Of a stretch of DNA of 64,000 nt, positions 1 to 64,000 are shown piece after piece. Every line of letters starts with the position of its first letter. Positions within the stretch are counted from its first letter, which is position 1. A model generated the notes under the pieces. The model did not search any database. It was not told the origin of the DNA and was given only the letters and a program-made list of their open reading frames with translations. Made by a program: the position numbers and the translations under genes. This DNA comes from Pseudoalteromonas luteoviolacea (GTDB lineage: Bacteria > Pseudomonadota > Gammaproteobacteria > Enterobacterales > Alteromonadaceae): the NCBI RefSeq assembly GCF_000814765.1, contig NZ_JWIC01000004.1, forward strand, positions 248,001 through 312,000, written 5' to 3'.

Positions 1-1
1 C

Positions 2-301
2 TATTGGGCATTAGTTAATAAGGACAAGCAGCACTTTGGCGCTACCATTCATTTGGTAGATGAGGGCATAGATACTGGTGGTATTTTAAAGCAGGCCTGT
101 TTTGAACCCTCAAAAAATGACTGGTTTTTAACGTATCCAATTGTTCAGCAGAAAGAGATTTTAAAGTTTTTACCAGCAGTATTAGAGCAATTGTTAGCTG
201 GTGATAAATCGACACAATCTAATCGTTTAGAGTCTGCAATTTGGTCACACCCAACACTATTTAAATACTTGTGGCATTATTTTGTCAATGGGGTTCGTTA
301 G
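2..301 (+). CDS. Formyltransferase-family protein, 3' part only
   Basis: The open frame enters from the left edge at base 2, so only the last 99 residues are present. The stretch HFGATIHLVDEGIDTGGIL is typical of the formyltransferase fold shared by methionyl-tRNA formyltransferase and the sugar N-formyltransferases; the conserved catalytic Asp of that family lies in a DxGID-like segment such as this one. The stop codon overlaps the GTG start of the following glycosyltransferase by one base, so it belongs to the polysaccharide operon. I infer N-formylation of an amino sugar rather than of Met-tRNA from that context. The substrate cannot be told without the N-terminus. Confidence 0.75.
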   Translation, partial: YWALVNKDKQHFGATIHLVDEGIDTGGILKQACFEPSKNDWFLTYPIVQQKEILKFLPAVLEQLLAGDKSTQSNRLESAIWSHPTLFKYLWHYFVNGVR

Positions 302-1419
302 TGAAAGTAGTACACATTATTAGCGCTTTGTTTCAAGGGGGAGCCGAACGTCAGCTTGATCTTTTGATCTCTGAATTTCATGCCCAGAACCCTGAAATTG
401 AACACGTTATTGTAAGTTTAAAGAGTATTCGAACGCCGTTATGGGATGAGTTTGAACGCAAAGGCATTAAAGTCATTTCGTGTGATTATAGTTTAGTAAA
501 ATTACCTCGATTTTTGAAAAAGTTACATAGTGTCTTAGGCCAGTTCGATCCTGAACATGATGTCATACAATGCTGGATGTATCATGCTGAGCTGTTAGGC
601 GGCCTAACAGCAAAAAAATTGGGTTTTAAAAAGATATTTTGGAACATTAGAACAACCTTTTTAAAAAGCAATGCAGTAATGACGAAAATAGTCCGTCAAC
701 TAAATGCCAAACTTTCGTATTCGATACCAAGCAAAATAGTATGTGTCGCTGAGGCATCCAAAGATTACCACATTGAGTGTGGCTACAACGAAAGTAAAAT
801 GATTGTCATTGAAAACGGGTTTGTGCCTCCAAACATTAAGACCGAACGTAATTTTTTACGTGAGCAATTGGGTGTGGATAGCGATACTCTGTTAATTGGC
901 AGTGTGGGACGATATTCAAGTGATAAAGCTCAAGATTTATTTGTCAGTTCTGCTGCTCTGATAGATCGAAAATATCGCGTGAAGTTTGTTCTGGTTGGCA
1001 GAGGGAATAATCATGAAAATAAAGAGTTGGTTGAGAACATCAAAGGACAAGGTTTAGACGATCTCTTTGTTTTGCAAGATGAAACTAAAGATGTAGCAAG
1101 TTTTATGAATGCAATGGATATATTTTGCCTTCATTCTCGTTCGGAGGGGTTTCCGAATGTGCTTGGTGAAGCTATGTACGTGGGTCTGCCTTGCGCAACG
1201 ACAAATGTAGGAGATGCATTAAAACTGGTCGGGGAGACCGCAATTGTATGCGCTGATACTTCCTCGCAAAGTGTTGCGGATGCTCTCAAAAAGTTGTTGT
1301 TACAATCTGAGTCAGAAAGACAAGCATTGGGGGCGAGTGCAAAGAAAAGAGTTGTTAACCACTTCTCTATACAAAGTGCTCAAAAAAAGTACTTTCAATT
1401 ATATAGTCAATCATATTGA
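301..1419 (+). CDS. Glycosyltransferase family 4 (GT-B fold)
   Basis: The 372-residue product begins VKVVHIISALFQGGAERQL, the usual N-terminal GT-B strand with the GGAE motif of GT4 enzymes. The C-terminal half has the nucleotide-sugar domain: GSVGRYSSDKAQDLF, then SRSEGFPNVLGEAMYVGLP, which holds the E(x)7E pattern. GTG at 301 is preferred to an in-frame ATG at 271 because 271 lies well inside the previous gene, whereas 301 overlaps its stop by one base and gives the normal N-terminus. It should be a retaining cytoplasmic enzyme adding a sugar to the lipid-linked repeat unit. Donor and acceptor are unknown. Confidence 0.9.
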   Translation: MKVVHIISALFQGGAERQLDLLISEFHAQNPEIEHVIVSLKSIRTPLWDEFERKGIKVISCDYSLVKLPRFLKKLHSVLGQFDPEHDVIQCWMYHAELLGGLTAKKLGFKKIFWNIRTTFLKSNAVMTKIVRQLNAKLSYSIPSKIVCVAEASKDYHIECGYNESKMIVIENGFVPPNIKTERNFLREQLGVDSDTLLIGSVGRYSSDKAQDLFVSSAALIDRKYRVKFVLVGRGNNHENKELVENIKGQGLDDLFVLQDETKDVASFMNAMDIFCLHSRSEGFPNVLGEAMYVGLPCATTNVGDALKLVGETAIVCADTSSQSVADALKKLLLQSESERQALGASAKKRVVNHFSIQSAQKKYFQLYSQSY

Positions 1420-1437
1420 TATTAGGACAGAATATTT

Positions 1438-3351
1438 GTGTGTGGTTTTTCAGGTTTTATCTATAAACAAGATATAAGTTTGCCTTATCAAAAAGTACTA
1501 GAAGATATGGGGCAAGGGATATATTCTCGTGGGCCAGATAGTGGCGGTATATGGTTTGATGAAAGTGTGGGTATTGGCTTGTCTCATCGAAGACTCGCAA
1601 TTCAAGATTTATCACCTGCTGGTCATCAACCAATGATTTCTGATTCAGAGCGTTATGTATTGGTTTTTAATGGCGAAATATATAATCATTTGGATATCAG
1701 AGCTTCTTTAAATGCTGAGGCAAAAGAAGAGTTGATTTGGAAGGGTCACTCCGATACTGAAACATTGCTTCGTGGCGTAGAAGCTTGGGGATTGGAAGAA
1801 ACTTTGCGTCAATCTGTCGGCATGTTTGCGATAGCGTTGTGGGATAGAGAAGCAAAAACATTACAGCTAGCCCGCGACCGATTCGGTGAAAAGCCTTTAT
1901 ATTACTCTGAACAGAACGATATGTTTATTTTTGGCTCTGAGTTAAAGTCTTTCAGAGCTCACCCAAAGTTTATTGCAGACATTTCTAGGGATTCAATGAC
2001 CTTATTATTAAGGCATAACTGTATTCCTGCTCCTTACTCAATTTATAACAATGTTTATAAATTGATGCCTGGAAAAATAGCGACCTACAGTGGTGAGGGT
2101 GTATCTCAAACGACGTATTGGGATCCTGAAAAGTCATTTAATAATCAAACAAGAGATAAATCGATAGAAGATCTTGAAGCGACGCTTAAAGCAGCCGTAA
2201 AAAGACAAATGTTGTCAGATGTACCTCTAGGCGCATTTTTATCGGGAGGGATAGATTCTTCTTTGATCGTGAGCCTAATGCAAGAGCAATCAGATAAACC
2301 GATAAAGACTTTTTCTATTGGCTTTGAAGATAAGGCATTTAATGAAGCTGAATTTGCAAAAGAAGTGGCAAACCATTTAAAAACAGAACATACGGAAGTA
2401 TACGTTTCGCCAGAGGAAGCCCTGTCAGTAATAGATAAACTGGCAGACATTTATGACGAGCCATTTTCTGACTCATCTCAAATTCCTACATACTTAGTTG
2501 CAAATAAAGCCAGAGAATATGTCACGGTAGCACTGTCCGGTGATGCGGGCGATGAGTTATTTTGCGGTTATAACCGATATATCTATACCGATAAAGTATG
2601 GTCAAAACTCAGTAAAATCCCGCTTCCTCTTCGCCAACTTGGAAGTAAGCTAGTGTCATCTATTTCTGAACGAGTTTGGGATAAAGTAGGAAGTGCACTG
2701 CCTGCTAAAGCGAAAATGTCAAACTTCGGTGCGAAAATGCACAAAGCGTCTGATGTGTTGGGGTGCAAAAATGCGGATGAGTTATATATCAACTTAACCT
2801 CACATTGGAAAAACCCGGAACAAGTCATATTGGGCAGTCGTGAACCGGCTACAGTTGTGTCTGATCTAAGTGCCCACCCTAAAGTTGATTCATCAGTAGA
2901 AAAGATGATGGCTTTAGATACTTTGTCTTATATGACCGATGACATACTTGTAAAGGTAGATAGGGCTGCGATGGCAAACTCGTTGGAGACGCGAGTACCA
3001 TTTTTAGATCATACTGTTTTTGAAATGGCATGGCGTCTTCCTTTAAATGAGAAATTAAAAGACGGCGTGTCAAAATCTTGCTTGAGAGAGATTTTATACA
3101 AGTATGTTCCAAAAGACTTGATCGAAAGGCCTAAATCGGGTTTTGCTATTCCGTTAGCACAGTGGCTTCAAGGTCCGCTTGTTGAATGGGCTGATAAACT
3201 GCTCGATAAGGATAGATTGATACAAGAAGGGTATTTTAATGCAGATATTGTCTCAGAAATGTGGCAAGAGCATCGCTCTGGCAAAAAAAATCATCAATAT
3301 CATTTGTGGGATATCTTGATGTTCCAACTTTGGCTTGAGAAGAACCACTGA
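1438..3351 (+). CDS. asnB: Asparagine synthase (glutamine-hydrolysing), AsnB family
   Basis: This 637-residue protein starts at a GTG with a good AGGA site upstream. That start puts Cys at residue 2 (MCGFSGFI), the nucleophile of class II glutamine amidotransferases after Met removal. The synthetase half carries the PP-loop SGGIDSS near residue 269 for ATP binding. The family makes Asn from Asp and Gln, but AsnB paralogues inside polysaccharide clusters (WbpS type) are thought to amidate sugar carboxylates such as uronamides. Its place between two glycosyltransferases supports that second role, as inference. Its stop overlaps the next ATG (TGATG), which suggests translational coupling. Confidence 0.92.
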   Translation: MCGFSGFIYKQDISLPYQKVLEDMGQGIYSRGPDSGGIWFDESVGIGLSHRRLAIQDLSPAGHQPMISDSERYVLVFNGEIYNHLDIRASLNAEAKEELIWKGHSDTETLLRGVEAWGLEETLRQSVGMFAIALWDREAKTLQLARDRFGEKPLYYSEQNDMFIFGSELKSFRAHPKFIADISRDSMTLLLRHNCIPAPYSIYNNVYKLMPGKIATYSGEGVSQTTYWDPEKSFNNQTRDKSIEDLEATLKAAVKRQMLSDVPLGAFLSGGIDSSLIVSLMQEQSDKPIKTFSIGFEDKAFNEAEFAKEVANHLKTEHTEVYVSPEEALSVIDKLADIYDEPFSDSSQIPTYLVANKAREYVTVALSGDAGDELFCGYNRYIYTDKVWSKLSKIPLPLRQLGSKLVSSISERVWDKVGSALPAKAKMSNFGAKMHKASDVLGCKNADELYINLTSHWKNPEQVILGSREPATVVSDLSAHPKVDSSVEKMMALDTLSYMTDDILVKVDRAAMANSLETRVPFLDHTVFEMAWRLPLNEKLKDGVSKSCLREILYKYVPKDLIERPKSGFAIPLAQWLQGPLVEWADKLLDKDRLIQEGYFNADIVSEMWQEHRSGKKNHQYHLWDILMFQLWLEKNH

Positions 3352-4475
3352 TGAAAAAAAAGTTACTCTTTATTGTAAATGTTGATTGGTTCTTTATATC
3401 CCATCGTTTACCAATCGCTCTAAAAGCAATAAAAAACGGATATGAAGTGCATATCGCGTGTGGCATTACAGACAGACAAAAAGAGTTAGAGGGGTATGGA
3501 ATTTGCGTGCACCCTCTACCTATATCAAGAAGTGGAACAAACATACTGCAAGAGCTAAAAGTAATCACAGCGCTCAACGGTATAGTCAAAAAGGTTTCTC
3601 CGGATGTAGCACACATGGTGACAATCAAAGGTGCTATTTATGGCGGCTTAGTGACACGCTTTCAAAAGGTTGCTCGACGTGTGGCGTCGATATCCGGTTT
3701 AGGTTTTGTTTTTATTGATGATTCGTTTAAGGCAAAGGTACTTAGGTTTTTTGTCACTAAGTTGTATAATTTGGCTTGTGGCAATGAGATAAAAGTCATT
3801 TTTCAAAACAAAAATGATAAGTCTATCTTTCTAGAAAATAATATCATCACCGAAGAGCAGAGTATTTTAATACGAGGTTCTGGTGTCTGTTTAGAGACGT
3901 TCAAAATGTCCCCAGAACCGGATTTTTTGAAACAACAGAAAGTCGTTATGTTTTTAGCGAGGCTGCTTAAAGACAAAGGCGTCGGTGAGTTTTGTGAGGC
4001 GGCAAAGCAGTTACAAAATGAATGCGATGCGCGATTTGTACTGGTGGGCGATGTCGATCCTGGAAACCCTAATTCATTATCAGAAAAAGAACTTACTGAG
4101 CTCGTTGATTCTGGGCTTGTTGAGCATTGGGGGTATTCAAAAAATGTTGAACAGGTTATCCCTCGTTGTCATATAATGGTGTTACCTTCGTATAGAGAGG
4201 GTCTGCCTAAGAGTTTAATTGAAGCTGCGGCTTGCGGGAGAGCTGTGATAACGACAGATGTACCTGGATGTAGAGACGCAATTGAACCTAATGTAAGTGG
4301 TTTACTAGTCAACAGTAAAAATGTAGAAGACTTAGCTTCTAGCATCGCCTCTTTATTAGAGAGTGATGAGCGTAGAGCTGAATTTGGCAGAGCTGGTAGA
4401 AAACTAGCAGAGCGTTGTTTTGATATAAATAGTGTCGTACAGACCCACATGAATATATATGAGGGAAATTCATGA
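3351..4475 (+). CDS. Glycosyltransferase family 4
   Basis: The 374-residue protein has the N-terminal GT-B domain (KKLLFIVNVDWFFISHRLPIA, where ISHRLP is common in O-antigen GT4 enzymes) and the C-terminal nucleotide-sugar domain, with VVMFLARLLKDKGVGEF and then SYREGLPKSLIEAAACGR containing the E(x)7E motif. It overlaps asnB by one base and the following reductase by four (ATGA), so the three genes are cotranscribed and probably coupled. The sugar specificity is not readable from sequence. It probably adds an early sugar to the undecaprenyl-linked acceptor. Confidence 0.9.
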   Translation: MKKKLLFIVNVDWFFISHRLPIALKAIKNGYEVHIACGITDRQKELEGYGICVHPLPISRSGTNILQELKVITALNGIVKKVSPDVAHMVTIKGAIYGGLVTRFQKVARRVASISGLGFVFIDDSFKAKVLRFFVTKLYNLACGNEIKVIFQNKNDKSIFLENNIITEEQSILIRGSGVCLETFKMSPEPDFLKQQKVVMFLARLLKDKGVGEFCEAAKQLQNECDARFVLVGDVDPGNPNSLSEKELTELVDSGLVEHWGYSKNVEQVIPRCHIMVLPSYREGLPKSLIEAAACGRAVITTDVPGCRDAIEPNVSGLLVNSKNVEDLASSIASLLESDERRAEFGRAGRKLAERCFDINSVVQTHMNIYEGNS

Positions 4476-5401
4476 AGTTACTGATCACTGGTTACTCAGG
4501 GTTTGTTGGTGGGGTTCTAACAGAAAGTTTAGCAGAGTTAGGGACCTATGAACTTAATTTGCTGGGTAGGAAATCGTCAAATTTAGGAGACGTTTTTCAT
4601 CATAGCCTCGATGCTGACTCCGATTATAGTGAGGCACTTGATGGGGTCGAAACAGTTGTACACTGTGCTGCTCGCGTTCATGTTATGCAAGACAAAGCAC
4701 TGGACCCGTTAGCAGAGTTTAGGGCTGTTAATACACAAGGAACTTTAAACCTAGCCCGTCAGGCTGCACAATTGGGCGTAAAGCGTTTTGTTTTTGTGAG
4801 CTCAATTAAAGTGAATGGTGAGAGTACGACCGATAAACCTGCCTTTTGCGCAAGTGATAAACCGATGCCGGAGGACCCATACGGACTGTCTAAAGCCGAG
4901 GCGGAGGCGCAACTACTTCGCTTAGGACAAGAAACAGGTATGGACATAGTCATCATCCGGCCGCCACTTGTATATGGGCAGGGTGTAAAAGCCAATTTTG
5001 CTTCGTTAATGCGCTTTGTGGCAAAGGGGCTTCCTTTGCCGTTTAGAGCAATTAGAAACAATAGACGAAGTCTGGTATCAGTTTATAATTTGGTGGATTT
5101 AATAAAGGTTTGTTTGGTACATCCTCTCGCGGCCAATAAGACATTTTTAGTAAGTGATGATCAGGACTTATCTACTGCGGAAATGGTCGCGCTCATGGCC
5201 CGTGTACAAAATAAAAAAAATATTGCTATACCTGTGCCTGTATTCTTATTTAGAATTGCAGCTGCTGTATTAAAAAAACAAGATGTCGTTGATAGGTTAA
5301 CTGGTTCGTTGCAGTTAGATATTACCGAGACTAAAAATACGCTTGATTGGACGCCGCCCTATTCGGTTGAAGATGGCTTTAAATTGGCCGCTAAAAAATA
5401 A
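4472..5401 (+). CDS. NAD-dependent sugar epimerase/reductase (extended SDR, WbpV/WreQ-like)
   Basis: The 309-residue protein has the Rossmann motif GYSGFVGG at the N-terminus, a SSIKVNGE strand carrying the catalytic Ser, and YGLSK, the YxxxK catalytic pair of extended short-chain dehydrogenases. It is shorter than classical GalE and looks like the 4-keto reductases of the WbpV/WreQ type, which turn UDP-4-keto-6-deoxy-GlcNAc into UDP-QuiNAc or UDP-FucNAc. The next genes are a short sugar-1-P transferase and a WbpM-like 4,6-dehydratase, the partners expected for that pathway. The exact product (QuiNAc or FucNAc) is inference. Confidence 0.85.
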   Translation: MKLLITGYSGFVGGVLTESLAELGTYELNLLGRKSSNLGDVFHHSLDADSDYSEALDGVETVVHCAARVHVMQDKALDPLAEFRAVNTQGTLNLARQAAQLGVKRFVFVSSIKVNGESTTDKPAFCASDKPMPEDPYGLSKAEAEAQLLRLGQETGMDIVIIRPPLVYGQGVKANFASLMRFVAKGLPLPFRAIRNNRRSLVSVYNLVDLIKVCLVHPLAANKTFLVSDDQDLSTAEMVALMARVQNKKNIAIPVPVFLFRIAAAVLKKQDVVDRLTGSLQLDITETKNTLDWTPPYSVEDGFKLAAKK

Positions 5402-5415
5402 TTACTGAGATAAAA

Positions 5416-5964
5416 ATGATTCGCATACTTGATTTTCTATTTGCTTTTTTTGGTTTGCTCTTTGCCTTCCCGTTTTTGCTAATTTTATTTGTAGTTGGCT
5501 TGTTTGATACGGGGTCGCCTATCTTCACTCAAGAGCGCGTCGGCAGAAATAAAAAACCGTTTATATTGGTCAAGTTTAGGACTATGAAAGTGGATACTGC
5601 TTCTGTTGCTAGTCATTTAGCCAGTGCGTCTTCGATAACTGCTTTTGGCGGATTTTTGCGAAGAACTAAGTTGGATGAGTTGCCACAACTTTGGAATGTG
5701 CTTAAAGGTGAAATGAGCTTAGTAGGTCCACGCCCAGGTTTGTTCAACCAAACTGATTTAACGCACGCTAGAGAAGCAAAAAAGGTGTTTGATGTCAGAC
5801 CAGGGATCACCGGCTTATCTCAAGTGAATGAAATAGATATGTCCACACCTGAACTGTTAGCAAAAACAGATAGAGAAATGATAGACACCATGTCGTTATC
5901 AAATTATTTTAAGTATATTTTTATGACTGTCGCAGGTAAAGGCAGTGGAGATCGTGTAAAATAA
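5416..5964 (+). CDS. Undecaprenyl-phosphate sugar phosphotransferase (short bacterial sugar transferase)
   Basis: The 182-residue protein is the minimal single-domain form of the bacterial sugar transferase family (PF02397). One hydrophobic N-terminal segment (about residues 8-28) is followed by QERVGRNKKPFILVKFRTMK, the RRTKLDELPQLWNV helix, SLVGPRPG and VRPGITGLSQVN, all signature pieces. The long N-terminal membrane domain of WbaP/WcaJ is absent. It starts lipid-linked glycan assembly by moving a sugar-1-phosphate to undecaprenyl phosphate at the inner membrane. With the adjacent reductase and dehydratase it matches the arrangement known for QuiNAc-1-P transferases of the WreU type; that specificity is inference. 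Confidence 0.9.
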   Translation: MIRILDFLFAFFGLLFAFPFLLILFVVGLFDTGSPIFTQERVGRNKKPFILVKFRTMKVDTASVASHLASASSITAFGGFLRRTKLDELPQLWNVLKGEMSLVGPRPGLFNQTDLTHAREAKKVFDVRPGITGLSQVNEIDMSTPELLAKTDREMIDTMSLSNYFKYIFMTVAGKGSGDRVK

Positions 5965-6054
5965 ACATTTTACAGAGTTGCAAGGAAATGGTTTAACTAA
6001 GATGTTACTCAACGCTCAAAAAGGAATAGTGGCAATGAGAAAAAGCTAAATAGT

Positions 6055-6073
6055 GACTAACGAAAAGTTAGTC
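6055..6073 (+). terminator. Possible terminator hairpin after the sugar transferase gene
   Basis: GACTAAC (6055-6061) and GTTAGTC (6067-6073) form a 7-bp stem with a GAAAA loop, about 90 bases after the stop codon. The following run is poor in T (TTCC), so it may be a pause or processing site rather than a strong terminator. The dehydratase gene at 6167 has its own 200-base upstream gap. Confidence 0.4.
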
Positions 6074-6166
6074 TTCCATGACAGTTTTTAAATATTTGTG
6101 TATATTTATACGTTATAACCAGATTACTACATCGTGTATTGGATGTTGTTTAATTAAGGATTTACA

Positions 6167-8116
6167 GTGGATAGTTTATTCCGTTCTTTGCTAAGTACCT
6201 CACGGGCAAAAAAGCGCCTGTTCACTTTACTGATAGACTCTGTTTTTGTATTTAGTGCATTTTGGTTAGCTTTGGTTGTCAGGTTAGACAGTCTAGCACC
6301 GTTTACAGAGGCTAAAAATTGGCTGTTGCTTGCGTTATTGCTACCTGTGAGTTTATTCGTATTTATCAATTTGGGTCTATATAGGGCCGTTTTGCGATAT
6401 GTTGGAGCGCATGCTATTGGTGCCATAGTCATTGGTACTATTGTCAGTACAGTGGTGTTAGTCATGGCTGCCTTCTTTTTGCAAATTAACATTCCAAGAA
6501 CAATGCCTCTTATTTACGCTTGGTTAGTTATCTTATCTGTTGGTGGTGCTCGGATCATGGTACGTTCAATGGTTGGGCGTATCGGCTCGGTAAATAAAAT
6601 ACCAGTAGTGATTTATGGTGCAGGTGACGCAGGCAGGCAGCTTGCGACAGCATTGACTGCTGGTCCAGATTACTATGTATCAGCATTTATTGATGATGAT
6701 AAAAGCAAGCACCACTCTGTCATTCAAGGGATTTCAGTCTCCGGATTTGAGATGCTGTTCAATTTGATTGATAGAGGCAAGGTGAGAAAAATTTTATTGG
6801 CACTACCAAGTACATCTAGAGCTCGACGTAAAGAAGTATTGGCTAAACTGGAAAAGCTTCCTGTAGAAGTGCTGACAATTCCTGGCATGGCTGATGTTGT
6901 CGAGGGAAAAGCAAGCTTATCTGAAATTAAGGATGTAGAGGTTGAAGACCTGTTAGGTCGAGACCCTGTTGACCCTGAACCAAAGCTAATGGCATCGAAC
7001 ATTAAGGGTAAGTCAGTTATGGTTACCGGTGCTGGTGGATCTATCGGTTCAGAGCTGTGCAGACAAATTATTAATCAAAAGCCAGAAAAACTAATTTTAT
7101 TTGAAATATCAGAGTTTGCACTTTACTCAATAGAGAAAGAGCTTTCTGAAAGTATTTCGACAAAAGAACTAAATATTGAGTTGATACCTATTATGGGCTC
7201 AGTCCAAAGGGTCAATAGAATTGAAACATGCATGAAAGCATTCGGGGTACAAACCGTATACCATGCGGCGGCGTATAAGCATGTTCCACTTGTAGAGCAC
7301 AATGTAGTCGAAGGTATTCGCAACAACGTGTTTGGCACTTATTACACAGCAAAAGCAGCCATCAATGCTGGAGTGGAAACATTTGTTCTGGTCTCAACAG
7401 ATAAAGCTGTACGACCAACTAATGTTATGGGAGCCACCAAAAGAATGGCTGAACTTGTATTACAAGGTTTAGCACAGGATTATACTAGGCTCACACATAA
7501 AACACGTTTCTGTATGGTGAGGTTTGGTAATGTCTTGGGGTCTTCTGGCTCGGTTGTACCTTTGTTTAGAAGACAGATAAAAGAAGGTGGCCCAATTACA
7601 CTGACTCACTACGATATCACTCGGTTTTTTATGACGATTCCTGAAGCCGCTCAGTTGGTTATACAAGCTGGTGCCATGGGCAAAGGCGGAGATGTGTTTG
7701 TACTCGATATGGGTGAGTCCGTTAAGATAAGAGACTTAGCAATAAAGATGGTACATTTATCCGGGTTGGAAATCAAAAGCGAAGCCAATCCTCATGGTGA
7801 TATAGAGATAAAATGTACCGGGTTACGTCCAGGCGAAAAGTTGTATGAAGAGTTGTTAATTGGTGACAATGTTGAAGATACATCACATAAAAGGATAATG
7901 ACTGCGAATGAAGTTATGATGCCATTATCTGAACTCATTAACTTCCTAGATAGGCTAGATACAGCTTGTCACGACTTCGATCATGAAGTAATCAGACAGT
8001 TATTGCTCGATGCACCAACAGGCTTTAATCCAACAGATGGTATTTGTGACCTGGTGTGGAATGCGAAAAAAGAGCTACAACATGTTGATGAAAGAAAAGT
8101 CGTCAGCTTTAAGTAA
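6167..8116 (+). CDS. Membrane nucleoside-diphosphate sugar 4,6-dehydratase (WbpM/CapD/FlaA1 family)
   Basis: This 649-residue protein starts at GTG after an AAGGA site. About four N-terminal transmembrane helices (residues 15-120) are followed by a CoA-binding-like Rossmann domain (VVIYGAGDAGRQL) and a C-terminal SDR dehydratase domain with TGAGGSIGSE near residue 287, YHAAAYKHVPLVE, and STDKAVRPTNVMGATKR. The long membrane form is typical of WbpM, which makes UDP-4-keto-6-deoxy-GlcNAc for QuiNAc, FucNAc or bacillosamine. It supplies the substrate for the reductase at 4472-5401. The gene is separated from the operon by about 200 bases and may have its own promoter. Length and motifs look intact. 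Confidence 0.93.
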   Translation: MDSLFRSLLSTSRAKKRLFTLLIDSVFVFSAFWLALVVRLDSLAPFTEAKNWLLLALLLPVSLFVFINLGLYRAVLRYVGAHAIGAIVIGTIVSTVVLVMAAFFLQINIPRTMPLIYAWLVILSVGGARIMVRSMVGRIGSVNKIPVVIYGAGDAGRQLATALTAGPDYYVSAFIDDDKSKHHSVIQGISVSGFEMLFNLIDRGKVRKILLALPSTSRARRKEVLAKLEKLPVEVLTIPGMADVVEGKASLSEIKDVEVEDLLGRDPVDPEPKLMASNIKGKSVMVTGAGGSIGSELCRQIINQKPEKLILFEISEFALYSIEKELSESISTKELNIELIPIMGSVQRVNRIETCMKAFGVQTVYHAAAYKHVPLVEHNVVEGIRNNVFGTYYTAKAAINAGVETFVLVSTDKAVRPTNVMGATKRMAELVLQGLAQDYTRLTHKTRFCMVRFGNVLGSSGSVVPLFRRQIKEGGPITLTHYDITRFFMTIPEAAQLVIQAGAMGKGGDVFVLDMGESVKIRDLAIKMVHLSGLEIKSEANPHGDIEIKCTGLRPGEKLYEELLIGDNVEDTSHKRIMTANEVMMPLSELINFLDRLDTACHDFDHEVIRQLLLDAPTGFNPTDGICDLVWNAKKELQHVDERKVVSFK

Positions 8117-8129
8117 TCGTCAATTTTAG

Positions 8130-8157
8130 CCCTTCGACTCGGTAGCGTGTCGAAGGG
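8130..8157 (+). promoter_or_regulatory. Hairpin whose loop holds an ops-like (RfaH) sequence
   Basis: CCCTTCGAC (8130-8138) pairs perfectly with GTCGAAGGG (8149-8157). The loop and start of the right arm read TCGGTAGCGTG, which matches 10 of 12 bases of the E. coli ops element GGCGGTAGCGTG, and the core GGTAGCGTG is exact. ops is the RNA polymerase pause site at which RfaH is loaded in long surface-polysaccharide operons. It lies 14 bases after the dehydratase stop and about 140 bases before the yjbH-like start. It could equally be a plain terminator, although the following run is ATTTAACCCTTT rather than a T tract. Confidence 0.45.
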
Positions 8158-8298
8158 ATTTAACCCTTTCAAACACAAGGTTCAATAAGGGGCTGCCAAC
8201 TTACTTCTCCTGCTCCTTTAAGTACTTACATTGTCACTTATGCATGATATAGTACCTGCGAATTTGGAAATAATAAGCTTCGACAGTGGACTTCATGC

Positions 8299-10425
8299 AT
8301 GTATAAACTTCCTATTGTATTTTTGAGTAGTGGTATTTTATTTTCGCCAAATGTGTTGGCGGATAATCATATTGAAAAATCGATCTCTTTTGCCGGGTAT
8401 ACAGGCTTAATAAATACCCCTAATGCGGAAGTCCTCGATCGAGGTATGATAGACTTTTCTTATAACTCGCAGTTAGACTACTTTGGTGAGAGTTATGAGC
8501 AAGGGCATAATTTTACCTTCTCTGCTGGGATATGGGATAACCTTGAAGTAAACGGTATGATTGCCTCAAGTACGATGCATGATAATATGTTTATTATCCC
8601 TGAAAATGAACGTCTTCAGCTGAGGGATTTATCGTTTAATTTTAAATACCAAATTCCTTTTATTCCCAAAGACTGGTTTAACCTTGCGATTGGTTCGCGT
8701 GATGTAGGTGGGGCTGCGAATACTTATGGTACACATTATCTAGCGGCCTCGAAGCAGTGGGGAAGTTTTAGATTTTCTGCCGGAGTCGCGAGTAGCGACA
8801 GAATCACATCGCAAATGGATGGTGTGTTTGCTGGCGTTGAATGGCAAGCATTATCTTGGTTATCATTGCAGTCTGAGTTTGATGCAGATGCGGTTAATGC
8901 TGCAGTAAGGGTAACTGTACCTAAAGAATGGTTGTATGATTTAGGCACATTGAGCTTCATGGGCCGTGTGTATAGCAGCACTGATTATTCAGAAGACGAT
9001 GTATATTGGGGCGTTAATTTTTCAAAGCCGCTGTCAGGCTTATCTCGTTCTCATCATAAAGTCGAAGCAGCACCAGAACCTACTCAAAATATGAGTCGCT
9101 CAAAACGACCTGAACGGGATCCAGAGGTCGCGAGTTTCAAGACAGGCACAAACGAAACTGCGGCAGCGGCTTCGAGTCTAGTAGAAAACAAAACGGCTAC
9201 ATCCAGCAAAATTGAGCTCAACCAATTAGTAAGAGAACTAAGACACAAGCTCATAGCCGATGGGTTTGAGGGGGTACGAGTTGGTTTTAATGCATACCCT
9301 CACATTATCGTATCATTTGAAAACCCAGTGTTTAATCAAAATGACATTGATGCTTTTGGTCTTGTTGCTGGTCGAATTGCCGAGTTATCTGCGGCGCACA
9401 ATGCAAAATTTACGATTCAGTTGAGGAAGAAGGGCATACCTACCATGGCGATATCTGGTGATGCTCAAACTTACATTGCATTTCTCAATGGTCAAGGCTC
9501 ACCGAAGTTAAATGTGAAACTGGGACGTATGCACTCTGTGGGGGGCGTTGCTTGGGTTGGACTTGAAGATAGCAATACATATGCATTTAGGCCTAGAGTA
9601 ACGCTTTCACCAGCTCTGAGCTCTGCGTATGCGTCTGAGCTGGGTGTTTATGATTACTCTCTAGCTTTAAAAGCTGATATCGATGTTCCTCTTTGGAAAG
9701 GGGCTGGTGTCCATATATCCGCACAATCGGTAGTACATGAAACGGATGATTATAAAAGTGGTGGTGTATTCAGCAACTTTAGTAAGCAAGATGGCTTGGA
9801 GAGGGCGGTTGCATACCAAACATTTGAACTACCTTATGGATTTTATAACTTAACTCAGGTTGGTAAGTTCAAAGAGTTTCATGACTACACAGGGATCACC
9901 AATGAGACTGCGTGGATCAGTCCAGAGGGTCGCCATAAGCTAACCCATTATTATGGGTATTTTGAGTATGATGACTACAGTGCTGACAGGGATATTCAAA
10001 CGTTTGATTACCAATATAATTGGGTTGAGCAGGATATTAGTTTTAATGTGACCGTTGGCGAATTTTGGCGCAGAGACAAGGGCGTAAAAGTAGAGACTAA
10101 GTTTTGGTACGGCGATAGTTATTTATCTATTTATGCTCTGGATACCGATGTACAAGTAGCCGGGATCTCATTTAGTATTCCGTTATCTAAACGAAAGAGC
10201 ATGAACGTTTCTAAGTTTGGTCAGGTGAAAGGCGACCATGCATGGAGACACGGAGTAAGCACGCGCATCGGCGAGTCTTCGAATGCACTTGTTTATCAAA
10301 AAGGGTATGTACCAAAATCAAATATTAATTTAGATCGCCTTTACTTCAATCAAGGTCGCTTATCTGTAGATTATGTGTTTGAAAATATTGATAGGATGCG
10401 AGAAGCTTATAACACTTATAAGTAG
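8299..10425 (+). CDS. YjbH-domain outer-membrane protein of exopolysaccharide production
   Basis: The 708-residue product has a cleavable signal peptide (ends near residue 21, NVLADN). The mature part starts SFAGYTGLINTPNAEVLDRG, which is characteristic of YjbH and related exopolysaccharide proteins. The rest is rich in aromatic, strand-like segments expected of a beta-barrel, with a mid-protein linker (about residues 255-310, charged and Ala/Ser rich) between two barrel-like halves. E. coli yjbH belongs to yjbEFGH, which affects an extracellular polysaccharide; no yjbEFG homologues are seen here. The position right after a polysaccharide cluster suggests a role in export or secretion of that polymer. 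The exact function of the family is not established. Confidence 0.85.
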   Translation: MYKLPIVFLSSGILFSPNVLADNHIEKSISFAGYTGLINTPNAEVLDRGMIDFSYNSQLDYFGESYEQGHNFTFSAGIWDNLEVNGMIASSTMHDNMFIIPENERLQLRDLSFNFKYQIPFIPKDWFNLAIGSRDVGGAANTYGTHYLAASKQWGSFRFSAGVASSDRITSQMDGVFAGVEWQALSWLSLQSEFDADAVNAAVRVTVPKEWLYDLGTLSFMGRVYSSTDYSEDDVYWGVNFSKPLSGLSRSHHKVEAAPEPTQNMSRSKRPERDPEVASFKTGTNETAAAASSLVENKTATSSKIELNQLVRELRHKLIADGFEGVRVGFNAYPHIIVSFENPVFNQNDIDAFGLVAGRIAELSAAHNAKFTIQLRKKGIPTMAISGDAQTYIAFLNGQGSPKLNVKLGRMHSVGGVAWVGLEDSNTYAFRPRVTLSPALSSAYASELGVYDYSLALKADIDVPLWKGAGVHISAQSVVHETDDYKSGGVFSNFSKQDGLERAVAYQTFELPYGFYNLTQVGKFKEFHDYTGITNETAWISPEGRHKLTHYYGYFEYDDYSADRDIQTFDYQYNWVEQDISFNVTVGEFWRRDKGVKVETKFWYGDSYLSIYALDTDVQVAGISFSIPLSKRKSMNVSKFGQVKGDHAWRHGVSTRIGESSNALVYQKGYVPKSNINLDRLYFNQGRLSVDYVFENIDRMREAYNTYK

Positions 10426-11033
10426 CGAATGACTTTACATAATTGTTAGTAGAGATTGAAAAAGCAATAAGCTTGATGTGATTTGTCCGTCTGATCTCTA
10501 CCACCCCCATTTGGCGTTTTAAGCATATCTGTATGAAAATCTTAAAACGCTTACTACTCTACTTTTCCATCGCACGTCTCAAAGCAAGTTTATATATCCT
10601 GTTGTTGATAATGAAAAAGGTGTCCCTTTACGCAGTATGTCACTTATGAAGGCTGAAACCAAACTTCCCGTATTTGATGCTTAAAAGGTGCCAACATACC
10701 ATTGTGAGTGTGGGTAATCCGGTTGACCAGAAATAATGTTTTCTTAGTTAGATGGTATTCAATGATGGAAGTCAATGTAAGTAACGAAGAGGATCAGCAA
10801 GCGCTACTTAGCTAGGCAATGTGACATAGAGGGTGGAATAGGAGTGGCGCAGGTCTAAAGGTCGATATCCTTAATATATTGATATCCATATATTGGCAGT
10901 CATTGTCCTGAAAGGCTCAGACATCATGGTAACGCTACTCATTGGAAAAAAGGCACTCAGTGGGGGAGGTGTCAATTTATTAATAAAAAAGCCGCGATTG
11001 ATCGCGGCTTTAATTTCAGTTTACTTTTATTAA
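10426..11033. other. 608-base region without a convincing gene
   Basis: Only short open frames are present. The region holds a 10-bp inverted repeat, GCGTTTTAAG (10514-10523) and CTTAAAACGC (10541-10550), with a 17-base spacer, which may end yjbH transcription. It also holds a terminator at 10985-11012 serving the minus-strand gene. A 38-codon frame (10533-10649, beginning MKILKRLLLYFSIARL) lacks a clear ribosome site. The middle looks like decayed sequence, but I cannot identify the parent. Confidence 0.5.
10985..11012 (-). terminator. Rho-independent terminator of the surface lipoprotein gene
   Basis: GCCGCGAT (10991-10998) and ATCGCGGC (11001-11008) form a GC-rich 8-bp stem with a two-base gap. 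A-rich sequence on the left gives a T run for minus-strand transcripts, and TTTAATTT on the right gives weaker bidirectional action. It lies about 25 bases after the stop of the gene at 11034. Confidence 0.85.
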
Positions 11034-12671
11034 TTAGTTACCGCCGGTAACGCCAGTAACTTCATCAAATTGACAGTTGCTACGTCCAACATTGAACGAT
11101 ACAGCTTCACCTGCTGCAGCCGTGAATGTAGGAACAGTTAGTGATGCATCACCAACATCAACACCGACTGGAATTACTGATACTTCGTATGTCGCACCAG
11201 AAACAAGGCCTGTTAGTGCGTAAGTACCGTTTGTCTCAGCAGCGATTAGAGGTGCTTTACCTGCCTGGTTATAACGAACTAATGCACCAGTGAACGCTAG
11301 TTGCGTGTCAGGCTGGTCTGTGTTGCTACATGAGTATGTTAGGCTGAAGTCTTGATTAACGTATGTAACAGGTGCATCTAACGCGATTGTGATATCAGCT
11401 GCTGTTGCGCTGCTATTACAAAGTTGAACATTTGACGCAGTGCCCCAAACGTTGCCGTTGGCATCTGATACTTCAACGTTAACTGTTGCTGATGAAGTAA
11501 TGCCTGCTGCGCCCGCTGTACCTTGAGCGTATAGTACACCAGATGCAGAGTTAACAATCTTAGTCTTGTCTAGAGCGCTAGAAACGATCTTCAAGTTTAG
11601 ACCAGAAGCTGGCACTGCATCACCAGTGAATGCGTAAGATACTTCTTCAGAACAGCCGGTTACTGTTTCAACAGGAACGAAGCTTGAGAAGTGAGTTGTT
11701 TCAAAGCTTGCTGGGAAAACTGTACCAGACTTAGCAGCAACCACTGCTTGTGAGTCTAGTTTGCTCCAAGTCGCTTTTGTTTCGTCGTATGAGTAGACGT
11801 CAAATGCATCATTTTGAGCTAGGTTTGAACCGTCAGCTTTTGTATATGTTTCTGGGAAGTTAGTGGTTAAAGTAACAGCTTCAGAAAGCGATTTAACCGC
11901 TGTATCACCAGCAGAAATATTTACTGTAATGATACCAGCAGGTACTAATACATTTGTCGTGTTGCCAGCGTTTAGACCCGCTGGAATAATGCTTGCAGCG
12001 CTTGCTTTACCAGCTTCAGCACTTAAATCAGCTGTTGCTACTTCTACTGATACAGCGCCTGAAATAGCGTTGCCGTCAGCATCTTGTAGAGTAACAGTCG
12101 TTGGGATATCCAGCTTCGCGCCACCATTTGTTGAGTTTGCTTCAACAGATAGAGCTTCAGCTAGTTTACCGTCTGTAGTTGCTAAGTCTGCTTGAGATGC
12201 AACCGCTAGGCTTGCTTTGCTTACTAGGTTTACTGCAACATTAACAGCATTGTCGTCGCCGCTTAGGTCAACAATCGCTGAGCCTTCAAGGTAATCAGCT
12301 GCTGAAACAGCTAAAGTGATAGATGAAACACCATCTTTTGTCTTGAACGCAAATGCGCCATCAGTAGACGTTTGTGATGAAATATCCGCACCGTCTAAAT
12401 CAGTTACGTTTGTTGAAGCTGCACCGCTTTCAAAGAACGTGATAGTTGCGTTATCAACTACATCACCTGATGCACTGTCAGTAACAGTCACAGAAACGTA
12501 AGAAGAAAGTGCTGCTGGAGTATCTGGAGTAGGAACTTTAGTGGTTTCTTCGCCTGGATCTGGCGGAGTGACTACAACGTCGTTGTCATTATCGCTGAAA
12601 CAACCTGTTAAACCAACTGTTAGACCCAATGCAAGGGCAAGTTTAGTTAGCTTCAAATTTTTATTTCCCAT
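11034..12671 (-). CDS. Large Ala/Thr/Ser-rich surface lipoprotein with Ig-like or carboxypeptidase-regulatory repeats
   Basis: From the ATG at 12671, which follows an AAGGT ribosome site, the 545-residue product begins MGNKNLKLTKLALALG and has a lipobox LTVGLTGC with Cys near residue 24, so it is predicted to be a lipoprotein. An upstream in-frame ATG at 12698 is less likely. The mature protein opens with an acidic Pro-rich linker, then VSVTVTDSASGDVVDNATITF, a pattern of carboxypeptidase-regulatory-like beta domains. Later segments (VNVEVSDANGNVWGTA, YALTGLVSGATYEVSVIPVG) repeat that style. Four Cys near the C-terminal half may form disulfides. It has its own terminator and seems monocistronic. 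Function unknown; surface adhesion or matrix binding is a guess. Confidence 0.8.
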   Translation of the reverse strand: MGNKNLKLTKLALALGLTVGLTGCFSDNDNDVVVTPPDPGEETTKVPTPDTPAALSSYVSVTVTDSASGDVVDNATITFFESGAASTNVTDLDGADISSQTSTDGAFAFKTKDGVSSITLAVSAADYLEGSAIVDLSGDDNAVNVAVNLVSKASLAVASQADLATTDGKLAEALSVEANSTNGGAKLDIPTTVTLQDADGNAISGAVSVEVATADLSAEAGKASAASIIPAGLNAGNTTNVLVPAGIITVNISAGDTAVKSLSEAVTLTTNFPETYTKADGSNLAQNDAFDVYSYDETKATWSKLDSQAVVAAKSGTVFPASFETTHFSSFVPVETVTGCSEEVSYAFTGDAVPASGLNLKIVSSALDKTKIVNSASGVLYAQGTAGAAGITSSATVNVEVSDANGNVWGTASNVQLCNSSATAADITIALDAPVTYVNQDFSLTYSCSNTDQPDTQLAFTGALVRYNQAGKAPLIAAETNGTYALTGLVSGATYEVSVIPVGVDVGDASLTVPTFTAAAGEAVSFNVGRSNCQFDEVTGVTGGN

Positions 12672-12905
12672 GATTTTTACCTTTTCCTTTAAATACAAGT
12701 AAACTGAGAGTTATAACCAATTGGTGCAGATGTAAGAAAGCCTTGCCCTGCATGCAAATTAGTGAATTAGAGAATAAGCGTACATTAAATGTTCGTCAAG
12801 TGAACTGACCTAACTTTATCCAAAAATTCACGTTTAATAATAACACACTGATCTAAAATTGGGATCTGATCTGACCAATGTTAATAAAATAATAATATTC
12901 AGAAA

Positions 12906-13562
12906 TTACAGCTGTGAAAATCCATCTACGAATTCGTGTAATGCTGCCAGATCCACAGGCTTTAAACCTGAGTTTGTTCTCTCTATTAAGCCCTTTTGCA
13001 CTAATTCGCTTACCACGCGTCTATAAGCGCGTTCAGTGGTTGCAAATCGTTCTGCTTCAGCACTGACTGTTGAATAAGCTCGGAGCAATGTAGAGTGTTT
13101 ATCCTCTGCGCGTAATAAACAGTCCTTGGCAATATTGTAGCTCAACGGAAGTAACAATTTGTCTAGGTTTATTTTTTGGTTCTCGGTAAACTTTGCTGCA
13201 ATAGTTTGCGCAGTGTATAAACTTAAGTCTGGCTGTTCTAATAGCAATTGACGCCAGTGCTTAAGTTCAATTAAATTGTACTGTACGTCACTTAAACAGG
13301 TGACCGTATAGATACAAGGTTGATTATTGAGTGCTTCTATTTCACCGATTAAGGTATTGTTACAGTCCAATTGCCCAAGTAATAGTCGCCTACCATTACC
13401 CACATCATAGCTGAATGACACAGTACCACTTCTGACCAAGATCAATTTGCTGAGCGGTTCATCCTGATGGATCAGTATTTCTTTTTTTCTGTGCTGAAAA
13501 CTATTTCCTGCAAAACTGAGTAATTGCTCGACCAAGGTGGTTGAAAAGTGATATTGGAACAT
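12906..13562 (-). CDS. Crp/Fnr-family regulator, YeiL-like
   Basis: The 218-residue protein has an N-terminal cyclic-nucleotide-binding-like beta barrel (about residues 20-120, with KEILIHQDEPLSKLILVRSGTVSF) and a C-terminal winged helix (about 150-205, with ATTERAYRRVVSELVQKGLIER). The barrel lacks the cAMP-binding phosphate cassette I would expect in CRP, and no N-terminal Cys cluster of FNR is present. The layout resembles YeiL, a stationary-phase member of the family. A perfect 12-bp palindrome sits just before its start and could be an autoregulatory operator. The target genes are unknown; the divergent ygjV-like gene and the downstream lipoprotein are candidates. Confidence 0.85.
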   Translation of the reverse strand: MFQYHFSTTLVEQLLSFAGNSFQHRKKEILIHQDEPLSKLILVRSGTVSFSYDVGNGRRLLLGQLDCNNTLIGEIEALNNQPCIYTVTCLSDVQYNLIELKHWRQLLLEQPDLSLYTAQTIAAKFTENQKINLDKLLLPLSYNIAKDCLLRAEDKHSTLLRAYSTVSAEAERFATTERAYRRVVSELVQKGLIERTNSGLKPVDLAALHEFVDGFSQL

Positions 13563-13875
13563 CTGGTTAGCTCTCGGACAATTGTCCTATTTATTAAATT
13601 AGTATAAAGATAGCATGAACTGAGTTATTCAAAGCTATACACGTTGTTTCTTTTAAGACTTTATTCTCGCTTATCCTTGACTAAGTGAATTAATTACTCC
13701 AAGAGTTGAGTGTGAACTAAACTATTCATATCTCTTGTAATTAATGGAGCAAGTGTGTAGAAAATCGCCCTACATCTGCGCATAATAGGCTCAAATGTAG
13801 TCTGTTATTATCCCTAAAAATGACTTGAATATCGTTTTAGCCGCCAATGCTAACCTAACTACGAGGAGAGAACAA
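13563..13875. other. Divergent intergenic region of the YeiL-like and YgjV-like genes
   Basis: About 310 bases with no gene-like frame. It holds the palindrome at 13576-13587 and, on the minus strand, a TATACT hexamer upstream of it that could be the -10 of the regulator gene. A GAGGAG site at 13863-13868 serves the plus-strand gene. I see nothing else I can name. Confidence 0.5.
13576..13587. promoter_or_regulatory. Perfect palindrome GGACAATTGTCC, possible operator
   Basis: This 12-base perfect palindrome lies 13 bases before the start codon of the Crp/Fnr-type regulator. Its size and symmetry suit a dimeric winged-helix protein, so autoregulation is a fair inference. It does not match the FNR (TTGAT-N4-ATCAA) or CRP consensus. 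Confidence 0.4.
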
Positions 13876-14094
13876 ATGACTTGGGAATATTTAGGCTATC
13901 TAGCTTCCGTCTTTTTGGTTGTTTCTCTTATGATGACTAATGTCTCTAAGTTGCGCTGGTTCAATTTAGCAGGCTGTATTTGCTTTACCGTTTACGGTGT
14001 AATGATAAGTGCTTGGCCAGTGGTATTGACCAATGGTTTGCTCGCATTGGTCAACATCTATCATTTGTTTAAGTTAGCCAAATCTGACAATTAG
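13876..14094 (+). CDS. Small inner-membrane protein, YgjV-like
   Basis: The chosen ATG at 13876 follows a strong GAGGAG site 7 bases upstream and gives a 72-residue protein; the longer frame back to 13825 adds a non-hydrophobic leader without such a site. Three hydrophobic segments (about residues 5-21, 26-45, 47-66) include KLRWFNLAGCICFTVYG, which resembles the YgjV inner-membrane family. Function in that family is unknown. It is transcribed divergently from the YeiL-like regulator and its stop overlaps the end of the convergent amidohydrolase gene by four bases. Confidence 0.75.
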   Translation: MTWEYLGYLASVFLVVSLMMTNVSKLRWFNLAGCICFTVYGVMISAWPVVLTNGLLALVNIYHLFKLAKSDN

Positions 14095-15734
14095 TCGCGT
14101 TTGTATTTAAGTTTGCCAGCAATCCACGTTTGCTCTACTTTTATATCATGTAGTTGAGTATTTTCGACCGTAAAATAGTCACGGTCGATTAAAATAAAAT
14201 CGGCCCATTTTCCGTGTTCTAGACTACCTAATTTAAATTCTTGAAATGCAGCATATGCGGCGTCTAATGTGAAAGCTCTCAATGCTTGTTGTTTTGTCAG
14301 GCGCTCTGAGTGTCTCCAACCATCTTTTGGTTGTTGCGTTTTATCCATCCTAGTGACAGCGGCATATAAACCATCAAACGGGTTTGCGAGTTCAACAGGA
14401 AAGTCAGAGCCGGCAGCCACCTTGATATTGTGCTTTAAAAATGTCTGCCATGCATAAGCACCTGTTAATTGAGAGTTTCTCAAACGCTTCTCTGCCATAT
14501 GCATATCTGACGTGGCATGGACTGGTTGCATTGACGGAATAATCTTTAACTGTTTGAAGCGAGGAATATCCTGCATATCGACAATTTGTGCATGTTCAAT
14601 TCTGTTTCTCAGTAGTTGTCCACCTGTATCTTTAAAAACGCTCTGGTAGCTGTCCAAAACGATTCGATTTGCACGGTCACCAATGGCGTGTGTGTGTGCG
14701 CTGAATCCATGTTTTACACTCATGCGAATCAAAGACTCGAGCACCGGTTGTTGCTCAAGCATCAAACCTCGATGACCAGGTCTATCTTTGTAGTCTGTTA
14801 AGAGTGCCGCTCCTCGACTACCGAGCGCGCCATCGGCATAAATTTTAACGCTGCGGATGGTTAAATAATCGGTTTGCTCTTTGACGATACCGGCTTTGAG
14901 CATCTCCTCTAGGTTTGGATCTGAGGCGCTTAACATGGCATAAATTCTTAAAGGCATGGACTGTTGCTGTGCTCTGCGCTTATATAATTGCCATGTGTCG
15001 GCATCAATACCCGCATCATGCACAGATGTAATTCCTAAACCGAGTAAATGTTTAGCTGCTTTATCCAGTGCGCCATTTAATTGTATAGGCGTGCGTTTGG
15101 GTACTTTACGTAATATCAGTTGCTCGGCTTTATCAATAAAGACACCGCTTGGTTGTCTATTGGCTAAACGCAGGATTTCTCCGCCGTCTGGAGATATGGT
15201 CTGTCTAGTCACCTGTGCTAATTTCATTGCTTTCGAATTCACCCAGATAGCATGCCCATCAACTCGGGTTAAAACAACTGGCCTATCAGACACATACTTG
15301 TCTAGATCATGTGCTGTTGGAAATTGATTGGGAGACCACTTAGTCTGGTCCCAGCCTCTCCCGATAAGCCAACCAGACGGATTTTCTTTGGCATAGCTTT
15401 TTAGCGATTCGCCTACCTCTGCTACTGACTTTGCGTGGCGAAGGTCAAGGCGGGACAAATTTTCACCAAGGCCAATGACATGTCCATGGGCATCGATTAG
15501 GCCTGGCAACATGGTTAATCCTTTACCATCGACTGTGGTAGACTGAGGGTATTGCTTGATGGTCTCATTGTCTCCGATTTTGACTACTTTGCCATCCTTA
15601 ATGACGAGAGTAGAAAACTGTTCAATCCCCCCTGCGCGGGTTGGGGTGTATCCATTCACATTGTGGACTACTGTGAACTGAGCATGGGCGCAGTGGCTAA
15701 AGAGACATAAGCAAAGTAGCAAGCGTTTTTTCAC
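14091..15734 (-). CDS. Secreted amidohydrolase, YtcJ-like
   Basis: The 547-residue protein begins with a signal peptide (MKKRLLLCLCLFSHCAHAQF, cleavage near residue 18), so it is likely periplasmic. It has the amidohydrolase superfamily layout: an N-terminal beta domain, the metal-binding GLIDAHGH near residue 77, HDAGIDADTW, SAHTHAIGDRAN, the RIEHAQ strand and a late AAGSDFPVE that carries the catalytic Asp. These are the marks of YtcJ-type enzymes, which hydrolyse N-substituted or formamide-like compounds. The natural substrate is unknown. It has no cotranscribed partner; the next minus-strand gene is over 120 bases upstream. Confidence 0.88.
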   Translation of the reverse strand: MKKRLLLCLCLFSHCAHAQFTVVHNVNGYTPTRAGGIEQFSTLVIKDGKVVKIGDNETIKQYPQSTTVDGKGLTMLPGLIDAHGHVIGLGENLSRLDLRHAKSVAEVGESLKSYAKENPSGWLIGRGWDQTKWSPNQFPTAHDLDKYVSDRPVVLTRVDGHAIWVNSKAMKLAQVTRQTISPDGGEILRLANRQPSGVFIDKAEQLILRKVPKRTPIQLNGALDKAAKHLLGLGITSVHDAGIDADTWQLYKRRAQQQSMPLRIYAMLSASDPNLEEMLKAGIVKEQTDYLTIRSVKIYADGALGSRGAALLTDYKDRPGHRGLMLEQQPVLESLIRMSVKHGFSAHTHAIGDRANRIVLDSYQSVFKDTGGQLLRNRIEHAQIVDMQDIPRFKQLKIIPSMQPVHATSDMHMAEKRLRNSQLTGAYAWQTFLKHNIKVAAGSDFPVELANPFDGLYAAVTRMDKTQQPKDGWRHSERLTKQQALRAFTLDAAYAAFQEFKLGSLEHGKWADFILIDRDYFTVENTQLHDIKVEQTWIAGKLKYKRD

Positions 15735-15857
15735 GGAGATGCCTTTATTTTTATATTTATGATATTTACAAATTAATTATTTTTAATTTGATATCAAGTT
15801 TTAACGTTAATTTACAGGCTTACGTTCTGCGTAGCTACAATGATGTCAAAAATAAAG

Positions 15858-16067
15858 TTAATCTTCTTTATCGGCTTTAATGGCGATTTTGATGGCAATA
15901 ATAACAATGGCAAACATTAAAAAAGGCAGTGCAGCAAGGCTGTACTCTGCCCAGTGGTTATTTTGATAGCTGGGCTGCAGAATAAAATGTCCCCCAATGC
16001 ATAGCGCAATGCTGATCAACAACAAGGGAAGCATTATTAATTCCTTTTTGTAATTAGACTTTTTCAT
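15858..16067 (-). CDS. Small two-helix membrane protein
   Basis: ATG at 16067 follows a near-perfect GGAGGTGACA site and gives 69 residues, MKKSNYKKELIMLPLLL onward, with two transmembrane segments (about 11-30 and 42-62) and a charged KADKED tail. The longer frame to 16118 is not needed. I do not recognise the family. It stands alone between the YtcJ-like gene and proB. Confidence 0.7.
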   Translation of the reverse strand: MKKSNYKKELIMLPLLLISIALCIGGHFILQPSYQNNHWAEYSLAALPFLMFAIVIIAIKIAIKADKED

Positions 16068-16156
16068 TGTCACCTCCGAATACCAGTATACATCGCATGC
16101 TTCTGTCGAGCTTGACATTGATCATAGTTCATCACAGGGGAGTTGAGGCAATCAAT

Positions 16157-16237
16157 ATGAATACGATGGTAGCGCCCTTGAAATATATTCTATTGATCTG
16201 TTTGTTTAGTATTCAATTTTCATTGCGCGTGGTATAA
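16157..16237 (+). CDS. Possible 26-residue hydrophobic micropeptide
   Basis: An ATG at 16157 follows GAGG at a spacing of about 8 bases and encodes MNTMVAPLKYILLICLFSIQ and six more residues, a single hydrophobic segment. It lies in the gap before proB. It may be chance, since short hydrophobic frames are common in AT-rich spacers. Confidence 0.2.
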   Translation: MNTMVAPLKYILLICLFSIQFSLRVV

Positions 16238-16272
16238 AAAATGTCTGTAAAAGATCTTTGGATGTATGTGTG

Positions 16273-17391
16273 ATGGCTAACAAAAAAGTCATTGTTATTA
16301 AATTAGGCACTAGTGTACTGACGGCTGGCGGCATATTACTCAATAAACCAAGGCTGGTTGAAATTGCAAGTCAGTGTGTTGAATTGAGAGCCGCAGGATG
16401 GCAGGTCATTCTCGTTTCAAGCGGCGCCGTGGCAGCAGGTCGAGCGGCACTGGATCAAGATGTTGGAAATTCGATTGCGGAAAAGCAAATGTTAGCTGCT
16501 ATTGGACAGGGTCAGCTCATTCATTTATGGCAAAGCTTGTTCTCAATTTTCGATGTATCCGTCGCGCAATTATTGTTGACGCGTGCTGATGTCGAGGACA
16601 GAGCGCGCTATTTGAACGCGAGAGATACGCTCACTCAGCTGCTGCGTCACGATGTGGTCCCTATTATTAATGAGAATGATGCGGTGGCAACAAGTGAAAT
16701 TAAGGTGGGAGATAACGATAATCTATCTGCAATGGTCGCAATTTTAGCAAATGCAGACAGGCTTCTTTTATTGACTGATCAGTCAGGTTTGTTCACTGCA
16801 GACCCACGACAAAACCCCGATGCACGTTTAATAGAAACGGTTGACGAAATCGATGAGCAGATCATGGCGATCGCAGGTGGCGCTGGATCGTCACTGGGCA
16901 CAGGGGGAATGGCGACGAAATTACAAGCTGCTCAAATTGCTCAACGGGCAGGCATTGAAACAGTCATTGCCAAAGGCAGTGAACCAAGTGTTATTGTCAA
17001 CATTCATTCAGGTTTGGCTAAAAGTACCAAGTTCATTCGCTTTGATGCCCCCCTTGATGGACGTAAAAAGTGGCTACTTTCAGGGCCGAGGTGCAGTGGC
17101 GCGCTGTTTTGTGATGAAGGGGCAATTAGTGCCGTGTGCTCGCAAGGGGCGAGCTTATTAGCGAAGGGCATTACAGACTTAAGCGGTCAATTTCAACGCG
17201 GTGATCTAATAGAGCTTAAGAGCAGTCAAGGTAGGGTCATTGCCAAAGGGTTAGTGGCATTTGATAGTCAAGAGTTGCAAAAAATTAAGGGGCTGCATAG
17301 TACCGAGATAAGTGAAGCATTAGGTTACCAAGGCGCCAATGTGGTTATTCACAGAGATGATCTTGTATTACTAGAACACGTTGCAACCTAA
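16273..17391 (+). CDS. proB: Glutamate 5-kinase
   Basis: From ATG 16273 the 372-residue product has the amino-acid-kinase fold with VIVIKLGTSVLTAGG, VSSGAVAAGRAAL, PIINENDAVATSEI and DNDNLSAMVA, followed by a C-terminal PUA domain (about residues 275-365). It phosphorylates glutamate, the first and feedback-inhibited step of proline synthesis. A TTG at 16258 is also in frame but would add only five residues. proA is usually adjacent in related bacteria and is not in this window; a GGDEF protein follows about 24 bases downstream instead. Length is normal for the family. Confidence 0.95.
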   Translation: MANKKVIVIKLGTSVLTAGGILLNKPRLVEIASQCVELRAAGWQVILVSSGAVAAGRAALDQDVGNSIAEKQMLAAIGQGQLIHLWQSLFSIFDVSVAQLLLTRADVEDRARYLNARDTLTQLLRHDVVPIINENDAVATSEIKVGDNDNLSAMVAILANADRLLLLTDQSGLFTADPRQNPDARLIETVDEIDEQIMAIAGGAGSSLGTGGMATKLQAAQIAQRAGIETVIAKGSEPSVIVNIHSGLAKSTKFIRFDAPLDGRKKWLLSGPRCSGALFCDEGAISAVCSQGASLLAKGITDLSGQFQRGDLIELKSSQGRVIAKGLVAFDSQELQKIKGLHSTEISEALGYQGANVVIHRDDLVLLEHVAT

Positions 17392-17415
17392 CTAAGAGGG
17401 TCTAAGCTATACAAT

Positions 17416-18393
17416 GTGAGGGTGTTGGGAGAGTTGAGTGTGGACATATCACCATGCGGACATGAATTTGCAATCAGCTTATTGCAAATGCGCAGTGAAA
17501 ATAGCTTGTATAGTCGTATCCAGCAAATCCTCACAGAGTTACTCCCAGCGATACCCATGGCGATGTATTTAGCGCCAAGCCTATCTGAAAAGGAGCGCTT
17601 GAAGTTATTAGCCTTATCATCTGCAGACACCCCACCAGATCTTGAATATCTCATAGCCAGAGCAGAGACCTTAAAAAATCAAAACATTCTACGGGGGGAA
17701 AATCATGTATGCATTGTATTGAGAAGTAATAAGGCGGTAATGGGGCTATTATGGATTGGTGAGAAGTTACCTACAGCGCGTAGCTTTTTAATAGCGCATT
17801 TGACAAATGTGTTTTATCACCAGCTCAATACACTGGCTTTGAGTCGCATAGATCCTTTAACGCAGTTACTCAATCGACAGACCTTCGACGACAAGGTGAT
17901 CGAAATTACGACCGGTGAAGGGTTTGTGATTGAAAGAGAGCAGCAAGGAGTGAGAAAATGGTTCTTGGCGTTGTTTGACATTGATCACTTTAAGGTGGTT
18001 AACGATAATTTTGGTCATGTGATTGGTGATGAAGTACTGTTGTTGGTTGCCCAGCAATTGAAAGATAACTTCCGCGCTGAAGATTTCGTTTTTCGGTACG
18101 GTGGAGAAGAATTTGCAGTATTGTTTCAAGCGCATGACAGAGAAGAAGCAAAATCATTACTTAATCGCATCAGGCAAGTTATTGAGCGATTTAACTTCCC
18201 CCAAGTACAGCACTTAACCATTAGTATTGGTTATACAATTTTAGAAGAGATAGCACAGGTTTCTGAATTGGTACATGAGGCAGACCTTGCCTTGTATTAC
18301 GCAAAGAAACATGGCCGGAACCAAGTTATTGACTTTGATGAACTTGGTATTGCCGGACAAGCCAAAGCAGAAACAGATATTGAGCTATTTTAG
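17416..18393 (+). CDS. Diguanylate cyclase (GGDEF) with GAF-like N-terminus
   Basis: The 325-residue product ends in a GGDEF domain (about residues 150-310): DPLTQLLNRQTFDD, FDIDHFKVVNDNFGH, then RYGGEEF with GGEEF at about 229-233. The inhibitory I-site RxxD is present as RAED just before it, so product inhibition by c-di-GMP is likely. The N-terminal 140 residues look GAF-like, with no transmembrane segment, which suggests a cytosolic sensor. The start is uncertain: GTG 17416 has no close ribosome site, whereas GTG 17440 has GGGAGA at proper spacing. It may be cotranscribed with proB. Confidence 0.92.
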   Translation: MRVLGELSVDISPCGHEFAISLLQMRSENSLYSRIQQILTELLPAIPMAMYLAPSLSEKERLKLLALSSADTPPDLEYLIARAETLKNQNILRGENHVCIVLRSNKAVMGLLWIGEKLPTARSFLIAHLTNVFYHQLNTLALSRIDPLTQLLNRQTFDDKVIEITTGEGFVIEREQQGVRKWFLALFDIDHFKVVNDNFGHVIGDEVLLLVAQQLKDNFRAEDFVFRYGGEEFAVLFQAHDREEAKSLLNRIRQVIERFNFPQVQHLTISIGYTILEEIAQVSELVHEADLALYYAKKHGRNQVIDFDELGIAGQAKAETDIELF

Positions 18394-18529
18394 TTTTCTA
18401 TGGTGTGCGTACTCGCAGTAATCATGATAAACAACGACCGATTAAGAAGCATACTTTTATAGGAACTTTTGCGCGTAAGTTGTGCAGCTTTGTGGTATTC
18501 TAGCCCCGATTTTGACTGGGAGAATATTC

Positions 18530-18895
18530 ATGAAACTGATCCGTTGGTTGCTTGGTCGCCTTATCTTATTATTTGACTTTGTTTTTACGCCAAGAAGTAA
18601 AAAGCGTTCGGCGCAAGCACAGCAACAACTCGATTCTATCACGCAAAACCTGAAGCTATATCAGTTTAAGGCTTGCCCTTTTTGTGTCAAAGTGAGACGC
18701 GCAGCAAAACGTGAAGGCTTAAAGCTAGAAACACGTGATGCAAAAAGCAATGCGACTTATCGTCAAGAGTTGCACGAACAGGGCGGAAAAGTAAAAGTAC
18801 CTTGCCTGAGAATTGAAGAACAAGGCCAAGTAACTTGGCTTTATGAGTCAAGTGATATTGTGAACTACCTTCAAAGGTTAGAACGTTCAGCCTAA
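18530..18895 (+). CDS. Membrane-anchored glutaredoxin-like protein
   Basis: ATG 18530 follows GGGAGAAT and gives 121 residues. A short hydrophobic N-terminus (KLIRWLLGRLILLFDFVF) is followed by a glutaredoxin domain with the dithiol CPFC at residues 49-52, VKVPCLRIEE containing the cis-Pro loop, and YESSDIVNYLQ, the glutathione-binding end of the fold. It should reduce disulfides or glutathionylated proteins at the inner face of the membrane. The upstream frame start at 18482 has no good ribosome site. gltX follows after about 90 bases. Confidence 0.88.
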   Translation: MKLIRWLLGRLILLFDFVFTPRSKKRSAQAQQQLDSITQNLKLYQFKACPFCVKVRRAAKREGLKLETRDAKSNATYRQELHEQGGKVKVPCLRIEEQGQVTWLYESSDIVNYLQRLERSA

Positions 18896-18985
18896 GCACG
18901 GTCAATATGTTAGCTATTTTCCCTATGCTAAGGCTGTGCTAGCATTCCATTTATTATTTTAAGTAACGAATTTAAGAGACATATC

Positions 18986-20473
18986 ATGACAATCCGTACA
19001 CGTGTTGCGCCCTCTCCGACAGGTGATCCGCATTTAGGTACTGCTTATATAGCGCTATTTAACTACTGCTTTGCTAAGCAACAAGGTGGTGAATTTGTAT
19101 TGCGTATCGAAGATACCGATCAGGTTAGAAGCACGCCAGAATCAGAGCAGGCTATCATGGATAGCTTACGTTGGTTAGGTCTTAACTGGGACCACGGTCC
19201 GGATGTAGGCGGTGAGTTTGGTCCATACCGTCAGTCAGAGCGCACAGAGTTATATCAAAAGTTTGCTCATCAGCTAGTTGAAGAAGGCAAAGCGTTTTAC
19301 TGTTTTGCAACCGCAGAAGAGCTTGATCAAATGCGTGAAGAACAAATGGCTGAAGGTCTTCGTCCTAAATATGATGGTCGTGGTCTACGTTTAAGCAAAG
19401 AAGAAATTCAAGCAAATTTAGACGCAGGCAAACCTTACGTTATCCGCATGACAATTCCAGAGGAAGGCACGTTTAAGTTTAACGATTACCTTCGTGGTGA
19501 GATTGAGATCCCTTGGGAAAACGTAGACATGCAAGTATTGTTGAAAGCGGATGGCTTCCCAACTTACTTCATGGCGAACGTCGTGGATGATCATCATATG
19601 CAGATCAGCCATATTTTCCGTGGTGAAGAGTGGATCAACTCTGCACCTAAGCTGTTAAAACTGTATGAAGATCTTGGTTGGGAAGCGCCTGTATTAGGTC
19701 ACTTACCTCTACTACGCAACCCAGATAAATCTAAACTGTCAAAGCGTAAGAACCCGACTTCTATCAACTATTACAAAGAAATGGGCTTCTTACCTGAGGC
19801 TGTGCTTAACTACTTAGGCCGCATGGGCTGGTCAATGCCTGATGAGCGTGAAAAGTTCACATTGGCTGAGATGATCGAACATTTTGATATGAAACGTGTA
19901 TCACTAGGTGGACCGGTATTCGATGTCGATAAGTTAAGCTGGTTAAACGGTTTGTGGATCCGTGAAAACTTATCTGATGAAGAATTGATCCAGCGCTTTG
20001 TTGATTGGAAATTCAATGCGCAGACGCTGGCTCGAGTGCTGCCTGAAGCAAAAGCACGTATTAATACGTTATCAGATCTGGTCGACCTTGCTGGTCACTT
20101 TGTTGGTGGCATACCAAGTTATGACCCAGCGTTATTAACTGCTGGTAAAGCAGATGATGCGGTGATCACCCAAGCACTTCAATTCTTTATTTGGGAATTG
20201 GAAAAGCTTCGCAGCTGGAATAAGTCTGAGATCTTTGCGATTGCGAAAAGTGTTGCGACGTTCCATGAATTAAAGATCAAAGAATTCTTGGAGCCGATTT
20301 TTGTCGCAATCACCGGTAAGACGTCGTCAACATCTGTTGTGGATGCGATGGAAGTACTGGGCTCAGATCTTTCTCGTGCACGTCTACGTGTGGCGCTTAA
20401 CCACATCGGCGTGTCAAAGAAACAGGCTAAAAAGCTAGAAAAGGCATACCGAGAGTATCCAACAATCGGCTAA
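18986..20473 (+). CDS. gltX: Glutamyl-tRNA synthetase
   Basis: The 495-residue protein is a class I aminoacyl-tRNA synthetase. [17 protein letters not shown] at the N-terminus has the HIGH equivalent HLGT, and SKLSKRK near residue 250 is the KMSKS loop. The C-terminal helical anticodon-binding domain is complete. It charges tRNA-Glu. Codon use is smooth and rich in preferred codons, as expected of a highly expressed gene. It ends at a strong 11-bp hairpin shared with the convergent ohrR-like gene. Confidence 0.97.
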
Positions 20474-20481
20474 CCTGTGAT

Positions 20482-20508
20482 GCATGGTAAGTGTCTTACT
20501 TACCATGC
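20482..20508. terminator. Bidirectional hairpin between gltX and the ohrR-like gene
   Basis: GCATGGTAAGT (20482-20492) and ACTTACCATGC (20498-20508) form a perfect 11-bp stem with a GTCTT loop. It starts nine bases after the gltX stop and runs into the last codons of the convergent MarR-family gene. There is no T tract on either side, so it may act partly as an RNA 3' end stabiliser. Confidence 0.6.
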
Positions 20509-20939
20509 ACTTCTGTGACCATCAGCTGATCAAGCAGTTGTTTTAGCTCGATGAGTTTTTCTACCGGCATCTCAGTTTGTTTTAGCATTTGAGAGGGGAT
20601 ACAAGCACATACACTCTCTAAGCTTTTACCTTGCTCAGTCAGATACACATAACATTGCCTTTCATCTTCACTGTCCCTTTGACGTGTTACTAATCCATTT
20701 TGCTCTAGTCTCTTTAGCAAAGGGGTTAGCGTATTACTCTTGAGCTGTGCTCGCTCCCCAATGTCTTTGACTAACATGCCCTCTTTCTGCCATAGGATCA
20801 GCAGTACAATGTACTGTGGATAGGTTAAGTTATGCTGTTTCAGCATGGGCTGATATAAGCGTGTAATGTGTCTTGAAGCGGCATATAAGCTAAAACAAAG
20901 CTGATTGTCTAAGTTCAATTCAGGGTGCTTGTCGCTCAT
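20496..20939 (-). CDS. MarR-family peroxide sensor, OhrR-like
   Basis: The 147-residue protein is a MarR winged-helix regulator. DNQLCFSLYAASRHITRLYQ near the N-terminus places a Cys at the position of the reactive Cys15 of OhrR, the organic-hydroperoxide sensor. The wing segment LEQNGLVTRQRDSEDERQCYVYLTEQG is typical. OhrR normally represses ohr; here the upstream cotranscribed gene is a glutathione peroxidase that overlaps it by four bases, so control of that enzyme is likely. Another two Cys in the C-terminal part (CACIP) could support a two-Cys mechanism. Confidence 0.88.
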   Translation of the reverse strand: MSDKHPELNLDNQLCFSLYAASRHITRLYQPMLKQHNLTYPQYIVLLILWQKEGMLVKDIGERAQLKSNTLTPLLKRLEQNGLVTRQRDSEDERQCYVYLTEQGKSLESVCACIPSQMLKQTEMPVEKLIELKQLLDQLMVTEVHGK

Positions 20940-21418
20940 AAAGTGTGCCCAAGCGCATTGATGATATCTGCTTTGATTTTTTCAGGCTTCGTCGTAGGCG
21001 CATAACGTTTAAGAGGTTGCCCATCTTTGCCAATTAAAAACTTGGTAAAGTTCCACTTGATGTTGTTGGTTAATATCCCTGGTAGTGCTGATTTGAGATA
21101 TTGATAAAGCGGATGTGCCTGAGCGCCATTGACTTCAATTTTTTCCATCATGGTAAAGTCGACGCCGTAATTGATTAAGCAACCTTGTTGGATCTCTGAT
21201 GCACTGCCAGGTTCTTGTTTACCAAATTGATTACATGGGAAACCGATGATCTCAAGCCCTTCAGCGTGCAGTTCTTTATGAAGCTGTTGAAGCCCTTCAT
21301 ATTGCGGTGTCAAACCACATTGACTCGCCGTATTCACGACAAGGACAACTTTTCCTTTTAAATTTGAAAAGTCATAGGTTTGGCCTTGTAGAGTATTGGC
21401 TGTAAATTCGTAAAGCAT
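20936..21418 (-). CDS. Glutathione peroxidase family enzyme (BtuE/Gpx-like)
   Basis: The 160-residue protein has the Gpx thioredoxin fold: VVLVVNTASQCGLTPQYEGL holds the catalytic Cys, GFPCNQFGKQEPGS the second conserved Cys and Gln, and IKWNFTKFLI the conserved Trp-Asn. As in most bacteria it uses Cys, not selenocysteine, and probably thioredoxin as reductant. It reduces lipid and organic hydroperoxides. The start has GGAGATATA upstream. It is the first gene of a two-gene unit with the OhrR-like regulator. Confidence 0.93.
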   Translation of the reverse strand: MLYEFTANTLQGQTYDFSNLKGKVVLVVNTASQCGLTPQYEGLQQLHKELHAEGLEIIGFPCNQFGKQEPGSASEIQQGCLINYGVDFTMMEKIEVNGAQAHPLYQYLKSALPGILTNNIKWNFTKFLIGKDGQPLKRYAPTTKPEKIKADIINALGHTL

Positions 21419-21491
21419 TTATATCTCCAGTGATTTAATCGTGCACGATTTAAATATTAGATTAGACTTACGCTGATCGCAATAGAAAAGA

Positions 21492-22355
21492 TCACTTAAT
21501 GTGTGCAAGTAAAAAGTCGATCAGGAGCCGAACACGCAGTGGCATTAAGTCTTTTCGGGGGTAAACAAGCCAACTGGCATTGTCATTGACCTGATAATCG
21601 TCAAGTAATGAGACGAGCTCACCATTTGCAAGACTTTGCTCGGCAATGTCTTCAGCTAGATGGGCGATCCCAAGTCCTGAACGACAAGCATGGAGGATTG
21701 CTTGTGGGTTATTACTCCGCCAATTGCCAGAGACTTTGATCTCATCGATGCCTTCATCACCAAGGAATCGCCAACGATTGGAAATCGCTATAAGACAATT
21801 ATGCTGGGGCAAATCTTGTGGCGATCCTAAAGTAGGCGCTTTTGCCAAATAGTCAGGGCTTGCTAGTAATTTCATACAGCGTGTACTGAGCTTACGGGCA
21901 ATGAGCCTAGAGTCTTGCAGGCGGCCAAAACGAATTGCCAAATCAAAGCCATCTTCGACTAAATCGACATTGCGTGCATTGAAGTCTAGATGCACGTCGA
22001 CCTCTGGATAAAGTTGGCAAAAATTGACAATGACAGGGGCAACCCGGTTTGCAACGAAGTCGCCTGCACCTGTGATTCTGATAGGACCTTTAGGGGTATG
22101 CTGGACACCTTGTAGTTCATTGTTAGCATCTAATAATGCGTGTTGTATGTCTTTCAATTTGGCTGAATAGGCAAGACCTTCTTCAGTCAGTTTTATACTG
22201 CGAGTCGTACGCTGCAATAGGACAGTGCCCAGCCTAGATTCTAACTGCTGTATTTGACGGCTAACATGGGAGGTGGACACATCCAAAGCATTGGCTGCTT
22301 TGCTAAAACTACCATGCTCTACAACCGCTAAAAAAATATCTAACCCTTGCCACAT
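21492..22355 (-). CDS. LysR-family transcriptional regulator
   Basis: ATG 22355 gives a normal 287-residue LysR protein beginning MWQGLDIFLAVVEHGSFSKA, with the helix-turn-helix SKAANALDVSTSHVSRQIQQ and the C-terminal periplasmic-binding-like effector domain. The open frame upstream to 22493 would add 46 residues of poor sequence and is rejected. It is divergent from the yqhD-like alcohol dehydrogenase with about 150 bases between them, so it probably regulates that gene in response to aldehydes or oxidative stress. The inducer cannot be read from sequence. Confidence 0.9.
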   Translation of the reverse strand: MWQGLDIFLAVVEHGSFSKAANALDVSTSHVSRQIQQLESRLGTVLLQRTTRSIKLTEEGLAYSAKLKDIQHALLDANNELQGVQHTPKGPIRITGAGDFVANRVAPVIVNFCQLYPEVDVHLDFNARNVDLVEDGFDLAIRFGRLQDSRLIARKLSTRCMKLLASPDYLAKAPTLGSPQDLPQHNCLIAISNRWRFLGDEGIDEIKVSGNWRSNNPQAILHACRSGLGIAHLAEDIAEQSLANGELVSLLDDYQVNDNASWLVYPRKDLMPLRVRLLIDFLLAHIK

Positions 22356-22506
22356 ACCTTGTATCACCTGTGCAAATATGAAAGTTAATAATACTTCATT
22401 ATTGCATGTGTGCAAAAGTGAATTGTCTTTTGAATAATGATCTTCGTTCAGCATGCCATTAAACTGTCTCTGAATTAAATAATATACCGTCATTGCAGGA
22501 GCAGTT

Positions 22507-23661
22507 ATGCTTAACTTTAATTTTTACAACCCGACTGAGATCTTTTTTGGTGAAGGACAGGTAGCTGAAATAGCCAAGGCTATCCCCAGTGAAGCAAAAG
22601 TATTGGTGGTTTATGGCGGAGGCAGCATTCATAAAAATGGTATTTATGAGCAAGTCAGTGCCGCTTTGAGCGAGTTGAACTGGGGCGAGTTTGCTGGTAT
22701 AGAGCCTAACCCAACTTACCAGACTTGTATGCAAGCGGTGGAAAAAATTAAGGCTGAAGAGTTTAACTATATTCTTGCTGTAGGTGGCGGTTCAGTAATT
22801 GATGGCAGTAAATTCACCGCTGCGGCTGCCAACTTTGAAGGTGAGCCTTGGGACATCTTGAGTAAAGGCGCAGAAGTCAAATCAGCATTGCCAATTGGTG
22901 TGGTATTAACCCTACCTGCAACAGGCTCAGAATCAAACAGTTTTAGCGTAGTGTCAAACAGCGAAACGCATGACAAACTGCCGTTTGCTTCAATCCTTGT
23001 TCAACCAAAGTTTGCAGTACTGGATCCAAAAGTAATGGAAACGCTCCCTACGAGACAATTGACCAATGGCGTGGTTGACGCATTTGTTCACACAATGGAG
23101 CAATACCTGACGTATCCTGTTGATGCGAAGGTACAAGATCGCTTTGCTGAAGGTTTATTGATGACGTTGATGGAAGAGGGGCCAAAGCTGCTGTCAGATG
23201 ACGTGGATTATAAAGTACGCGCCAATGTGATGTGGTCGGCAACCATGGCGCTCAATGGATTAATTGGTGCGGGCGTGCCACAGGATTGGGCAACGCACAT
23301 GATTGGCCACGAGATCACCGCGGTGTATGGTTTGGATCATGCACAGACGCTTGCCATTATTTTACCAAGAATGATGTCAGAGCAAAAAGAACAAAAGCGA
23401 GTGAAATTACTACAATACGCAGAGCGTGTTTTAGGGCTCGATACATCTGATGAAGCGCAAGCAATCGCATCGGCAATTGAATTAACAGAGCAGTTCTTCC
23501 ACCGCGTTGATATGAAGACACGTTTAAGTGATTATGGCGTTGGCGAAGAGGCGGTAGATAAGCTCACGGCTCAATTGGAGCGCCATGGTATGACAGCGCT
23601 GGGTGAACAACAGGCTGTTACATTGGATAAAAGCCGCCAGATCATTATGGCGAGCTTGTAA
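22507..23661 (+). CDS. yqhD: Iron-containing (NADPH) alcohol/aldehyde reductase, YqhD-like
   Basis: The 384-residue protein begins MLNFNFYNPTEIFFGEGQ, as in YqhD of E. coli. It has VVYGGGSIHKNG and AVGGGSVIDGSK for the dinucleotide, TLPATGSESNSFSVV, and metal ligands in NGVVDAFVHTMEQYL and HMIGHEITAVYGLDHAQ. YqhD-type enzymes reduce short-chain and lipid-derived aldehydes with NADPH. The divergent LysR gene is the probable regulator; in E. coli the regulator YqhC is AraC type, so the control differs. Confidence 0.93.
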   Translation: MLNFNFYNPTEIFFGEGQVAEIAKAIPSEAKVLVVYGGGSIHKNGIYEQVSAALSELNWGEFAGIEPNPTYQTCMQAVEKIKAEEFNYILAVGGGSVIDGSKFTAAAANFEGEPWDILSKGAEVKSALPIGVVLTLPATGSESNSFSVVSNSETHDKLPFASILVQPKFAVLDPKVMETLPTRQLTNGVVDAFVHTMEQYLTYPVDAKVQDRFAEGLLMTLMEEGPKLLSDDVDYKVRANVMWSATMALNGLIGAGVPQDWATHMIGHEITAVYGLDHAQTLAIILPRMMSEQKEQKRVKLLQYAERVLGLDTSDEAQAIASAIELTEQFFHRVDMKTRLSDYGVGEEAVDKLTAQLERHGMTALGEQQAVTLDKSRQIIMASL

Positions 23662-23831
23662 GCGATTAGGCTGAGTTGGGCGTCAAATCGGCGCCTTTAT
23701 TCACAATAGTAATTTTTATTCCCTTACCTTTGTCCTGCCGCAAAATTTCTGCGTTTTATAACGCAAAACCATCGTTTTTGTTTATCCCCTCAGGTACTCT
23801 TTATAATCACACAAAAATAATAGGGGCAATT

Positions 23832-24470
23832 ATGATCAAAGTGTGGGACGGATTTATTCGCGGGTTTCACTGGCTACTCGTCATAGGCATTGCTGTTTTA
23901 TATGTATCAGGAGACGAAGGCTGGCTGGATCTGCACTTTGTGACTGGCTACGTGCTATTGGCTTTGATGGTCACACGAGTGGCGTGGGGTGTGTTTGGGA
24001 GTGACACAGCAAAACTGACAGCATTATTTCACCGTCCAAAATCGGTAGTTGAAGCACTTAAGCGTAAACGTGCTCATATTGGGCACAATCCAGCAGGCAG
24101 CATGATGGTGCTGTTTTTCTTTGTGGTCATCTTTGTTCAGCTGATATCCGGGTTAATGACCACGGATGACATTTTGATGGATGGACCGCTAGTGCGCTAT
24201 GTCAGTTATGATTGGGTCGAGCTCGCGGGCAGTATTCATAAGATTAATATTGATATTTTGCTCGTCGGTATCGGTGTGCATATCCTAGCCATTGGGCTTT
24301 ATCGTATTAAGGGCATTAATTTACTGAGCACATTACTGACTGGTAAAATGAGGTCATCAGATAACGCTCCGACCATAAAAAACGGTTTATGGGCGTACGT
24401 TATTTTTATTCTGGTTGCGAGTGGTATTTTGATCTTATGGGGAGCTGAGCCACTGAGCGCGCTATTGTAG
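23832..24470 (+). CDS. Cytochrome b561 family protein
   Basis: ATG 23832 gives 212 residues with the start MIKVWDGFIRGFHWLLVIG, whose His lies in the first of four transmembrane helices; further heme-ligand His candidates are in LHFVTGYVLL, SIHKINIDILLVGIGVHI. It fits the bacterial cytochrome b561 / Ni-Fe hydrogenase b-subunit fold and should pass electrons through the inner membrane. The frame upstream to 23676 has no ribosome site and reads through non-coding sequence. No cytochrome c partner lies next to it. Confidence 0.9.
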   Translation: MIKVWDGFIRGFHWLLVIGIAVLYVSGDEGWLDLHFVTGYVLLALMVTRVAWGVFGSDTAKLTALFHRPKSVVEALKRKRAHIGHNPAGSMMVLFFFVVIFVQLISGLMTTDDILMDGPLVRYVSYDWVELAGSIHKINIDILLVGIGVHILAIGLYRIKGINLLSTLLTGKMRSSDNAPTIKNGLWAYVIFILVASGILILWGAEPLSALL

Positions 24471-24581
24471 TTTTAGTATTATCGTTCGTCTTGCTATGAC
24501 AATCTCTTGGTGAGCCTGTCCTCATAACGTGTTTTGTAGCATGCATAAAAAGTGCTGGCGACATCAAAAGTTACAACATAT

Positions 24582-24613
24582 AGCATAGAGATATGACCTC
24601 TCTATGCTTATTT
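24582..24613 (+). terminator. Terminator-like hairpin before the DUF3581 gene
   Basis: AGCATAGAGA (24582-24591) pairs with TCTCTATGCT (24599-24608), a perfect 10-bp stem, followed by TATTTTC. It lies about 110 bases after the cytochrome b561 gene and 48 bases before the next start, so it may end the first transcript or attenuate the second. Confidence 0.6.
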
Positions 24614-24656
24614 TCTGCTAATATAGCGCGATTTTCATGCAAGAAAGAAGTTAACT

Positions 24657-25352
24657 ATGCTTACACCTTATTACCAACAAGAAACCAATAAACTCGTGAT
24701 CAACCGTGAACAAGGCAGTCAATTTGCAAAGCAAGTCGCTGATGACTTTAACCCTTTGCACGATATTGATGCAAAGAAGTTTTGTGTTCCTGGTGACTTA
24801 CTGTTTTCATTGGTCCTTGATAAGTATGGTGTGAGTGAAAACATGCACTTTACCTTTGCTGGTATGGTGGATGAAACATCAGTGTTAGAGTTTCCTGAAG
24901 GCAGTGATGAGTTTGACATCATTTCAAATGGCAAAACCATGTTGTCAGTGAAGCGTTCAGGCCAAAGCAAGCAGTGCACTCAACTCGTAGAAAGTTTAAT
25001 TAAGAACTATGTCGCCTTTTCTGGTAAAGCTTTCCCACATGTGATCATTCCGTTAATGGGTCAGCAAGAAGTGATGATAAACCCAGCCCGCCCTATGGTT
25101 ATCTATGAGTCTATGTCAATTCATTTGGATACATTGGACATTGAAGAGATCACACTGGAAGCTGCAACGCCAGAGTTCAGCTATGAAGGTAAACGTGGCA
25201 AGATTATTCTTCGCTTTGAACTATTAAGTAATGGTGAAAAAGTGGGCTTTGGTGAAAAGCACATGCTGGTATCTGGTATTAAAGCATACTGCCAGCAGGC
25301 AATCGATGATTTGATTGCCTATTACAATGAGCGAAAAGTCACATTAAAGTAA
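24657..25352 (+). CDS. DUF3581-family conserved protein
   Basis: The 231-residue soluble protein begins MLTPYYQQETNKLVINREQ and resembles the DUF3581 family of Alteromonadales, Vibrio and relatives. ADDFNPLHDIDAKKFCVPGDLLFSLVL is close to the N-terminal motif of hot-dog-fold MaoC-like hydratases (FNPxH), so a hot-dog-like fold is possible; this is my inference. No catalytic residues can be named with confidence. It is a single gene ending at a terminator shared with argE. Confidence 0.8.
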   Translation: MLTPYYQQETNKLVINREQGSQFAKQVADDFNPLHDIDAKKFCVPGDLLFSLVLDKYGVSENMHFTFAGMVDETSVLEFPEGSDEFDIISNGKTMLSVKRSGQSKQCTQLVESLIKNYVAFSGKAFPHVIIPLMGQQEVMINPARPMVIYESMSIHLDTLDIEEITLEAATPEFSYEGKRGKIILRFELLSNGEKVGFGEKHMLVSGIKAYCQQAIDDLIAYYNERKVTLK

Positions 25353-25358
25353 GTAAAG

Positions 25359-25386
25359 AGCCAGCAATTAGCTGGCTTTTTCTTTG
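25359..25386. terminator. Shared terminator of the DUF3581 gene and argE
   Basis: AGCCAGC (25359-25365) and GCTGGCT (25371-25377) form a 7-bp stem with an AATTA loop, followed by a TTTTTCTTT run on the plus strand and a TTTACTTACTTT run on the minus. It overlaps the last codons of argE. Confidence 0.85.
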
Positions 25387-26546
25387 TTAAAGCAACATTT
25401 TTTGATTAAATCCAAAATCACTTTTTGGCTTGGTGTGATTTTATTCATATCTAAGTGCTCGTCGGGCTGGTGGGCTTGATTAATTGAACCTGGGCCCATG
25501 ACAATGGTTTCACAGCCCAACTGTTGTAAAAAGGGCGCTTCGGTACAGTAATTTACTGCAATGGCCTTTTGCTTTGAGAGCTTTTCTGCAAGCTTCACGA
25601 GCCCTGAATCTGTGCGTCCACTAAAAGCGGGGATAGGGTCGTGAAGCGCGATGACATCGACACTACCAGGAAATTGTTCATTAATAGGCTTGAGTGCATT
25701 GAGTAGCATCTGCTCCAGTTCAATGATACTCAGTCCAGGTAGCGGTCGAATATCAATATGCAGTTCGCAGCATCCGCAAATGCGATTGGCATTGTCGCCA
25801 CCGTGAATATGGCCTAGGTTCAAAGTTGGGTGCGGTACAGCGAAATGCTCAATTGAATATTTATTCTTTAACTCTTCTTTTAAATGTAACAATCTTGTGA
25901 TCGCTTGCTGCATGACTTCGATGGCATTTAACCCTCTATCGGGATCTGAACTATGCCCCGAACGTCCTGTAACACGAATAGCACTGCTCATATGCCCTTT
26001 GTGTGTAAATACAGGCACCATGTCAGTGGGTTCTCCGATCACACAGTATTTCGGTTTGAGGGAAGTGTGCTGGGCAACTTGTTGCGCACCTGCCATTGTG
26101 GTCTCCTCATCTGCCGTGGCGAGGATCATCAATGGTTCACTTTGGTACTTGTGATCTAGCTGTGATATGGCGTCGATCACAAATGCAAAAAAACCTTTCA
26201 TATCAATACTACCAAGCCCAAACAGCTTATTGTCCTTCTCAGTTAACTCAAAGGGATCTGAAGTCCATCTGGCATCGTCAAAAGGCACTGTATCTGTATG
26301 ACCTGCAAGCATTAACCCGCCATGATTTTCACTGCTATCAAGCGGCTCTCTGCGGGCCAGTAAATTATATTTCCCGGGCGCATGTGTGAGTTCGGTGATC
26401 TCAACGTCAAAGCCGAGATCGCGACACCAGTTGGCGAGCGCGTCGATAACGTCCTTGTTACTCTGATCTAACGTCTCGTCAATGGCGCTAATTGACGGCT
26501 TGGCAATGAGGGTTTTATACATGTCGAGAAAATCAGGCACAGACAT
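25368..26546 (-). CDS. argE: Acetylornithine deacetylase
   Basis: The 392-residue M20-family protein has metal-binding [29 protein letters not shown] with the catalytic Glu, CVIGEPTD and the late HQPDEH. It removes acetate from N-acetylornithine to give ornithine, the fifth step of the linear arginine pathway. It is divergent from argCBFGH with tandem ARG boxes in the 167-base gap, as in E. coli. A GGAGT site precedes its ATG. Its presence implies the linear pathway with a separate ArgA and no ArgJ recycling. Confidence 0.95.
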
Positions 26547-26574
26547 AATACTCCAAAATATTTATTCAAAGATG

Positions 26575-26603
26575 TTGCATAAAAATTTATATGTGTTTAG
26601 TAT
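26575..26603 (+). promoter_or_regulatory. Candidate argC promoter
   Basis: TTGCAT (26575-26580) and TAGTAT (26598-26603) are spaced by 17 bases. Matches to the sigma-70 hexamers are partial (3 and 4 of 6), but the -10 overlaps the first ARG box, the arrangement expected for ArgR repression. Confidence 0.45.
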
Positions 26604-26639
26604 GAATATCAATTCATTTTTAAAGAATAATTATTTTAG
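26601..26639. promoter_or_regulatory. Tandem ARG boxes (ArgR operator) between argE and argC
   Basis: TATGAATATCAATTCATT (26601-26618) fits the E. coli ARG-box consensus at all but one degenerate position. A second, weaker box AAAGAATAATTATTTTAG (26622-26639) follows after exactly three bases, the spacing known for pairs of ArgR sites that bind one hexamer. Both genes flanking the site are arginine genes. Confidence 0.85.
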
Positions 26640-26713
26640 GGGTGGCGATGCGAAGAACATGACATCTATAGCAAGTGTGACTCCCCAATCAACTAACTAA
26701 GAAAGAGTTATCG

Positions 26714-27721
26714 ATGTTAAATGTTTCTATTATCGGCGCCAGTGGATATAGTGGTGCAGAATTAGCCAAATTACTAGCAAATCATCCTGAATTTAATTTG
26801 ATTAGTTGTTACGTTTCTGAACAAAGTTTGGACAAAGGTAAGTTGTTGAGTTCTTTGTATCCGGAACATAGCGGTTTACTGGATATCGAGTTATCACCCC
26901 TCACAGAGCAAGCATTCGCTCAAATTGCTGCGCAGTCGGATTACGTTTGCCTTTGCACTGACCATAAAGTAAGTGTATCTCTGGCCCCTAAATTTCTCGA
27001 ATTAGGGTTAAAAGTTTTTGACTTGTCAGGGGGCTTTCGCCTAGCTGATGCCTCTCAATACCAAGCATTTTATGGATTTGAACATCCACATCAAGCATTG
27101 CTAGACGAAGCTCAATATGGCTTGGCCGAGTGGTACTCTACTGCGATTAAAGATGCGCAGTTGGTTGCTGTTGCTGGGTGTTATCCAACCGCAGCGTTAA
27201 ATGCATTAAAACCACTTAAAAACGCAGGGTTACTCACTGAATTACCTATTATTATCAATGCGGTTTCCGGTGTTACAGGGGCGGGCAGAAAAGCCTCTTT
27301 GGCTACGCATTTTTGTGAAGTGTCTTTATCTCCTTATGGTTTATTTAACCATCGTCATGGCCCCGAAATCACTCAGTATCTGGATCACCCAGTTCTATTT
27401 ACACCACATTTAGGCAATTTTGCACGTGGGATCTTGGAAACTATCTACGTGCAGTTAAAAGAAGGCGTGACACCTCATGAGGTTGAAGCGGCTTATCAAT
27501 GCCTTGCGGATGAACCCCTTATTCGTCTCAAAGGCGAAAACATGCCATCGATTAAAGGAGCGGCAAATACCCCGTTTGTAGATATAGGCTGGCAACAACA
27601 AGATCAGCAGTTAATCGTGGTTGTCGCAATTGATAATTTACTGAAAGGCGCAGCGGGCCAAGCACTTCAATGTATGAATATTGTTAGTGAGTTTTCACCT
27701 ACTTTGGGGTTAAAAGGATGA
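26714..27721 (+). CDS. argC: N-acetyl-gamma-glutamyl-phosphate reductase
   Basis: The 335-residue protein begins with a Rossmann motif (MLNVSIIGASGYSGAELAKL). The catalytic Cys is residue 156 in VAVAGCYPTAA, and the conserved His is in NHRHGPEITQ. It reduces N-acetylglutamyl phosphate to the semialdehyde with NADPH. It is the first gene of argCBFGH, behind the ARG boxes, and overlaps argB by four bases (ATGA). Confidence 0.96.
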   Translation: MLNVSIIGASGYSGAELAKLLANHPEFNLISCYVSEQSLDKGKLLSSLYPEHSGLLDIELSPLTEQAFAQIAAQSDYVCLCTDHKVSVSLAPKFLELGLKVFDLSGGFRLADASQYQAFYGFEHPHQALLDEAQYGLAEWYSTAIKDAQLVAVAGCYPTAALNALKPLKNAGLLTELPIIINAVSGVTGAGRKASLATHFCEVSLSPYGLFNHRHGPEITQYLDHPVLFTPHLGNFARGILETIYVQLKEGVTPHEVEAAYQCLADEPLIRLKGENMPSIKGAANTPFVDIGWQQQDQQLIVVVAIDNLLKGAAGQALQCMNIVSEFSPTLGLKG

Positions 27722-28506
27722 ATCAAGTAGCAAAACAAACTTGGGTGATCAAAGTGGGTGGTGCGGTGCTCAATACCGAACAAGCCGCGCTTTCGCTATT
27801 TCAGGTTTTACACGAGTTAAGCAAAGAGCAAGACAAGCAGTTTGTACTGGTTCATGGCGGTGGCGCATTAGTTGATCGCTGGCTAGAAGATGCTGGCTTT
27901 GCCACTGCTAAACATCAAGGTTTGCGGATAAGCCCCAAAGAGCAATTGCCATACATAGTCGGCGCTTTGGCGGGGTGCGCTAACAAACAGCTTATGTCAC
28001 AAGCCATTGTTGCGGGACTTCAGCCTGTTGGCACGTGTTTGTACGAGGCGGGTTTTCTAGCTAAGCAAAAGCTCAAGGCGCTCGGGCAGGTCGGTACATG
28101 CGTTGCCGAAGAGGGGCTCGGTCTTTTGGAAAATCTGTTGGCGCTTGGGCGCATACCTCTAGTGAGCTCAGTTGGAATAGGTCAAGACGGCGGTCTGTAT
28201 AACATCAATGCGGATGAGGCTGCTGCGGAGATTGCTCAGAATATTGGCGCTGAGTTGGTATTTATGACCGATGTAGAAGCGGTATTAGATGCACAAAAAC
28301 AGCCTTTGCACTCGTTAAATGCAGAGCAAATTGAGAGCTTGATACAACAGAAGGTGATTGTGGGCGGGATGGAGGTCAAAGTTAAGACCAGTCTTCACGC
28401 TGCCCAACATTTACGACGTGGTGTTTATATCTCTAGTTGGCAAAAGCCAGAAAATTTAATTGCCTTATTAAGAGGCGACCATGTTGGAACCAAAATTTTA
28501 CCTTAG
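27718..28506 (+). CDS. argB: Acetylglutamate kinase
   Basis: The 262-residue amino-acid kinase has WVIKVGGAVL at the N-terminus, LVHGGGALVDRWL for the phosphates, the ligand-binding NINADEAAAEIAQ and GGMEVKVKTSL near the end. It phosphorylates N-acetylglutamate. The short form without an N-terminal extra helix is of the E. coli type, which is not usually feedback inhibited by arginine. It overlaps argC by four bases, and argF starts eight bases after its stop. Confidence 0.95.
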   Translation: MNQVAKQTWVIKVGGAVLNTEQAALSLFQVLHELSKEQDKQFVLVHGGGALVDRWLEDAGFATAKHQGLRISPKEQLPYIVGALAGCANKQLMSQAIVAGLQPVGTCLYEAGFLAKQKLKALGQVGTCVAEEGLGLLENLLALGRIPLVSSVGIGQDGGLYNINADEAAAEIAQNIGAELVFMTDVEAVLDAQKQPLHSLNAEQIESLIQQKVIVGGMEVKVKTSLHAAQHLRRGVYISSWQKPENLIALLRGDHVGTKILP

Positions 28507-28514
28507 GATATACC

Positions 28515-29432
28515 ATGACTCAGTCATTCATCACGGGCTTGGAGCTCGACCAAACTGGACTTTTAAAACTGTTTAATCTTGCGCATCAGATTAAAGCGCA
28601 ACCACAGGATTTTTCACAGGCTTTGGCTGGAAAATCGATAGTCACTTTATTCGAAAAACCAAGCTTACGAACGCGTTTATCATTTGATATCGGGATCAAC
28701 AAGCTCGGTGGCCATGCGGTTTACCTAGATCAACAAAATGGTGCAATGGGCAGCCGCGAATCGGTAAAAGATTTTGCGTTGAATATTTCCACTTGGGCTG
28801 ATGGTATTGTCGCACGTGTTAATCAACATAGCACGCTGTCAACGCTTGCTGAATATGCCACTGTTCCTGTGGTGAATAGTTTGTGTGATCTCTATCACCC
28901 ATGTCAGGCATTGGCTGATTTTATGACATTGCAAGAAGTATATGGCGATGTGAGTGGATTAAAATTGGCCTATTTGGGTGAGGGAAATAACGTGACTCAT
29001 TCTCTGATGTTATTAGCTGCTAGTTTAGGCACCGACTTTGTTGCAGTGTGTCCTAAAGGTCATTCACCAGATGCGCAAATTGTTAAGCAGGCGGAGCAGA
29101 TGGCTGCGGTGAACGGGGCCAGCATTTTGATCAGTGATCGAGTTGAAGCGGCAGCAGGCGCAAATGTACTGTATACAGATACGTGGGTTTCGATGGGCAG
29201 TAATGTGTCATTGGAGCAAGCAAAAGACACGTTTATGCCATATCAAATTAATAGTGAACTGTTAAAACAAACAGGTGCACAAACCGTTTTACATTGCCAG
29301 CCTGCACACAGAGAGTACGAAATTACTTCTGCGGTAATGGATGGTGAAAATTCAAAGATTATTCAACAAGCTGAAAACCGGATGCATGCCCAGAATGCGC
29401 TACTGGTGACCTTGTTAAACAAGCAATATTAA
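28515..29432 (+). CDS. argF: Ornithine carbamoyltransferase
   Basis: ATG 28515 gives 305 residues; the longer frame to 28437 overlaps argB by about 70 bases and is rejected. Carbamoyl-phosphate binding is seen in [15 protein letters not shown] (SxRT) and in [13 protein letters not shown] (HPxQ). Ornithine binding is at DTWVSMG. The C-terminal catalytic loop reads [12 protein letters not shown], where most enzymes have HCLP; the Cys and Arg are kept. It makes citrulline. The late [13 protein letters not shown] end is normal for ornithine, not acetylornithine, transcarbamylases. Confidence 0.94.
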
Positions 29433-29445
29433 AAGGGTAGAGAAA

Positions 29446-30657
29446 ATGAGTGAAGTAAAGAAGGTTGTACTGGCGTATTCTGGCGGTTTGGATACGTCTG
29501 CAATCGTGCCATGGTTAAAAGAAAATTACGGTTGCGAAGTGGTCGCGTTCGTCGCAGACGTAGGTCAAGGTGAAGAAGAGCTGGCTGGTGTAGAAGAAAA
29601 AGCCATCGCCTCAGGAGCCAGTGAATGCTATGTCGTTGACTTAAAAGAAGAGTTGGTGAGTGATTATATTTACCCAACTTTGCAAACCGGTGCTATTTAT
29701 GAAGGCACCTATTTACTTGGGACTTCGATGGCGCGTCCTATCATTGCCAAAGCTCAGGTGGAAGTAGCCCGTAAAGTGGGGGCTGATGCGTTATCGCATG
29801 GGTGCACAGGTAAAGGTAATGATCAGGTTCGCTTTGAATCTTGTTTTGCTGCGTTAGCGCCTGATTTAAAAGTGATTGCCCCTTGGCGTGAGTGGACACT
29901 ATCGAGCCGAGAGTCGCTGCTTGATTACCTTGCTCAAAGAGATATTCCCTGTGCTGCATCGGCCACAAAAATATACAGTCGAGATGCCAATATTTGGCAC
30001 ATCTCTCATGAGGGTGGTGAGCTTGAAGATCCTTGGAATCAGCCGAGCGATCAGGTTTGGACTTGGACAACAGCGCCTGAGCAAGCGCCTGAGCAGCCTG
30101 AATTTGTCTCAGTGTTAGTCGAACAGGGTAAAGTTGTCGCGGTCAATGGTGAGCGGTACAGTCCTTATCAATGTCTAGTAACCCTAAACCAAATTGCTGC
30201 TAAACATGGGGTGGGCCGTGTTGATATCGTGGAAAATCGTCTCGTAGGTATGAAATCTCGCGGCTGTTATGAAACACCGGGTGGCACGGTGATCATGGCA
30301 GCATTGCAAGCGATCGATGAATTAGTACTCGATAAATCAAGTCGTAAGTGGAAAGAAACATATGCCAGCGAGTTTTCTCATTTAGTCTACGATGGCCGTT
30401 GGTTTACGCCACTGAAAGACTCCATTTTAGCCGCGGCTCAGGCGTTGGCTGGTAATGCGACGGGTGAAGTGGTATTGAAGCTATATAAAGGGCAAGTGGT
30501 CGCTGTACAAAAGCAGTCAGTGAACAGCTTATATAGCGAAGATTTTGCCACCTTTGGTGAAGATGATGTTTATGATCAATCTCATGCTGAGGGCTTTATT
30601 CGTCTGTTCTCGCTGTCGAGTCGAATTGCGGCTTTGAATAAGCAAAAGCAGTCTTAG
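29446..30657 (+). CDS. argG: Argininosuccinate synthase
   Basis: The 403-residue protein begins [20 protein letters not shown], the N-type PP-loop for ATP, and has [16 protein letters not shown], the citrulline/aspartate site, plus [11 protein letters not shown] near the C-terminus. It joins citrulline and aspartate. Thirteen bases separate it from argF, and the argH reading frame follows directly. Length is normal for the short bacterial type. Confidence 0.97.
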
Positions 30658-30681
30658 TTGGCGCAAAAGGAGTTATACATT

Positions 30682-32058
30682 ATGGCATTATGGGGTGGGC
30701 GCTTTTCTACAGGCCCTGATCAAGCGTTTAAGCAGTTTAATGATTCATTACCTTTTGACTACCAGTTGGTTGAGCAAGATATCGTCGGTTCTATCGCATG
30801 GGCAGGTGCACTTGAGCAAGTTGCTGTTTTGACTCGTGAGGAGTGCAAGCAATTGGTTGATGCGTTGCACTCGCTGCTTGATGAGTCTCAAGCGAATGGT
30901 GTTGAGATAGCAAGCAGTGGCTATGAAGATATTCACTCGTATGTTGAAGCTAAACTGATAGAAAAAGTAGGCGATTTAGGTAAAAAATTGCATACAGGTC
31001 GTAGCCGAAATGATCAAGTTGCTACGGACTTTCGGCTATGGTCTCGCCAGACTGCACAGCAGATTGTGGTTGCACTAAAGTCTTTGCAAGGTGCGTTGGT
31101 GCAGCTAGCTGAACGGGAGTTTGAGACCATTTTACCTGGCTATACACATTTACAGCGCGCGCAGCCTGTGCTCTTCAGTCATTGGTGTATGGCGTATGTT
31201 GAGATGCTGACTCGCGATGTTTCACGTTTGAACGGTGCAATTGAACGCCTTAATGAATGTCCGCTTGGTTCAGGTGCATTAGCAGGGACTGCGTACCCAG
31301 TTGATAGAGAACGTTTGGCAGAGCAGCTCGGTTTTGACCGTGCTACGCGAAATAGCTTAGATGCCGTATCTGATAGAGATTTTGTGGTAGAGCTACTGAG
31401 TTGTGCTTCTATTTCAATGATGCATTTGTCGCGTCTTGCTGAAGATATGATCTTTTATAACAGTGGTGAGTCAGGTTTTATTGAATTGGCAGATAACGTG
31501 ACGTCGGGCTCATCCTTAATGCCGCAGAAGAAAAATCCAGATGCACTGGAGTTAATTCGCGGAAAAACGGGGCGTGTGTTTGGCGCATTTAGTGCCATGA
31601 TGATGACACTCAAAGCACTTCCTTTGGCCTATAACAAAGATATGCAAGAAGATAAAGAAGGTCTGTTTGATGCCCTACCAACGTGGATCGCATGTATTCA
31701 TATGGCGGAGTCTTGTATTAAAGGGGTGAAAGTCAATGCAGAAAGGACCTTAAAGGCTGCGCAAGGCGGACACGCTAATGCAACTGAACTTGCAGATTAC
31801 CTTGTCGCTAAAGGTGTTCCCTTTAGAGAAGGGCATCACATTGTTGGACAATTGGTGCAAATCGCCATTGAGCAGGGCAAGAATTTAGAAGAACTGGCGT
31901 TGGATGAATTGAAACTGGTATGTCCAAAAATTGACAGTGATGTCTATCCGCGGTTAGAAATTGCCGCCTGTATTGCCGCAAGGCAAGCATTGGGTGGCAC
32001 ATCTTTGCCGCAAGTGCGTGAAGCAATCAATACATTTAAGCAATCTATCGCAGATTAA
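30682..32058 (+). CDS. argH: Argininosuccinate lyase
   Basis: ATG 30682 follows AAAAGGAG and gives 458 residues, [14 protein letters not shown], the standard start. Motifs include [29 protein letters not shown] and the signature [12 protein letters not shown] near residue 276. It releases arginine and fumarate. In several related Vibrio and Alteromonas lineages argH carries a C-terminal ArgA acetyltransferase domain; here the protein ends right after the lyase domain, so N-acetylglutamate synthase must be encoded elsewhere. Confidence 0.96.
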
Positions 32059-32074
32059 AATACATAAGTTACTC

Positions 32075-32111
32075 GAGTGAAGTTATTACACAGCTTCACT
32101 CTGTTATTTTT
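32075..32111 (+). terminator. Terminator of the argCBFGH operon
   Basis: GAGTGAAG (32075-32082) and CTTCACTC (32094-32101) form a perfect 8-bp stem with an 11-base loop, followed by TGTTATTTTT. It lies 16 bases after the argH stop. Confidence 0.8.
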
Positions 32112-32517
32112 AATTAACATTTTATTTTCTTTATTGTGTCATATAATCTGCATTTGTTCCCATAACTTCCCTCTTTCTCAACGATTTACACGCGCTAACA
32201 CTGAAAGAACTAATCTATAGTTTTTTAAGTTTATGACATTAAAGTTCTTTTTGTTTTTTCGCTTCCTAAGTAGATCATCGCATTTGTTGTTAACTGATAT
32301 GAAATTTAGTAATTTTTAATTGTTAAAATAACAATTTTTAGCTCGTTTACTGATAAATCAATAGGTTAATTATTGTTCTTTTAAAGGTTTGGTAAATTTT
32401 TTGTTTTATTTTTGTTTTGATTTGGCCTGCTTGTTGCTTAAATATGACTTCTAGAGTTTTAGCTGCTGAATATTGTTGTGTCAGCTGAAATGAAAAAATT
32501 CATAAAGAGGGAAAGCA
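32112..32517. other. Long AT-rich leader region before the double-glycine peptide gene
   Basis: About 400 bases with no gene-like frame, strongly enriched in T runs. Near its end TTTAGCTG (about 32458-32465) and CAGCTGAA (about 32482-32489) can form an 8-bp stem with one G-U pair, just before the AGAGGG ribosome site. The length suggests a regulated promoter or a leader RNA, but I see no known operator or riboswitch. Confidence 0.5.
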
Positions 32518-32685
32518 ATGTTTAACTTTAATATCAAACACTTTGATTCATCTAAAAATGCTGGAAAAACAAAGACAAAATCTGGTAATGTGATTACATC
32601 TCTCGAAATTTTAAAGGTGGTATCTGGTGGGCGTGGTAGCGGCAATTATCCTAAAAAGCGCTTTTCATATACTCAACGTAGATAA
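32518..32685 (+). CDS. Small peptide with a microcin-type double-glycine leader motif
   Basis: ATG 32518 follows AAAGAGGG at good spacing and encodes 55 residues. The N-terminal 38 residues end SLEILKVVSGG. Relative to a cut after GG, Ser at -11, Leu at -7, Val at -4, Ser at -3 and Gly-Gly at -2/-1 match the leaders of class II microcins such as colicin V (which end in SVSGG) cut by C39-peptidase ABC transporters. The remaining 17 residues, RGSGNYPKKRFSYTQRR, are strongly basic with two aromatic Tyr and one Phe and no Cys. The stop overlaps the start of the next membrane-protein gene (TAATG). A secreted peptide with its immunity or handling partner is the leading idea; no transporter lies nearby. 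Confidence 0.65.
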   Translation: MFNFNIKHFDSSKNAGKTKTKSGNVITSLEILKVVSGGRGSGNYPKKRFSYTQRR

Positions 32686-33200
32686 TGGCATTTGATTACT
32701 TCGGATTAAGTATTGGGGCCCTTGTGATTTGGGGCTTTTTTATGGCCAGTTTACTGCATGTGTCTTTTTACATACTGGCCGTGAATAAAAATGTGCAGGC
32801 ATTAGCATGTGCAACTATTTTGGCTATCTCTTATAGTCTGAGTGACTTGACCATGCCAGTAAATTTTGAGGCCATAGATTTTGGGGTGCTGCTGGCTTAT
32901 GATCTACTCACGTTGTTTATACTCATCATAGCAAGGCACTTTCTATTTCAACAGGCTGCTCGCCAACCTTGCTATACATATTGCTGCATAGGCCTGACCA
33001 TAAATGCGCTGTTATTCCTAGCAATGTTTACTGATTCGTATTTATTAGGCAATTATGAACCCTGGGCTTTATGGTACTTTTATTCTTCAACCGTTAATAT
33101 TGTCGATTTAATCATGGTTAGCGCTGTGATACTGAATCGTGATTTTATAGGCTTGCAATTGTTGTCACGAAAACTTTTGAATACAAAGGCGACTGCTTAG
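32685..33200 (+). CDS. Five-helix membrane protein paired with the double-glycine peptide
   Basis: The 171-residue protein has about five transmembrane helices (roughly residues 6-31, 38-56, 63-88, 97-116, 123-150) and a short basic tail. I do not recognise the family. Its ATG overlaps the stop of the upstream 55-residue peptide by one base and it has no ribosome site of its own that I can see, so its translation should depend on the peptide gene. Such pairing is common for bacteriocins and their membrane immunity proteins, and also for peptide-responsive membrane proteins; both are inference. It is followed by a hairpin. Confidence 0.7.
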   Translation: MAFDYFGLSIGALVIWGFFMASLLHVSFYILAVNKNVQALACATILAISYSLSDLTMPVNFEAIDFGVLLAYDLLTLFILIIARHFLFQQAARQPCYTYCCIGLTINALLFLAMFTDSYLLGNYEPWALWYFYSSTVNIVDLIMVSAVILNRDFIGLQLLSRKLLNTKATA

Positions 33201-33203
33201 TTT

Positions 33204-33231
33204 GCTGCTATCACGTGCGTGTCATAGCAGC
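33204..33231. terminator. Hairpin between the membrane-protein gene and the convergent wzi-like gene
   Basis: GCTGCTAT (33204-33211) and ATAGCAGC (33224-33231) form a perfect 8-bp stem three bases after the stop. It lies between convergent genes and has no clear T tract. Confidence 0.55.
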
Positions 33232-33249
33232 CACTGGCCAGCTCATTAA

Positions 33250-35117
<1,868 letters not shown>

Positions 35118-35255
35118 TTAGCAGCCTTCTAAAGCAAATTCACTGGTCTGCTTTCAAATTTGCTCATTTAACCTTGTATATGTTTAGTGCTATTTTCAAT
35201 TAACCAAGAGGCCGCCAAGCCGTTACTTTAATTAAGCGTGTAAAGAGAGTTGGAT

Positions 35256-35912
35256 ATGAATACCAAGGAAAAAATAATTCGTACGAGTATTGCCTTGTTT
35301 AACCTGCATGGTGAGCGAGCGATAACCACCAATCACATTGCTTCCAATATGGGGATCAGCCCGGGAAACTTGTACTACCACTTTAAAAACAAAGAAGACA
35401 TCATCAGGCATATTTTTTCTCTTTACAGCGAACATTTGAGCACGCATTTTAAGCCACTAAGTATTGAGCATGAGCCTTTGGAGCAGTTGACACAGTACTT
35501 AGACTCTTTGTTTGAGTTAATGTGGCGATATCATTTCTTCTATGACAATCTCACGGATATTTTGGCACGAGATAAAGGATTGAAAAAAGATTACATCGAA
35601 TTTCAATCACAGCTTTTTGAGCAAGTTAAAGCCGTTGTTATTGGTTTGCGCAGTGCGGGAGTGATTGATATTGAAGACTATGATGTGAATGAATTGGCAC
35701 ATATGCTCAAAATGGTTGTTAGCTTTTGGACTCCTTATGTCAAAGCGAGAAGGTTGACGGGCGTACTTGAGCAAAAAGATATCTACAATGGTATTGTGAA
35801 AGTGCTCATGCTATTCAAGCCTTATGCAACACAAATGAGCAGTGACAAAATAGCGCAGCTGAGAGATTATTATCAAGATCAGGCTGATACAAGCTTACCG
35901 AGTATTGCTTAA
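35256..35912 (+). CDS. TetR-family transcriptional regulator
   Basis: ATG 35256 gives 218 residues with an N-terminal helix-turn-helix: TKEKIIRTSIALFNLHGE, TTNHIASNMGISPGNLYYHFKNKEDI. The C-terminal ligand domain is helical and unassigned. It is divergent from coaD, and its role is unknown. Aromatic-rich helices could bind a hydrophobic ligand. A hairpin at 35927-35948 follows. Confidence 0.9.
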   Translation: MNTKEKIIRTSIALFNLHGERAITTNHIASNMGISPGNLYYHFKNKEDIIRHIFSLYSEHLSTHFKPLSIEHEPLEQLTQYLDSLFELMWRYHFFYDNLTDILARDKGLKKDYIEFQSQLFEQVKAVVIGLRSAGVIDIEDYDVNELAHMLKMVVSFWTPYVKARRLTGVLEQKDIYNGIVKVLMLFKPYATQMSSDKIAQLRDYYQDQADTSLPSIA

Positions 35913-35926
35913 TCGGCTGTAATTGA

Positions 35927-35950
35927 GCTGCCATCTGATGTTGGCAGCTT
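35927..35950 (+). terminator. Hairpin after the TetR-family gene
   Basis: GCTGCCA (35927-35933) and TGGCAGC (35942-35948) form a 7-bp stem followed by TTTCG. It is a plausible but weak terminator. Confidence 0.55.
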
Positions 35951-36083
35951 TCGCTGTGATCCTAAACTATTTGCCAATCTCCCTGATTATTTCCTAGTCT
36001 TTAAGAAGTTTGCTATAATCCCGCGCCTTAAAATGATTCAACGTCTTGTGCGTTTATAGTTTCACACCAGCGAGTAACTTCAT

Positions 36084-37541
36084 ATGCTTAAATTTATCGT
36101 CAAGCTGCACCCTGAGATCGTCATTAAAAGTAAATCAGTGCGTAAGCGTTTCACTAAAATTTTAGAAAAAAACATCAAGCTTTTGCTGGGTCGAGTTGAT
36201 GAAAAGATTTTCGTGAAAAACAACTGGGATAATATCACGGTCGTGAGTCAGTTAAGTGATGATAAAACCCGCTTGGCATTGATTGATGGTCTAAAGCGTG
36301 TGCCTGGTGTGACATTATTTTTAGAAGTTCAGGAAGTGACCTTCGAAACGCTGGACGATATCTACCAACACACTTTACCACTAGTACGTGAGCAAATTGC
36401 ACATAAGACGTTTTGTGTCCGTGTGAAACGTCAAGGTAAGCATGACTTCACTTCAAGTGATGTAGAGCGTTACGTGGGTGGGGGGTTAAATCAAAATGTT
36501 GAAACGGCAAGTGTAAAGTTAACTCGACCGCAAGAGACGGTTAAAATCGAAATAAAGGACCAGTTTGCCTATATCGTGCGTGCCCAATATCGTGGCTTAG
36601 GTGGATTTCCACTGCCTACCCAAGAAGATGTGCTGTCATTAATGTCGGGTGGGTTTGATTCGGGTGTTGCCAGCTATCAAATGATCAGAAAAGGTGCTCG
36701 TACGCATTTCTTATTTTTCAACTTAGGTGGGGCTGCACATGAGATTGGTGTGAAGCAAGTAAGTCATTACCTTTGGAAGCAATATAGCTCAACACATAAA
36801 GTAAAATTTATTACGGTTGATTTTGAGCCAGTCGTTGCAGAAATTTTGGAGAATGTAGAAAACAGCCAGATGGGTGTTATCTTAAAGCGTATGATGATGC
36901 GAGCGGGTAGCGCAGTCGCACAAAAGCTTGGTATTCAAGCGCTTGTTACAGGTGAAAGCATTGGTCAGGTTTCCAGCCAAACATTGGCAAACTTGAGTGT
37001 TATTGACCGTGTGACTGAAACTTTGATCCTAAGGCCGTTGATCCAGAATGATAAAGAAGAGATCATCCGGATTGCCAGAGAAATTGGCACATGTGAAATG
37101 GCTGAAGCCATGCCTGAGTACTGTGGTGTGATCTCTAAAAAGCCAACGGTTAAAGCGGTACTAGAGAAAATAGAAGCAGAAGAAGCTAACTTTGATTTTG
37201 ATGTATTAGATACGGTTGTCGATAATGCGGTGATTAAAGATATTCGTGATATCGAAGTTGAAGCAAAAGAAGAAGTTAAAGAAGCTGAAAACGTCAAAGA
37301 GTTACCAGAAAACGCCGTGGTCGTCGATATTCGTTCTCCAGAAGAGGAAGATGCAGATCCATTAGAAATCGATGGTATTGAAGTGATCCATTTACCGTTT
37401 TTCCGGTTAGCGACCAAATTCGGTGATTTGCCTCAAGATAAAGACTATTACCTCTATTGTAGTAAAGGGGTAATGAGTCAGCTACAGGCACTGATCTTAC
37501 ATGAAAATGGTTTTACTAAAGTCAAAGTGTACCGACCATAA
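36084..37541 (+). CDS. thiI: tRNA 4-thiouridine synthase with rhodanese domain
   Basis: The 485-residue protein has an N-terminal ferredoxin-like/THUMP region (residues 1-170), the PP-loop SGGFDSG near residue 188, and a C-terminal rhodanese domain with the persulfide Cys at 459 in YLYCSKGVMSQ. It inserts sulfur at U8 of tRNA and also serves thiamine thiazole synthesis. An acidic linker (about residues 385-415, Glu/Lys/Val repeats) precedes the rhodanese domain. It is a single gene; a palindrome shared with panE follows. Confidence 0.96.
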   Translation: MLKFIVKLHPEIVIKSKSVRKRFTKILEKNIKLLLGRVDEKIFVKNNWDNITVVSQLSDDKTRLALIDGLKRVPGVTLFLEVQEVTFETLDDIYQHTLPLVREQIAHKTFCVRVKRQGKHDFTSSDVERYVGGGLNQNVETASVKLTRPQETVKIEIKDQFAYIVRAQYRGLGGFPLPTQEDVLSLMSGGFDSGVASYQMIRKGARTHFLFFNLGGAAHEIGVKQVSHYLWKQYSSTHKVKFITVDFEPVVAEILENVENSQMGVILKRMMMRAGSAVAQKLGIQALVTGESIGQVSSQTLANLSVIDRVTETLILRPLIQNDKEEIIRIAREIGTCEMAEAMPEYCGVISKKPTVKAVLEKIEAEEANFDFDVLDTVVDNAVIKDIRDIEVEAKEEVKEAENVKELPENAVVVDIRSPEEEDADPLEIDGIEVIHLPFFRLATKFGDLPQDKDYYLYCSKGVMSQLQALILHENGFTKVKVYRP

Positions 37542-37549
37542 AAAATATT

Positions 37550-37571
37550 AGAGCAGGCTTAAGCCTGCTCT
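37550..37571. terminator. 22-base perfect palindrome ending thiI and panE
   Basis: AGAGCAGGCTT and AAGCCTGCTCT are immediately adjacent, an 11-bp perfect inverted repeat. On the minus strand it is followed by TATTTTTTA, a good terminator for panE; on the plus strand ATCAGTTTTATTT gives weaker action for thiI. It covers the last codons of panE. Confidence 0.85.
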
Positions 37572-38455
37572 ATCAGTTTTATTTGTCGCCATAATCCGTC
37601 GTTGACTTCCGCATGGTGGCCATGCTTTTGTGCTGTTAAAGAAATAAAGCCACAAATCGCATCTATTTCGGAGCGCCTTTTAAGCTTGATATCCTGTGCC
37701 ATCGATGATGTATTCTTCGCGGTTAAAGTCATGACTTTATAGGCACGAGCAAGCTCTTCATTTAATTTTAATTGAATCCCTTCTTGGTGCGCAATAAAAC
37801 AAGCTTCATTAAGCAAGTTCAATACGTCAGAGGCATATTTGGGAGCCCTCAATGCACCATTGGGGCATTGTTTAATCGCACTTAATGGATTAATGGCAAT
37901 GTTTACACAGAGCTTTTGCCAGCGGATCACGTTGATGTCATCAACCACTTCAATGGGGTCAAAACGCTGTGAGAACCATTTTTGATATACATCGTTCAGC
38001 GTGAGTTGTGCCGCTAAGTTGCAAGCGCCCAGTTGCGTGAGGCCAGGACCTTTAAATATCACTGTGTTTGGGGCTGACTTCATACCGCCCATAGAGGTAC
38101 TGAGAAAAAACAGCGCCTGTTTTGAAGCTAACTTGGCGCTGATCTTAGAGAGATCGTGCATGCCATTGTGGCTGAGAATAATGTCGGCGTCATGACTCAA
38201 ATGGGGTAAAATTTCTTTGCAAGCTTGTTCTAGCTGATAGGCTTTGACTGGTACGATACATGTTTGAATTTTTTTATTCAGCTGTTTCAATGTGGTCACT
38301 TGTACATTGAGGCGATGTTGTTTTTGGTCACGAATGAGAAAGTACTCAGCATCTGTGCTATCACGTGTGATCAGGGTTACAGTATGGTGGTGAGCGAGCC
38401 TTTCAGCCAAAAGTAACCCAACGGCACCACATCCTAAGATATAAATCTCACTCAT
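37559..38455 (-). CDS. panE: 2-dehydropantoate 2-reductase
   Basis: The 298-residue protein begins with the Rossmann motif IYILGCGAVGLLLAERLAHH and has the family marks CIVPVKAYQLEQA (catalytic Lys), ILSHNGMHDL and RWQKLCVNIAINPLSAI. It makes pantoate for coenzyme A using NADPH. It overlaps the upstream vanZ-like gene by eight bases. Confidence 0.92.
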   Translation of the reverse strand: MSEIYILGCGAVGLLLAERLAHHHTVTLITRDSTDAEYFLIRDQKQHRLNVQVTTLKQLNKKIQTCIVPVKAYQLEQACKEILPHLSHDADIILSHNGMHDLSKISAKLASKQALFFLSTSMGGMKSAPNTVIFKGPGLTQLGACNLAAQLTLNDVYQKWFSQRFDPIEVVDDINVIRWQKLCVNIAINPLSAIKQCPNGALRAPKYASDVLNLLNEACFIAHQEGIQLKLNEELARAYKVMTLTAKNTSSMAQDIKLKRRSEIDAICGFISLTAQKHGHHAEVNDGLWRQIKLIEQA

Positions 38456-38804
38456 TATTTAGCCTACGTTGCTTAAAGCGTTGGTAAAACCATATGGCAA
38501 TAAAGTAGCTAATCGCACCTGCTACATCAGCAATAAAGTCCCCTAGAGATGCTTGTCTATATGGGATCGTAGATTGCATCCACTCAACAGCCGCACCATA
38601 ACTTATTAGTAGCACCATATGAAACCATATTTTGAATCGAAAGGCGTGATGGGAGAAAAATGCAAGTGCAAAAAACACCCCAAAGTGCACGACTTTATCT
38701 AAGTGCTCTATTCTTATGCCATGACTTTTCACTTCTTTTGCAAAAAGGTATGTGATGACGATTAAAAACAGTAAAAGTAGTGTTCTATATACTTTTCTGG
38801 TCAC
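38448..38804 (-). CDS. VanZ-like membrane protein
   Basis: The 118-residue protein has four hydrophobic segments and the VanZ-like core VVHFGVFFALAFFSHHA and YGAAVEWMQSTIPYRQASLGDFIADVAGA, where the acidic ERMQ..PxRxxxxxDxxAN pattern is recognisable. VanZ-family proteins are linked to teicoplanin resistance in some Gram-positive bacteria, but the role in Gram-negatives is unknown. It is translated together with panE. Confidence 0.85.
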   Translation of the reverse strand: MTRKVYRTLLLLFLIVITYLFAKEVKSHGIRIEHLDKVVHFGVFFALAFFSHHAFRFKIWFHMVLLISYGAAVEWMQSTIPYRQASLGDFIADVAGAISYFIAIWFYQRFKQRRLNNE

Positions 38805-38994
38805 ATGTGCTCCAACTTCGATGTGATGAAAATTGAGTATAACACTGAAATATTAAAAGTGGCTTAATAGCAAATGTATGAATACACAGCAGTATATAAG
38901 TATGCTCCAGTGCTCACGGTGATGTAAAAAAGTATATATTATTGCTAGCGAGCATTGTTATAATTCGATATAAATTTGTTTTGAGGAGAAAGCA

Positions 38995-39477
38995 ATGCCT
39001 TCATTTGATATTGTATCTGAAATTGAAATGACGGAAGCAAAAAATACCGTTGATAATGCAAATCGTGAGCTAGAAACGCGCTATGATTTTCGTGGTGTTG
39101 AAGCATCTATCGAGTTAAAAGACGAAGTGATCCAATTAAAATCTGAGTCTGAACAACAGGTGATGCAACTGTTTGATATGGTCGTAGGTAAAGCGGCCAA
39201 ACGTGGCTTAGATGTTGGTTGTTTTGAGCTAAAAGACGTCGAGCGAAGTGGTAAAACGTTTGCACGTAAAGTGGCGTTAAAGCAAGGCATTGATAAAGAT
39301 ATGGCTAAGAAAATCGTTAAGCTTATCAAAGATTCAAAGCTCAAAGTACAAGCGGCTATTCAAGGTGAAGAAGTACGTGTTACAGGCAAAAAGCGTGATG
39401 ATTTACAGGAAGTTATGCAGCTTGTTCGTACGTCAGAATTAGGTCAGCCATTCCAGTTTAAAAACTTTAGAGACTAA
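38995..39477 (+). CDS. yajQ: YajQ-family nucleotide-binding protein
   Basis: The 160-residue protein begins [22 protein letters not shown] and has [14 protein letters not shown], the standard YajQ start, with two ferredoxin-like halves (the second at about 90-160, [29 protein letters not shown]). Members bind c-di-GMP in Xanthomonas and act in signalling. A GAGGAG site precedes the ATG. It is a single gene with its own promoter in the 190-base gap after vanZ. Confidence 0.94.
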
Positions 39478-39577
39478 TTCGTTTCTCAGCTAGGGTTTCA
39501 GATCAATAGATGGTGCTGGAACTCTAGACGTCCATTGACAATCCCCCCTTAAATCTCAGACAATGTGCGCGGAATTT

Positions 39578-39720
39578 CGAGGTGCCTGACCCGATAGATT
39601 AACTGTCGGTATATTGGATAATCGGGAAGTTGGTGCGCAAGACAGAACTTGGCAATGCCAACGCTGCCCCCGCAACGGTAAAACTGTTTAATTTGGTTGA
39701 GCCCGGAGACCGGCCTTGAA
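39578..39720 (+). ncRNA. Cobalamin riboswitch upstream of btuB-like gene
   Basis: The conserved B12 box GCTGCCCCCGCAACGGTAA is exact at about 39664-39682. It is preceded by GGTGCCTGAC near 39581 (start of P1) and GAAGTTGGTGCGCAAGACAG, and followed by GAGCCCGGAGACCGGCC near 39699-39714. These are the core pieces of the AdoCbl-sensing element. It lies 50 bases before a TonB-receptor start and probably blocks its translation or transcription when cobalamin is plentiful. Confidence 0.95.
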
Positions 39721-39771
39721 TTTGACTCATTTGATGAACTTTGTGCGGTGGGCACAGAGTAGGGGACCTTC

Positions 39772-41628
39772 ATGTTAAAAATTTCTGCGCTAAGTGCTGC
39801 TGTATTAGCAGCGGTTTCATTTCACACATCTGCGACTCAAGAAATAGAGCGTATCACCGTTACAGCAAACAAAATTGAGCAGTCGCAAAAAGACGTATTA
39901 GCGTCTGTATCGGTAATAGAGCGCACAGAGATCGAACGCAGTGGTGCACGAGATCTGGTTACGCTTCTATCTCAGCAAGCGGGTATTCAAATTAATTCAA
40001 ACGGTGGTTTTGGCCACAATGCAGGTTTGACTTTAAGAGGTGCTAGCTCAAAGCATACTCTGGTATTGATTGATGGAAACCGAGTGGGCTCTGCCACACT
40101 AGGCTATAAGTCAATTGCAAAAGTGCCTTTGCAAAGTATTGAACGTGTTGAAATATTAAAAGGCTCTCGAGCAGCAATTTATGGCTCAGATGCCATGGCT
40201 GGTGTGATCAACATTATCACTCGTCGTGCAGAGCATACAACAGCGGATATTACCCTGGGTAGCAATAGTTATCGCAATGCTCAAGTCGCCACTTCGTTTA
40301 AGAATGACGCGCTGACTGTTTTAGCAAATGTGGGTTACGAAGAGACTGATAACTTTGACGTTCTGCAAGGAACGCAGCCTGATTCTGATGGCCATGACAA
40401 CACCAGCTATGGGCTCAGAGCTGAGTACCAAATTAACCCTGAGAGTAAAGCGTTTGCGGCTTTTCAAGGCAGTGAAGGGGATACAAGCTACGATAGCCGC
40501 TTCGGTTCTAGTAATTCGACTGTGTACCAAGATAAGTTCGACAATCAATTTTTAAGCATTGGTTTTGAGACGCAGCTGGGTAATGTATCGCATGCATTGA
40601 CAGCAACGAAATCGCAAGACGAATCAGTTGATGTGAGTGAGTTTGGTGCCAGCAAAACAGTGACTAAACGCAATATATTCAACTACGATGGCCATATTGA
40701 TGTGCAAGAAAACTGGGTTGTTTTGGGCGGTGTAAATGCAACAGAAGATGATGTATCTGCATCAACTTCTACTTATGTGCAGAGTAAGCGTGATACCTTG
40801 GGTGTATTTGTAGGTACTGTTTACGAGTATGATCAAGCTTTGGTAGAGGCAACGGTTCGTTATGACGACGATGATCAGTTTGGTAGTGAAGTGACGCACA
40901 GTCTCGCATTGGGATATAAAGTGCATCGCGATGCTACATTTAGACTAGCCCATAATACGGGCTATAAAGCACCGACTTTCAATGATCTGTACTTTCCTTC
41001 ATCTGGAAACCCGGCACTCTTACCGGAAGAGTCAGATAACTTTGAGCTTGGCTTAAAGGCAGCGATGGCTGACACTGTGATAGATTTTGCTATTTATCAA
41101 ACGGATTACACAAATAAGATAGTATGGCGACCTAATGCTAACGGCAATTGGGGACCTGATAATGTCGAGAATGCACAGCATCAAGGTTTAGAGCTGAGTA
41201 TTTCAAATACGTGGCTGTATGGTATCGAGTCAGACTTAAATTTCGCATTCGTCAATGCTAAAGATAAGACCAATGGTAAGCCACTTCCTCAGGTTGCAAA
41301 GAGCACTGTCAATTGGCAACTCGATAAACAATGGGATGATTTTGAAGTGATCACTGAGCTGCAGTTCCGTGGTCGTCGAGACAGCACGGCAGCTTTACCT
41401 ACTGGCGAAGCATTTAGATTAAACTCATATACTTTGGTGAACTTAGCGGCAAATTATAATTTGTCTGATGCACTGAAGTTATCTGCGCGAATAGAAAACT
41501 TACTCGACAAAGAGTATGGTGCGGTTGCATCCAGCCTTGTAATGAATGAGCAAAGCGAAGTGACAGGCGTGAATTATTACAACACACCTGAAAGACGTTT
41601 CTTTGTTAATTTACAATATCGCTTTTAA
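39772..41628 (+). CDS. btuB: BtuB-like TonB-dependent vitamin B12 receptor
   Basis: The 618-residue protein has a signal peptide (cleaved near residue 22), a TonB box in ERITVTANK, a plug domain (LVTLLSQQAGIQINSNGGFG, LVLIDGNRVGSATLG, VERVEILKGSRAAIYGSDAM) and a long beta-barrel ending YRF with a terminal Phe, the outer-membrane insertion signal. The cobalamin riboswitch just upstream makes vitamin B12 or a cobamide the likely substrate. No btuCDF genes follow. A bidirectional terminator ends the gene. Confidence 0.93.
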   Translation: MLKISALSAAVLAAVSFHTSATQEIERITVTANKIEQSQKDVLASVSVIERTEIERSGARDLVTLLSQQAGIQINSNGGFGHNAGLTLRGASSKHTLVLIDGNRVGSATLGYKSIAKVPLQSIERVEILKGSRAAIYGSDAMAGVINIITRRAEHTTADITLGSNSYRNAQVATSFKNDALTVLANVGYEETDNFDVLQGTQPDSDGHDNTSYGLRAEYQINPESKAFAAFQGSEGDTSYDSRFGSSNSTVYQDKFDNQFLSIGFETQLGNVSHALTATKSQDESVDVSEFGASKTVTKRNIFNYDGHIDVQENWVVLGGVNATEDDVSASTSTYVQSKRDTLGVFVGTVYEYDQALVEATVRYDDDDQFGSEVTHSLALGYKVHRDATFRLAHNTGYKAPTFNDLYFPSSGNPALLPEESDNFELGLKAAMADTVIDFAIYQTDYTNKIVWRPNANGNWGPDNVENAQHQGLELSISNTWLYGIESDLNFAFVNAKDKTNGKPLPQVAKSTVNWQLDKQWDDFEVITELQFRGRRDSTAALPTGEAFRLNSYTLVNLAANYNLSDALKLSARIENLLDKEYGAVASSLVMNEQSEVTGVNYYNTPERRFFVNLQYRF

Positions 41629-41634
41629 GCTGTA

Positions 41635-41663
41635 AAAAAGGTGAGCGAGTGCTCACCTTTTTT
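41635..41663. terminator. Bidirectional terminator between btuB and msrA
   Basis: GGTGAGC and GCTCACC form a stem with a GAGT loop, flanked by AAAAAA on the left and TTTTTT on the right, so it can end both convergent transcripts. Confidence 0.92.
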
Positions 41664-42192
41664 ATTCTAAGTAGGCGCTAAATCGCTGCTCAAACTTCGC
41701 CACTTTGGGCGCAATCATAATGCTGCAATAGCCTTGATTAGGATTCTCATCGAAGTAGTTTTGATGATATTGCTCGGCACTATAAAATGTATCAATTTCA
41801 CTTAGTTCAGTGACAATGGTGTCTTGGTACTCAGGTTGCAGCTTCGCTATATGAGCTTGCGCTAGCTGTAACTGCGCATCAGAATGATAAAAAATGACAC
41901 TGCGGTACTGTGTACCAATGTCATTACCTTGGCGATTGAGTTGCGTGGGATCATGTAGTGTAAAAAACATTTCAAGTAGCGTCTCAAACGATACTTCATT
42001 TGGGTCAAACGCCAGTTGCACCACTTCTGCATGGCCTGTTGCGCCTGAACAAATATCTTTATATGTTGGATTGAGCGTACTGCCGCCACAGTAACCAGAC
42101 GTCACTTGTGTGACCCCTTTTACTCTGCGAAAAGCAGCATCGATACACCAAAAACACCCGCCACCAAACGTGGCCAGCTGTGATTTACTCAT
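41662..42192 (-). CDS. msrA: Peptide methionine-S-sulfoxide reductase A
   Basis: The 176-residue protein has the catalytic motif GGGCFWC near residue 10, QVTSGYCGG, TGHAEVVQLAF and NPNQGYC with the resolving Cys. It repairs S-methionine sulfoxide in proteins. Its ATG overlaps the stop of the RND pump gene by one base (TAATG), so it is the third gene of the efflux operon, an unusual partner. Confidence 0.95.
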   Translation of the reverse strand: MSKSQLATFGGGCFWCIDAAFRRVKGVTQVTSGYCGGSTLNPTYKDICSGATGHAEVVQLAFDPNEVSFETLLEMFFTLHDPTQLNRQGNDIGTQYRSVIFYHSDAQLQLAQAHIAKLQPEYQDTIVTELSEIDTFYSAEQYHQNYFDENPNQGYCSIMIAPKVAKFEQRFSAYLE

Positions 42193-45100
42193 TATTCAAC
42201 TCCTTCGTTTTGCTCACGATGAGGAAAAGCTTGCTGCTGTTTCCCCAGCTCAACAGCAGTATGCTCAGGTGAGCTGGTTCGTTTAGCTAATATGCTATAG
42301 GCAGTTGGAATCACAAACAAGGTAAGAATCGTTGCTAAGCTAACGCCCGCGAATACGACGACACCAATTACCATTCTGCTTTCAGCGCCGGGTCCCGTCG
42401 CTATTACTAAGGGAATTGCGCTCATAACCGTGGTTAAAGACGTCATGATAATAGGGCGCAGACGCTGCGTCGCGGCGGTGATGATGGCGTGTTCGAACGC
42501 CAAACCTTTGTCGCGTAATTGGTTGGCAAATTCCACGATTAAAATCCCATTTTTGGCGCTGAGTCCTATCAACATAACGATGCCAATTTGGCTGTAGATG
42601 TTGATTGAGTTGTTACTAAAGTACAAACCTAACATGGCGCCAATTAACCCCAGTGGTACTGTTAGCATAATGACAAATGGATGCACAAAGCTCTCAAATT
42701 GTGCCGCTAAAACCAAGAAGGTGACTGTCAGTGCAAGGATAAAGACATAGGTCATTGCCGATGCGCCTTCATAAAAGAGCTGGGACTCACCTTTATAGTC
42801 GATGGCGCCGTCAATCTGATTTTCTTCACTGGCAACGGTGTTCAAAAAGTCCAATGCCTGCTCGAGAGTGTAGCCCTCTGCAAGGTTGGCTGAAATGGTG
42901 ATTGCACGCATACGGTTGTAGCGGTTTAACCTTGCTGCTGTGGCTTCTTCTTTGATGGTGATCAGACTATCGAGAGGAATGAGTTGACCTGTTCGAGAAG
43001 ACACATATACGTTATTAACATCTGATGGCGTTGTAAAGTCAGCCTTAGTGCCTTTGAGGATCACGTCATACTCTTCACCTCTGTCAATGAAGGTGGTGAC
43101 ACGGCGCTGGCCAAGCATGGTTTCTAACGTGCGACCGATATCGTCGGTGGATACACCTAAATCAGCCGCTTTGAGTTTATCAATACTGATCAAAAATTGT
43201 GGAAATGTTTCTTTGTAATCATGATCAAGCCGAACTAAACCAGGGTTGCTTCTTGCTCGCTCAAAAATTCGGTCTCGCCAAGCGGCAAGTTCTTGGTAGT
43301 CATTGCCTTGCAATACGAACTCAATGGGTCGTGAAGAGCCTCCACCGCCAATACCTCGGCGCATAATTGCAAATGCTCTGACATCGGTCACCTGCTGCAT
43401 TTTGCCACTGATCTCTGACATAACTTGCCAAGTGGAACGCTTTCGTTCATCCCAATCCGGCATTCCAACAATGGCAACGCCCCCCATATTTCCCCAGCCA
43501 GGTACGCGGATCAGTACACGGCTGAGTTCATTGTTTTCAACATACGGCATGAGGTGCTGTTCAATTTGTGCCATATTAGCTGCATTATTTTCATAGCTGG
43601 CGCCTTCTGGACCACTCATCATTAGGAAAAACGTACCGCGATCTTCTTTCGGTGTCAGCTCTGATGGGATTTGTTTAAATAGACCATAACTCGCGGCCAT
43701 TGAGAGCAGTAACATGCACAAGAGTCCATAACGGCTTTGTATATTGCGGCTTAACACATTTTGATAGTGTTGCTCTAGCTTACCAAATTGATGATTCATC
43801 CATTTTGAAAAGCGACCTTCTTGTTCTTGTTTGAGTACTTTAGAACACAGCGCGGGCGATAGAGTAAGCGCTGTGATACTTGAAAAGATCACTGCGGCAC
43901 TGACCGCCAGTGCAAACTCGGTGAATAGGGCCCCGATCCGGCCATCCATAAAGATCAGTGGCACGAATACGGACACCAACACCAGTGTTGTGGCGATGAT
44001 TGCAAAACCAACCTCCCTGGCTCCTCTAAAAGCTGCCAGTAATCTTGGTTCGCCTTGTTCAATGCGGCGGTGAATGTTTTCAAGCATGACAATGGCGTCA
44101 TCAACCACTAGACCGATGGCGAGTACCAAGGCCAGTAAGGTGAGCAAGTTGATTGAATAGCCCATTGCGAGTAAAAACATAAATGTTGCTATGAGTGCGA
44201 CTGGCACTGTTACAGCAGGGATAAGCGTTGCACGAATGTTGCCCAAGAAGATGAAGATAATGAGTACAACTAGCCCCATGGCAATGGCGAGTGTGCGATA
44301 GACCTCAGAAATAGACTCTCGAATAAAAATAGATGAGTCATAGCTGTCTTCAATTTTGGTGCCTTCAGGTAGGTTTCTCTTGATGGCAACAAGCTCTTTT
44401 CTCACATTATCAACAACATCTAATGTATTGGCTTTAGCCTGCTTTACAATGCCAAGCCCAATCATATTCTTCCCGTTTCCTCGGAAGGTACTTTCTTCAT
44501 CTTGTGCTTCTAAAGACACATTGGCGACTTCGCCTAAGCGAACTAAATAGCCATTTTCGCCGCGTTTAACAACCAGTTCATTGAAATCACGTTGTGAGGT
44601 GTAACTACGGGCAATACGCACGGCAAAGTCACGGTCTAGAGACTCAATTTCACCAGCGGGCAGTTCAACGTTTTCGCGACGCAATACGGTTTCAATATCA
44701 CTACTTGTTATACCTCTGGCGGCCATGGCTTGACGATCAAGCCAGATTTTCATGGCATACCTCCGTTCCCCGCCTATTTGCACGCGTGATACACCATCAA
44801 CAACGGCAAGTCGGTCAACAACATAGCGCTGTGCATAGTCAGAAAGTTGCAGCGTGTCCATTGAAGTGCTGTTAAGGACAAACCACGCTATGGCGTTTTC
44901 ATCGTCACTTGATTTTGATACTTCAGGTGGGCGGACTTGTTCAGGTAATCTATCTAAAGCGCGAGAGACACGCTCTCTCACATCATTCGCTGCCGCATCA
45001 ATATCTCGGTCGACATTGAACTCTATGGTGATATTAGAGCGACCATTTCGACTTGATGAATTGATACTTTTTATGCCTTCAATTCCAGAAATACGGTTTT

Positions 45101-45302
45101 CTAACACTTGGGTAATTTTAGCTTCTACGACAGCTGCCGACGCGCCAGTATAATCGGTGCTGACATTAACGATCGGTGTTTCAATATCCGGGTACTCTCG
45201 CAAAGGTAGCATGGTGAATGCAACGATACCGAATGTGAGCAAGAGTAAATTGATAACAATGGCAAAAGTGGGCCGCTTAACAGCCATATCCGTGATTTTC
45301 AC
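42192..45302 (-). CDS. RND efflux pump inner-membrane permease
   Basis: The 1036-residue protein has the RND layout: MKITDMAVKRPTFAIVINLL as first helix, two large periplasmic loops and 12 transmembrane helices. The proton-relay Asp pair is in LAIGLVVDDAIVMLEN. It begins in the style of the MexW/VexH/AcrB-like drug exporters rather than the heavy-metal CzcA group. It acts with the adaptor encoded three bases upstream and an outer-membrane channel not found here. Substrates cannot be read from sequence. Confidence 0.95.
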   Translation of the reverse strand: MKITDMAVKRPTFAIVINLLLLTFGIVAFTMLPLREYPDIETPIVNVSTDYTGASAAVVEAKITQVLENRISGIEGIKSINSSSRNGRSNITIEFNVDRDIDAAANDVRERVSRALDRLPEQVRPPEVSKSSDDENAIAWFVLNSTSMDTLQLSDYAQRYVVDRLAVVDGVSRVQIGGERRYAMKIWLDRQAMAARGITSSDIETVLRRENVELPAGEIESLDRDFAVRIARSYTSQRDFNELVVKRGENGYLVRLGEVANVSLEAQDEESTFRGNGKNMIGLGIVKQAKANTLDVVDNVRKELVAIKRNLPEGTKIEDSYDSSIFIRESISEVYRTLAIAMGLVVLIIFIFLGNIRATLIPAVTVPVALIATFMFLLAMGYSINLLTLLALVLAIGLVVDDAIVMLENIHRRIEQGEPRLLAAFRGAREVGFAIIATTLVLVSVFVPLIFMDGRIGALFTEFALAVSAAVIFSSITALTLSPALCSKVLKQEQEGRFSKWMNHQFGKLEQHYQNVLSRNIQSRYGLLCMLLLSMAASYGLFKQIPSELTPKEDRGTFFLMMSGPEGASYENNAANMAQIEQHLMPYVENNELSRVLIRVPGWGNMGGVAIVGMPDWDERKRSTWQVMSEISGKMQQVTDVRAFAIMRRGIGGGGSSRPIEFVLQGNDYQELAAWRDRIFERARSNPGLVRLDHDYKETFPQFLISIDKLKAADLGVSTDDIGRTLETMLGQRRVTTFIDRGEEYDVILKGTKADFTTPSDVNNVYVSSRTGQLIPLDSLITIKEEATAARLNRYNRMRAITISANLAEGYTLEQALDFLNTVASEENQIDGAIDYKGESQLFYEGASAMTYVFILALTVTFLVLAAQFESFVHPFVIMLTVPLGLIGAMLGLYFSNNSINIYSQIGIVMLIGLSAKNGILIVEFANQLRDKGLAFEHAIITAATQRLRPIIMTSLTTVMSAIPLVIATGPGAESRMVIGVVVFAGVSLATILTLFVIPTAYSILAKRTSSPEHTAVELGKQQQAFPHREQNEGVE

Positions 45303-45305
45303 ATT

Positions 45306-46355
45306 TTACCCCTTAACAGACACTTGGCTACCACTACGTACTTTGGTGGTGCCTTCAGTCACAACTAATTCACCAGATTGGAGTCCTGTGACGGCTACCC
45401 AGCCTGAAAAGCGGTTTAACAAAGTGATCTGTTGTTGCTGTACTTTGTTATCCTTGACGACATAGACAAAGTGCTTATCTTGTCGTGGTATTAAACTTTT
45501 TTCCGGTACCATTAAGGCGTCAAGTTGCTGCAATTGTACTGCGACATTCAATAACATGCCTGGACGCAGTGCGTGGTCAGTGTTGTTAAAGCTGGCGGTA
45601 ACTTGAATACTACGTGTCGCTTCGTTTATACGGGGGTCAATATGTGAGATCTGGCCTAAAAACGCACGACCAGAATAAGCGTCGCTGGTCACATTGGCTG
45701 TCATGCCTAATGCCAGCTTCGCTAAGTACTTTTCTGGCAACTGAAAATCAACTTTAATGATACTGATATCGTCGAGTGTGGTCAGTGGGGTGTTGTCTTT
45801 GACATAACTGCCGATTGATACCAAACGTTTGCCAAGTACGCCATCAAAAGGCGCATGAATACTCATTTCTGATAATTTGAGTTTCGTCGTTTGCAGTTGT
45901 GTGGTTAATGCGTCAACCTTTGAGCGCTGTGCGTCTAACTGAGAACGTGCTGCTGATTGTGTTTTGGCAAGTTCTGTTAAGCGAGTCAACTGCCTTTGCT
46001 GCTCTTTTAAATTAATAGTCAACTCTTTGACAGCCAGAAGTTCCTCTTTATTATTGAGTTGAGCAAGCTTTTGACCGCGAGAGACCACTTGCCCATCCAC
46101 AAATGAGATATCACTGATGTAATCGCTGTGTGAACTAGTAATATCAACAGCTTGATTCGCTCGGGCTGAGCCGATGGCGTTTGCGGTGATGGCGCGTTGT
46201 TCGGCAACAACCTCATGCACTGACACTTCGACGGTGCTCGCCGAACGATTTGTTTGCTCTCCCTGTGACGCAGGAAAATAGAGATAGCCGCATAATGCGA
46301 ATAGCATTAAAATGAGAGTAGGAAAAAGGGCTTTGCCCGACTGTTTTGCACGCAT
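45306..46355 (-). CDS. RND efflux periplasmic adaptor (membrane fusion protein)
   Basis: The 349-residue protein has an N-terminal membrane anchor (about residues 10-27), a lipoyl half (SDYISDISFVDGQVVSRGQKL), a coiled-coil hairpin (about 100-160) and the second lipoyl half MSIHAPFDGVLGKRLVSIGSYV, followed by beta-barrel and membrane-proximal domains. It links the RND permease to a TolC-type channel. It leads the operon adaptor-permease-msrA. The 130-base gap to the divergent micropeptide gene should hold the promoter. Confidence 0.93.
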   Translation of the reverse strand: MRAKQSGKALFPTLILMLFALCGYLYFPASQGEQTNRSASTVEVSVHEVVAEQRAITANAIGSARANQAVDITSSHSDYISDISFVDGQVVSRGQKLAQLNNKEELLAVKELTINLKEQQRQLTRLTELAKTQSAARSQLDAQRSKVDALTTQLQTTKLKLSEMSIHAPFDGVLGKRLVSIGSYVKDNTPLTTLDDISIIKVDFQLPEKYLAKLALGMTANVTSDAYSGRAFLGQISHIDPRINEATRSIQVTASFNNTDHALRPGMLLNVAVQLQQLDALMVPEKSLIPRQDKHFVYVVKDNKVQQQQITLLNRFSGWVAVTGLQSGELVVTEGTTKVRSGSQVSVKG

Positions 46356-46489
46356 AATTTAATCTCACTATTTGTAGATGATTAGTGTACAAAAATTCTT
46401 ACGAGAGAAAATCACGGATATCTTGTATATTTGTGTATTAAACGAAAATATAACAGAACAGATTAATGTGTACCTAAAAGGTTACTGAC

Positions 46490-46591
46490 ATGCGTAAAGC
46501 AAAACCCTGTAAAAGGTGCTTACAACTGAGAAAGTTATTCGTGTGGTTGATTGCCATGCTGATATTTTATTGGTGGTTTTATTATGCATAA
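46490..46591 (+). CDS. 33-residue CxxC micropeptide with one transmembrane segment
   Basis: ATG 46490 follows AAAGG with a spacing of about 8 bases. The product, MRKAKPCKRCLQLRKLFVWL and 13 more residues, has a basic head with CKRC (Cys 7 and Cys 10) and a hydrophobic tail rich in Trp, Tyr and Phe. Its end overlaps the start of the next gene by eight bases, an arrangement that supports real translation. I do not recognise it. The CxxC pair could bind metal or form a disulfide. Confidence 0.55.
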   Translation: MRKAKPCKRCLQLRKLFVWLIAMLIFYWWFYYA

Positions 46592-47291
46592 AGTTTCATT
46601 ACGTGCCTCTGCAAATCGCCATAGTATAGAGTTTATGCTCGCTGGTGGCATTTGCTTAGGAGTGATTATTTTATTCGTGACGTTGCGTGCTACGCCACCT
46701 ACGATATTGGAGCTGGCCCTAGCGGCAGCGGCTATCTGCTCGATATTACTGGGATTTTTGAAAAGTCAGCAGCCTTTCTACAGCGTCGAATTGAGCACGT
46801 TAGCATTTAACTATGTACATAAATTTGGCGTTATGCACGTTTCTCATGGCAATTTTCACTCCAGCGGAGTCCCTTTTGTAACTCAAGGAGTTGAAAACCT
46901 TGAGTTAAATGCTGTAGGTATTAAACTAAACAATATTGATGAGTTTTTAGCTGAGCTTACCCCCCGTTTGGCTGGTAAGTTGCTAATTGAACAACGGCAT
47001 GTTTTTTTACAAGCTGTTAAAATACATTGCGCAAATGGCAATTGTCCATCAGAATGGCTGGTTGAGGAAACCTGTTATGAGTCGCCGGACGGGCGAGTTT
47101 ACACAGGCCTAATGGCTATGTTTGCAAACCGGATGCAAAACTTAAAAACGGTCACAGGGTACGATTTATTGTTACCTGCGAATGTTTTGGATAGGGATAT
47201 ATGGCAATTTGCTACTATTTTAAACCACTGGAAATTAAATCCAGAAAAGGTGGTCAAAGATTTGCATGAGCAAATAGCCACCGCTAGATGA
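46584..47291 (+). CDS. DUF2982-like membrane protein
   Basis: The 235-residue protein has two N-terminal transmembrane helices (about residues 17-35 and 42-59) and a soluble C-terminal domain with SVELSTLAFNYVHKFGVMHVSHGNF and GIKLNNIDEFLAELTPRLAG. It resembles the DUF2982 family of Alteromonadales and Vibrio; the identification is from memory of the sequence style, so moderate. The protein has four Cys in the second half (CANGNC, ETC). Function unknown. It overlaps the micropeptide and is followed after 17 bases by a small hypothetical gene. Confidence 0.7.
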   Translation: MHKVSLRASANRHSIEFMLAGGICLGVIILFVTLRATPPTILELALAAAAICSILLGFLKSQQPFYSVELSTLAFNYVHKFGVMHVSHGNFHSSGVPFVTQGVENLELNAVGIKLNNIDEFLAELTPRLAGKLLIEQRHVFLQAVKIHCANGNCPSEWLVEETCYESPDGRVYTGLMAMFANRMQNLKTVTGYDLLLPANVLDRDIWQFATILNHWKLNPEKVVKDLHEQIATAR

Positions 47292-47308
47292 AGTAACAGG
47301 ATATATAC

Positions 47309-47641
47309 ATGAGCTTCGATAAAGCCTTTATTAAAAGTGGTCGAAATACCATCATCCATAAAGATAAAAAGCTCGATTTAGTGATCGTAAACGGGGAAGC
47401 CCATCCGAGAATTAAGGTAACTGCGACTGGTTTGATACCTTTCAAAGAGGAGTTGCCGAGAAACCGTCGGGAAGCTAAAGAGCGTTATTTAGAGGTGGTG
47501 CAAATATCAAGTCCGGACGTATTCAGTGAAGTAAAACGGCTGCTATTTATTCAGTCATTAGATGGTCGTGAATACAAAGTTGATTACAGTAAAATTGGTA
47601 CTAAATTATTTGTTCGGATTCACCAAGATAGCTACCTCTAA
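47309..47641 (+). CDS. Small conserved-looking hypothetical protein
   Basis: The 110-residue soluble, basic protein (MSFDKAFIKSGRNTIIHKDK onward) has no signal, membrane segment or motif I recognise. Codon use and spacing support a real gene: it starts 17 bases after the DUF2982-like gene and ends 32 bases before the lipoprotein gene. A middle segment with basic and acidic residues (PRNRREAKERYLEVV) may be helical. No function can be offered. Confidence 0.6.
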   Translation: MSFDKAFIKSGRNTIIHKDKKLDLVIVNGEAHPRIKVTATGLIPFKEELPRNRREAKERYLEVVQISSPDVFSEVKRLLFIQSLDGREYKVDYSKIGTKLFVRIHQDSYL

Positions 47642-47673
47642 CTTGACACTGAGGTAGTCAGTTAGGAGTTGTA

Positions 47674-49380
47674 ATGCTAAAAAAATCGCTTATTGTCACA
47701 GCCGTCTCTGTTGTTTTGAGTGGCTGTGGGGGCTCTGGTGGCTCAGATGAAGAAGTTGTCAGAGCCAGCATCAATGCAGGGCAAGATGTCACTGTCATAG
47801 AAAAGAATGAATTTACACTCAAAGCGACTGCGTCACCAACCGGTGGGACGTTCAATTGGCAAGTGACTTCAGGTCCCTCATTCGAAGGTTTTCCTCAAAC
47901 AGGCGAAGAACTTACTGTCACGGCTCCCGATGTTAAAGGGGATAGTATCGCCGTATTAAAAGTAGATTATCTGGCACCATCAGGTGAACTCGTGTCAGAC
48001 ACGCTCAATGTCAATATCACGTCTAATAATCAATTGCCGGTTGCTAAAGTGACTCAAACAGGCCCTGAAACGCCGCCTTCAAAGTATTTGGATACCGTGG
48101 TGTTATCCGCGGCTGATTCGAGCGACCCTGACGAAAACGGCCAAGTTGTAGGTTATAAGTGGGAGCTGATATCAGGACCCAGTAATATCACTGTTGAAGA
48201 CAGTGGCAGTGTGACCTTAAGTTTTGTACATCCTCTGCTTGCCGATACTCAGACGGCCGTGTGGCGCTTAACCGTGACAGATGATGAGGGGGGAAGCACC
48301 ACTACTGATTTTAGCGTTGCACTGGCAAAAAATGACAAAGTGGTGTTGGCCAATGCAGGGGACGACCAGCAAGTATTGGAATTCGATACTGTGACCTTGG
48401 ATGCGACTAAGAGTGTGACTGTAGATGGCGAATATACTTGTGTATGGCAGCAATCCAGCACTGGAGATAGCATTACCTTGGCCGATAGCACCGCGTGTAA
48501 AACCACGTTCCAAGCGCCGGATAAAGACGACAAAACGTTCGCAACATTTAAAGTCACTGTGACTGACTCGTCTAATCGCACCGGCGATGACGAAGTCCGC
48601 ATTGATATCTTGCCCAAGCCGTTGAGCAACCTGAACGACAGTGGAGCCAGTGCTTGCTATAACGACTCTGCCATCATTAACTGTGATAATACTGAGTTTC
48701 CACGCCAAGATGCTGAGCTCGGCCGAGACAGTGTGGCTAAAGTTATTTCTAAAGAGGGCACCGGTAGCCTTGCCTTTGACTTTACCAAGCTAGACGCCGA
48801 TGGCAAAGAGTTACGTGATGATGCATCCACATTTAGTTGTGTGCGAGACAATATCACGGGATTAGTGTGGGAAGTAAAAGAAGCCACCGCAGGCACACTA
48901 CCTAATACGTCAACGCGCAATGCGCAAAATCACTATACTTGGGCTCTAAACCCCGACGGTACAGAGTTAATTGGCAGCGAGTACCCGGTGATAGATCCAG
49001 CCCCCTGTCCTCACATTAACGATACATATCGATGTGGCGTGCAAGCTTTTATCACTCGTGTAAATAGTGAGTCGGGTGGCTACTGTGGTGGTAATACTTG
49101 GCGCTTGCCAAGTTATACCGAGCTTATGAGTATTGTAGACTTTGGCCGTGTAGGCGTGCATGTACTCGATCCCACTTTCTTCCCAAATGTGCCACAAACG
49201 TCACTGCAAGGGCATTTGTATTATTGGACCATTCAGACCGCTGTTGGGGGAACTGATGGCAGTGATGGCAATTTAACTCGCGCTTATGTGATCGATATGG
49301 AAACAGGTAATGATGTGCCTCGGGCAAAAGCGCAAACTGCGTACGTGAGGCTAGTACGAGGTAATACCAATGCAAATTAA
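47674..49380 (+). CDS. Lipoprotein with PKD/Ig-like repeats and DUF1566 (Lcl) C-terminal domain
   Basis: The 568-residue product has a lipobox (VVLSGCGG, Cys near 18) and Gly/Ser linker. Three beta-sandwich repeats of about 90 residues follow (roughly 28-120, 121-222, 223-313), each with the PKD-like pattern of TVTLDATKS / SVTLSFVHP / FKVTVTD strands. After a Cys-containing linker (ACYNDSAIINCDN) comes a DUF1566 domain (about 385-560) with DNITGLVWEVK, NTWRLPSYTELMSIVDFGR and a final TAYVRLVRG. The repeats should carry the end domain away from the membrane. Its last 11 bases overlap the next DUF1566 gene. Confidence 0.82.
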   Translation: MLKKSLIVTAVSVVLSGCGGSGGSDEEVVRASINAGQDVTVIEKNEFTLKATASPTGGTFNWQVTSGPSFEGFPQTGEELTVTAPDVKGDSIAVLKVDYLAPSGELVSDTLNVNITSNNQLPVAKVTQTGPETPPSKYLDTVVLSAADSSDPDENGQVVGYKWELISGPSNITVEDSGSVTLSFVHPLLADTQTAVWRLTVTDDEGGSTTTDFSVALAKNDKVVLANAGDDQQVLEFDTVTLDATKSVTVDGEYTCVWQQSSTGDSITLADSTACKTTFQAPDKDDKTFATFKVTVTDSSNRTGDDEVRIDILPKPLSNLNDSGASACYNDSAIINCDNTEFPRQDAELGRDSVAKVISKEGTGSLAFDFTKLDADGKELRDDASTFSCVRDNITGLVWEVKEATAGTLPNTSTRNAQNHYTWALNPDGTELIGSEYPVIDPAPCPHINDTYRCGVQAFITRVNSESGGYCGGNTWRLPSYTELMSIVDFGRVGVHVLDPTFFPNVPQTSLQGHLYYWTIQTAVGGTDGSDGNLTRAYVIDMETGNDVPRAKAQTAYVRLVRGNTNAN

Positions 49381-49906
49381 GATGATTTTGGCCGCTGCAT
49401 TATTCAGTCCTTTTGCAATTGCTCAGCAGTGTGCGTCCAGTACCTCGGTGCCGCTTTCAACACCGGATGATCGCTTTATCATAAATACGGATGGTACCGT
49501 GTGTGATACTAAAACGGACATTATGTGGCAGCGATGTACATTTGGTTTTGTGTATAACGCCGAAACCGAGAGTTGCGATAATAAAGAGCAACAATTGAAT
49601 TGGCAGCAAGCACTGGCCGCTGCAAATAACAGCCGTTTGGGTGACTATGATGATTGGCAGTTACCAAATGTGAAAGAGCTCGCAACCTTGGTAGAGAGAA
49701 GCTGTGAAGATCCCGCCATCAATATGACGGTATTTTTAGGCAACCATAGCGGTAACTACTGGACCAATACCACTAATGTCAAAGACATCTCACGTGCGTG
49801 GACGTATCAATTTTCAGATGGCTTGAATGACAGTTCAAGTATAAAAACATCAGATGCGTTTGTACGATTAATGCGATATACCTTCTGCCCAAAATCTGAG
49901 CAATAA
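49370..49906 (+). CDS. Secreted DUF1566-domain protein
   Basis: The 178-residue protein has a signal peptide (cleaved near residue 19, FAIAQQ) and a single DUF1566 domain: DTKTDIMWQRCTFGF, LNWQQALAAANNSRL, DDWQLPNVKELATLVE and AFVRLMRYTF. Six Cys suggest disulfides. The domain is related to that of the lipoprotein encoded upstream, with which it shares an 11-base overlap, so the pair probably works together at the surface. DUF1566 function is unknown; it is found in surface and pilus-associated proteins. Confidence 0.82.
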   Translation: MQIKMILAAALFSPFAIAQQCASSTSVPLSTPDDRFIINTDGTVCDTKTDIMWQRCTFGFVYNAETESCDNKEQQLNWQQALAAANNSRLGDYDDWQLPNVKELATLVERSCEDPAINMTVFLGNHSGNYWTNTTNVKDISRAWTYQFSDGLNDSSSIKTSDAFVRLMRYTFCPKSEQ

Positions 49907-49999
49907 ATTGCAAAGCAGGTAGAGGGTGTTGTACATCTGAAATGTATGCAGCTTATCTCGCTTGGGTTAAAAATAAGTTTGGTTGAAAAATAAAATTTG

Positions 50000-50029
50000 C
50001 TACCCTCATGCTATTACGTATGGGGGTAG
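50000..50029 (+). promoter_or_regulatory. Hairpin that hides the ribosome site of the yggN-like gene
   Basis: CTACCCTCAT (50000-50009) pairs with ATGGGGGTAG (50020-50029), a 10-bp stem with one G-U pair. The GGGGG ribosome-binding run lies in the right arm and the start codon is at 50031, so the structure should lower translation unless opened. Confidence 0.55.
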
Positions 50030-50030
50030 T

Positions 50031-50813
50031 ATGAAGTTGTCTATATCTAGCACTAAATCTGTGTTCTTGTCACTGTTACTCAGTGCGTCGAGTTTTGTGC
50101 ATGCTGATGATAAATGTGATGTGGAGTTAGGGCATGGTTTAATCATCACTGATTCTGTGATCCGCATACTTGATAACGGTCAAACCCGAGTACAAATTAA
50201 TAATGATAACCAGCTATTGGTGCGCGGTATGTGGGTTCAGCTTAATGAGCAAGAAACTCAAGTTCTGCAAGAGTATGCAAAAGGGATCCGAGATACGGTA
50301 CCTGAGCTCGTTAATTTAGCAACGGATGGGGTCAACTTGGGGCTTAGCGCCATAGAGCAAGTGGTGGAAGGTATGTCTGATAGTAACCCTGAAGTCCTAA
50401 AAACGCAGCTGCAATATGTGGAGCGTGCGCTTATGGATAAGTTTAAGCGTGGCGAAGATTTTTATTATATTGCGCCGCAATCGCTGTCTAAAATTGATGA
50501 TTTTTTTACCAAAGAGATAAGCGGTAAAATCCACTCTGCGGTGCACGGTTCTCTTGGCGCGATCCTTGTGTCGGTTGGCGATGCATTTAAATCGAGAGAG
50601 GGTAATATAGAAAGTCGCTTTTCTGACATGGGGCAACGCATGGAGATCATTTCTAAAGAAATTGACAAATCCCTACAACAAAAAGCCGCGCAGCTAGAAG
50701 TCAAGGCAAACGAATATTGCGAGTGCTTGAATACTCTGGATGAAACTGAAAAACGCTTACAAGTGATTGTGCCAAGCTTAGCTGCATTTGATCTAGTACA
50801 GATCCGTTCTTAA
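50031..50813 (+). CDS. DUF2884 / YggN-like periplasmic protein
   Basis: ATG 50031 gives 260 residues with a signal peptide (ends SSFVHADD), then KCDVELGHGLIITDSVIRIL and TRVQINNDNQLLVRGMWVQL, which resemble the YggN (DUF2884) family. A long helical C-terminal part (about 180-245) includes Gln/Lys/Glu-rich sequence likely to be coiled coil. The role in E. coli is unknown. The upstream frame to 49983 is rejected because it reads through the hairpin. The gene is convergent with, and overlaps by four bases, the amidohydrolase gene. Confidence 0.8.
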   Translation: MKLSISSTKSVFLSLLLSASSFVHADDKCDVELGHGLIITDSVIRILDNGQTRVQINNDNQLLVRGMWVQLNEQETQVLQEYAKGIRDTVPELVNLATDGVNLGLSAIEQVVEGMSDSNPEVLKTQLQYVERALMDKFKRGEDFYYIAPQSLSKIDDFFTKEISGKIHSAVHGSLGAILVSVGDAFKSREGNIESRFSDMGQRMEIISKEIDKSLQQKAAQLEVKANEYCECLNTLDETEKRLQVIVPSLAAFDLVQIRS

Positions 50814-51649
50814 ACAGCTAGTTTATACACACGCTTGGCGTTTTCAAAGCTAAGCTTTTGCCATACACTGCTATCAACATGTTGAATAAGCTCATAATAG
50901 TGCTGCCACTGTGCCTGGTAATCACGATGGATGAGACAAACCGGGTGGTTAGATGCCAGCATCACTCGCTCTGGGCCAAAGTAGGTTAATAGCGCTTGAA
51001 GTTGATAGCGAGGTACCATAGGTGCATCTAACAGTTCGTGCCCTGAAAACTTGATGTGGCAGTTTTTTAATTGCGAAAGCAATTCAATATTCTCTTGCCA
51101 TGCATGGTTTTCAGTCATGAACCCCGCATGATTAATCACTAAAATGGCTTCTGGTCGTTCGCTGTAAATCTCATACATATGGCGACAGACATCGTTGTTG
51201 TGTACTTCAAATTGCGCTTCAAAATGTATATTTTGCTCTGCTAAATAATGGAGGTTTTGCTTGGTATACTGGGACAGTAGTCGCTGGGCATCATCACCTT
51301 CGGTGATATCCCTAATGGCAATTAGACTGGGGTGTTGGAGTTTTTCTAGCGCATTGCGAAACTGTTCGTGTGGACTGTCTATTTGGGCATAAGCGACGGC
51401 TTTATAAGGCAATGGAGGTACGATATTCGCTAACCATTGTAGTTCTTTGCTTGGATGAATATTATCGAACCCTGCTTCGATATGCACGCAAGCTGCAACT
51501 TGAAAAGTTGCATCACCTTGCAATGCACATGGCAAATGGTTTTGTTGGATCTCACTCAAGTTACGCCAAGCTGGAGGGTTGTGCTTTAACCAGCTGTAAT
51601 TACCTTTGTCGAGATCAAAAAAATGCAAATGTGGGTCGATAATCTTCAT
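50810..51649 (-). CDS. Amidohydrolase-2 family protein (lactonase-like)
   Basis: The 279-residue protein starts KIIDPHLHFFDLDKGNYSWL, with the HxH metal motif near residue 6, and ends with ERVMLASNHPVC, where the conserved Asp of the family is replaced in this segment by Asn-His. The fold matches the L-fucono- and related lactonases. Its start overlaps the stop of an SDR dehydrogenase by one base, a dehydrogenase plus lactonase pair as in sugar-acid catabolism. The sugar is not known. Confidence 0.82.
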   Translation of the reverse strand: MKIIDPHLHFFDLDKGNYSWLKHNPPAWRNLSEIQQNHLPCALQGDATFQVAACVHIEAGFDNIHPSKELQWLANIVPPLPYKAVAYAQIDSPHEQFRNALEKLQHPSLIAIRDITEGDDAQRLLSQYTKQNLHYLAEQNIHFEAQFEVHNNDVCRHMYEIYSERPEAILVINHAGFMTENHAWQENIELLSQLKNCHIKFSGHELLDAPMVPRYQLQALLTYFGPERVMLASNHPVCLIHRDYQAQWQHYYELIQHVDSSVWQKLSFENAKRVYKLAV

Positions 51650-52377
51650 TAGCGTGCCGTATAACCACCGTCTATGGTTTGCAAACTACCAGTAATAAAC
51701 GCAGCATCATCACTGAGTAAAAATGCCACCAGCGCGGCAATTTCATTAGGTTGACCTAATCTGCCCAGCGGCTGTAGAGCGGCTTCTTCGGCCACCACTG
51801 CTGTTTTGTCGGCACCGCTTTGTGCACAATACCTGTCAATTGCATTGTGGAACAGCGGCGTTTCGATTGTGCCCGGACAGACCGCATTGGCGCGTATATT
51901 ATACTGGGCATAATCTAGAGCGGTGGTTTTTGCCATCGAGGCCAGTGCATGTTTACTGAGATTATAGGCAAAAGAGTTCGGTTTCCCTACATGCGCTTGG
52001 TCTGAAGAGATCAGCACTATCTTACCATCGCGTTGTGTTTTCATCGCTGGTAGGACTGCTTGTATGGCTGCATACGCCCCTTTTACATTGAGCGCGAATA
52101 ATGCGTCTAACGTTGCTTCATCGGTGTTTTCAATAGTCGCACTGAGGTGTTTGCCTGCATTTGATATTAAAGCATCTACGCGACCAGTGTCTTCGACAAT
52201 ACTGTAGATGGTCTGTTTAACTTGCTCCACTTGGCTTACGTCGCACTGACGGTATTCACCGAGGTCGCTATGCACAATATCGAGGTTAAATACTCGGTAG
52301 TTTTGATTTAGCAGCTTGTCGACAATGGCTTTGCCAATGCCAAAGCTGCCACCAGTAATGATGGCAACAGGTTGCAT
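51649..52377 (-). CDS. Short-chain dehydrogenase
   Basis: The 242-residue classical SDR has ITGGSFGIGKAIVDKLL for the cofactor, ISNAGKHLSATIE (NAG), KIVLISSDQAHV with Ser and YNLSK, the catalytic Tyr and Lys, and a final TGSLQTIDGGYTA. A fucose or related aldose dehydrogenase is possible from the adjacent lactonase-like gene, but this is inference. It starts nine bases after slyD ends. Confidence 0.92.
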   Translation of the reverse strand: MQPVAIITGGSFGIGKAIVDKLLNQNYRVFNLDIVHSDLGEYRQCDVSQVEQVKQTIYSIVEDTGRVDALISNAGKHLSATIENTDEATLDALFALNVKGAYAAIQAVLPAMKTQRDGKIVLISSDQAHVGKPNSFAYNLSKHALASMAKTTALDYAQYNIRANAVCPGTIETPLFHNAIDRYCAQSGADKTAVVAEEAALQPLGRLGQPNEIAALVAFLLSDDAAFITGSLQTIDGGYTAR

Positions 52378-52386
52378 ATATTTTCC

Positions 52387-52881
52387 TTAGTGGTCGTGAC
52401 CACAGCCGCCTGCGCCGTGCACATGGCCATGGGATAGCTCTTCGGCTGTCGCTGCTCTCACATTAATTACTTCAACATCAAAGGTCAGTGTCTTGCCAGC
52501 AAAAGGGTGATTTAAGTCACAATCTGCATTAAAGCGACCGACTTTTACGATGCTTACTTGATGACGCCCTTGGTTTGATTCAACGATGGCTGTCATGCCA
52601 GGTTTCCAAACTTTGTTGTTACCTAAGCCTTGCAGGTGCTTGATTGGAATACGCTGAATTAAACCTTCTTGGTATTCACCATAGCTGTCTTTTGGTTCTA
52701 GTGTAACGGAAAATTTGTCGCCGGCAGATTTTCCATCTAGGGCTTCTTCAAGACCAGGAAGCATGCCCTCTTGGCCATGCAAGTAGTTAAGCGGCTCACC
52801 ATTTTTGCTCGATTCAATTTGCTCTGAACCTTCTGTTAGCGTGTAATGAAATTCTACCGCTGAATCTTTTGTAATTTGCAT
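52387..52881 (-). CDS. slyD: FKBP-type peptidyl-prolyl isomerase, SlyD-like
   Basis: The 164-residue protein begins MQITKDSAVEFHYTLTEGS and has the SlyD features NYLHGQEGMLPGLEEALDGKSAGDKF, DCNHPFAGKTLTFDVEVINVR and the His-rich metal tail HGHVHGAGGCGHDH, shorter than in E. coli. It speeds prolyl isomerisation and may deliver nickel. It leads a three-gene unit with the SDR and lactonase-like genes. Confidence 0.93.
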   Translation of the reverse strand: MQITKDSAVEFHYTLTEGSEQIESSKNGEPLNYLHGQEGMLPGLEEALDGKSAGDKFSVTLEPKDSYGEYQEGLIQRIPIKHLQGLGNNKVWKPGMTAIVESNQGRHQVSIVKVGRFNADCDLNHPFAGKTLTFDVEVINVRAATAEELSHGHVHGAGGCGHDH

Positions 52882-52929
52882 ATGTATTCTTCTGTCTCTT
52901 GAATGTGGTCTTATATTCTACGCTAGGGC

Positions 52930-54429
52930 CTAGTCTGGGGGCAAGCTAGGTTCAGCGGGGCTCGGGACTTCTTTCAGTTGGATTGCCTCCTCAAGAACAT
53001 CGAGATAGCTTGGTGTCGTCACTTGATGCTTTGGTTGTGCTTTAACTTTTGTAGGTAAATGTAAAATGAGTACTTTACCGGGAGATAGAATACTTGCTGA
53101 TTGTAAGTTGTTCCAATCGAGTAAGTCTTTCAAAGGTACTTGATAGTGCTGGCTTAAATCCCACAAAGAGTCCCCTGCGATAATCGTGTGATGGTGCTCT
53201 ATAGTCGATTGTTTAGGGGTTGCAAGCTGTTCTAAGTAGGGGCTTATCTGATAATTTACAGTGAGAGAGCGGTTAATATTCGCCTGATTAATTAGTAGCG
53301 TCTCACCAACCCGTATCAAGTTGTTTTGTTTATTATTCAATTGCTTTATTGCTTTTACTGAGGTCCCAAACTGGCGTGCAATACCATATAAGGTGTCATT
53401 GAGTTTGACTTGATAGCTTTTGCTAAATTGCTCGCGGTAAAATGGGCTTTGCATTAACGCTTGATCCGTGAGTGGTACTAACACTTTGTAAGGACCTTGT
53501 TCTGGCGTTTGATGCCGCAGATAACCGCTGTTCAAGTGATGCAATTGTTGTTTATCGATATTAAGCAGTTGTGACAAGACGCCAAAGTTAAATGCTTGTC
53601 CAACATCTAAAATCGTGGTGGAAGCTTGATTGGCAAGTTCTGGTCGTTTAAATCCTGTTTCTGGGTGCTTCAATAAGTAACTTAATGCCAGCAGTTTGGG
53701 GATGTAATCTGCGGTTTCTTTTGGGAGTTTTAGATGCCAATAATGTGTGCTTTTTCCCGCACTGCGATTACGCTTGATTGCGGCTTTGACACGGCCTTCA
53801 CCGGTATTATAGGCTGCGATTGCATGTAGCCAGTTACCGTCAAATGTTTTGTGTAAATATGCTAAATACGAAAGTGCGGCATCTGTGGATGCGAGTACAT
53901 CACGTCGACCATCGTACCAGTCATTGCTTTGTAAGCCAAAATGGTAGGCGGTTGCATCTACCAACTGCCATATGCCTACGGCGCTTTGCTTGGAAACAGC
54001 TTGAGGGCGAAAATCACTTTCTACGAAAGGTAACAGCGCAAGATCTAGAGGCAGTCCGCGTTGCTCTATTTTTTTGACAATATGATACAGATACGGTTTA
54101 GCACGCTGGTTTACGGTAAGCAGATATTCTGGCTGTGATAAATACCACTCGACTCTGGTTTTGACGCGTTGATGCGGCGTTTGTTCAAAGCGAAGATTCT
54201 GGGCAATGTGCTGCCATATGTCTGGTGAGCGATAAGGCTTTGGTGGCGCTTGTTCTTGCACCGCGCGCTGCGGCACAGTTTTAACTACAGGTTCAGGCTC
54301 TTTTGTCGTTAATAGGTCTTGCAATACATCCTGAAGCGAAGCACGTTGAATAGGTGTTTGCTTACATCCTAATATGCTTAAAAAAATGATGCAGCAACAA
54401 AGCTGTATATAAGTGTTTTTACGGATCAT
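52930..54429 (-). CDS. mltD: Membrane-bound lytic murein transglycosylase D
   Basis: The 499-residue protein has a lipoprotein signal (IIFLSILGCKQT), an SLT domain with the catalytic Glu in LPFVESDFRPQAVSKQSAVG (about residue 145) and WLHAIAAYNTGEGRV, and two or three LysM domains near the end (YQVKLNDTLYGIARQFG, AGDSLWDLSQHYQVPLKDLL). It cleaves peptidoglycan strands in the periplasm. In enterics mltD follows gloB; here a degenerate metallo-beta-lactamase-like gene lies upstream on the same strand, about 90 bases away. Confidence 0.94.
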   Translation of the reverse strand: MIRKNTYIQLCCCIIFLSILGCKQTPIQRASLQDVLQDLLTTKEPEPVVKTVPQRAVQEQAPPKPYRSPDIWQHIAQNLRFEQTPHQRVKTRVEWYLSQPEYLLTVNQRAKPYLYHIVKKIEQRGLPLDLALLPFVESDFRPQAVSKQSAVGIWQLVDATAYHFGLQSNDWYDGRRDVLASTDAALSYLAYLHKTFDGNWLHAIAAYNTGEGRVKAAIKRNRSAGKSTHYWHLKLPKETADYIPKLLALSYLLKHPETGFKRPELANQASTTILDVGQAFNFGVLSQLLNIDKQQLHHLNSGYLRHQTPEQGPYKVLVPLTDQALMQSPFYREQFSKSYQVKLNDTLYGIARQFGTSVKAIKQLNNKQNNLIRVGETLLINQANINRSLTVNYQISPYLEQLATPKQSTIEHHHTIIAGDSLWDLSQHYQVPLKDLLDWNNLQSASILSPGKVLILHLPTKVKAQPKHQVTTPSYLDVLEEAIQLKEVPSPAEPSLPPD

Positions 54430-54519
54430 AGGCGCTTAATACTGGAAAACACGATGGGTGATCAACAGATAAATTAGCATAGCTCATGTGTCGTACTATA
54501 CCTTCTGGTGGTTATTTGT

Positions 54520-55494
54520 TCAAAAGCTAGTGTGTTTTTTTTGCTTTGTGGCTTGCTCAAAGTGGGCATCAAATTGATTTTTTGAAAAGCCACTTTGTTG
54601 ATATTGCTGCCGTAATTGATCAACTTCCTGCAAGCTGTATGTTGAATTTAATAGCGATAAAAACTGAGTGGGTAGACGGAGTTTTTCGCTTTTATAGGGT
54701 TTACCAAATCCAGGAAGTACCCACTTTATTTTTTGGGAGTGCTCAAGAGTATGCAAAGTTCTTTGCCAGCCCTGACTGTCGGATTGGGCAACATATGGCA
54801 AGGTATTTGTTGTATGGCCACCAAAAAGGGCTTGGTTGCTATGGCTATAAACATATAGTGCAGCACCTTTATAGCCTTCAATGGGCGTGACCGATAGTGA
54901 GTAACGACCTAAATCAAGAGTAATGGCTTTCGGCACTGGGGTAACTGTCGGCGGAGATATTTTATGCCAGCGGCTCAAGCGTTGCTTGGCTTGTTGTAAC
55001 TTTGCGTGCCAAGCTAACTGCTCGGACTTGGGGACTTTAGAAATACGCTGTTGGCTCAGCAAAAGGCTTTGCTCAAACCCTTCAAGCTTTTGTTCCAACT
55101 CCTGTTTTATCGAATTACTTATCGAGTTTGTTATAGATGTGCTATTTGTTGGAGTGTAAATGGTTGCATTTGGAAAAGCGCTTTTGAGTAACGCGATACC
55201 AGATAGCTGCTTGGGGTCTAAGTTTGTGGCGACGATATAGCACACAGGCACGGTGAGTTTTGAACGTATTTGCGCGACTAATAATTCAAGGGCAACGAAG
55301 TCTCCGTGACTGTCTATTAAGGCTGCGCACTCATTACCTTGGATAATGGCTTGATTGGGAAGGAGGTAACGTGCTTCTTTGGCCGGCTCAATGAGCACAG
55401 TGTGTTTATCGACTTGATGCCAGTTTGCAGCTTGCGCATAGATGGGGGAGAGCACCAGCGCGAAAAAGAGGCCAAACGCAATCTGATTTGGCAT
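54520..55494 (-). CDS. Metallo-beta-lactamase-fold protein that has lost its metal ligands
   Basis: The 324-residue protein has a signal peptide (ends YAQAAN) and a fold like secreted MBL-fold hydrolases: ECAALIDSHGD, PVCYIVATNLDPKQLSG in place of THxHxDH, ALFGGHTTN and LPGFGKPYKSEK where the last His is normally in GHG. So at least the first two and last metal ligands are absent by eye. It is probably not a zinc hydrolase. It follows zapA after two bases, so it is cotranscribed with a cell-division gene. Confidence 0.75.
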   Translation of the reverse strand: MPNQIAFGLFFALVLSPIYAQAANWHQVDKHTVLIEPAKEARYLLPNQAIIQGNECAALIDSHGDFVALELLVAQIRSKLTVPVCYIVATNLDPKQLSGIALLKSAFPNATIYTPTNSTSITNSISNSIKQELEQKLEGFEQSLLLSQQRISKVPKSEQLAWHAKLQQAKQRLSRWHKISPPTVTPVPKAITLDLGRYSLSVTPIEGYKGAALYVYSHSNQALFGGHTTNTLPYVAQSDSQGWQRTLHTLEHSQKIKWVLPGFGKPYKSEKLRLPTQFLSLLNSTYSLQEVDQLRQQYQQSGFSKNQFDAHFEQATKQKKHTSF

Positions 55495-55496
55495 GA

Positions 55497-55784
55497 TTAT
55501 TTAGCCTCTAAGTGTTCGCCTAAACGTGCTACCAGTTGAGTACTTTTATTGGTCGCCATTAGATGTTCTTTTTCCAGTGCCTGAAAATCATGACACAGGT
55601 GTAAAGCAGCCATCAAAAGTGCGTTTTGATCTGTACGAACCGTGTCCCTACGTTTCATTTCATCAACGCGAGAATTCAATAATTCTACCGCATCAATGAG
55701 TGCTTGCTCTTGTCCTTCAGCACATGAAAACTGGTGGCTTTTACCGAGAAGGGTAACCGCCACCTGGCTTACTTTATCCGTCAT
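55497..55784 (-). CDS. zapA: Cell division protein ZapA
   Basis: The 95-residue protein has the ZapA pattern QVAVTLLGKSHQFSCAEGQEQ at the N-terminus, then a long coiled coil (about 35-95). ZapA tetramers bundle FtsZ filaments at the Z ring. It overlaps the upstream coiled-coil gene by one base and precedes the MBL-fold gene by two. No 6S RNA (ssrS) follows it as it does in E. coli. Confidence 0.92.
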   Translation of the reverse strand: MTDKVSQVAVTLLGKSHQFSCAEGQEQALIDAVELLNSRVDEMKRRDTVRTDQNALLMAALHLCHDFQALEKEHLMATNKSTQLVARLGEHLEAK

Positions 55785-56011
55785 TAGCTCGCCTGATGAG
55801 CGCTCTGAAGTTTATCCAGTAAGCTGCTTAGCGTTGTGCTGGTTTCTTTTTGCTTTTCTTCACGTTCCAGTAGTTCTAACTGCAATGTTTCGTTTTCATC
55901 AACTAATTTACCATTTTGCTCTTTTAGTAGGGTAATTTGCTGCTCTAGCTGCTCATTCTTACCAATCAGTTGATCTACCAGTTGTTCGAGTTGTGGAAGA
56001 ATATCGTTCAT
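55784..56011 (-). CDS. TIGR02449-like coiled-coil protein, ZapB-like
   Basis: ATG 56011 gives 75 residues, MNDILPQLEQLVDQLIGKNE then a continuous heptad-like Leu/Ile coiled coil, which resembles the TIGR02449 family found beside zapA in gammaproteobacteria. It may be a Z-ring accessory protein. The longer frame to 56149 has no support. It overlaps zapA by one base. Confidence 0.82.
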   Translation of the reverse strand: MNDILPQLEQLVDQLIGKNEQLEQQITLLKEQNGKLVDENETLQLELLEREEKQKETSTTLSSLLDKLQSAHQAS

Positions 56012-56238
56012 TTTAAATGCGCTCTTATCACTGTGTTTTGTCATGCAAATGTAAAGCAAAGCGGGCTTTATTACCAGTATTTGCGTAGCTTTATACTGAT
56101 TTTTGCGCCGTTTTAAGAGATAATTCTGATAACTTCTTATTTTGTTCATTTGTTATTCATGAAAGTGGTCGGATTTTGGCCGTTTTGAATTGAGACGAAT
56201 TTGCAAAAAGCCACTATCGTCAGTGAATAAAGGCCATT

Positions 56239-57075
56239 ATGCTCAGTTATAGACATTCTTTTCATGCTGGTAATCCAGCAGACGTTATCAAACACTTAGT
56301 TTTAGCTGAAGTGCTCTCTTACATGACGCGTAAGGATAAGCCGTTCGACTATATAGATACGCACTCCGGCGCAGGTTTCTTTGAGTTAGCATCAAGCGAT
56401 GCGCAAAAAACGCAAGAGTTTGAGCAGGGGATAGGCCGACTGATGCACTATGAGGGGGAAAATGAAGCGATCCTCCGTTATATCGACATGGTAAAGAGTT
56501 TCAATGATAAAGCGTTGGCTTTTTATCCAGGCTCTCCAAAAGTGGCTGAACAATATCTGCGTAAACAGGATAAAGGCTGGTTTTTTGAACTCCATCCGCA
56601 AGATTTACCTCTGTTGCAAAAAAATACTGCTCATAAGCGCTCTTTGCGGGTCAAAGGGGAGGATGGATTTAAAGGGTTATTAGGATTAGTGCCGCCTTTA
56701 TCACGCCGTGCCGTGGTGCTAATGGACCCGCCTTATGAAATAAAATCAGACTATCAAAAAGCGGTAAAAACCATTGTAAAGGCGCATAAAAGCTTTACCT
56801 CAGGGACTTATATGATTTGGTACCCAGTGGTCGATAGAGATCGTATTGAGCAAATGGAAGCTGAGTTGATTGCATCTGGTGTGCGCAACATTCAATTGTT
56901 TGAGTTAGCGACTTCGGCAGATACTGATGAACGTGGTATGACGGCTTCAGGCATGATCGTGATTAATCCACCTTATGTCCTGAAAAATATCATGGATGCA
57001 GTGTTACCAGAGTTAGTGAAAGAGCTTGCAGATGATGATGGCTTTTTCCGCAGTGTTGAGTTGGTTGCGGAATAA
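56239..57075 (+). CDS. rlmJ: 23S rRNA (adenine2030-N6)-methyltransferase
   Basis: The 278-residue protein begins MLSYRHSFHAGNPADVIKHLVL, the RlmJ mark, and has YIDTHSGAGFFEL for AdoMet and VVLMDPPYEIKSDY (DPPY) as the N6-adenine motif. It methylates A2030 of 23S rRNA. It is divergent from the zapA operon and ends at a clear terminator. Confidence 0.95.
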   Translation: MLSYRHSFHAGNPADVIKHLVLAEVLSYMTRKDKPFDYIDTHSGAGFFELASSDAQKTQEFEQGIGRLMHYEGENEAILRYIDMVKSFNDKALAFYPGSPKVAEQYLRKQDKGWFFELHPQDLPLLQKNTAHKRSLRVKGEDGFKGLLGLVPPLSRRAVVLMDPPYEIKSDYQKAVKTIVKAHKSFTSGTYMIWYPVVDRDRIEQMEAELIASGVRNIQLFELATSADTDERGMTASGMIVINPPYVLKNIMDAVLPELVKELADDDGFFRSVELVAE

Positions 57076-57089
57076 TTAAAGTTGTGTTC

Positions 57090-57127
57090 CAACCTGATCT
57101 TAACTAAGTTCAGGTTGTATTTTATTT
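57090..57127 (+). terminator. Terminator of rlmJ
   Basis: CAACCTGA (57090-57097) pairs with TCAGGTTG (57110-57117), followed by TATTTTATTT. Confidence 0.85.
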
Positions 57128-57198
57128 GCTCCACTGGCGAAGATTTCATATGCTGAAGCTATGGATGCCAGTAATGCGTGCAAGAGTGAAGGATGTTA

Positions 57199-58473
57199 AT
57201 GAGTAGTGAAACTGCTAAGGTAAAGAAAAACGCCGTTCAGTATATCGCCCGCCAAGCTATTTTAAATAGTGAACTGCAAGTACATGCCTATGAATTACTG
57301 TATCGTGACTCACACAATAATGTGTTTCCAAGCGGTGTAAGTGATGGGCTTGCAACGGGGCGTCTGTTCTTTAATTCTTTACTGTTTATTGGTTTAGATA
57401 GGCTCGCTGCGGGCGCTTTGGCATTTGTTAATTTTTCAGATGAAACACTCATACAAGAACTTCCTAAGCTATTAAGCCCACAGGGGCTTGTAGTGGAAAT
57501 TGTTGAGCGCTCACAAGATATCGAGAGTTTGACTGCAACAGTCAGTAAATTACAAAATGTGGGCTATCGTTTTGCCCTAGATGATTATGATGGCGATCCA
57601 CGCTGGCAGCCTCTTTTAGATTTAGTTGACTTCGTGAAGCTGGAAGTTGAACTCCCTATCATCAAAACCACCATGATGGTGAAAAAGCTCAAACGTCAAT
57701 ATCCACATTTGCAAATAGTTGTGGAGCGAATTGAAACGCAAGAGCAATTTAATTTTATCCGCGCCGCAGGGGCTGATTATTTTCAAGGTTTTTTCTTTGC
57801 CAAGCCTGAGATGCTCAATCATGGCAATGTGGAACCCTCTAAGCTTGCGGTATTTGATTTATTGCGTTGTACTGCGAAAAAGTCCCTCTGCTTCAAAGAG
57901 GTGCAAGATCGTGTATCGAAAGATTTAAGCTTAACTGCTCGAGTACTCCGGCTGGCCAATGCCAAAGCAGGGGAAGATCGGATTGAGATCCGCTCAATTT
58001 CACAGGCTGTGATATACCTTGGTGAGGATGCCATTCGCCAGTTTGTTAAAGTACTGGCATTGAGTGAATTGGGCGCAGATAAGCCGACAGAATTGACTAA
58101 GCTTGGCTTGAATCGTGCCAAATTCTTGGAGCTTTTTTTGGCTCCAGGTGGTGATGAAATGGCAGAGCAGGGCTATTTAATTGGTCTGATGTCGGTACTT
58201 GATGCCATTTTAGATGTGGAGCTCTCTGTGGTCGTGGATGAGTTTTCATTGGACCCTGATTTAAGCAGTGCATTATTAAGCTATAAAGGGTTAATTGGCG
58301 GTGCACTTCGCTTGGCAATTGAAGTGGAGCGAAACAATCTAACTGAAGCTGAACTTATTTTAAATGCGATTCGCCCGGCGTCAGAGATACAAGTACTTTT
58401 TGACTTAATTATAAAAAGCCGAGCATATGGAGATGAAATGTTTGCTGTAGCAAGGGAAGATGTCGAGCAGTAG
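57199..58473 (+). CDS. EAL-HDOD signalling protein
   Basis: ATG 57199 is preferred to 57193 since GAAGG lies six bases before it. The 424-residue protein has an N-terminal EAL domain (about 10-215): YELLYRD, AFVNFSDE, VVEIVERS, FALDDYDGD, VKLEVEL, VVERIETQEQ and QGFFFAKP, so most canonical residues remain though the DDF motif is DDY. A C-terminal HDOD domain (about 220-400) follows. Such YuxH-type proteins occur widely in marine bacteria; activity on c-di-GMP is uncertain. Confidence 0.9.
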   Translation: MSSETAKVKKNAVQYIARQAILNSELQVHAYELLYRDSHNNVFPSGVSDGLATGRLFFNSLLFIGLDRLAAGALAFVNFSDETLIQELPKLLSPQGLVVEIVERSQDIESLTATVSKLQNVGYRFALDDYDGDPRWQPLLDLVDFVKLEVELPIIKTTMMVKKLKRQYPHLQIVVERIETQEQFNFIRAAGADYFQGFFFAKPEMLNHGNVEPSKLAVFDLLRCTAKKSLCFKEVQDRVSKDLSLTARVLRLANAKAGEDRIEIRSISQAVIYLGEDAIRQFVKVLALSELGADKPTELTKLGLNRAKFLELFLAPGGDEMAEQGYLIGLMSVLDAILDVELSVVVDEFSLDPDLSSALLSYKGLIGGALRLAIEVERNNLTEAELILNAIRPASEIQVLFDLIIKSRAYGDEMFAVAREDVEQ

Positions 58474-58504
58474 CCAGCTTACATGTCGACCTTGTGCACT
58501 GACA

Positions 58505-59992
58505 TTAGTAGGTTGTTATGTCGAGCGACAAAGAGAGATTCTTCCAATAAGCTTGCTCCTGTTCTAAGTCTGCTGCAAACAGTGAATGCTGTTCAAACCA
58601 CATGCGTTCACACGAGAGTTCAACATTTTTACTGGTGACAGAAAAACGATATTTAGGCAGTTGGCTCTCTTGACGTTTTTGATGGAACAAAATCGCTAAA
58701 CGTAATAGCGTGAGTAATTTTGAAAATTGCCCAAGAGATTCTTCTTCAATCAGTGCATTGAGATCGACTGCTTTAATTTTTTTGCGATGAAAACGGATCA
58801 AGGCCCCAAGCAACTGCTGTTGTTCTTGTGTAAAGCCTGGGAGCTGACTATTACTCACCACATATGCACTGTGTTTATGAATGCCTGAAGAATTGATTGC
58901 AATGCCTACCTCGTGTAATTGTGCAGCCCAGCGCAGGATCTCTAAATCAAGTTCTTCAAGCTGCCATGTTGTTTTTGCTACATTAAATAGTTGTGCAAGG
59001 GTTTGACATATATGGTTGGCATGTGGCGTATCAACGGCGTACTGTTCTGCGAATGAGGAAATAGTACGGGCACGAATATCAAACTCGTTATTTTGCGCTA
59101 ATTCATGTAATAACCCTTCCCGCAGTGAAAAGTCACAATACGTCATATCCGTTATATTAAGCTGATTAAAAGCGCCGATTAGCACAGCAAGCCCACCAGC
59201 AATGCTCGCCTGGCGCTCCGGTGGGAGCGCCTTGAGGTCCATACTCTCTAATGTTTGTGCTTCAACAAAATGATTTCGGATCTGTTGTAATGACGCTAAT
59301 GTCAGAGTTTTGCTGGCAAATAACTCTTCGTTGATTGCGGTGAGGGTTTTAATGGTGCCAGATGTGCCCAAGCAGGTTTGCCAGCCTGCTTTTTGATAGT
59401 TAGCGGTAATGGCTTCAATATTTTGCTCTGCATGGATAATGGCTTTTTGAAAACGCTTGTTAGTGAGCTTTCCATCGGCAAAATACCGTTGGCTCATGGT
59501 AACGCACCCAATATCACGGCTAGTGAGCAGCTTGTGGTATTGGTGCTTACCAATGATCATTTCTGTACTACCTCCGCCGATGTCTATCACCAGGCGGTTG
59601 TGATCGCCGTGTATGTAATTAGCGACACCTTGATAGATTAAACGCGCTTCTTCTTGTCCAGAAATGACATTGATTTTATATGGAAAAACAGCCTTGGCCT
59701 GTTTTAAAACGTGGTGTAAATTTTGACACTTTCTCAATGTATAGGTTGCTGCAACTTCGACGTTCTTTTTCTCAAAACCGTTCAGTGTGGCGGCAAACTG
59801 AGAAAGCACATGCAAAGCGCGTGCAATGGCTTCATCACTGAGGTGATCATTTTGATCCAGCCCAGCGGCCAAATAAACACGTTGCTTTTCTTTGTGTAGT
59901 ATTTGTAATCGACCATCTACCTCCCTTGCAACCACAAGATGAAAACTATTTGAGCCTAAATCAACGGCTGCAAAAGATGGGTATGTTGTCAT
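58505..59992 (-). CDS. ppx: Exopolyphosphatase (Ppx/GppA family)
   Basis: ATG 59992 gives 495 residues beginning MTTYPSFAAVDLGSNSFHLVV, the ASKHA phosphate-1 motif, then VISGQEEARLIYQGV and LVIDIGGGSTEMIIG, with a C-terminal HD-like helical domain. It degrades polyphosphate to phosphate and may also hydrolyse pppGpp. It starts one base after the ppk stop. The upstream frame to 60031 lies inside ppk and is rejected. The length fits the E. coli Ppx size. Confidence 0.94.
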   Translation of the reverse strand: MTTYPSFAAVDLGSNSFHLVVAREVDGRLQILHKEKQRVYLAAGLDQNDHLSDEAIARALHVLSQFAATLNGFEKKNVEVAATYTLRKCQNLHHVLKQAKAVFPYKINVISGQEEARLIYQGVANYIHGDHNRLVIDIGGGSTEMIIGKHQYHKLLTSRDIGCVTMSQRYFADGKLTNKRFQKAIIHAEQNIEAITANYQKAGWQTCLGTSGTIKTLTAINEELFASKTLTLASLQQIRNHFVEAQTLESMDLKALPPERQASIAGGLAVLIGAFNQLNITDMTYCDFSLREGLLHELAQNNEFDIRARTISSFAEQYAVDTPHANHICQTLAQLFNVAKTTWQLEELDLEILRWAAQLHEVGIAINSSGIHKHSAYVVSNSQLPGFTQEQQQLLGALIRFHRKKIKAVDLNALIEEESLGQFSKLLTLLRLAILFHQKRQESQLPKYRFSVTSKNVELSCERMWFEQHSLFAADLEQEQAYWKNLSLSLDITTY

Positions 59993-59993
59993 G

Positions 59994-62093
59994 TTAAGTC
60001 CTAGTGCTTTCCCATTTTTTAATGTGATCATAGATGGCGATTTGAGAACGGATCTTCTTCTTATTGCCGCGATTCACATAGTTATTTTTTTGTTCACTAT
60101 CAATTAATCGCGCTTTTACGCGATCTCGAAATTGTAGTTCTAATGTATCAATGATCAACTGTTTCAACGATTCATCATAAATAGGTACACCCACTTCGAC
60201 ACGGTGATCTAGGTTACGGGTCATCCAATCGGCAGAAGAAATATAGACCTGTGGTTTCCCCCCATTTTCAAATACCATGACACGTGGATGCTCTAAAAAG
60301 CGATCGACAATACTGATCACGCGAATATTGTCACTGAATCCTGCAAGGCCGGGAACAAGTGCGCACATACCACGAATGATCATACGAATTTTGACACCGG
60401 CCATAGCGGCACTATAGAGCTTTTCGATTAGCTCCTTATCGACCAAGTTGTTCACTTTTACTGTGATACGTGCTGCTTTACCTGCGCGCGCGTTATCCAC
60501 TTCTTGTTCAATGAGAGAGTATATTTTTTCTCGTGCATTGAGAGGAGATATCATTAAATGTTGAAAGTTAAATGGTCGATAGCTGGTTTCGATGAATTTA
60601 AAGACATCGTCACACTCATTGCAAATCTCTGAGTGCTTGGTGAATAAACTAAAGTCGGTATAGATGCGCGCTGTTTTTTCATGGAAATTACCAGTACCTA
60701 CGTGTGCATATTTAACAATTTGGCCTTTTTCTTTTCGGTGTATCACACACAGTTTGCTGTGTACTTTCAGTGCAGGTAAGCCAACCATGACTTTGATGCC
60801 ATACTCACTGAGCATTTTTGCCCACTCGATATTGTTTTGTTCATCAAAGCGCGCTTTTAACTCGACCATAACGGTCACTTTCTTGCCATTTTTGGCGGCA
60901 TTGATAAGCGACGCGATCAGCTGAGAGCGACTGGCCACTCGGTAAATATTGATTTTGATCTGAGTTACTTTGGGATCAAACGCTGCTTGGCGCACGTATT
61001 CCAACATGTGGTTAAACGTGTGGTATGGATAGTAGAGTAAAATATCTTGTTCAGAAATGGCTTTAAAGGCACTCTCGTGTTTATCGAACGCACTGCTTTT
61101 TAAAGGGGGCAGTGGTTTGTTTTCTAAATACCCTCTGCCTACATTTGGAAAGGCGATAAAATCTCTAAAGTTACGATAGCTTCCGCCTGGGATCAGGGCG
61201 TCTTGGTGCGTCACACCTAAGCGTTTTTTCATCACTTTCATAATGCTTTCAGGCATGGCTTCATCGTAGGTGAGGCGCACAGGCTCTGCATATAAGCGCT
61301 GTTTTAGACCTTTAGACATTTTATCCAGTAAGCCCTCTTCAAGCTCGTCATCTAGGTTATATTCAGCATCCCGAGTTAGCTTTATCTCGTACCCTTCGAT
61401 GTGTTCAAACGAAAGGAAGTTACTGAAGACTTCGCGCAGGTGATATCTCACGACATCATCAAGCAGCATTAACGTTTTTTGTCGGCGTGTTCTCTCTGGC
61501 GGTAAAATAACAAACCGATCTAGCCTATCTGTTGGTAGTTCAAGTAGGGCGTACTGATGTTTGTCATTATCGTTACGCATTTCGACAAACAAGTAGGTCA
61601 TGGTATCGTTGATCAGATCTGAATAGTCCCTATTTTCTGAGAGTAAAATGGGGGATAGATGCTGTAAAACCTGATCGTTAAAATAATCTCGTAACCACTG
61701 TTTATGGAACTCAGACAAGGCTTCTGGTTGCTTTACGTGAATGTTATGCGCATTTAAGTCATTAAAGATTTGATTATGGATATGATTAAACTTTTTCCCT
61801 AAAGACAATACTTTTTTTTGTATTTGATTCAGTAACGCTTCGTTTTCGTCGAAGTTGGCATCGGGCAAGTTACTGAGCAATATCCGGCGTTTGACATCAG
61901 CCACTCTGACACGAAAAAACTCATCAAGGTTGTTAGAGAAAATGCCTAAGAACCTTATACGTTCGATGATTGGGTTATTTTTGTCTTTAGCTTCTTGCAA
62001 AACTCGCTCATTAAATGAGAGCCAACTGAGCTCTTTGGCAAAAAAGCTAATGGCTTTAGGGTCGCTAGATAGTGCGTGCATTTTACATTCCAT
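59994..62093 (-). CDS. ppk: Polyphosphate kinase 1
   Basis: The 699-residue protein has FFAKELSWLSFNERVLQEA at the N-terminus and the Ppk1 catalytic core: LKVHSKLCVIHRKEKGQIV, with the phosphorylated His, and YAHVGTGNFHEKTARIYTDF. It makes polyphosphate from ATP. Start is 62093, or 62081 (MHALS). A near-consensus Pho box lies 36 bases upstream. It forms an operon with ppx. Confidence 0.96.
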   Translation of the reverse strand: MECKMHALSSDPKAISFFAKELSWLSFNERVLQEAKDKNNPIIERIRFLGIFSNNLDEFFRVRVADVKRRILLSNLPDANFDENEALLNQIQKKVLSLGKKFNHIHNQIFNDLNAHNIHVKQPEALSEFHKQWLRDYFNDQVLQHLSPILLSENRDYSDLINDTMTYLFVEMRNDNDKHQYALLELPTDRLDRFVILPPERTRRQKTLMLLDDVVRYHLREVFSNFLSFEHIEGYEIKLTRDAEYNLDDELEEGLLDKMSKGLKQRLYAEPVRLTYDEAMPESIMKVMKKRLGVTHQDALIPGGSYRNFRDFIAFPNVGRGYLENKPLPPLKSSAFDKHESAFKAISEQDILLYYPYHTFNHMLEYVRQAAFDPKVTQIKINIYRVASRSQLIASLINAAKNGKKVTVMVELKARFDEQNNIEWAKMLSEYGIKVMVGLPALKVHSKLCVIHRKEKGQIVKYAHVGTGNFHEKTARIYTDFSLFTKHSEICNECDDVFKFIETSYRPFNFQHLMISPLNAREKIYSLIEQEVDNARAGKAARITVKVNNLVDKELIEKLYSAAMAGVKIRMIIRGMCALVPGLAGFSDNIRVISIVDRFLEHPRVMVFENGGKPQVYISSADWMTRNLDHRVEVGVPIYDESLKQLIIDTLELQFRDRVKARLIDSEQKNNYVNRGNKKKIRSQIAIYDHIKKWESTRT

Positions 62094-62128
62094 AGTAACG
62101 ATAGCTTATTCTAGAGTATGTCCAGAAT

Positions 62129-62146
62129 GTGACACTTATATGACAG
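62129..62146 (-). promoter_or_regulatory. Pho box before ppk
   Basis: On the minus strand CTGTCATATAAGTGTCAC matches 17 of 18 bases of the PhoB consensus (two CTGTCAT-type repeats 11 bases apart). It lies 36 bases before the ppk start at 62093. A -10 is not clear: TACTCT is 10 bases downstream and TAGAAT 15. Confidence 0.8.
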
Positions 62147-62246
62147 CAGGTACAACCGAGGGAAAAAGGAATATGGCAGTGGTAAAACCTCGCTGCCATA
62201 AGAGTGTAGAATATTTTGAGTGAATTAATTTAATTAGGATCAAACG

Positions 62247-62753
62247 TTAATCGGGTTCAACATCCACAATCAGATCACTGGTGATTGCTTCTAGTGCATC
62301 TACGACATTTTCTTTATCCATACCGGGAGGTAAGCTCACGGTGGCAAAAGCACTGAATATGGGTAATCCCCAATTAGGTGCGCTTTGCTGTCTAGAATTC
62401 AAATGAGTGATATTGGCGCCTTTGTGGCGGATCACAGTTGAAAGTTCTTGGATTATACCAGGTCGATCATTGCCAGTTATCACCAAGTTGAGTTTTTCAA
62501 TTTGAGTCTCCGGCTTGCTTTGTTCGCCGTGCTCTATGCGGACTTCAAGTTCTGGTAACGCATGAAGTGCATCTTGCAGTGTTTGCAAGTGCTCTTCAGC
62601 CACTTCAACGAGTACTATACCTGCAAATTGGCCAGCTAAATGGCTCAGATTACTAGTTGCCCAGTTACCATGGTGCTGTAAAATTGTGGCAGATATTTCT
62701 TCAACGAGACCAGGTCGGTCCTTACCTAAAAGTGTTAATACTAACTGCTTCAT
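62247..62753 (-). CDS. Two-ACT-domain protein, GcvR-like
   Basis: The 168-residue protein has two ACT domains, MKQLVLTLLGKDRPGLVEEI and LNLVITGNDRPGIIQELSTV, as in GcvR, the glycine-cleavage repressor that works with GcvA. A DRPG in each domain is typical of the ligand turn. No DNA-binding domain. It is a separate gene with a 270-base gap to the phosphate permease gene. Confidence 0.85.
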   Translation of the reverse strand: MKQLVLTLLGKDRPGLVEEISATILQHHGNWATSNLSHLAGQFAGIVLVEVAEEHLQTLQDALHALPELEVRIEHGEQSKPETQIEKLNLVITGNDRPGIIQELSTVIRHKGANITHLNSRQQSAPNWGLPIFSAFATVSLPPGMDKENVVDALEAITSDLIVDVEPD

Positions 62754-62957
62754 ATCACATGTCTCTTATTATTAAATGCCTTTTGGCGGTGGTGGAAAAG
62801 CGAATTATCGCCTGTTAAGCCTAGTAAATGTGGGGGATTTTTCCAATGAGATGACGTTTGCTTTGTAAACAAATGCAAATGAAAACGCGGTGCATTTGAG
62901 ATACGATTTGCCAATACGTATTAAAAGTTAAAAAAAGGGACACATTCCTCTCGCCTG

Positions 62958-62991
62958 ATGTAACATAACTGTCATCTTGATGAAATATAAT
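62958..62991 (+). promoter_or_regulatory. Pho box and -10 of the phosphate permease gene
   Basis: ATGTAACATAACTGTCAT (62958-62975) matches 15 of 18 Pho-box bases, with the second half CTGTCAT exact. TATAAT at 62986-62991 lies exactly 10 bases after it, the spacing of known PhoB-activated promoters, where the box replaces the -35. Confidence 0.82.
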
Positions 62992-63023
62992 GCGCCGCAA
63001 CTTGATAATAAAAAGGTGTTTTG

Positions 63024-64000
63024 ATGACTTCCAATCCGCAAAAACCGTCCTTCAAAACGGATAGAAGCCGTCTCTTTAAAGACCGCTTTGCCCAATTTGG
63101 CATTACCTCGGGTGGGGTGATGGTATTGGTTGCTTTGCTCTTGATCTTCTTCTATTTACTTTATGTCGTACAGCCGATCTTTGAATCAGCAAATGTGACA
63201 AAACGTACTGAATTAGCCCTTCAAAGTGATAAAACGTATTTTGGTCTAGGTATGGAAGAGCAAACTGAAATTGCTTATTTGCTAGATAGCACAGGCCAAG
63301 TTGATTTTTATCAGATTAAAGGCGATAAAACCGGAGAGCTACTTAGCTCACTGCCTGTTGACTTAGCGGGTCAGGTAAGCAGTTTTGCACAGAGCGCACC
63401 TTTTTTAGGGATATATGCCTACGGCTTAGATAATGGTCAAGTTCAGTTAGTTAAGCCAAGTTTTTTGATCTCATTCCCAGGCAATGAGCGAGTGATGAAG
63501 CCACGCTTGAGTTATCCGTTAGATGGCGTTCAGCTGGTGGTCGATGAGCAAGCGCAAGCGATTAAGCAATTTGCATTTAGTCACTATGAAGATAAAACGG
63601 CTGTTATTGCACAAACGCAAGATAAGCGCGTTATTTTTGCTTCATTCAGCGCAGAAGAGAATATGTTTTCTGGTGAAATAGAGTGGCAAGTTGAGCGTAG
63701 TTTATTACCGATTGAAGGGCGTATTGACGAAATGTTGATATCGCCAGACACGACGCGTGTATTTATTCGCTCTGCAAACCAGATTTATGTATTTGATACG
63801 CGCTTTGCCGATGAGGTTGAGCAAATTCAGTTGCTTGCCGCAAACGAAGAAAATGCAAACCTAGTTAATATCAGTTTGTTAGCGGGTGCTAATTCACTGA
63901 TGATCAGCAATGATAATGGTGAAGTATCTCAGTGGTTTGAAGTGAATACAGATAATGGTCGTCAGTTTGCCAAGATCCGCGCATTTGAGAGTATCGCGGG
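63024..64000 (+). CDS. pstC: PstC-type phosphate ABC transporter permease, 5' part
   Basis: The gene starts at ATG 63024, after AAAAGG, and runs off the right edge; 325 residues are visible. It begins MTSNPQKPSFKTDRSRLFKD, with a first transmembrane helix at about 30-52 (SGGVMVLVALLLIFFYLLYV), then a long periplasmic region with beta-rich, propeller-like repeats. This large extracytoplasmic insertion is typical of the long PstC-like permeases of Alteromonadales and Vibrio. It should pair with pstA and pstB beyond the edge. The Pho box supports the assignment. Confidence 0.85.
   Translation, partial: MTSNPQKPSFKTDRSRLFKDRFAQFGITSGGVMVLVALLLIFFYLLYVVQPIFESANVTKRTELALQSDKTYFGLGMEEQTEIAYLLDSTGQVDFYQIKGDKTGELLSSLPVDLAGQVSSFAQSAPFLGIYAYGLDNGQVQLVKPSFLISFPGNERVMKPRLSYPLDGVQLVVDEQAQAIKQFAFSHYEDKTAVIAQTQDKRVIFASFSAEENMFSGEIEWQVERSLLPIEGRIDEMLISPDTTRVFIRSANQIYVFDTRFADEVEQIQLLAANEENANLVNISLLAGANSLMISNDNGEVSQWFEVNTDNGRQFAKIRAFESIA

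Follow-up and report, generated by a model that had tools for sequence, protein, structure and literature searches.

The window analysed here, a stretch of 64,000 nucleotides of the Pseudoalteromonas luteoviolacea genome (contig NZ_JWIC01000004.1), carries a small ORF, translated as MFNFNIKHFDSSKNAGKTKTKSGNVITSLEILKVVSGGRGSGNYPKKRFSYTQRR, and directly behind it the ORF of a membrane protein (Table 1). Both exist as the initial annotation had described them, including the TAATG in which the stop codon of the former and the ATG of the latter share one base. This overlap recurs in some close relatives but is not a family-wide trait, since elsewhere the two genes are mostly separated by a gap of 2 to 99 nt. 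The small ORF is preceded by a ribosome-binding-like GAGGGA, and purine-rich sites of this kind also stand upstream of its homologues. The AT-rich stretch previously reported upstream of the pair is equally present (GC of 0.285 and 0.245 in 32101-32500 vs. 0.415-0.465 in 31501-32100). The flanking genes are those which we take, by resemblance, to be argH on the left and coaD on the right, the latter together with a Wzi-like gene, also on the opposite strand. The pair lies downstream of a terminator-like hairpin behind argH and may be transcribed on its own; such hairpins occur at chance level (one found vs. a mean of 0.9 in shuffled sequences), and the + strand showed no sigma-70-like promoter.

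Table 1. Features of the argH locus in the window, and positions of the third small protein in related sets elsewhere
Feature	Coordinates	Strand	Basis
argH-like gene, left flank	30658..32058	+	assumed from resemblance; part of a longer frame may follow the usual start
Terminator-like hairpin between argH and the pair	32075..32101	+	terminator-like search
Ribosome-binding-like site GAGGGA	32507..32512	+	read from the sequence; 5 nt upstream of the small-ORF ATG
Precursor peptide gene, 55 aa and stop	32518..32685	+	ORF translation; homologous peptide in 90 of 91 loci
Leader part, residues 1-38, ending in ..LKVVSGG	32518..32631	+	conserved precursor part among close relatives
Core part, residues 39-55, RGSGNYPKKRFSYTQRR, predicted free peptide	32632..32682	+	variable part; Arg start inferred from tandem-core precursors and the type A G-[GAS] site
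Head membrane protein, 171 aa, five TM helices and a C-terminal helix	32685..33200	+	ORF, AlphaFold2, co-variation with the core
coaD-like gene, right flank	34602..35102	-	assumed from resemblance
Third small protein of sets outside the argH locus	L269:7304-7618, L264:2213-2539, L266:2305-2595, L273:8346-8777		

The peptide-membrane pair was found behind argH in 91 of the 99 sampled Pseudoalteromonas genomes, the sample comprising one genome per species and hence giving no view within species; related genomes are not independent. An intact peptide gene stands upstream of the first membrane gene, hereafter the head, at all of these loci except one, in which the peptide is decayed by an in-frame stop (G011). 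The recurrence of homologous pairs at 91 loci is, as judged by sequence comparison, more than chance would give. Genes of the argH family lie 5' of the pair in all 55 loci compared and those of the coaD family 3' in 51 of them; argH is also present in the 36 further loci that complete the set. Behind argH, the membrane genes form arrays of one to nine. The gene families around the 55 loci, whose names (arg genes, Wzi-like, coaD-like, TetR-like, thiI-like) we presume from resemblance, include no signal-transducing gene (kinase or response regulator) at the argH locus, and the head is the only constant neighbour of the precursor. The five inspected genomes without the pair have the Wzi-like gene directly after argH.

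Profile searches for the peptide assigned 35 of the 99 genomes to type A, the type of the window (called at E<1e-10), and 55 to type B; G033 is intermediate, and the remaining eight have neither type. Five of these eight were also searched with the membrane protein and inspected at the site, while G099, G101 and G117 were covered by the peptide search only. Two weak peptide matches (G049:C1 and G034:C28, E 0.03-0.04) showed no precursor-like ORF on inspection. A wider search of 108 genomes of the genus gave type B in 60. Relatives of the membrane protein were detected by the first search in 55 of 60 genomes of the genus and in none of the 39 genomes of other genera, and the 23 named loci of a species-level collection all belong to Pseudoalteromonas, P. 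luteoviolacea strains being the nearest. An order-wide search of 394 genomes returned the window family in four, each of them a Pseudoalteromonas; it is incomplete, since a genome of another genus (G511) has a homologue. Open-licence PMC literature, searched by title and the start of the abstract, contained no earlier description of this locus; most subscription papers lie outside that literature, and an earlier description is possible.

The AlphaFold2 model of the head (38 sequences; mean pLDDT 85, pTM 0.79) consists of five long helices and a C-terminal helix, for which the loop charges suggest an N-out/C-in topology. Near-invariant residues of the head family are Y50, D73, Y99, N107, D117, W127, W130, D141 and D153. 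Four polar ones (Y50, D73, N107 and D141) lie inside helices and are kept both in heads and in the downstream copies of the arrays, and their conservation fits an active function of the head better than mere blocking. Conservation between head alleles is lowest in loop 3 and the second half of TM3, at the C-terminus, and in sections of loops 2 and 4. Heads of the same cassette type show a pN/pS of 0.18 (20 pairs) and their downstream counterparts 0.23 (79 pairs), which indicates that both gene classes are maintained.

No credible or above-cut-off match for either the peptide or the membrane protein was obtained from Pfam, NCBIfam, PHROG, PADLOC or the PDB sequence families. Foldseek with the head model gave no match at E<=0.001, and the best VIA-align match (Z 9.0, rmsd 3.5, 124 residues aligned) falls within the chance range for helical bundles. 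Type B leaders match FlgM only weakly (12/31, best E 0.019), and two weak PADLOC matches (E 0.001-0.009) both concern the third small protein of the sets outside the argH locus.

The variation at the locus is sharply delimited. Among the 29 close locus pairs (argH >0.90, drawn from the 54 first-set loci with a peptide), median nucleotide identity is 0.95 for argG, 0.94 for argH, 0.89 for the region before the peptide and 0.93 for the leader; it is 0.48 for the core, 0.61 for the first and 0.60 for the last membrane gene (the same gene in single-gene arrays), and 0.95 for coaD. In 60-base windows, the pairs L070/L072, L083/L101 and L070/L215 stay mostly at 0.9-1.0 through the leader, run at about 0.4-0.75 through the core and the first membrane gene, and reach 0.78-1.0 from the second membrane gene onward. 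Proteins of L070 and L072 agree with this pattern, the heads being 52% identical and the downstream counterparts 77-95%; the drop in L104/L060 extends past the last membrane gene up to the conserved flank. These edges, between leader and core and between head and next gene, imply that core and head diverge or are exchanged as one unit. By the same comparison, one edge of the hypervariable island is inside the small ORF.

Core and head also vary together. Among 166 close pairs (ArgG/ArgH >=0.96; pair counts not independent), 137 have different cores (<0.8) and 135 of these also have different heads (<0.85), while the 29 pairs with the same core have heads at >=0.85 in 17 cases and lower in 12. 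The core-head correlation is r=0.58-0.64 at three thresholds, and none of 2000 within-group core shuffles reaches it; the leader-head control gives r=0.13-0.17, reached in 0-2 of 2000 within-group shuffles, so some residual relatedness remains. With leader and species distance held constant, partial Mantel correlations are r=0.54 for type A (0/1000) and r=0.22 for type B (1/1000). These core and head statistics cover 87 of the 91 loci, leaving out the decayed L089, L222 (by the >140-aa filter), and L094 and L237 (not split by the pattern). In type B close pairs (17), pN/pS is 0.26 for the leader and 0.62 for the core; the corresponding values in type A close pairs (8) are 0.34 and 0.26.

The L093 locus (G001) illustrates the exchange. 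Its leader is that of its own clade (identity 1.00 with L083), while its head has 0.72 and 0.65 identity to L212 and L074 of another clade, with which its core agrees, and 0.32-0.36 to its own clade's L083, L078, L079 and L202. By these identities, L093 is a case of the other clade's core and head behind its own clade's leader. Such co-variation bears out the expectation that the membrane protein is functionally tied to the peptide. A side observation concerns L231 (G102), where a second, possibly decaying precursor (..VSAARGSGIYPKPIGG) lies behind the head gene (oriented positions 4403-4588). Its core is that found in a sister clade, which would fit a remnant of an earlier cassette.

We considered that downstream array genes could be former heads, i.e. 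displaced immunity genes. This was ruled out by best matches across loci, which for 91 of 91 heads are heads and for 150 of 150 downstream copies are downstream copies (membrane copies <140 aa left out). No downstream-head pair exceeds 43% identity; on the tree, many of whose branches are long, the head/downstream label has to change twice.

The mature product is best approached through precursors with repeated cores. The 174-aa precursor of G100 (L222) contains nine copies of RGGGIIKT with variable spacers between them; compared pairwise, the units show 147 nucleotide differences, every one of them synonymous and in a third position, whereas in the spacers 32% of the residues differ and third positions account for 88 of 141 differences. 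Three copies of RGGGVIIT occur in G003 (L090) and two of RQGGVIIT in G017 (L068), and these tandem units together point to a constrained unit of about eight residues with Arg first. A G-[GAS] site is present in all 35 type A peptides and is followed by Arg in 33 of them (L100 and L237 differ), so the product of the window is predicted to start at Arg39. The initial annotation had proposed a 17-residue product right after the Gly-Gly, and the tandem-core homologues, which independently indicate an Arg-first unit, favour this prediction. Core ends in other species suggest core lengths from 8 to about 20 residues. Yeast alpha-factor likewise comes from a multi-copy precursor of identical short peptides and spacers; the precursors described here share the repeated cores, but they are bacterial, unrelated in sequence and adjoined by the gene of a membrane partner.

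The tandem cores also bear on the idea that the small ORF is a cytoplasmic regulatory leader of the membrane gene, of the arrest-peptide type. SecM-type leaders do stand directly before a membrane gene, and the small ORF has both this position and an AT-rich 5' region. However, its C-terminal part is the most variable one, nine units differing only synonymously would be useless in an arrest peptide, and an Rfam search of 31800-33400 gave no match at E<=1, so that we regard this explanation as very improbable.

The leader of the window peptide invites comparison with exported peptides. The published rule requires GG, GA or GS with hydrophobic residues at -4, -7 and -12 (PMC10885120); the window leader has Val at -4, Leu at -7 and Thr at -12. 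The view of it as a class II microcin-like leader is borne out for the window, with its Gly-Gly end, and for the G-[GAS] site of type A, but it does not extend to the family, since many type B peptides lack the GG motif. The motif is not kept across homologues, contrary to what the initial annotation would have required.

A C39 domain (PF03412) was matched in 73 of the 99 genomes of the genus and in none of the other 26. All 35 type A genomes have a canonical one (E<1e-25, our own division), while the 55 type B genomes comprise 15 with a canonical match, 14 with a weak match (E 2e-16 to 2e-8, which also pass the Pfam cut-off) and 26 without any. Cleavage by C39 exporters consequently fails as a rule for the family, though it is a plausible route for the window peptide. 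The complete overlap of type A with canonical C39 does not prove processing: on the ArgG/ArgH tree a single change divides type A from type B, an event without replicates, and all eight peptide-less genomes carry a canonical C39 as well.

The only C39 match in the window's genome is within a lanthipeptide-like cluster that has its own ..QIGGG precursors. This class-I-lanthipeptide-like cluster (L052, C8:64000-83999, about 3291-16663) follows a glmU-like gene and includes LanB-, LanC-, HlyD- and C39-ABC-like genes, the HlyD assignment too being by resemblance; its small precursors share the leader ..LTNEATLMPRQTQQIGGG.. and have Cys/Ser/Thr-rich tails. Pseudoalteromonas class I lanthipeptides are among the subjects of the references cited in PMC10885120. 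The window peptide was rejected as a lanthipeptide precursor: it is unlike the precursors of this cluster, its core has no Cys, and no modification genes are found at the argH locus.

Since 26 of the 55 type B genomes would need some other release or export factor, and the head is the only constant neighbour, the head itself might be a dedicated maturation or export factor that co-varies through recognition of the core, for which AgrB with AgrD provides a precedent. We consider this improbable. The head family alignment contains no conserved catalytic Cys/His pair, the expected target of such a factor would be the conserved leader and not the variable core, and relatives with Sec-like signals retain the partner.

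Related sets occur outside the argH locus. The leader profile A7, searched over 395 genomes of the family, yielded additional precursors along with several matches to ordinary or ambiguous proteins. In G511, a precursor (..ESDTVNISQEALDANKNEQSILRHAGGGVYVPPTSPPPPKET) is followed by a membrane protein homologous to that of the window (hhalign 98.8%, E 4e-17) and a 104-aa protein; a second locus in G003 combines a GGGG[GD]GV[IT]PPQ core in three copies with a third protein and a membrane protein that shows no recognisable likeness. Both adjoin an integrase-like gene. Six membrane proteins from such sets form the profile A8, which is remotely alike to the window family (hhalign 72%, E 3e-5) and matches in 55 of 295 genomes and 18 of the 52 genera of the family, including eight places in the window's own genome.

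Twenty A8-type loci, hand-picked from the profile matches and not random, have a core-bearing precursor directly upstream in 12 cases and none recognised in eight, seven of these in Pseudoalteromonas. The claim that the membrane protein does not occur without the peptide thus holds at the argH locus, where the single exception is the decayed peptide, but not for the related membrane proteins elsewhere. Eight of the 12 precursors contain two or more core copies, e.g., eight of NGPGVRP, four of DTGGNGVEPP or three of GNGAGIEPP. A Sec-like signal peptide, recognised by eye, precedes GNGGG[KNT]EPP in three remote precursors. The third small protein that follows the membrane gene in these sets has one membrane stretch, a charged helix and RAHxL or HxLxM motifs, and no credible family match was found for it. 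Leader types differ across the sets (GG, SDTVxLS, Sec-like), while the short Gly-rich core and the membrane partner are constant; of the hints at a peptide that works outside the cytoplasm, on its partner or close to it, this is the strongest.

Some of these sets are associated with mobile DNA. Precursor-membrane sets at L269, L273 and L284 adjoin genes that resemble integrases, which suggests that they are cargo of mobile islands. Among 72,556 plasmid records, 59 match P0006, one of the membrane-set proteins, mostly at 27% identity, and three were examined. The IncC plasmid pVPS129 (NZ_KY014464.1, 1159-2217; L327), which is conjugative, carries the full three-gene set beside an SMR transporter gene and sul1: an SDTVTLS-type precursor with the core GGGWGNEPPK, a five-helix-like membrane protein and a RAHRL-type third protein. 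The membrane gene is unannotated in the plasmid record. The small ORF of pC-SY-46 stops before the core, and pKpnC6 has only part of the membrane ORF. Neither the window membrane protein in plasmids and phages nor P0003 in plasmids gave a useful match, and none of ten pattern matches of the former in viral contigs was confirmed.

Several further copies were observed. G764:C1 carries a three-gene set with two NTGIEPPK copies twice, apparently identically and 24 kb apart (L282 and L283, at about 1.474 and 1.498 Mb). Two arrays of three A8-type genes each in the window's own genome are almost the same, have no recognised peptide gene and lie 1.15 Mb apart on one contig (L307 and L308, C7:46500-55500 and C7:1199000-1207500). 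A 42-aa ORF of the same genome, MKLSKKELKQLSVDDAKVIAGGTSVSKAPPQQMARMMLLQQG (L310:2631-2759; C4, about 53.1 kb), has a bacteriocin-type double-glycine leader and stands 68 bases upstream of an A8-type membrane gene.

Taken together, the locus quite probably encodes an exported peptide and an allele-matched membrane partner. Comparison of the loci places a conserved leader and a short variable core directly upstream of the five-helix protein, and shows that core and head are replaced or diverge as a unit. The core, RGSGNYPKKRFSYTQRR in the window, would be released as a free peptide, as the tandem-core precursors suggest. Export from the cytoplasm would follow, in the window's clade perhaps by way of the C39 exporter encoded in the lanthipeptide-like cluster and in other lineages by other routes, and the peptide would then act on the head belonging to its own allele.

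For the purpose of this action, we tentatively put first, at somewhat short of even chances, a polymorphic peptide signal and a membrane receptor for recognition of the own type. A secreted signal read by the membrane protein had been only the second idea in the initial annotation; here it is the leading one. This reading draws on the hypervariable island, the core-head co-variation and the exchange in L093, on the short polar tandem products and the near-universal fixed place of the locus, like a core trait of the genus, and on the Sec-like signals of the three remote relatives. Short polar products of this kind are unlike typical pore-forming toxins. Against it count the lack of a signal-transducing gene at the argH locus, the residual leader-head correlation, and the pN/pS of the type A core, which is not fast within one cassette.

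The ComQXPA locus of Bacillus offers a likeness, in that a precursor and a neighbouring membrane-associated partner are together highly polymorphic among close relatives in conserved surroundings, and the trees of the locus and of housekeeping genes disagree (PMC4408185). Unlike the system described there, the argH locus has no isoprenyl transferase, histidine kinase or response regulator, and thus no adjacent two-component pair; it is Gram-negative, with tandem-core precursors and a five-helix partner of no known family.

A close rival of the signal-receptor reading, possible though we would not expect it, is an antibacterial peptide with its immunity protein, in which the core would be a narrow toxin against close relatives and the head would protect the producer; the pair would function as a microcin and its immunity protein do, but would not be a class II microcin. 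A hypervariable peptide beside a small inner-membrane protein recalls microcin pairs (PMC9746304), the window's clade has a GG leader and C39, and the partner arrays without a recognised peptide, together with the copies by integrase-like genes and on the IncC plasmid, suit immunity as well. On the other hand, the downstream genes are not displaced immunity genes, some eight polar residues are small for an unmodified toxin, and the locus is nearly universal in the genus.

Class II microcins, as presented in PMC9746304, have an immunity protein, a C39 exporter (PCAT), an MFP and TolC, and the known immunity proteins are membrane-bound and of 51-216 aa. The leader of the GG/GA type in the window's clade (..VVSGG|R, unlike much of the wider family), the variable core and the adjacent small membrane protein, with 171 aa of fitting size, are similar to these, while the pair differs in having no adjacent exporter, no C39 at all in the 26 type B genomes, and cores of 8-20 residues, some in tandem. 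The effector-immunity arrays of the Vibrio cholerae T6SS also have a variable pair at the head of an array of related genes, and lineage exchange; their orphan immunity genes resemble immunity genes of other strains, whereas the downstream copies here never best-match heads (PMC5361080).

We think it rather likely that the pair belongs to an undescribed superfamily of short exported Gly-rich peptides with five-helix partners, which would serve peptide-based self-recognition in Gram-negative bacteria and whose alleles are exchanged together. As compared here, its members outside the argH locus would usually have Pro-Pro cores and a third small membrane/coiled-coil protein, with up to nine tandem copies overall. 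The superfamily would take in the precursors from seven genera within a single marine family, the related membrane proteins from 18 genera and the complete set of an IncC plasmid.

Gram-positive bacteria are the classical setting for peptide signals and polymorphic pherotype loci, which are rare in Gram-negative ones. A genus-wide locus of this kind would provide a tractable pair for studying how a peptide of about 8 to 20 residues and a membrane protein that changes with it keep their specificity while diverging, and the probable mature peptide can be read from the tandem-core precursors without any chemistry. Should the partner prove to be an immunity protein, these peptides would be unusually small bacteriocins. 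In addition, the full set on a conjugative plasmid shows that the system can travel.
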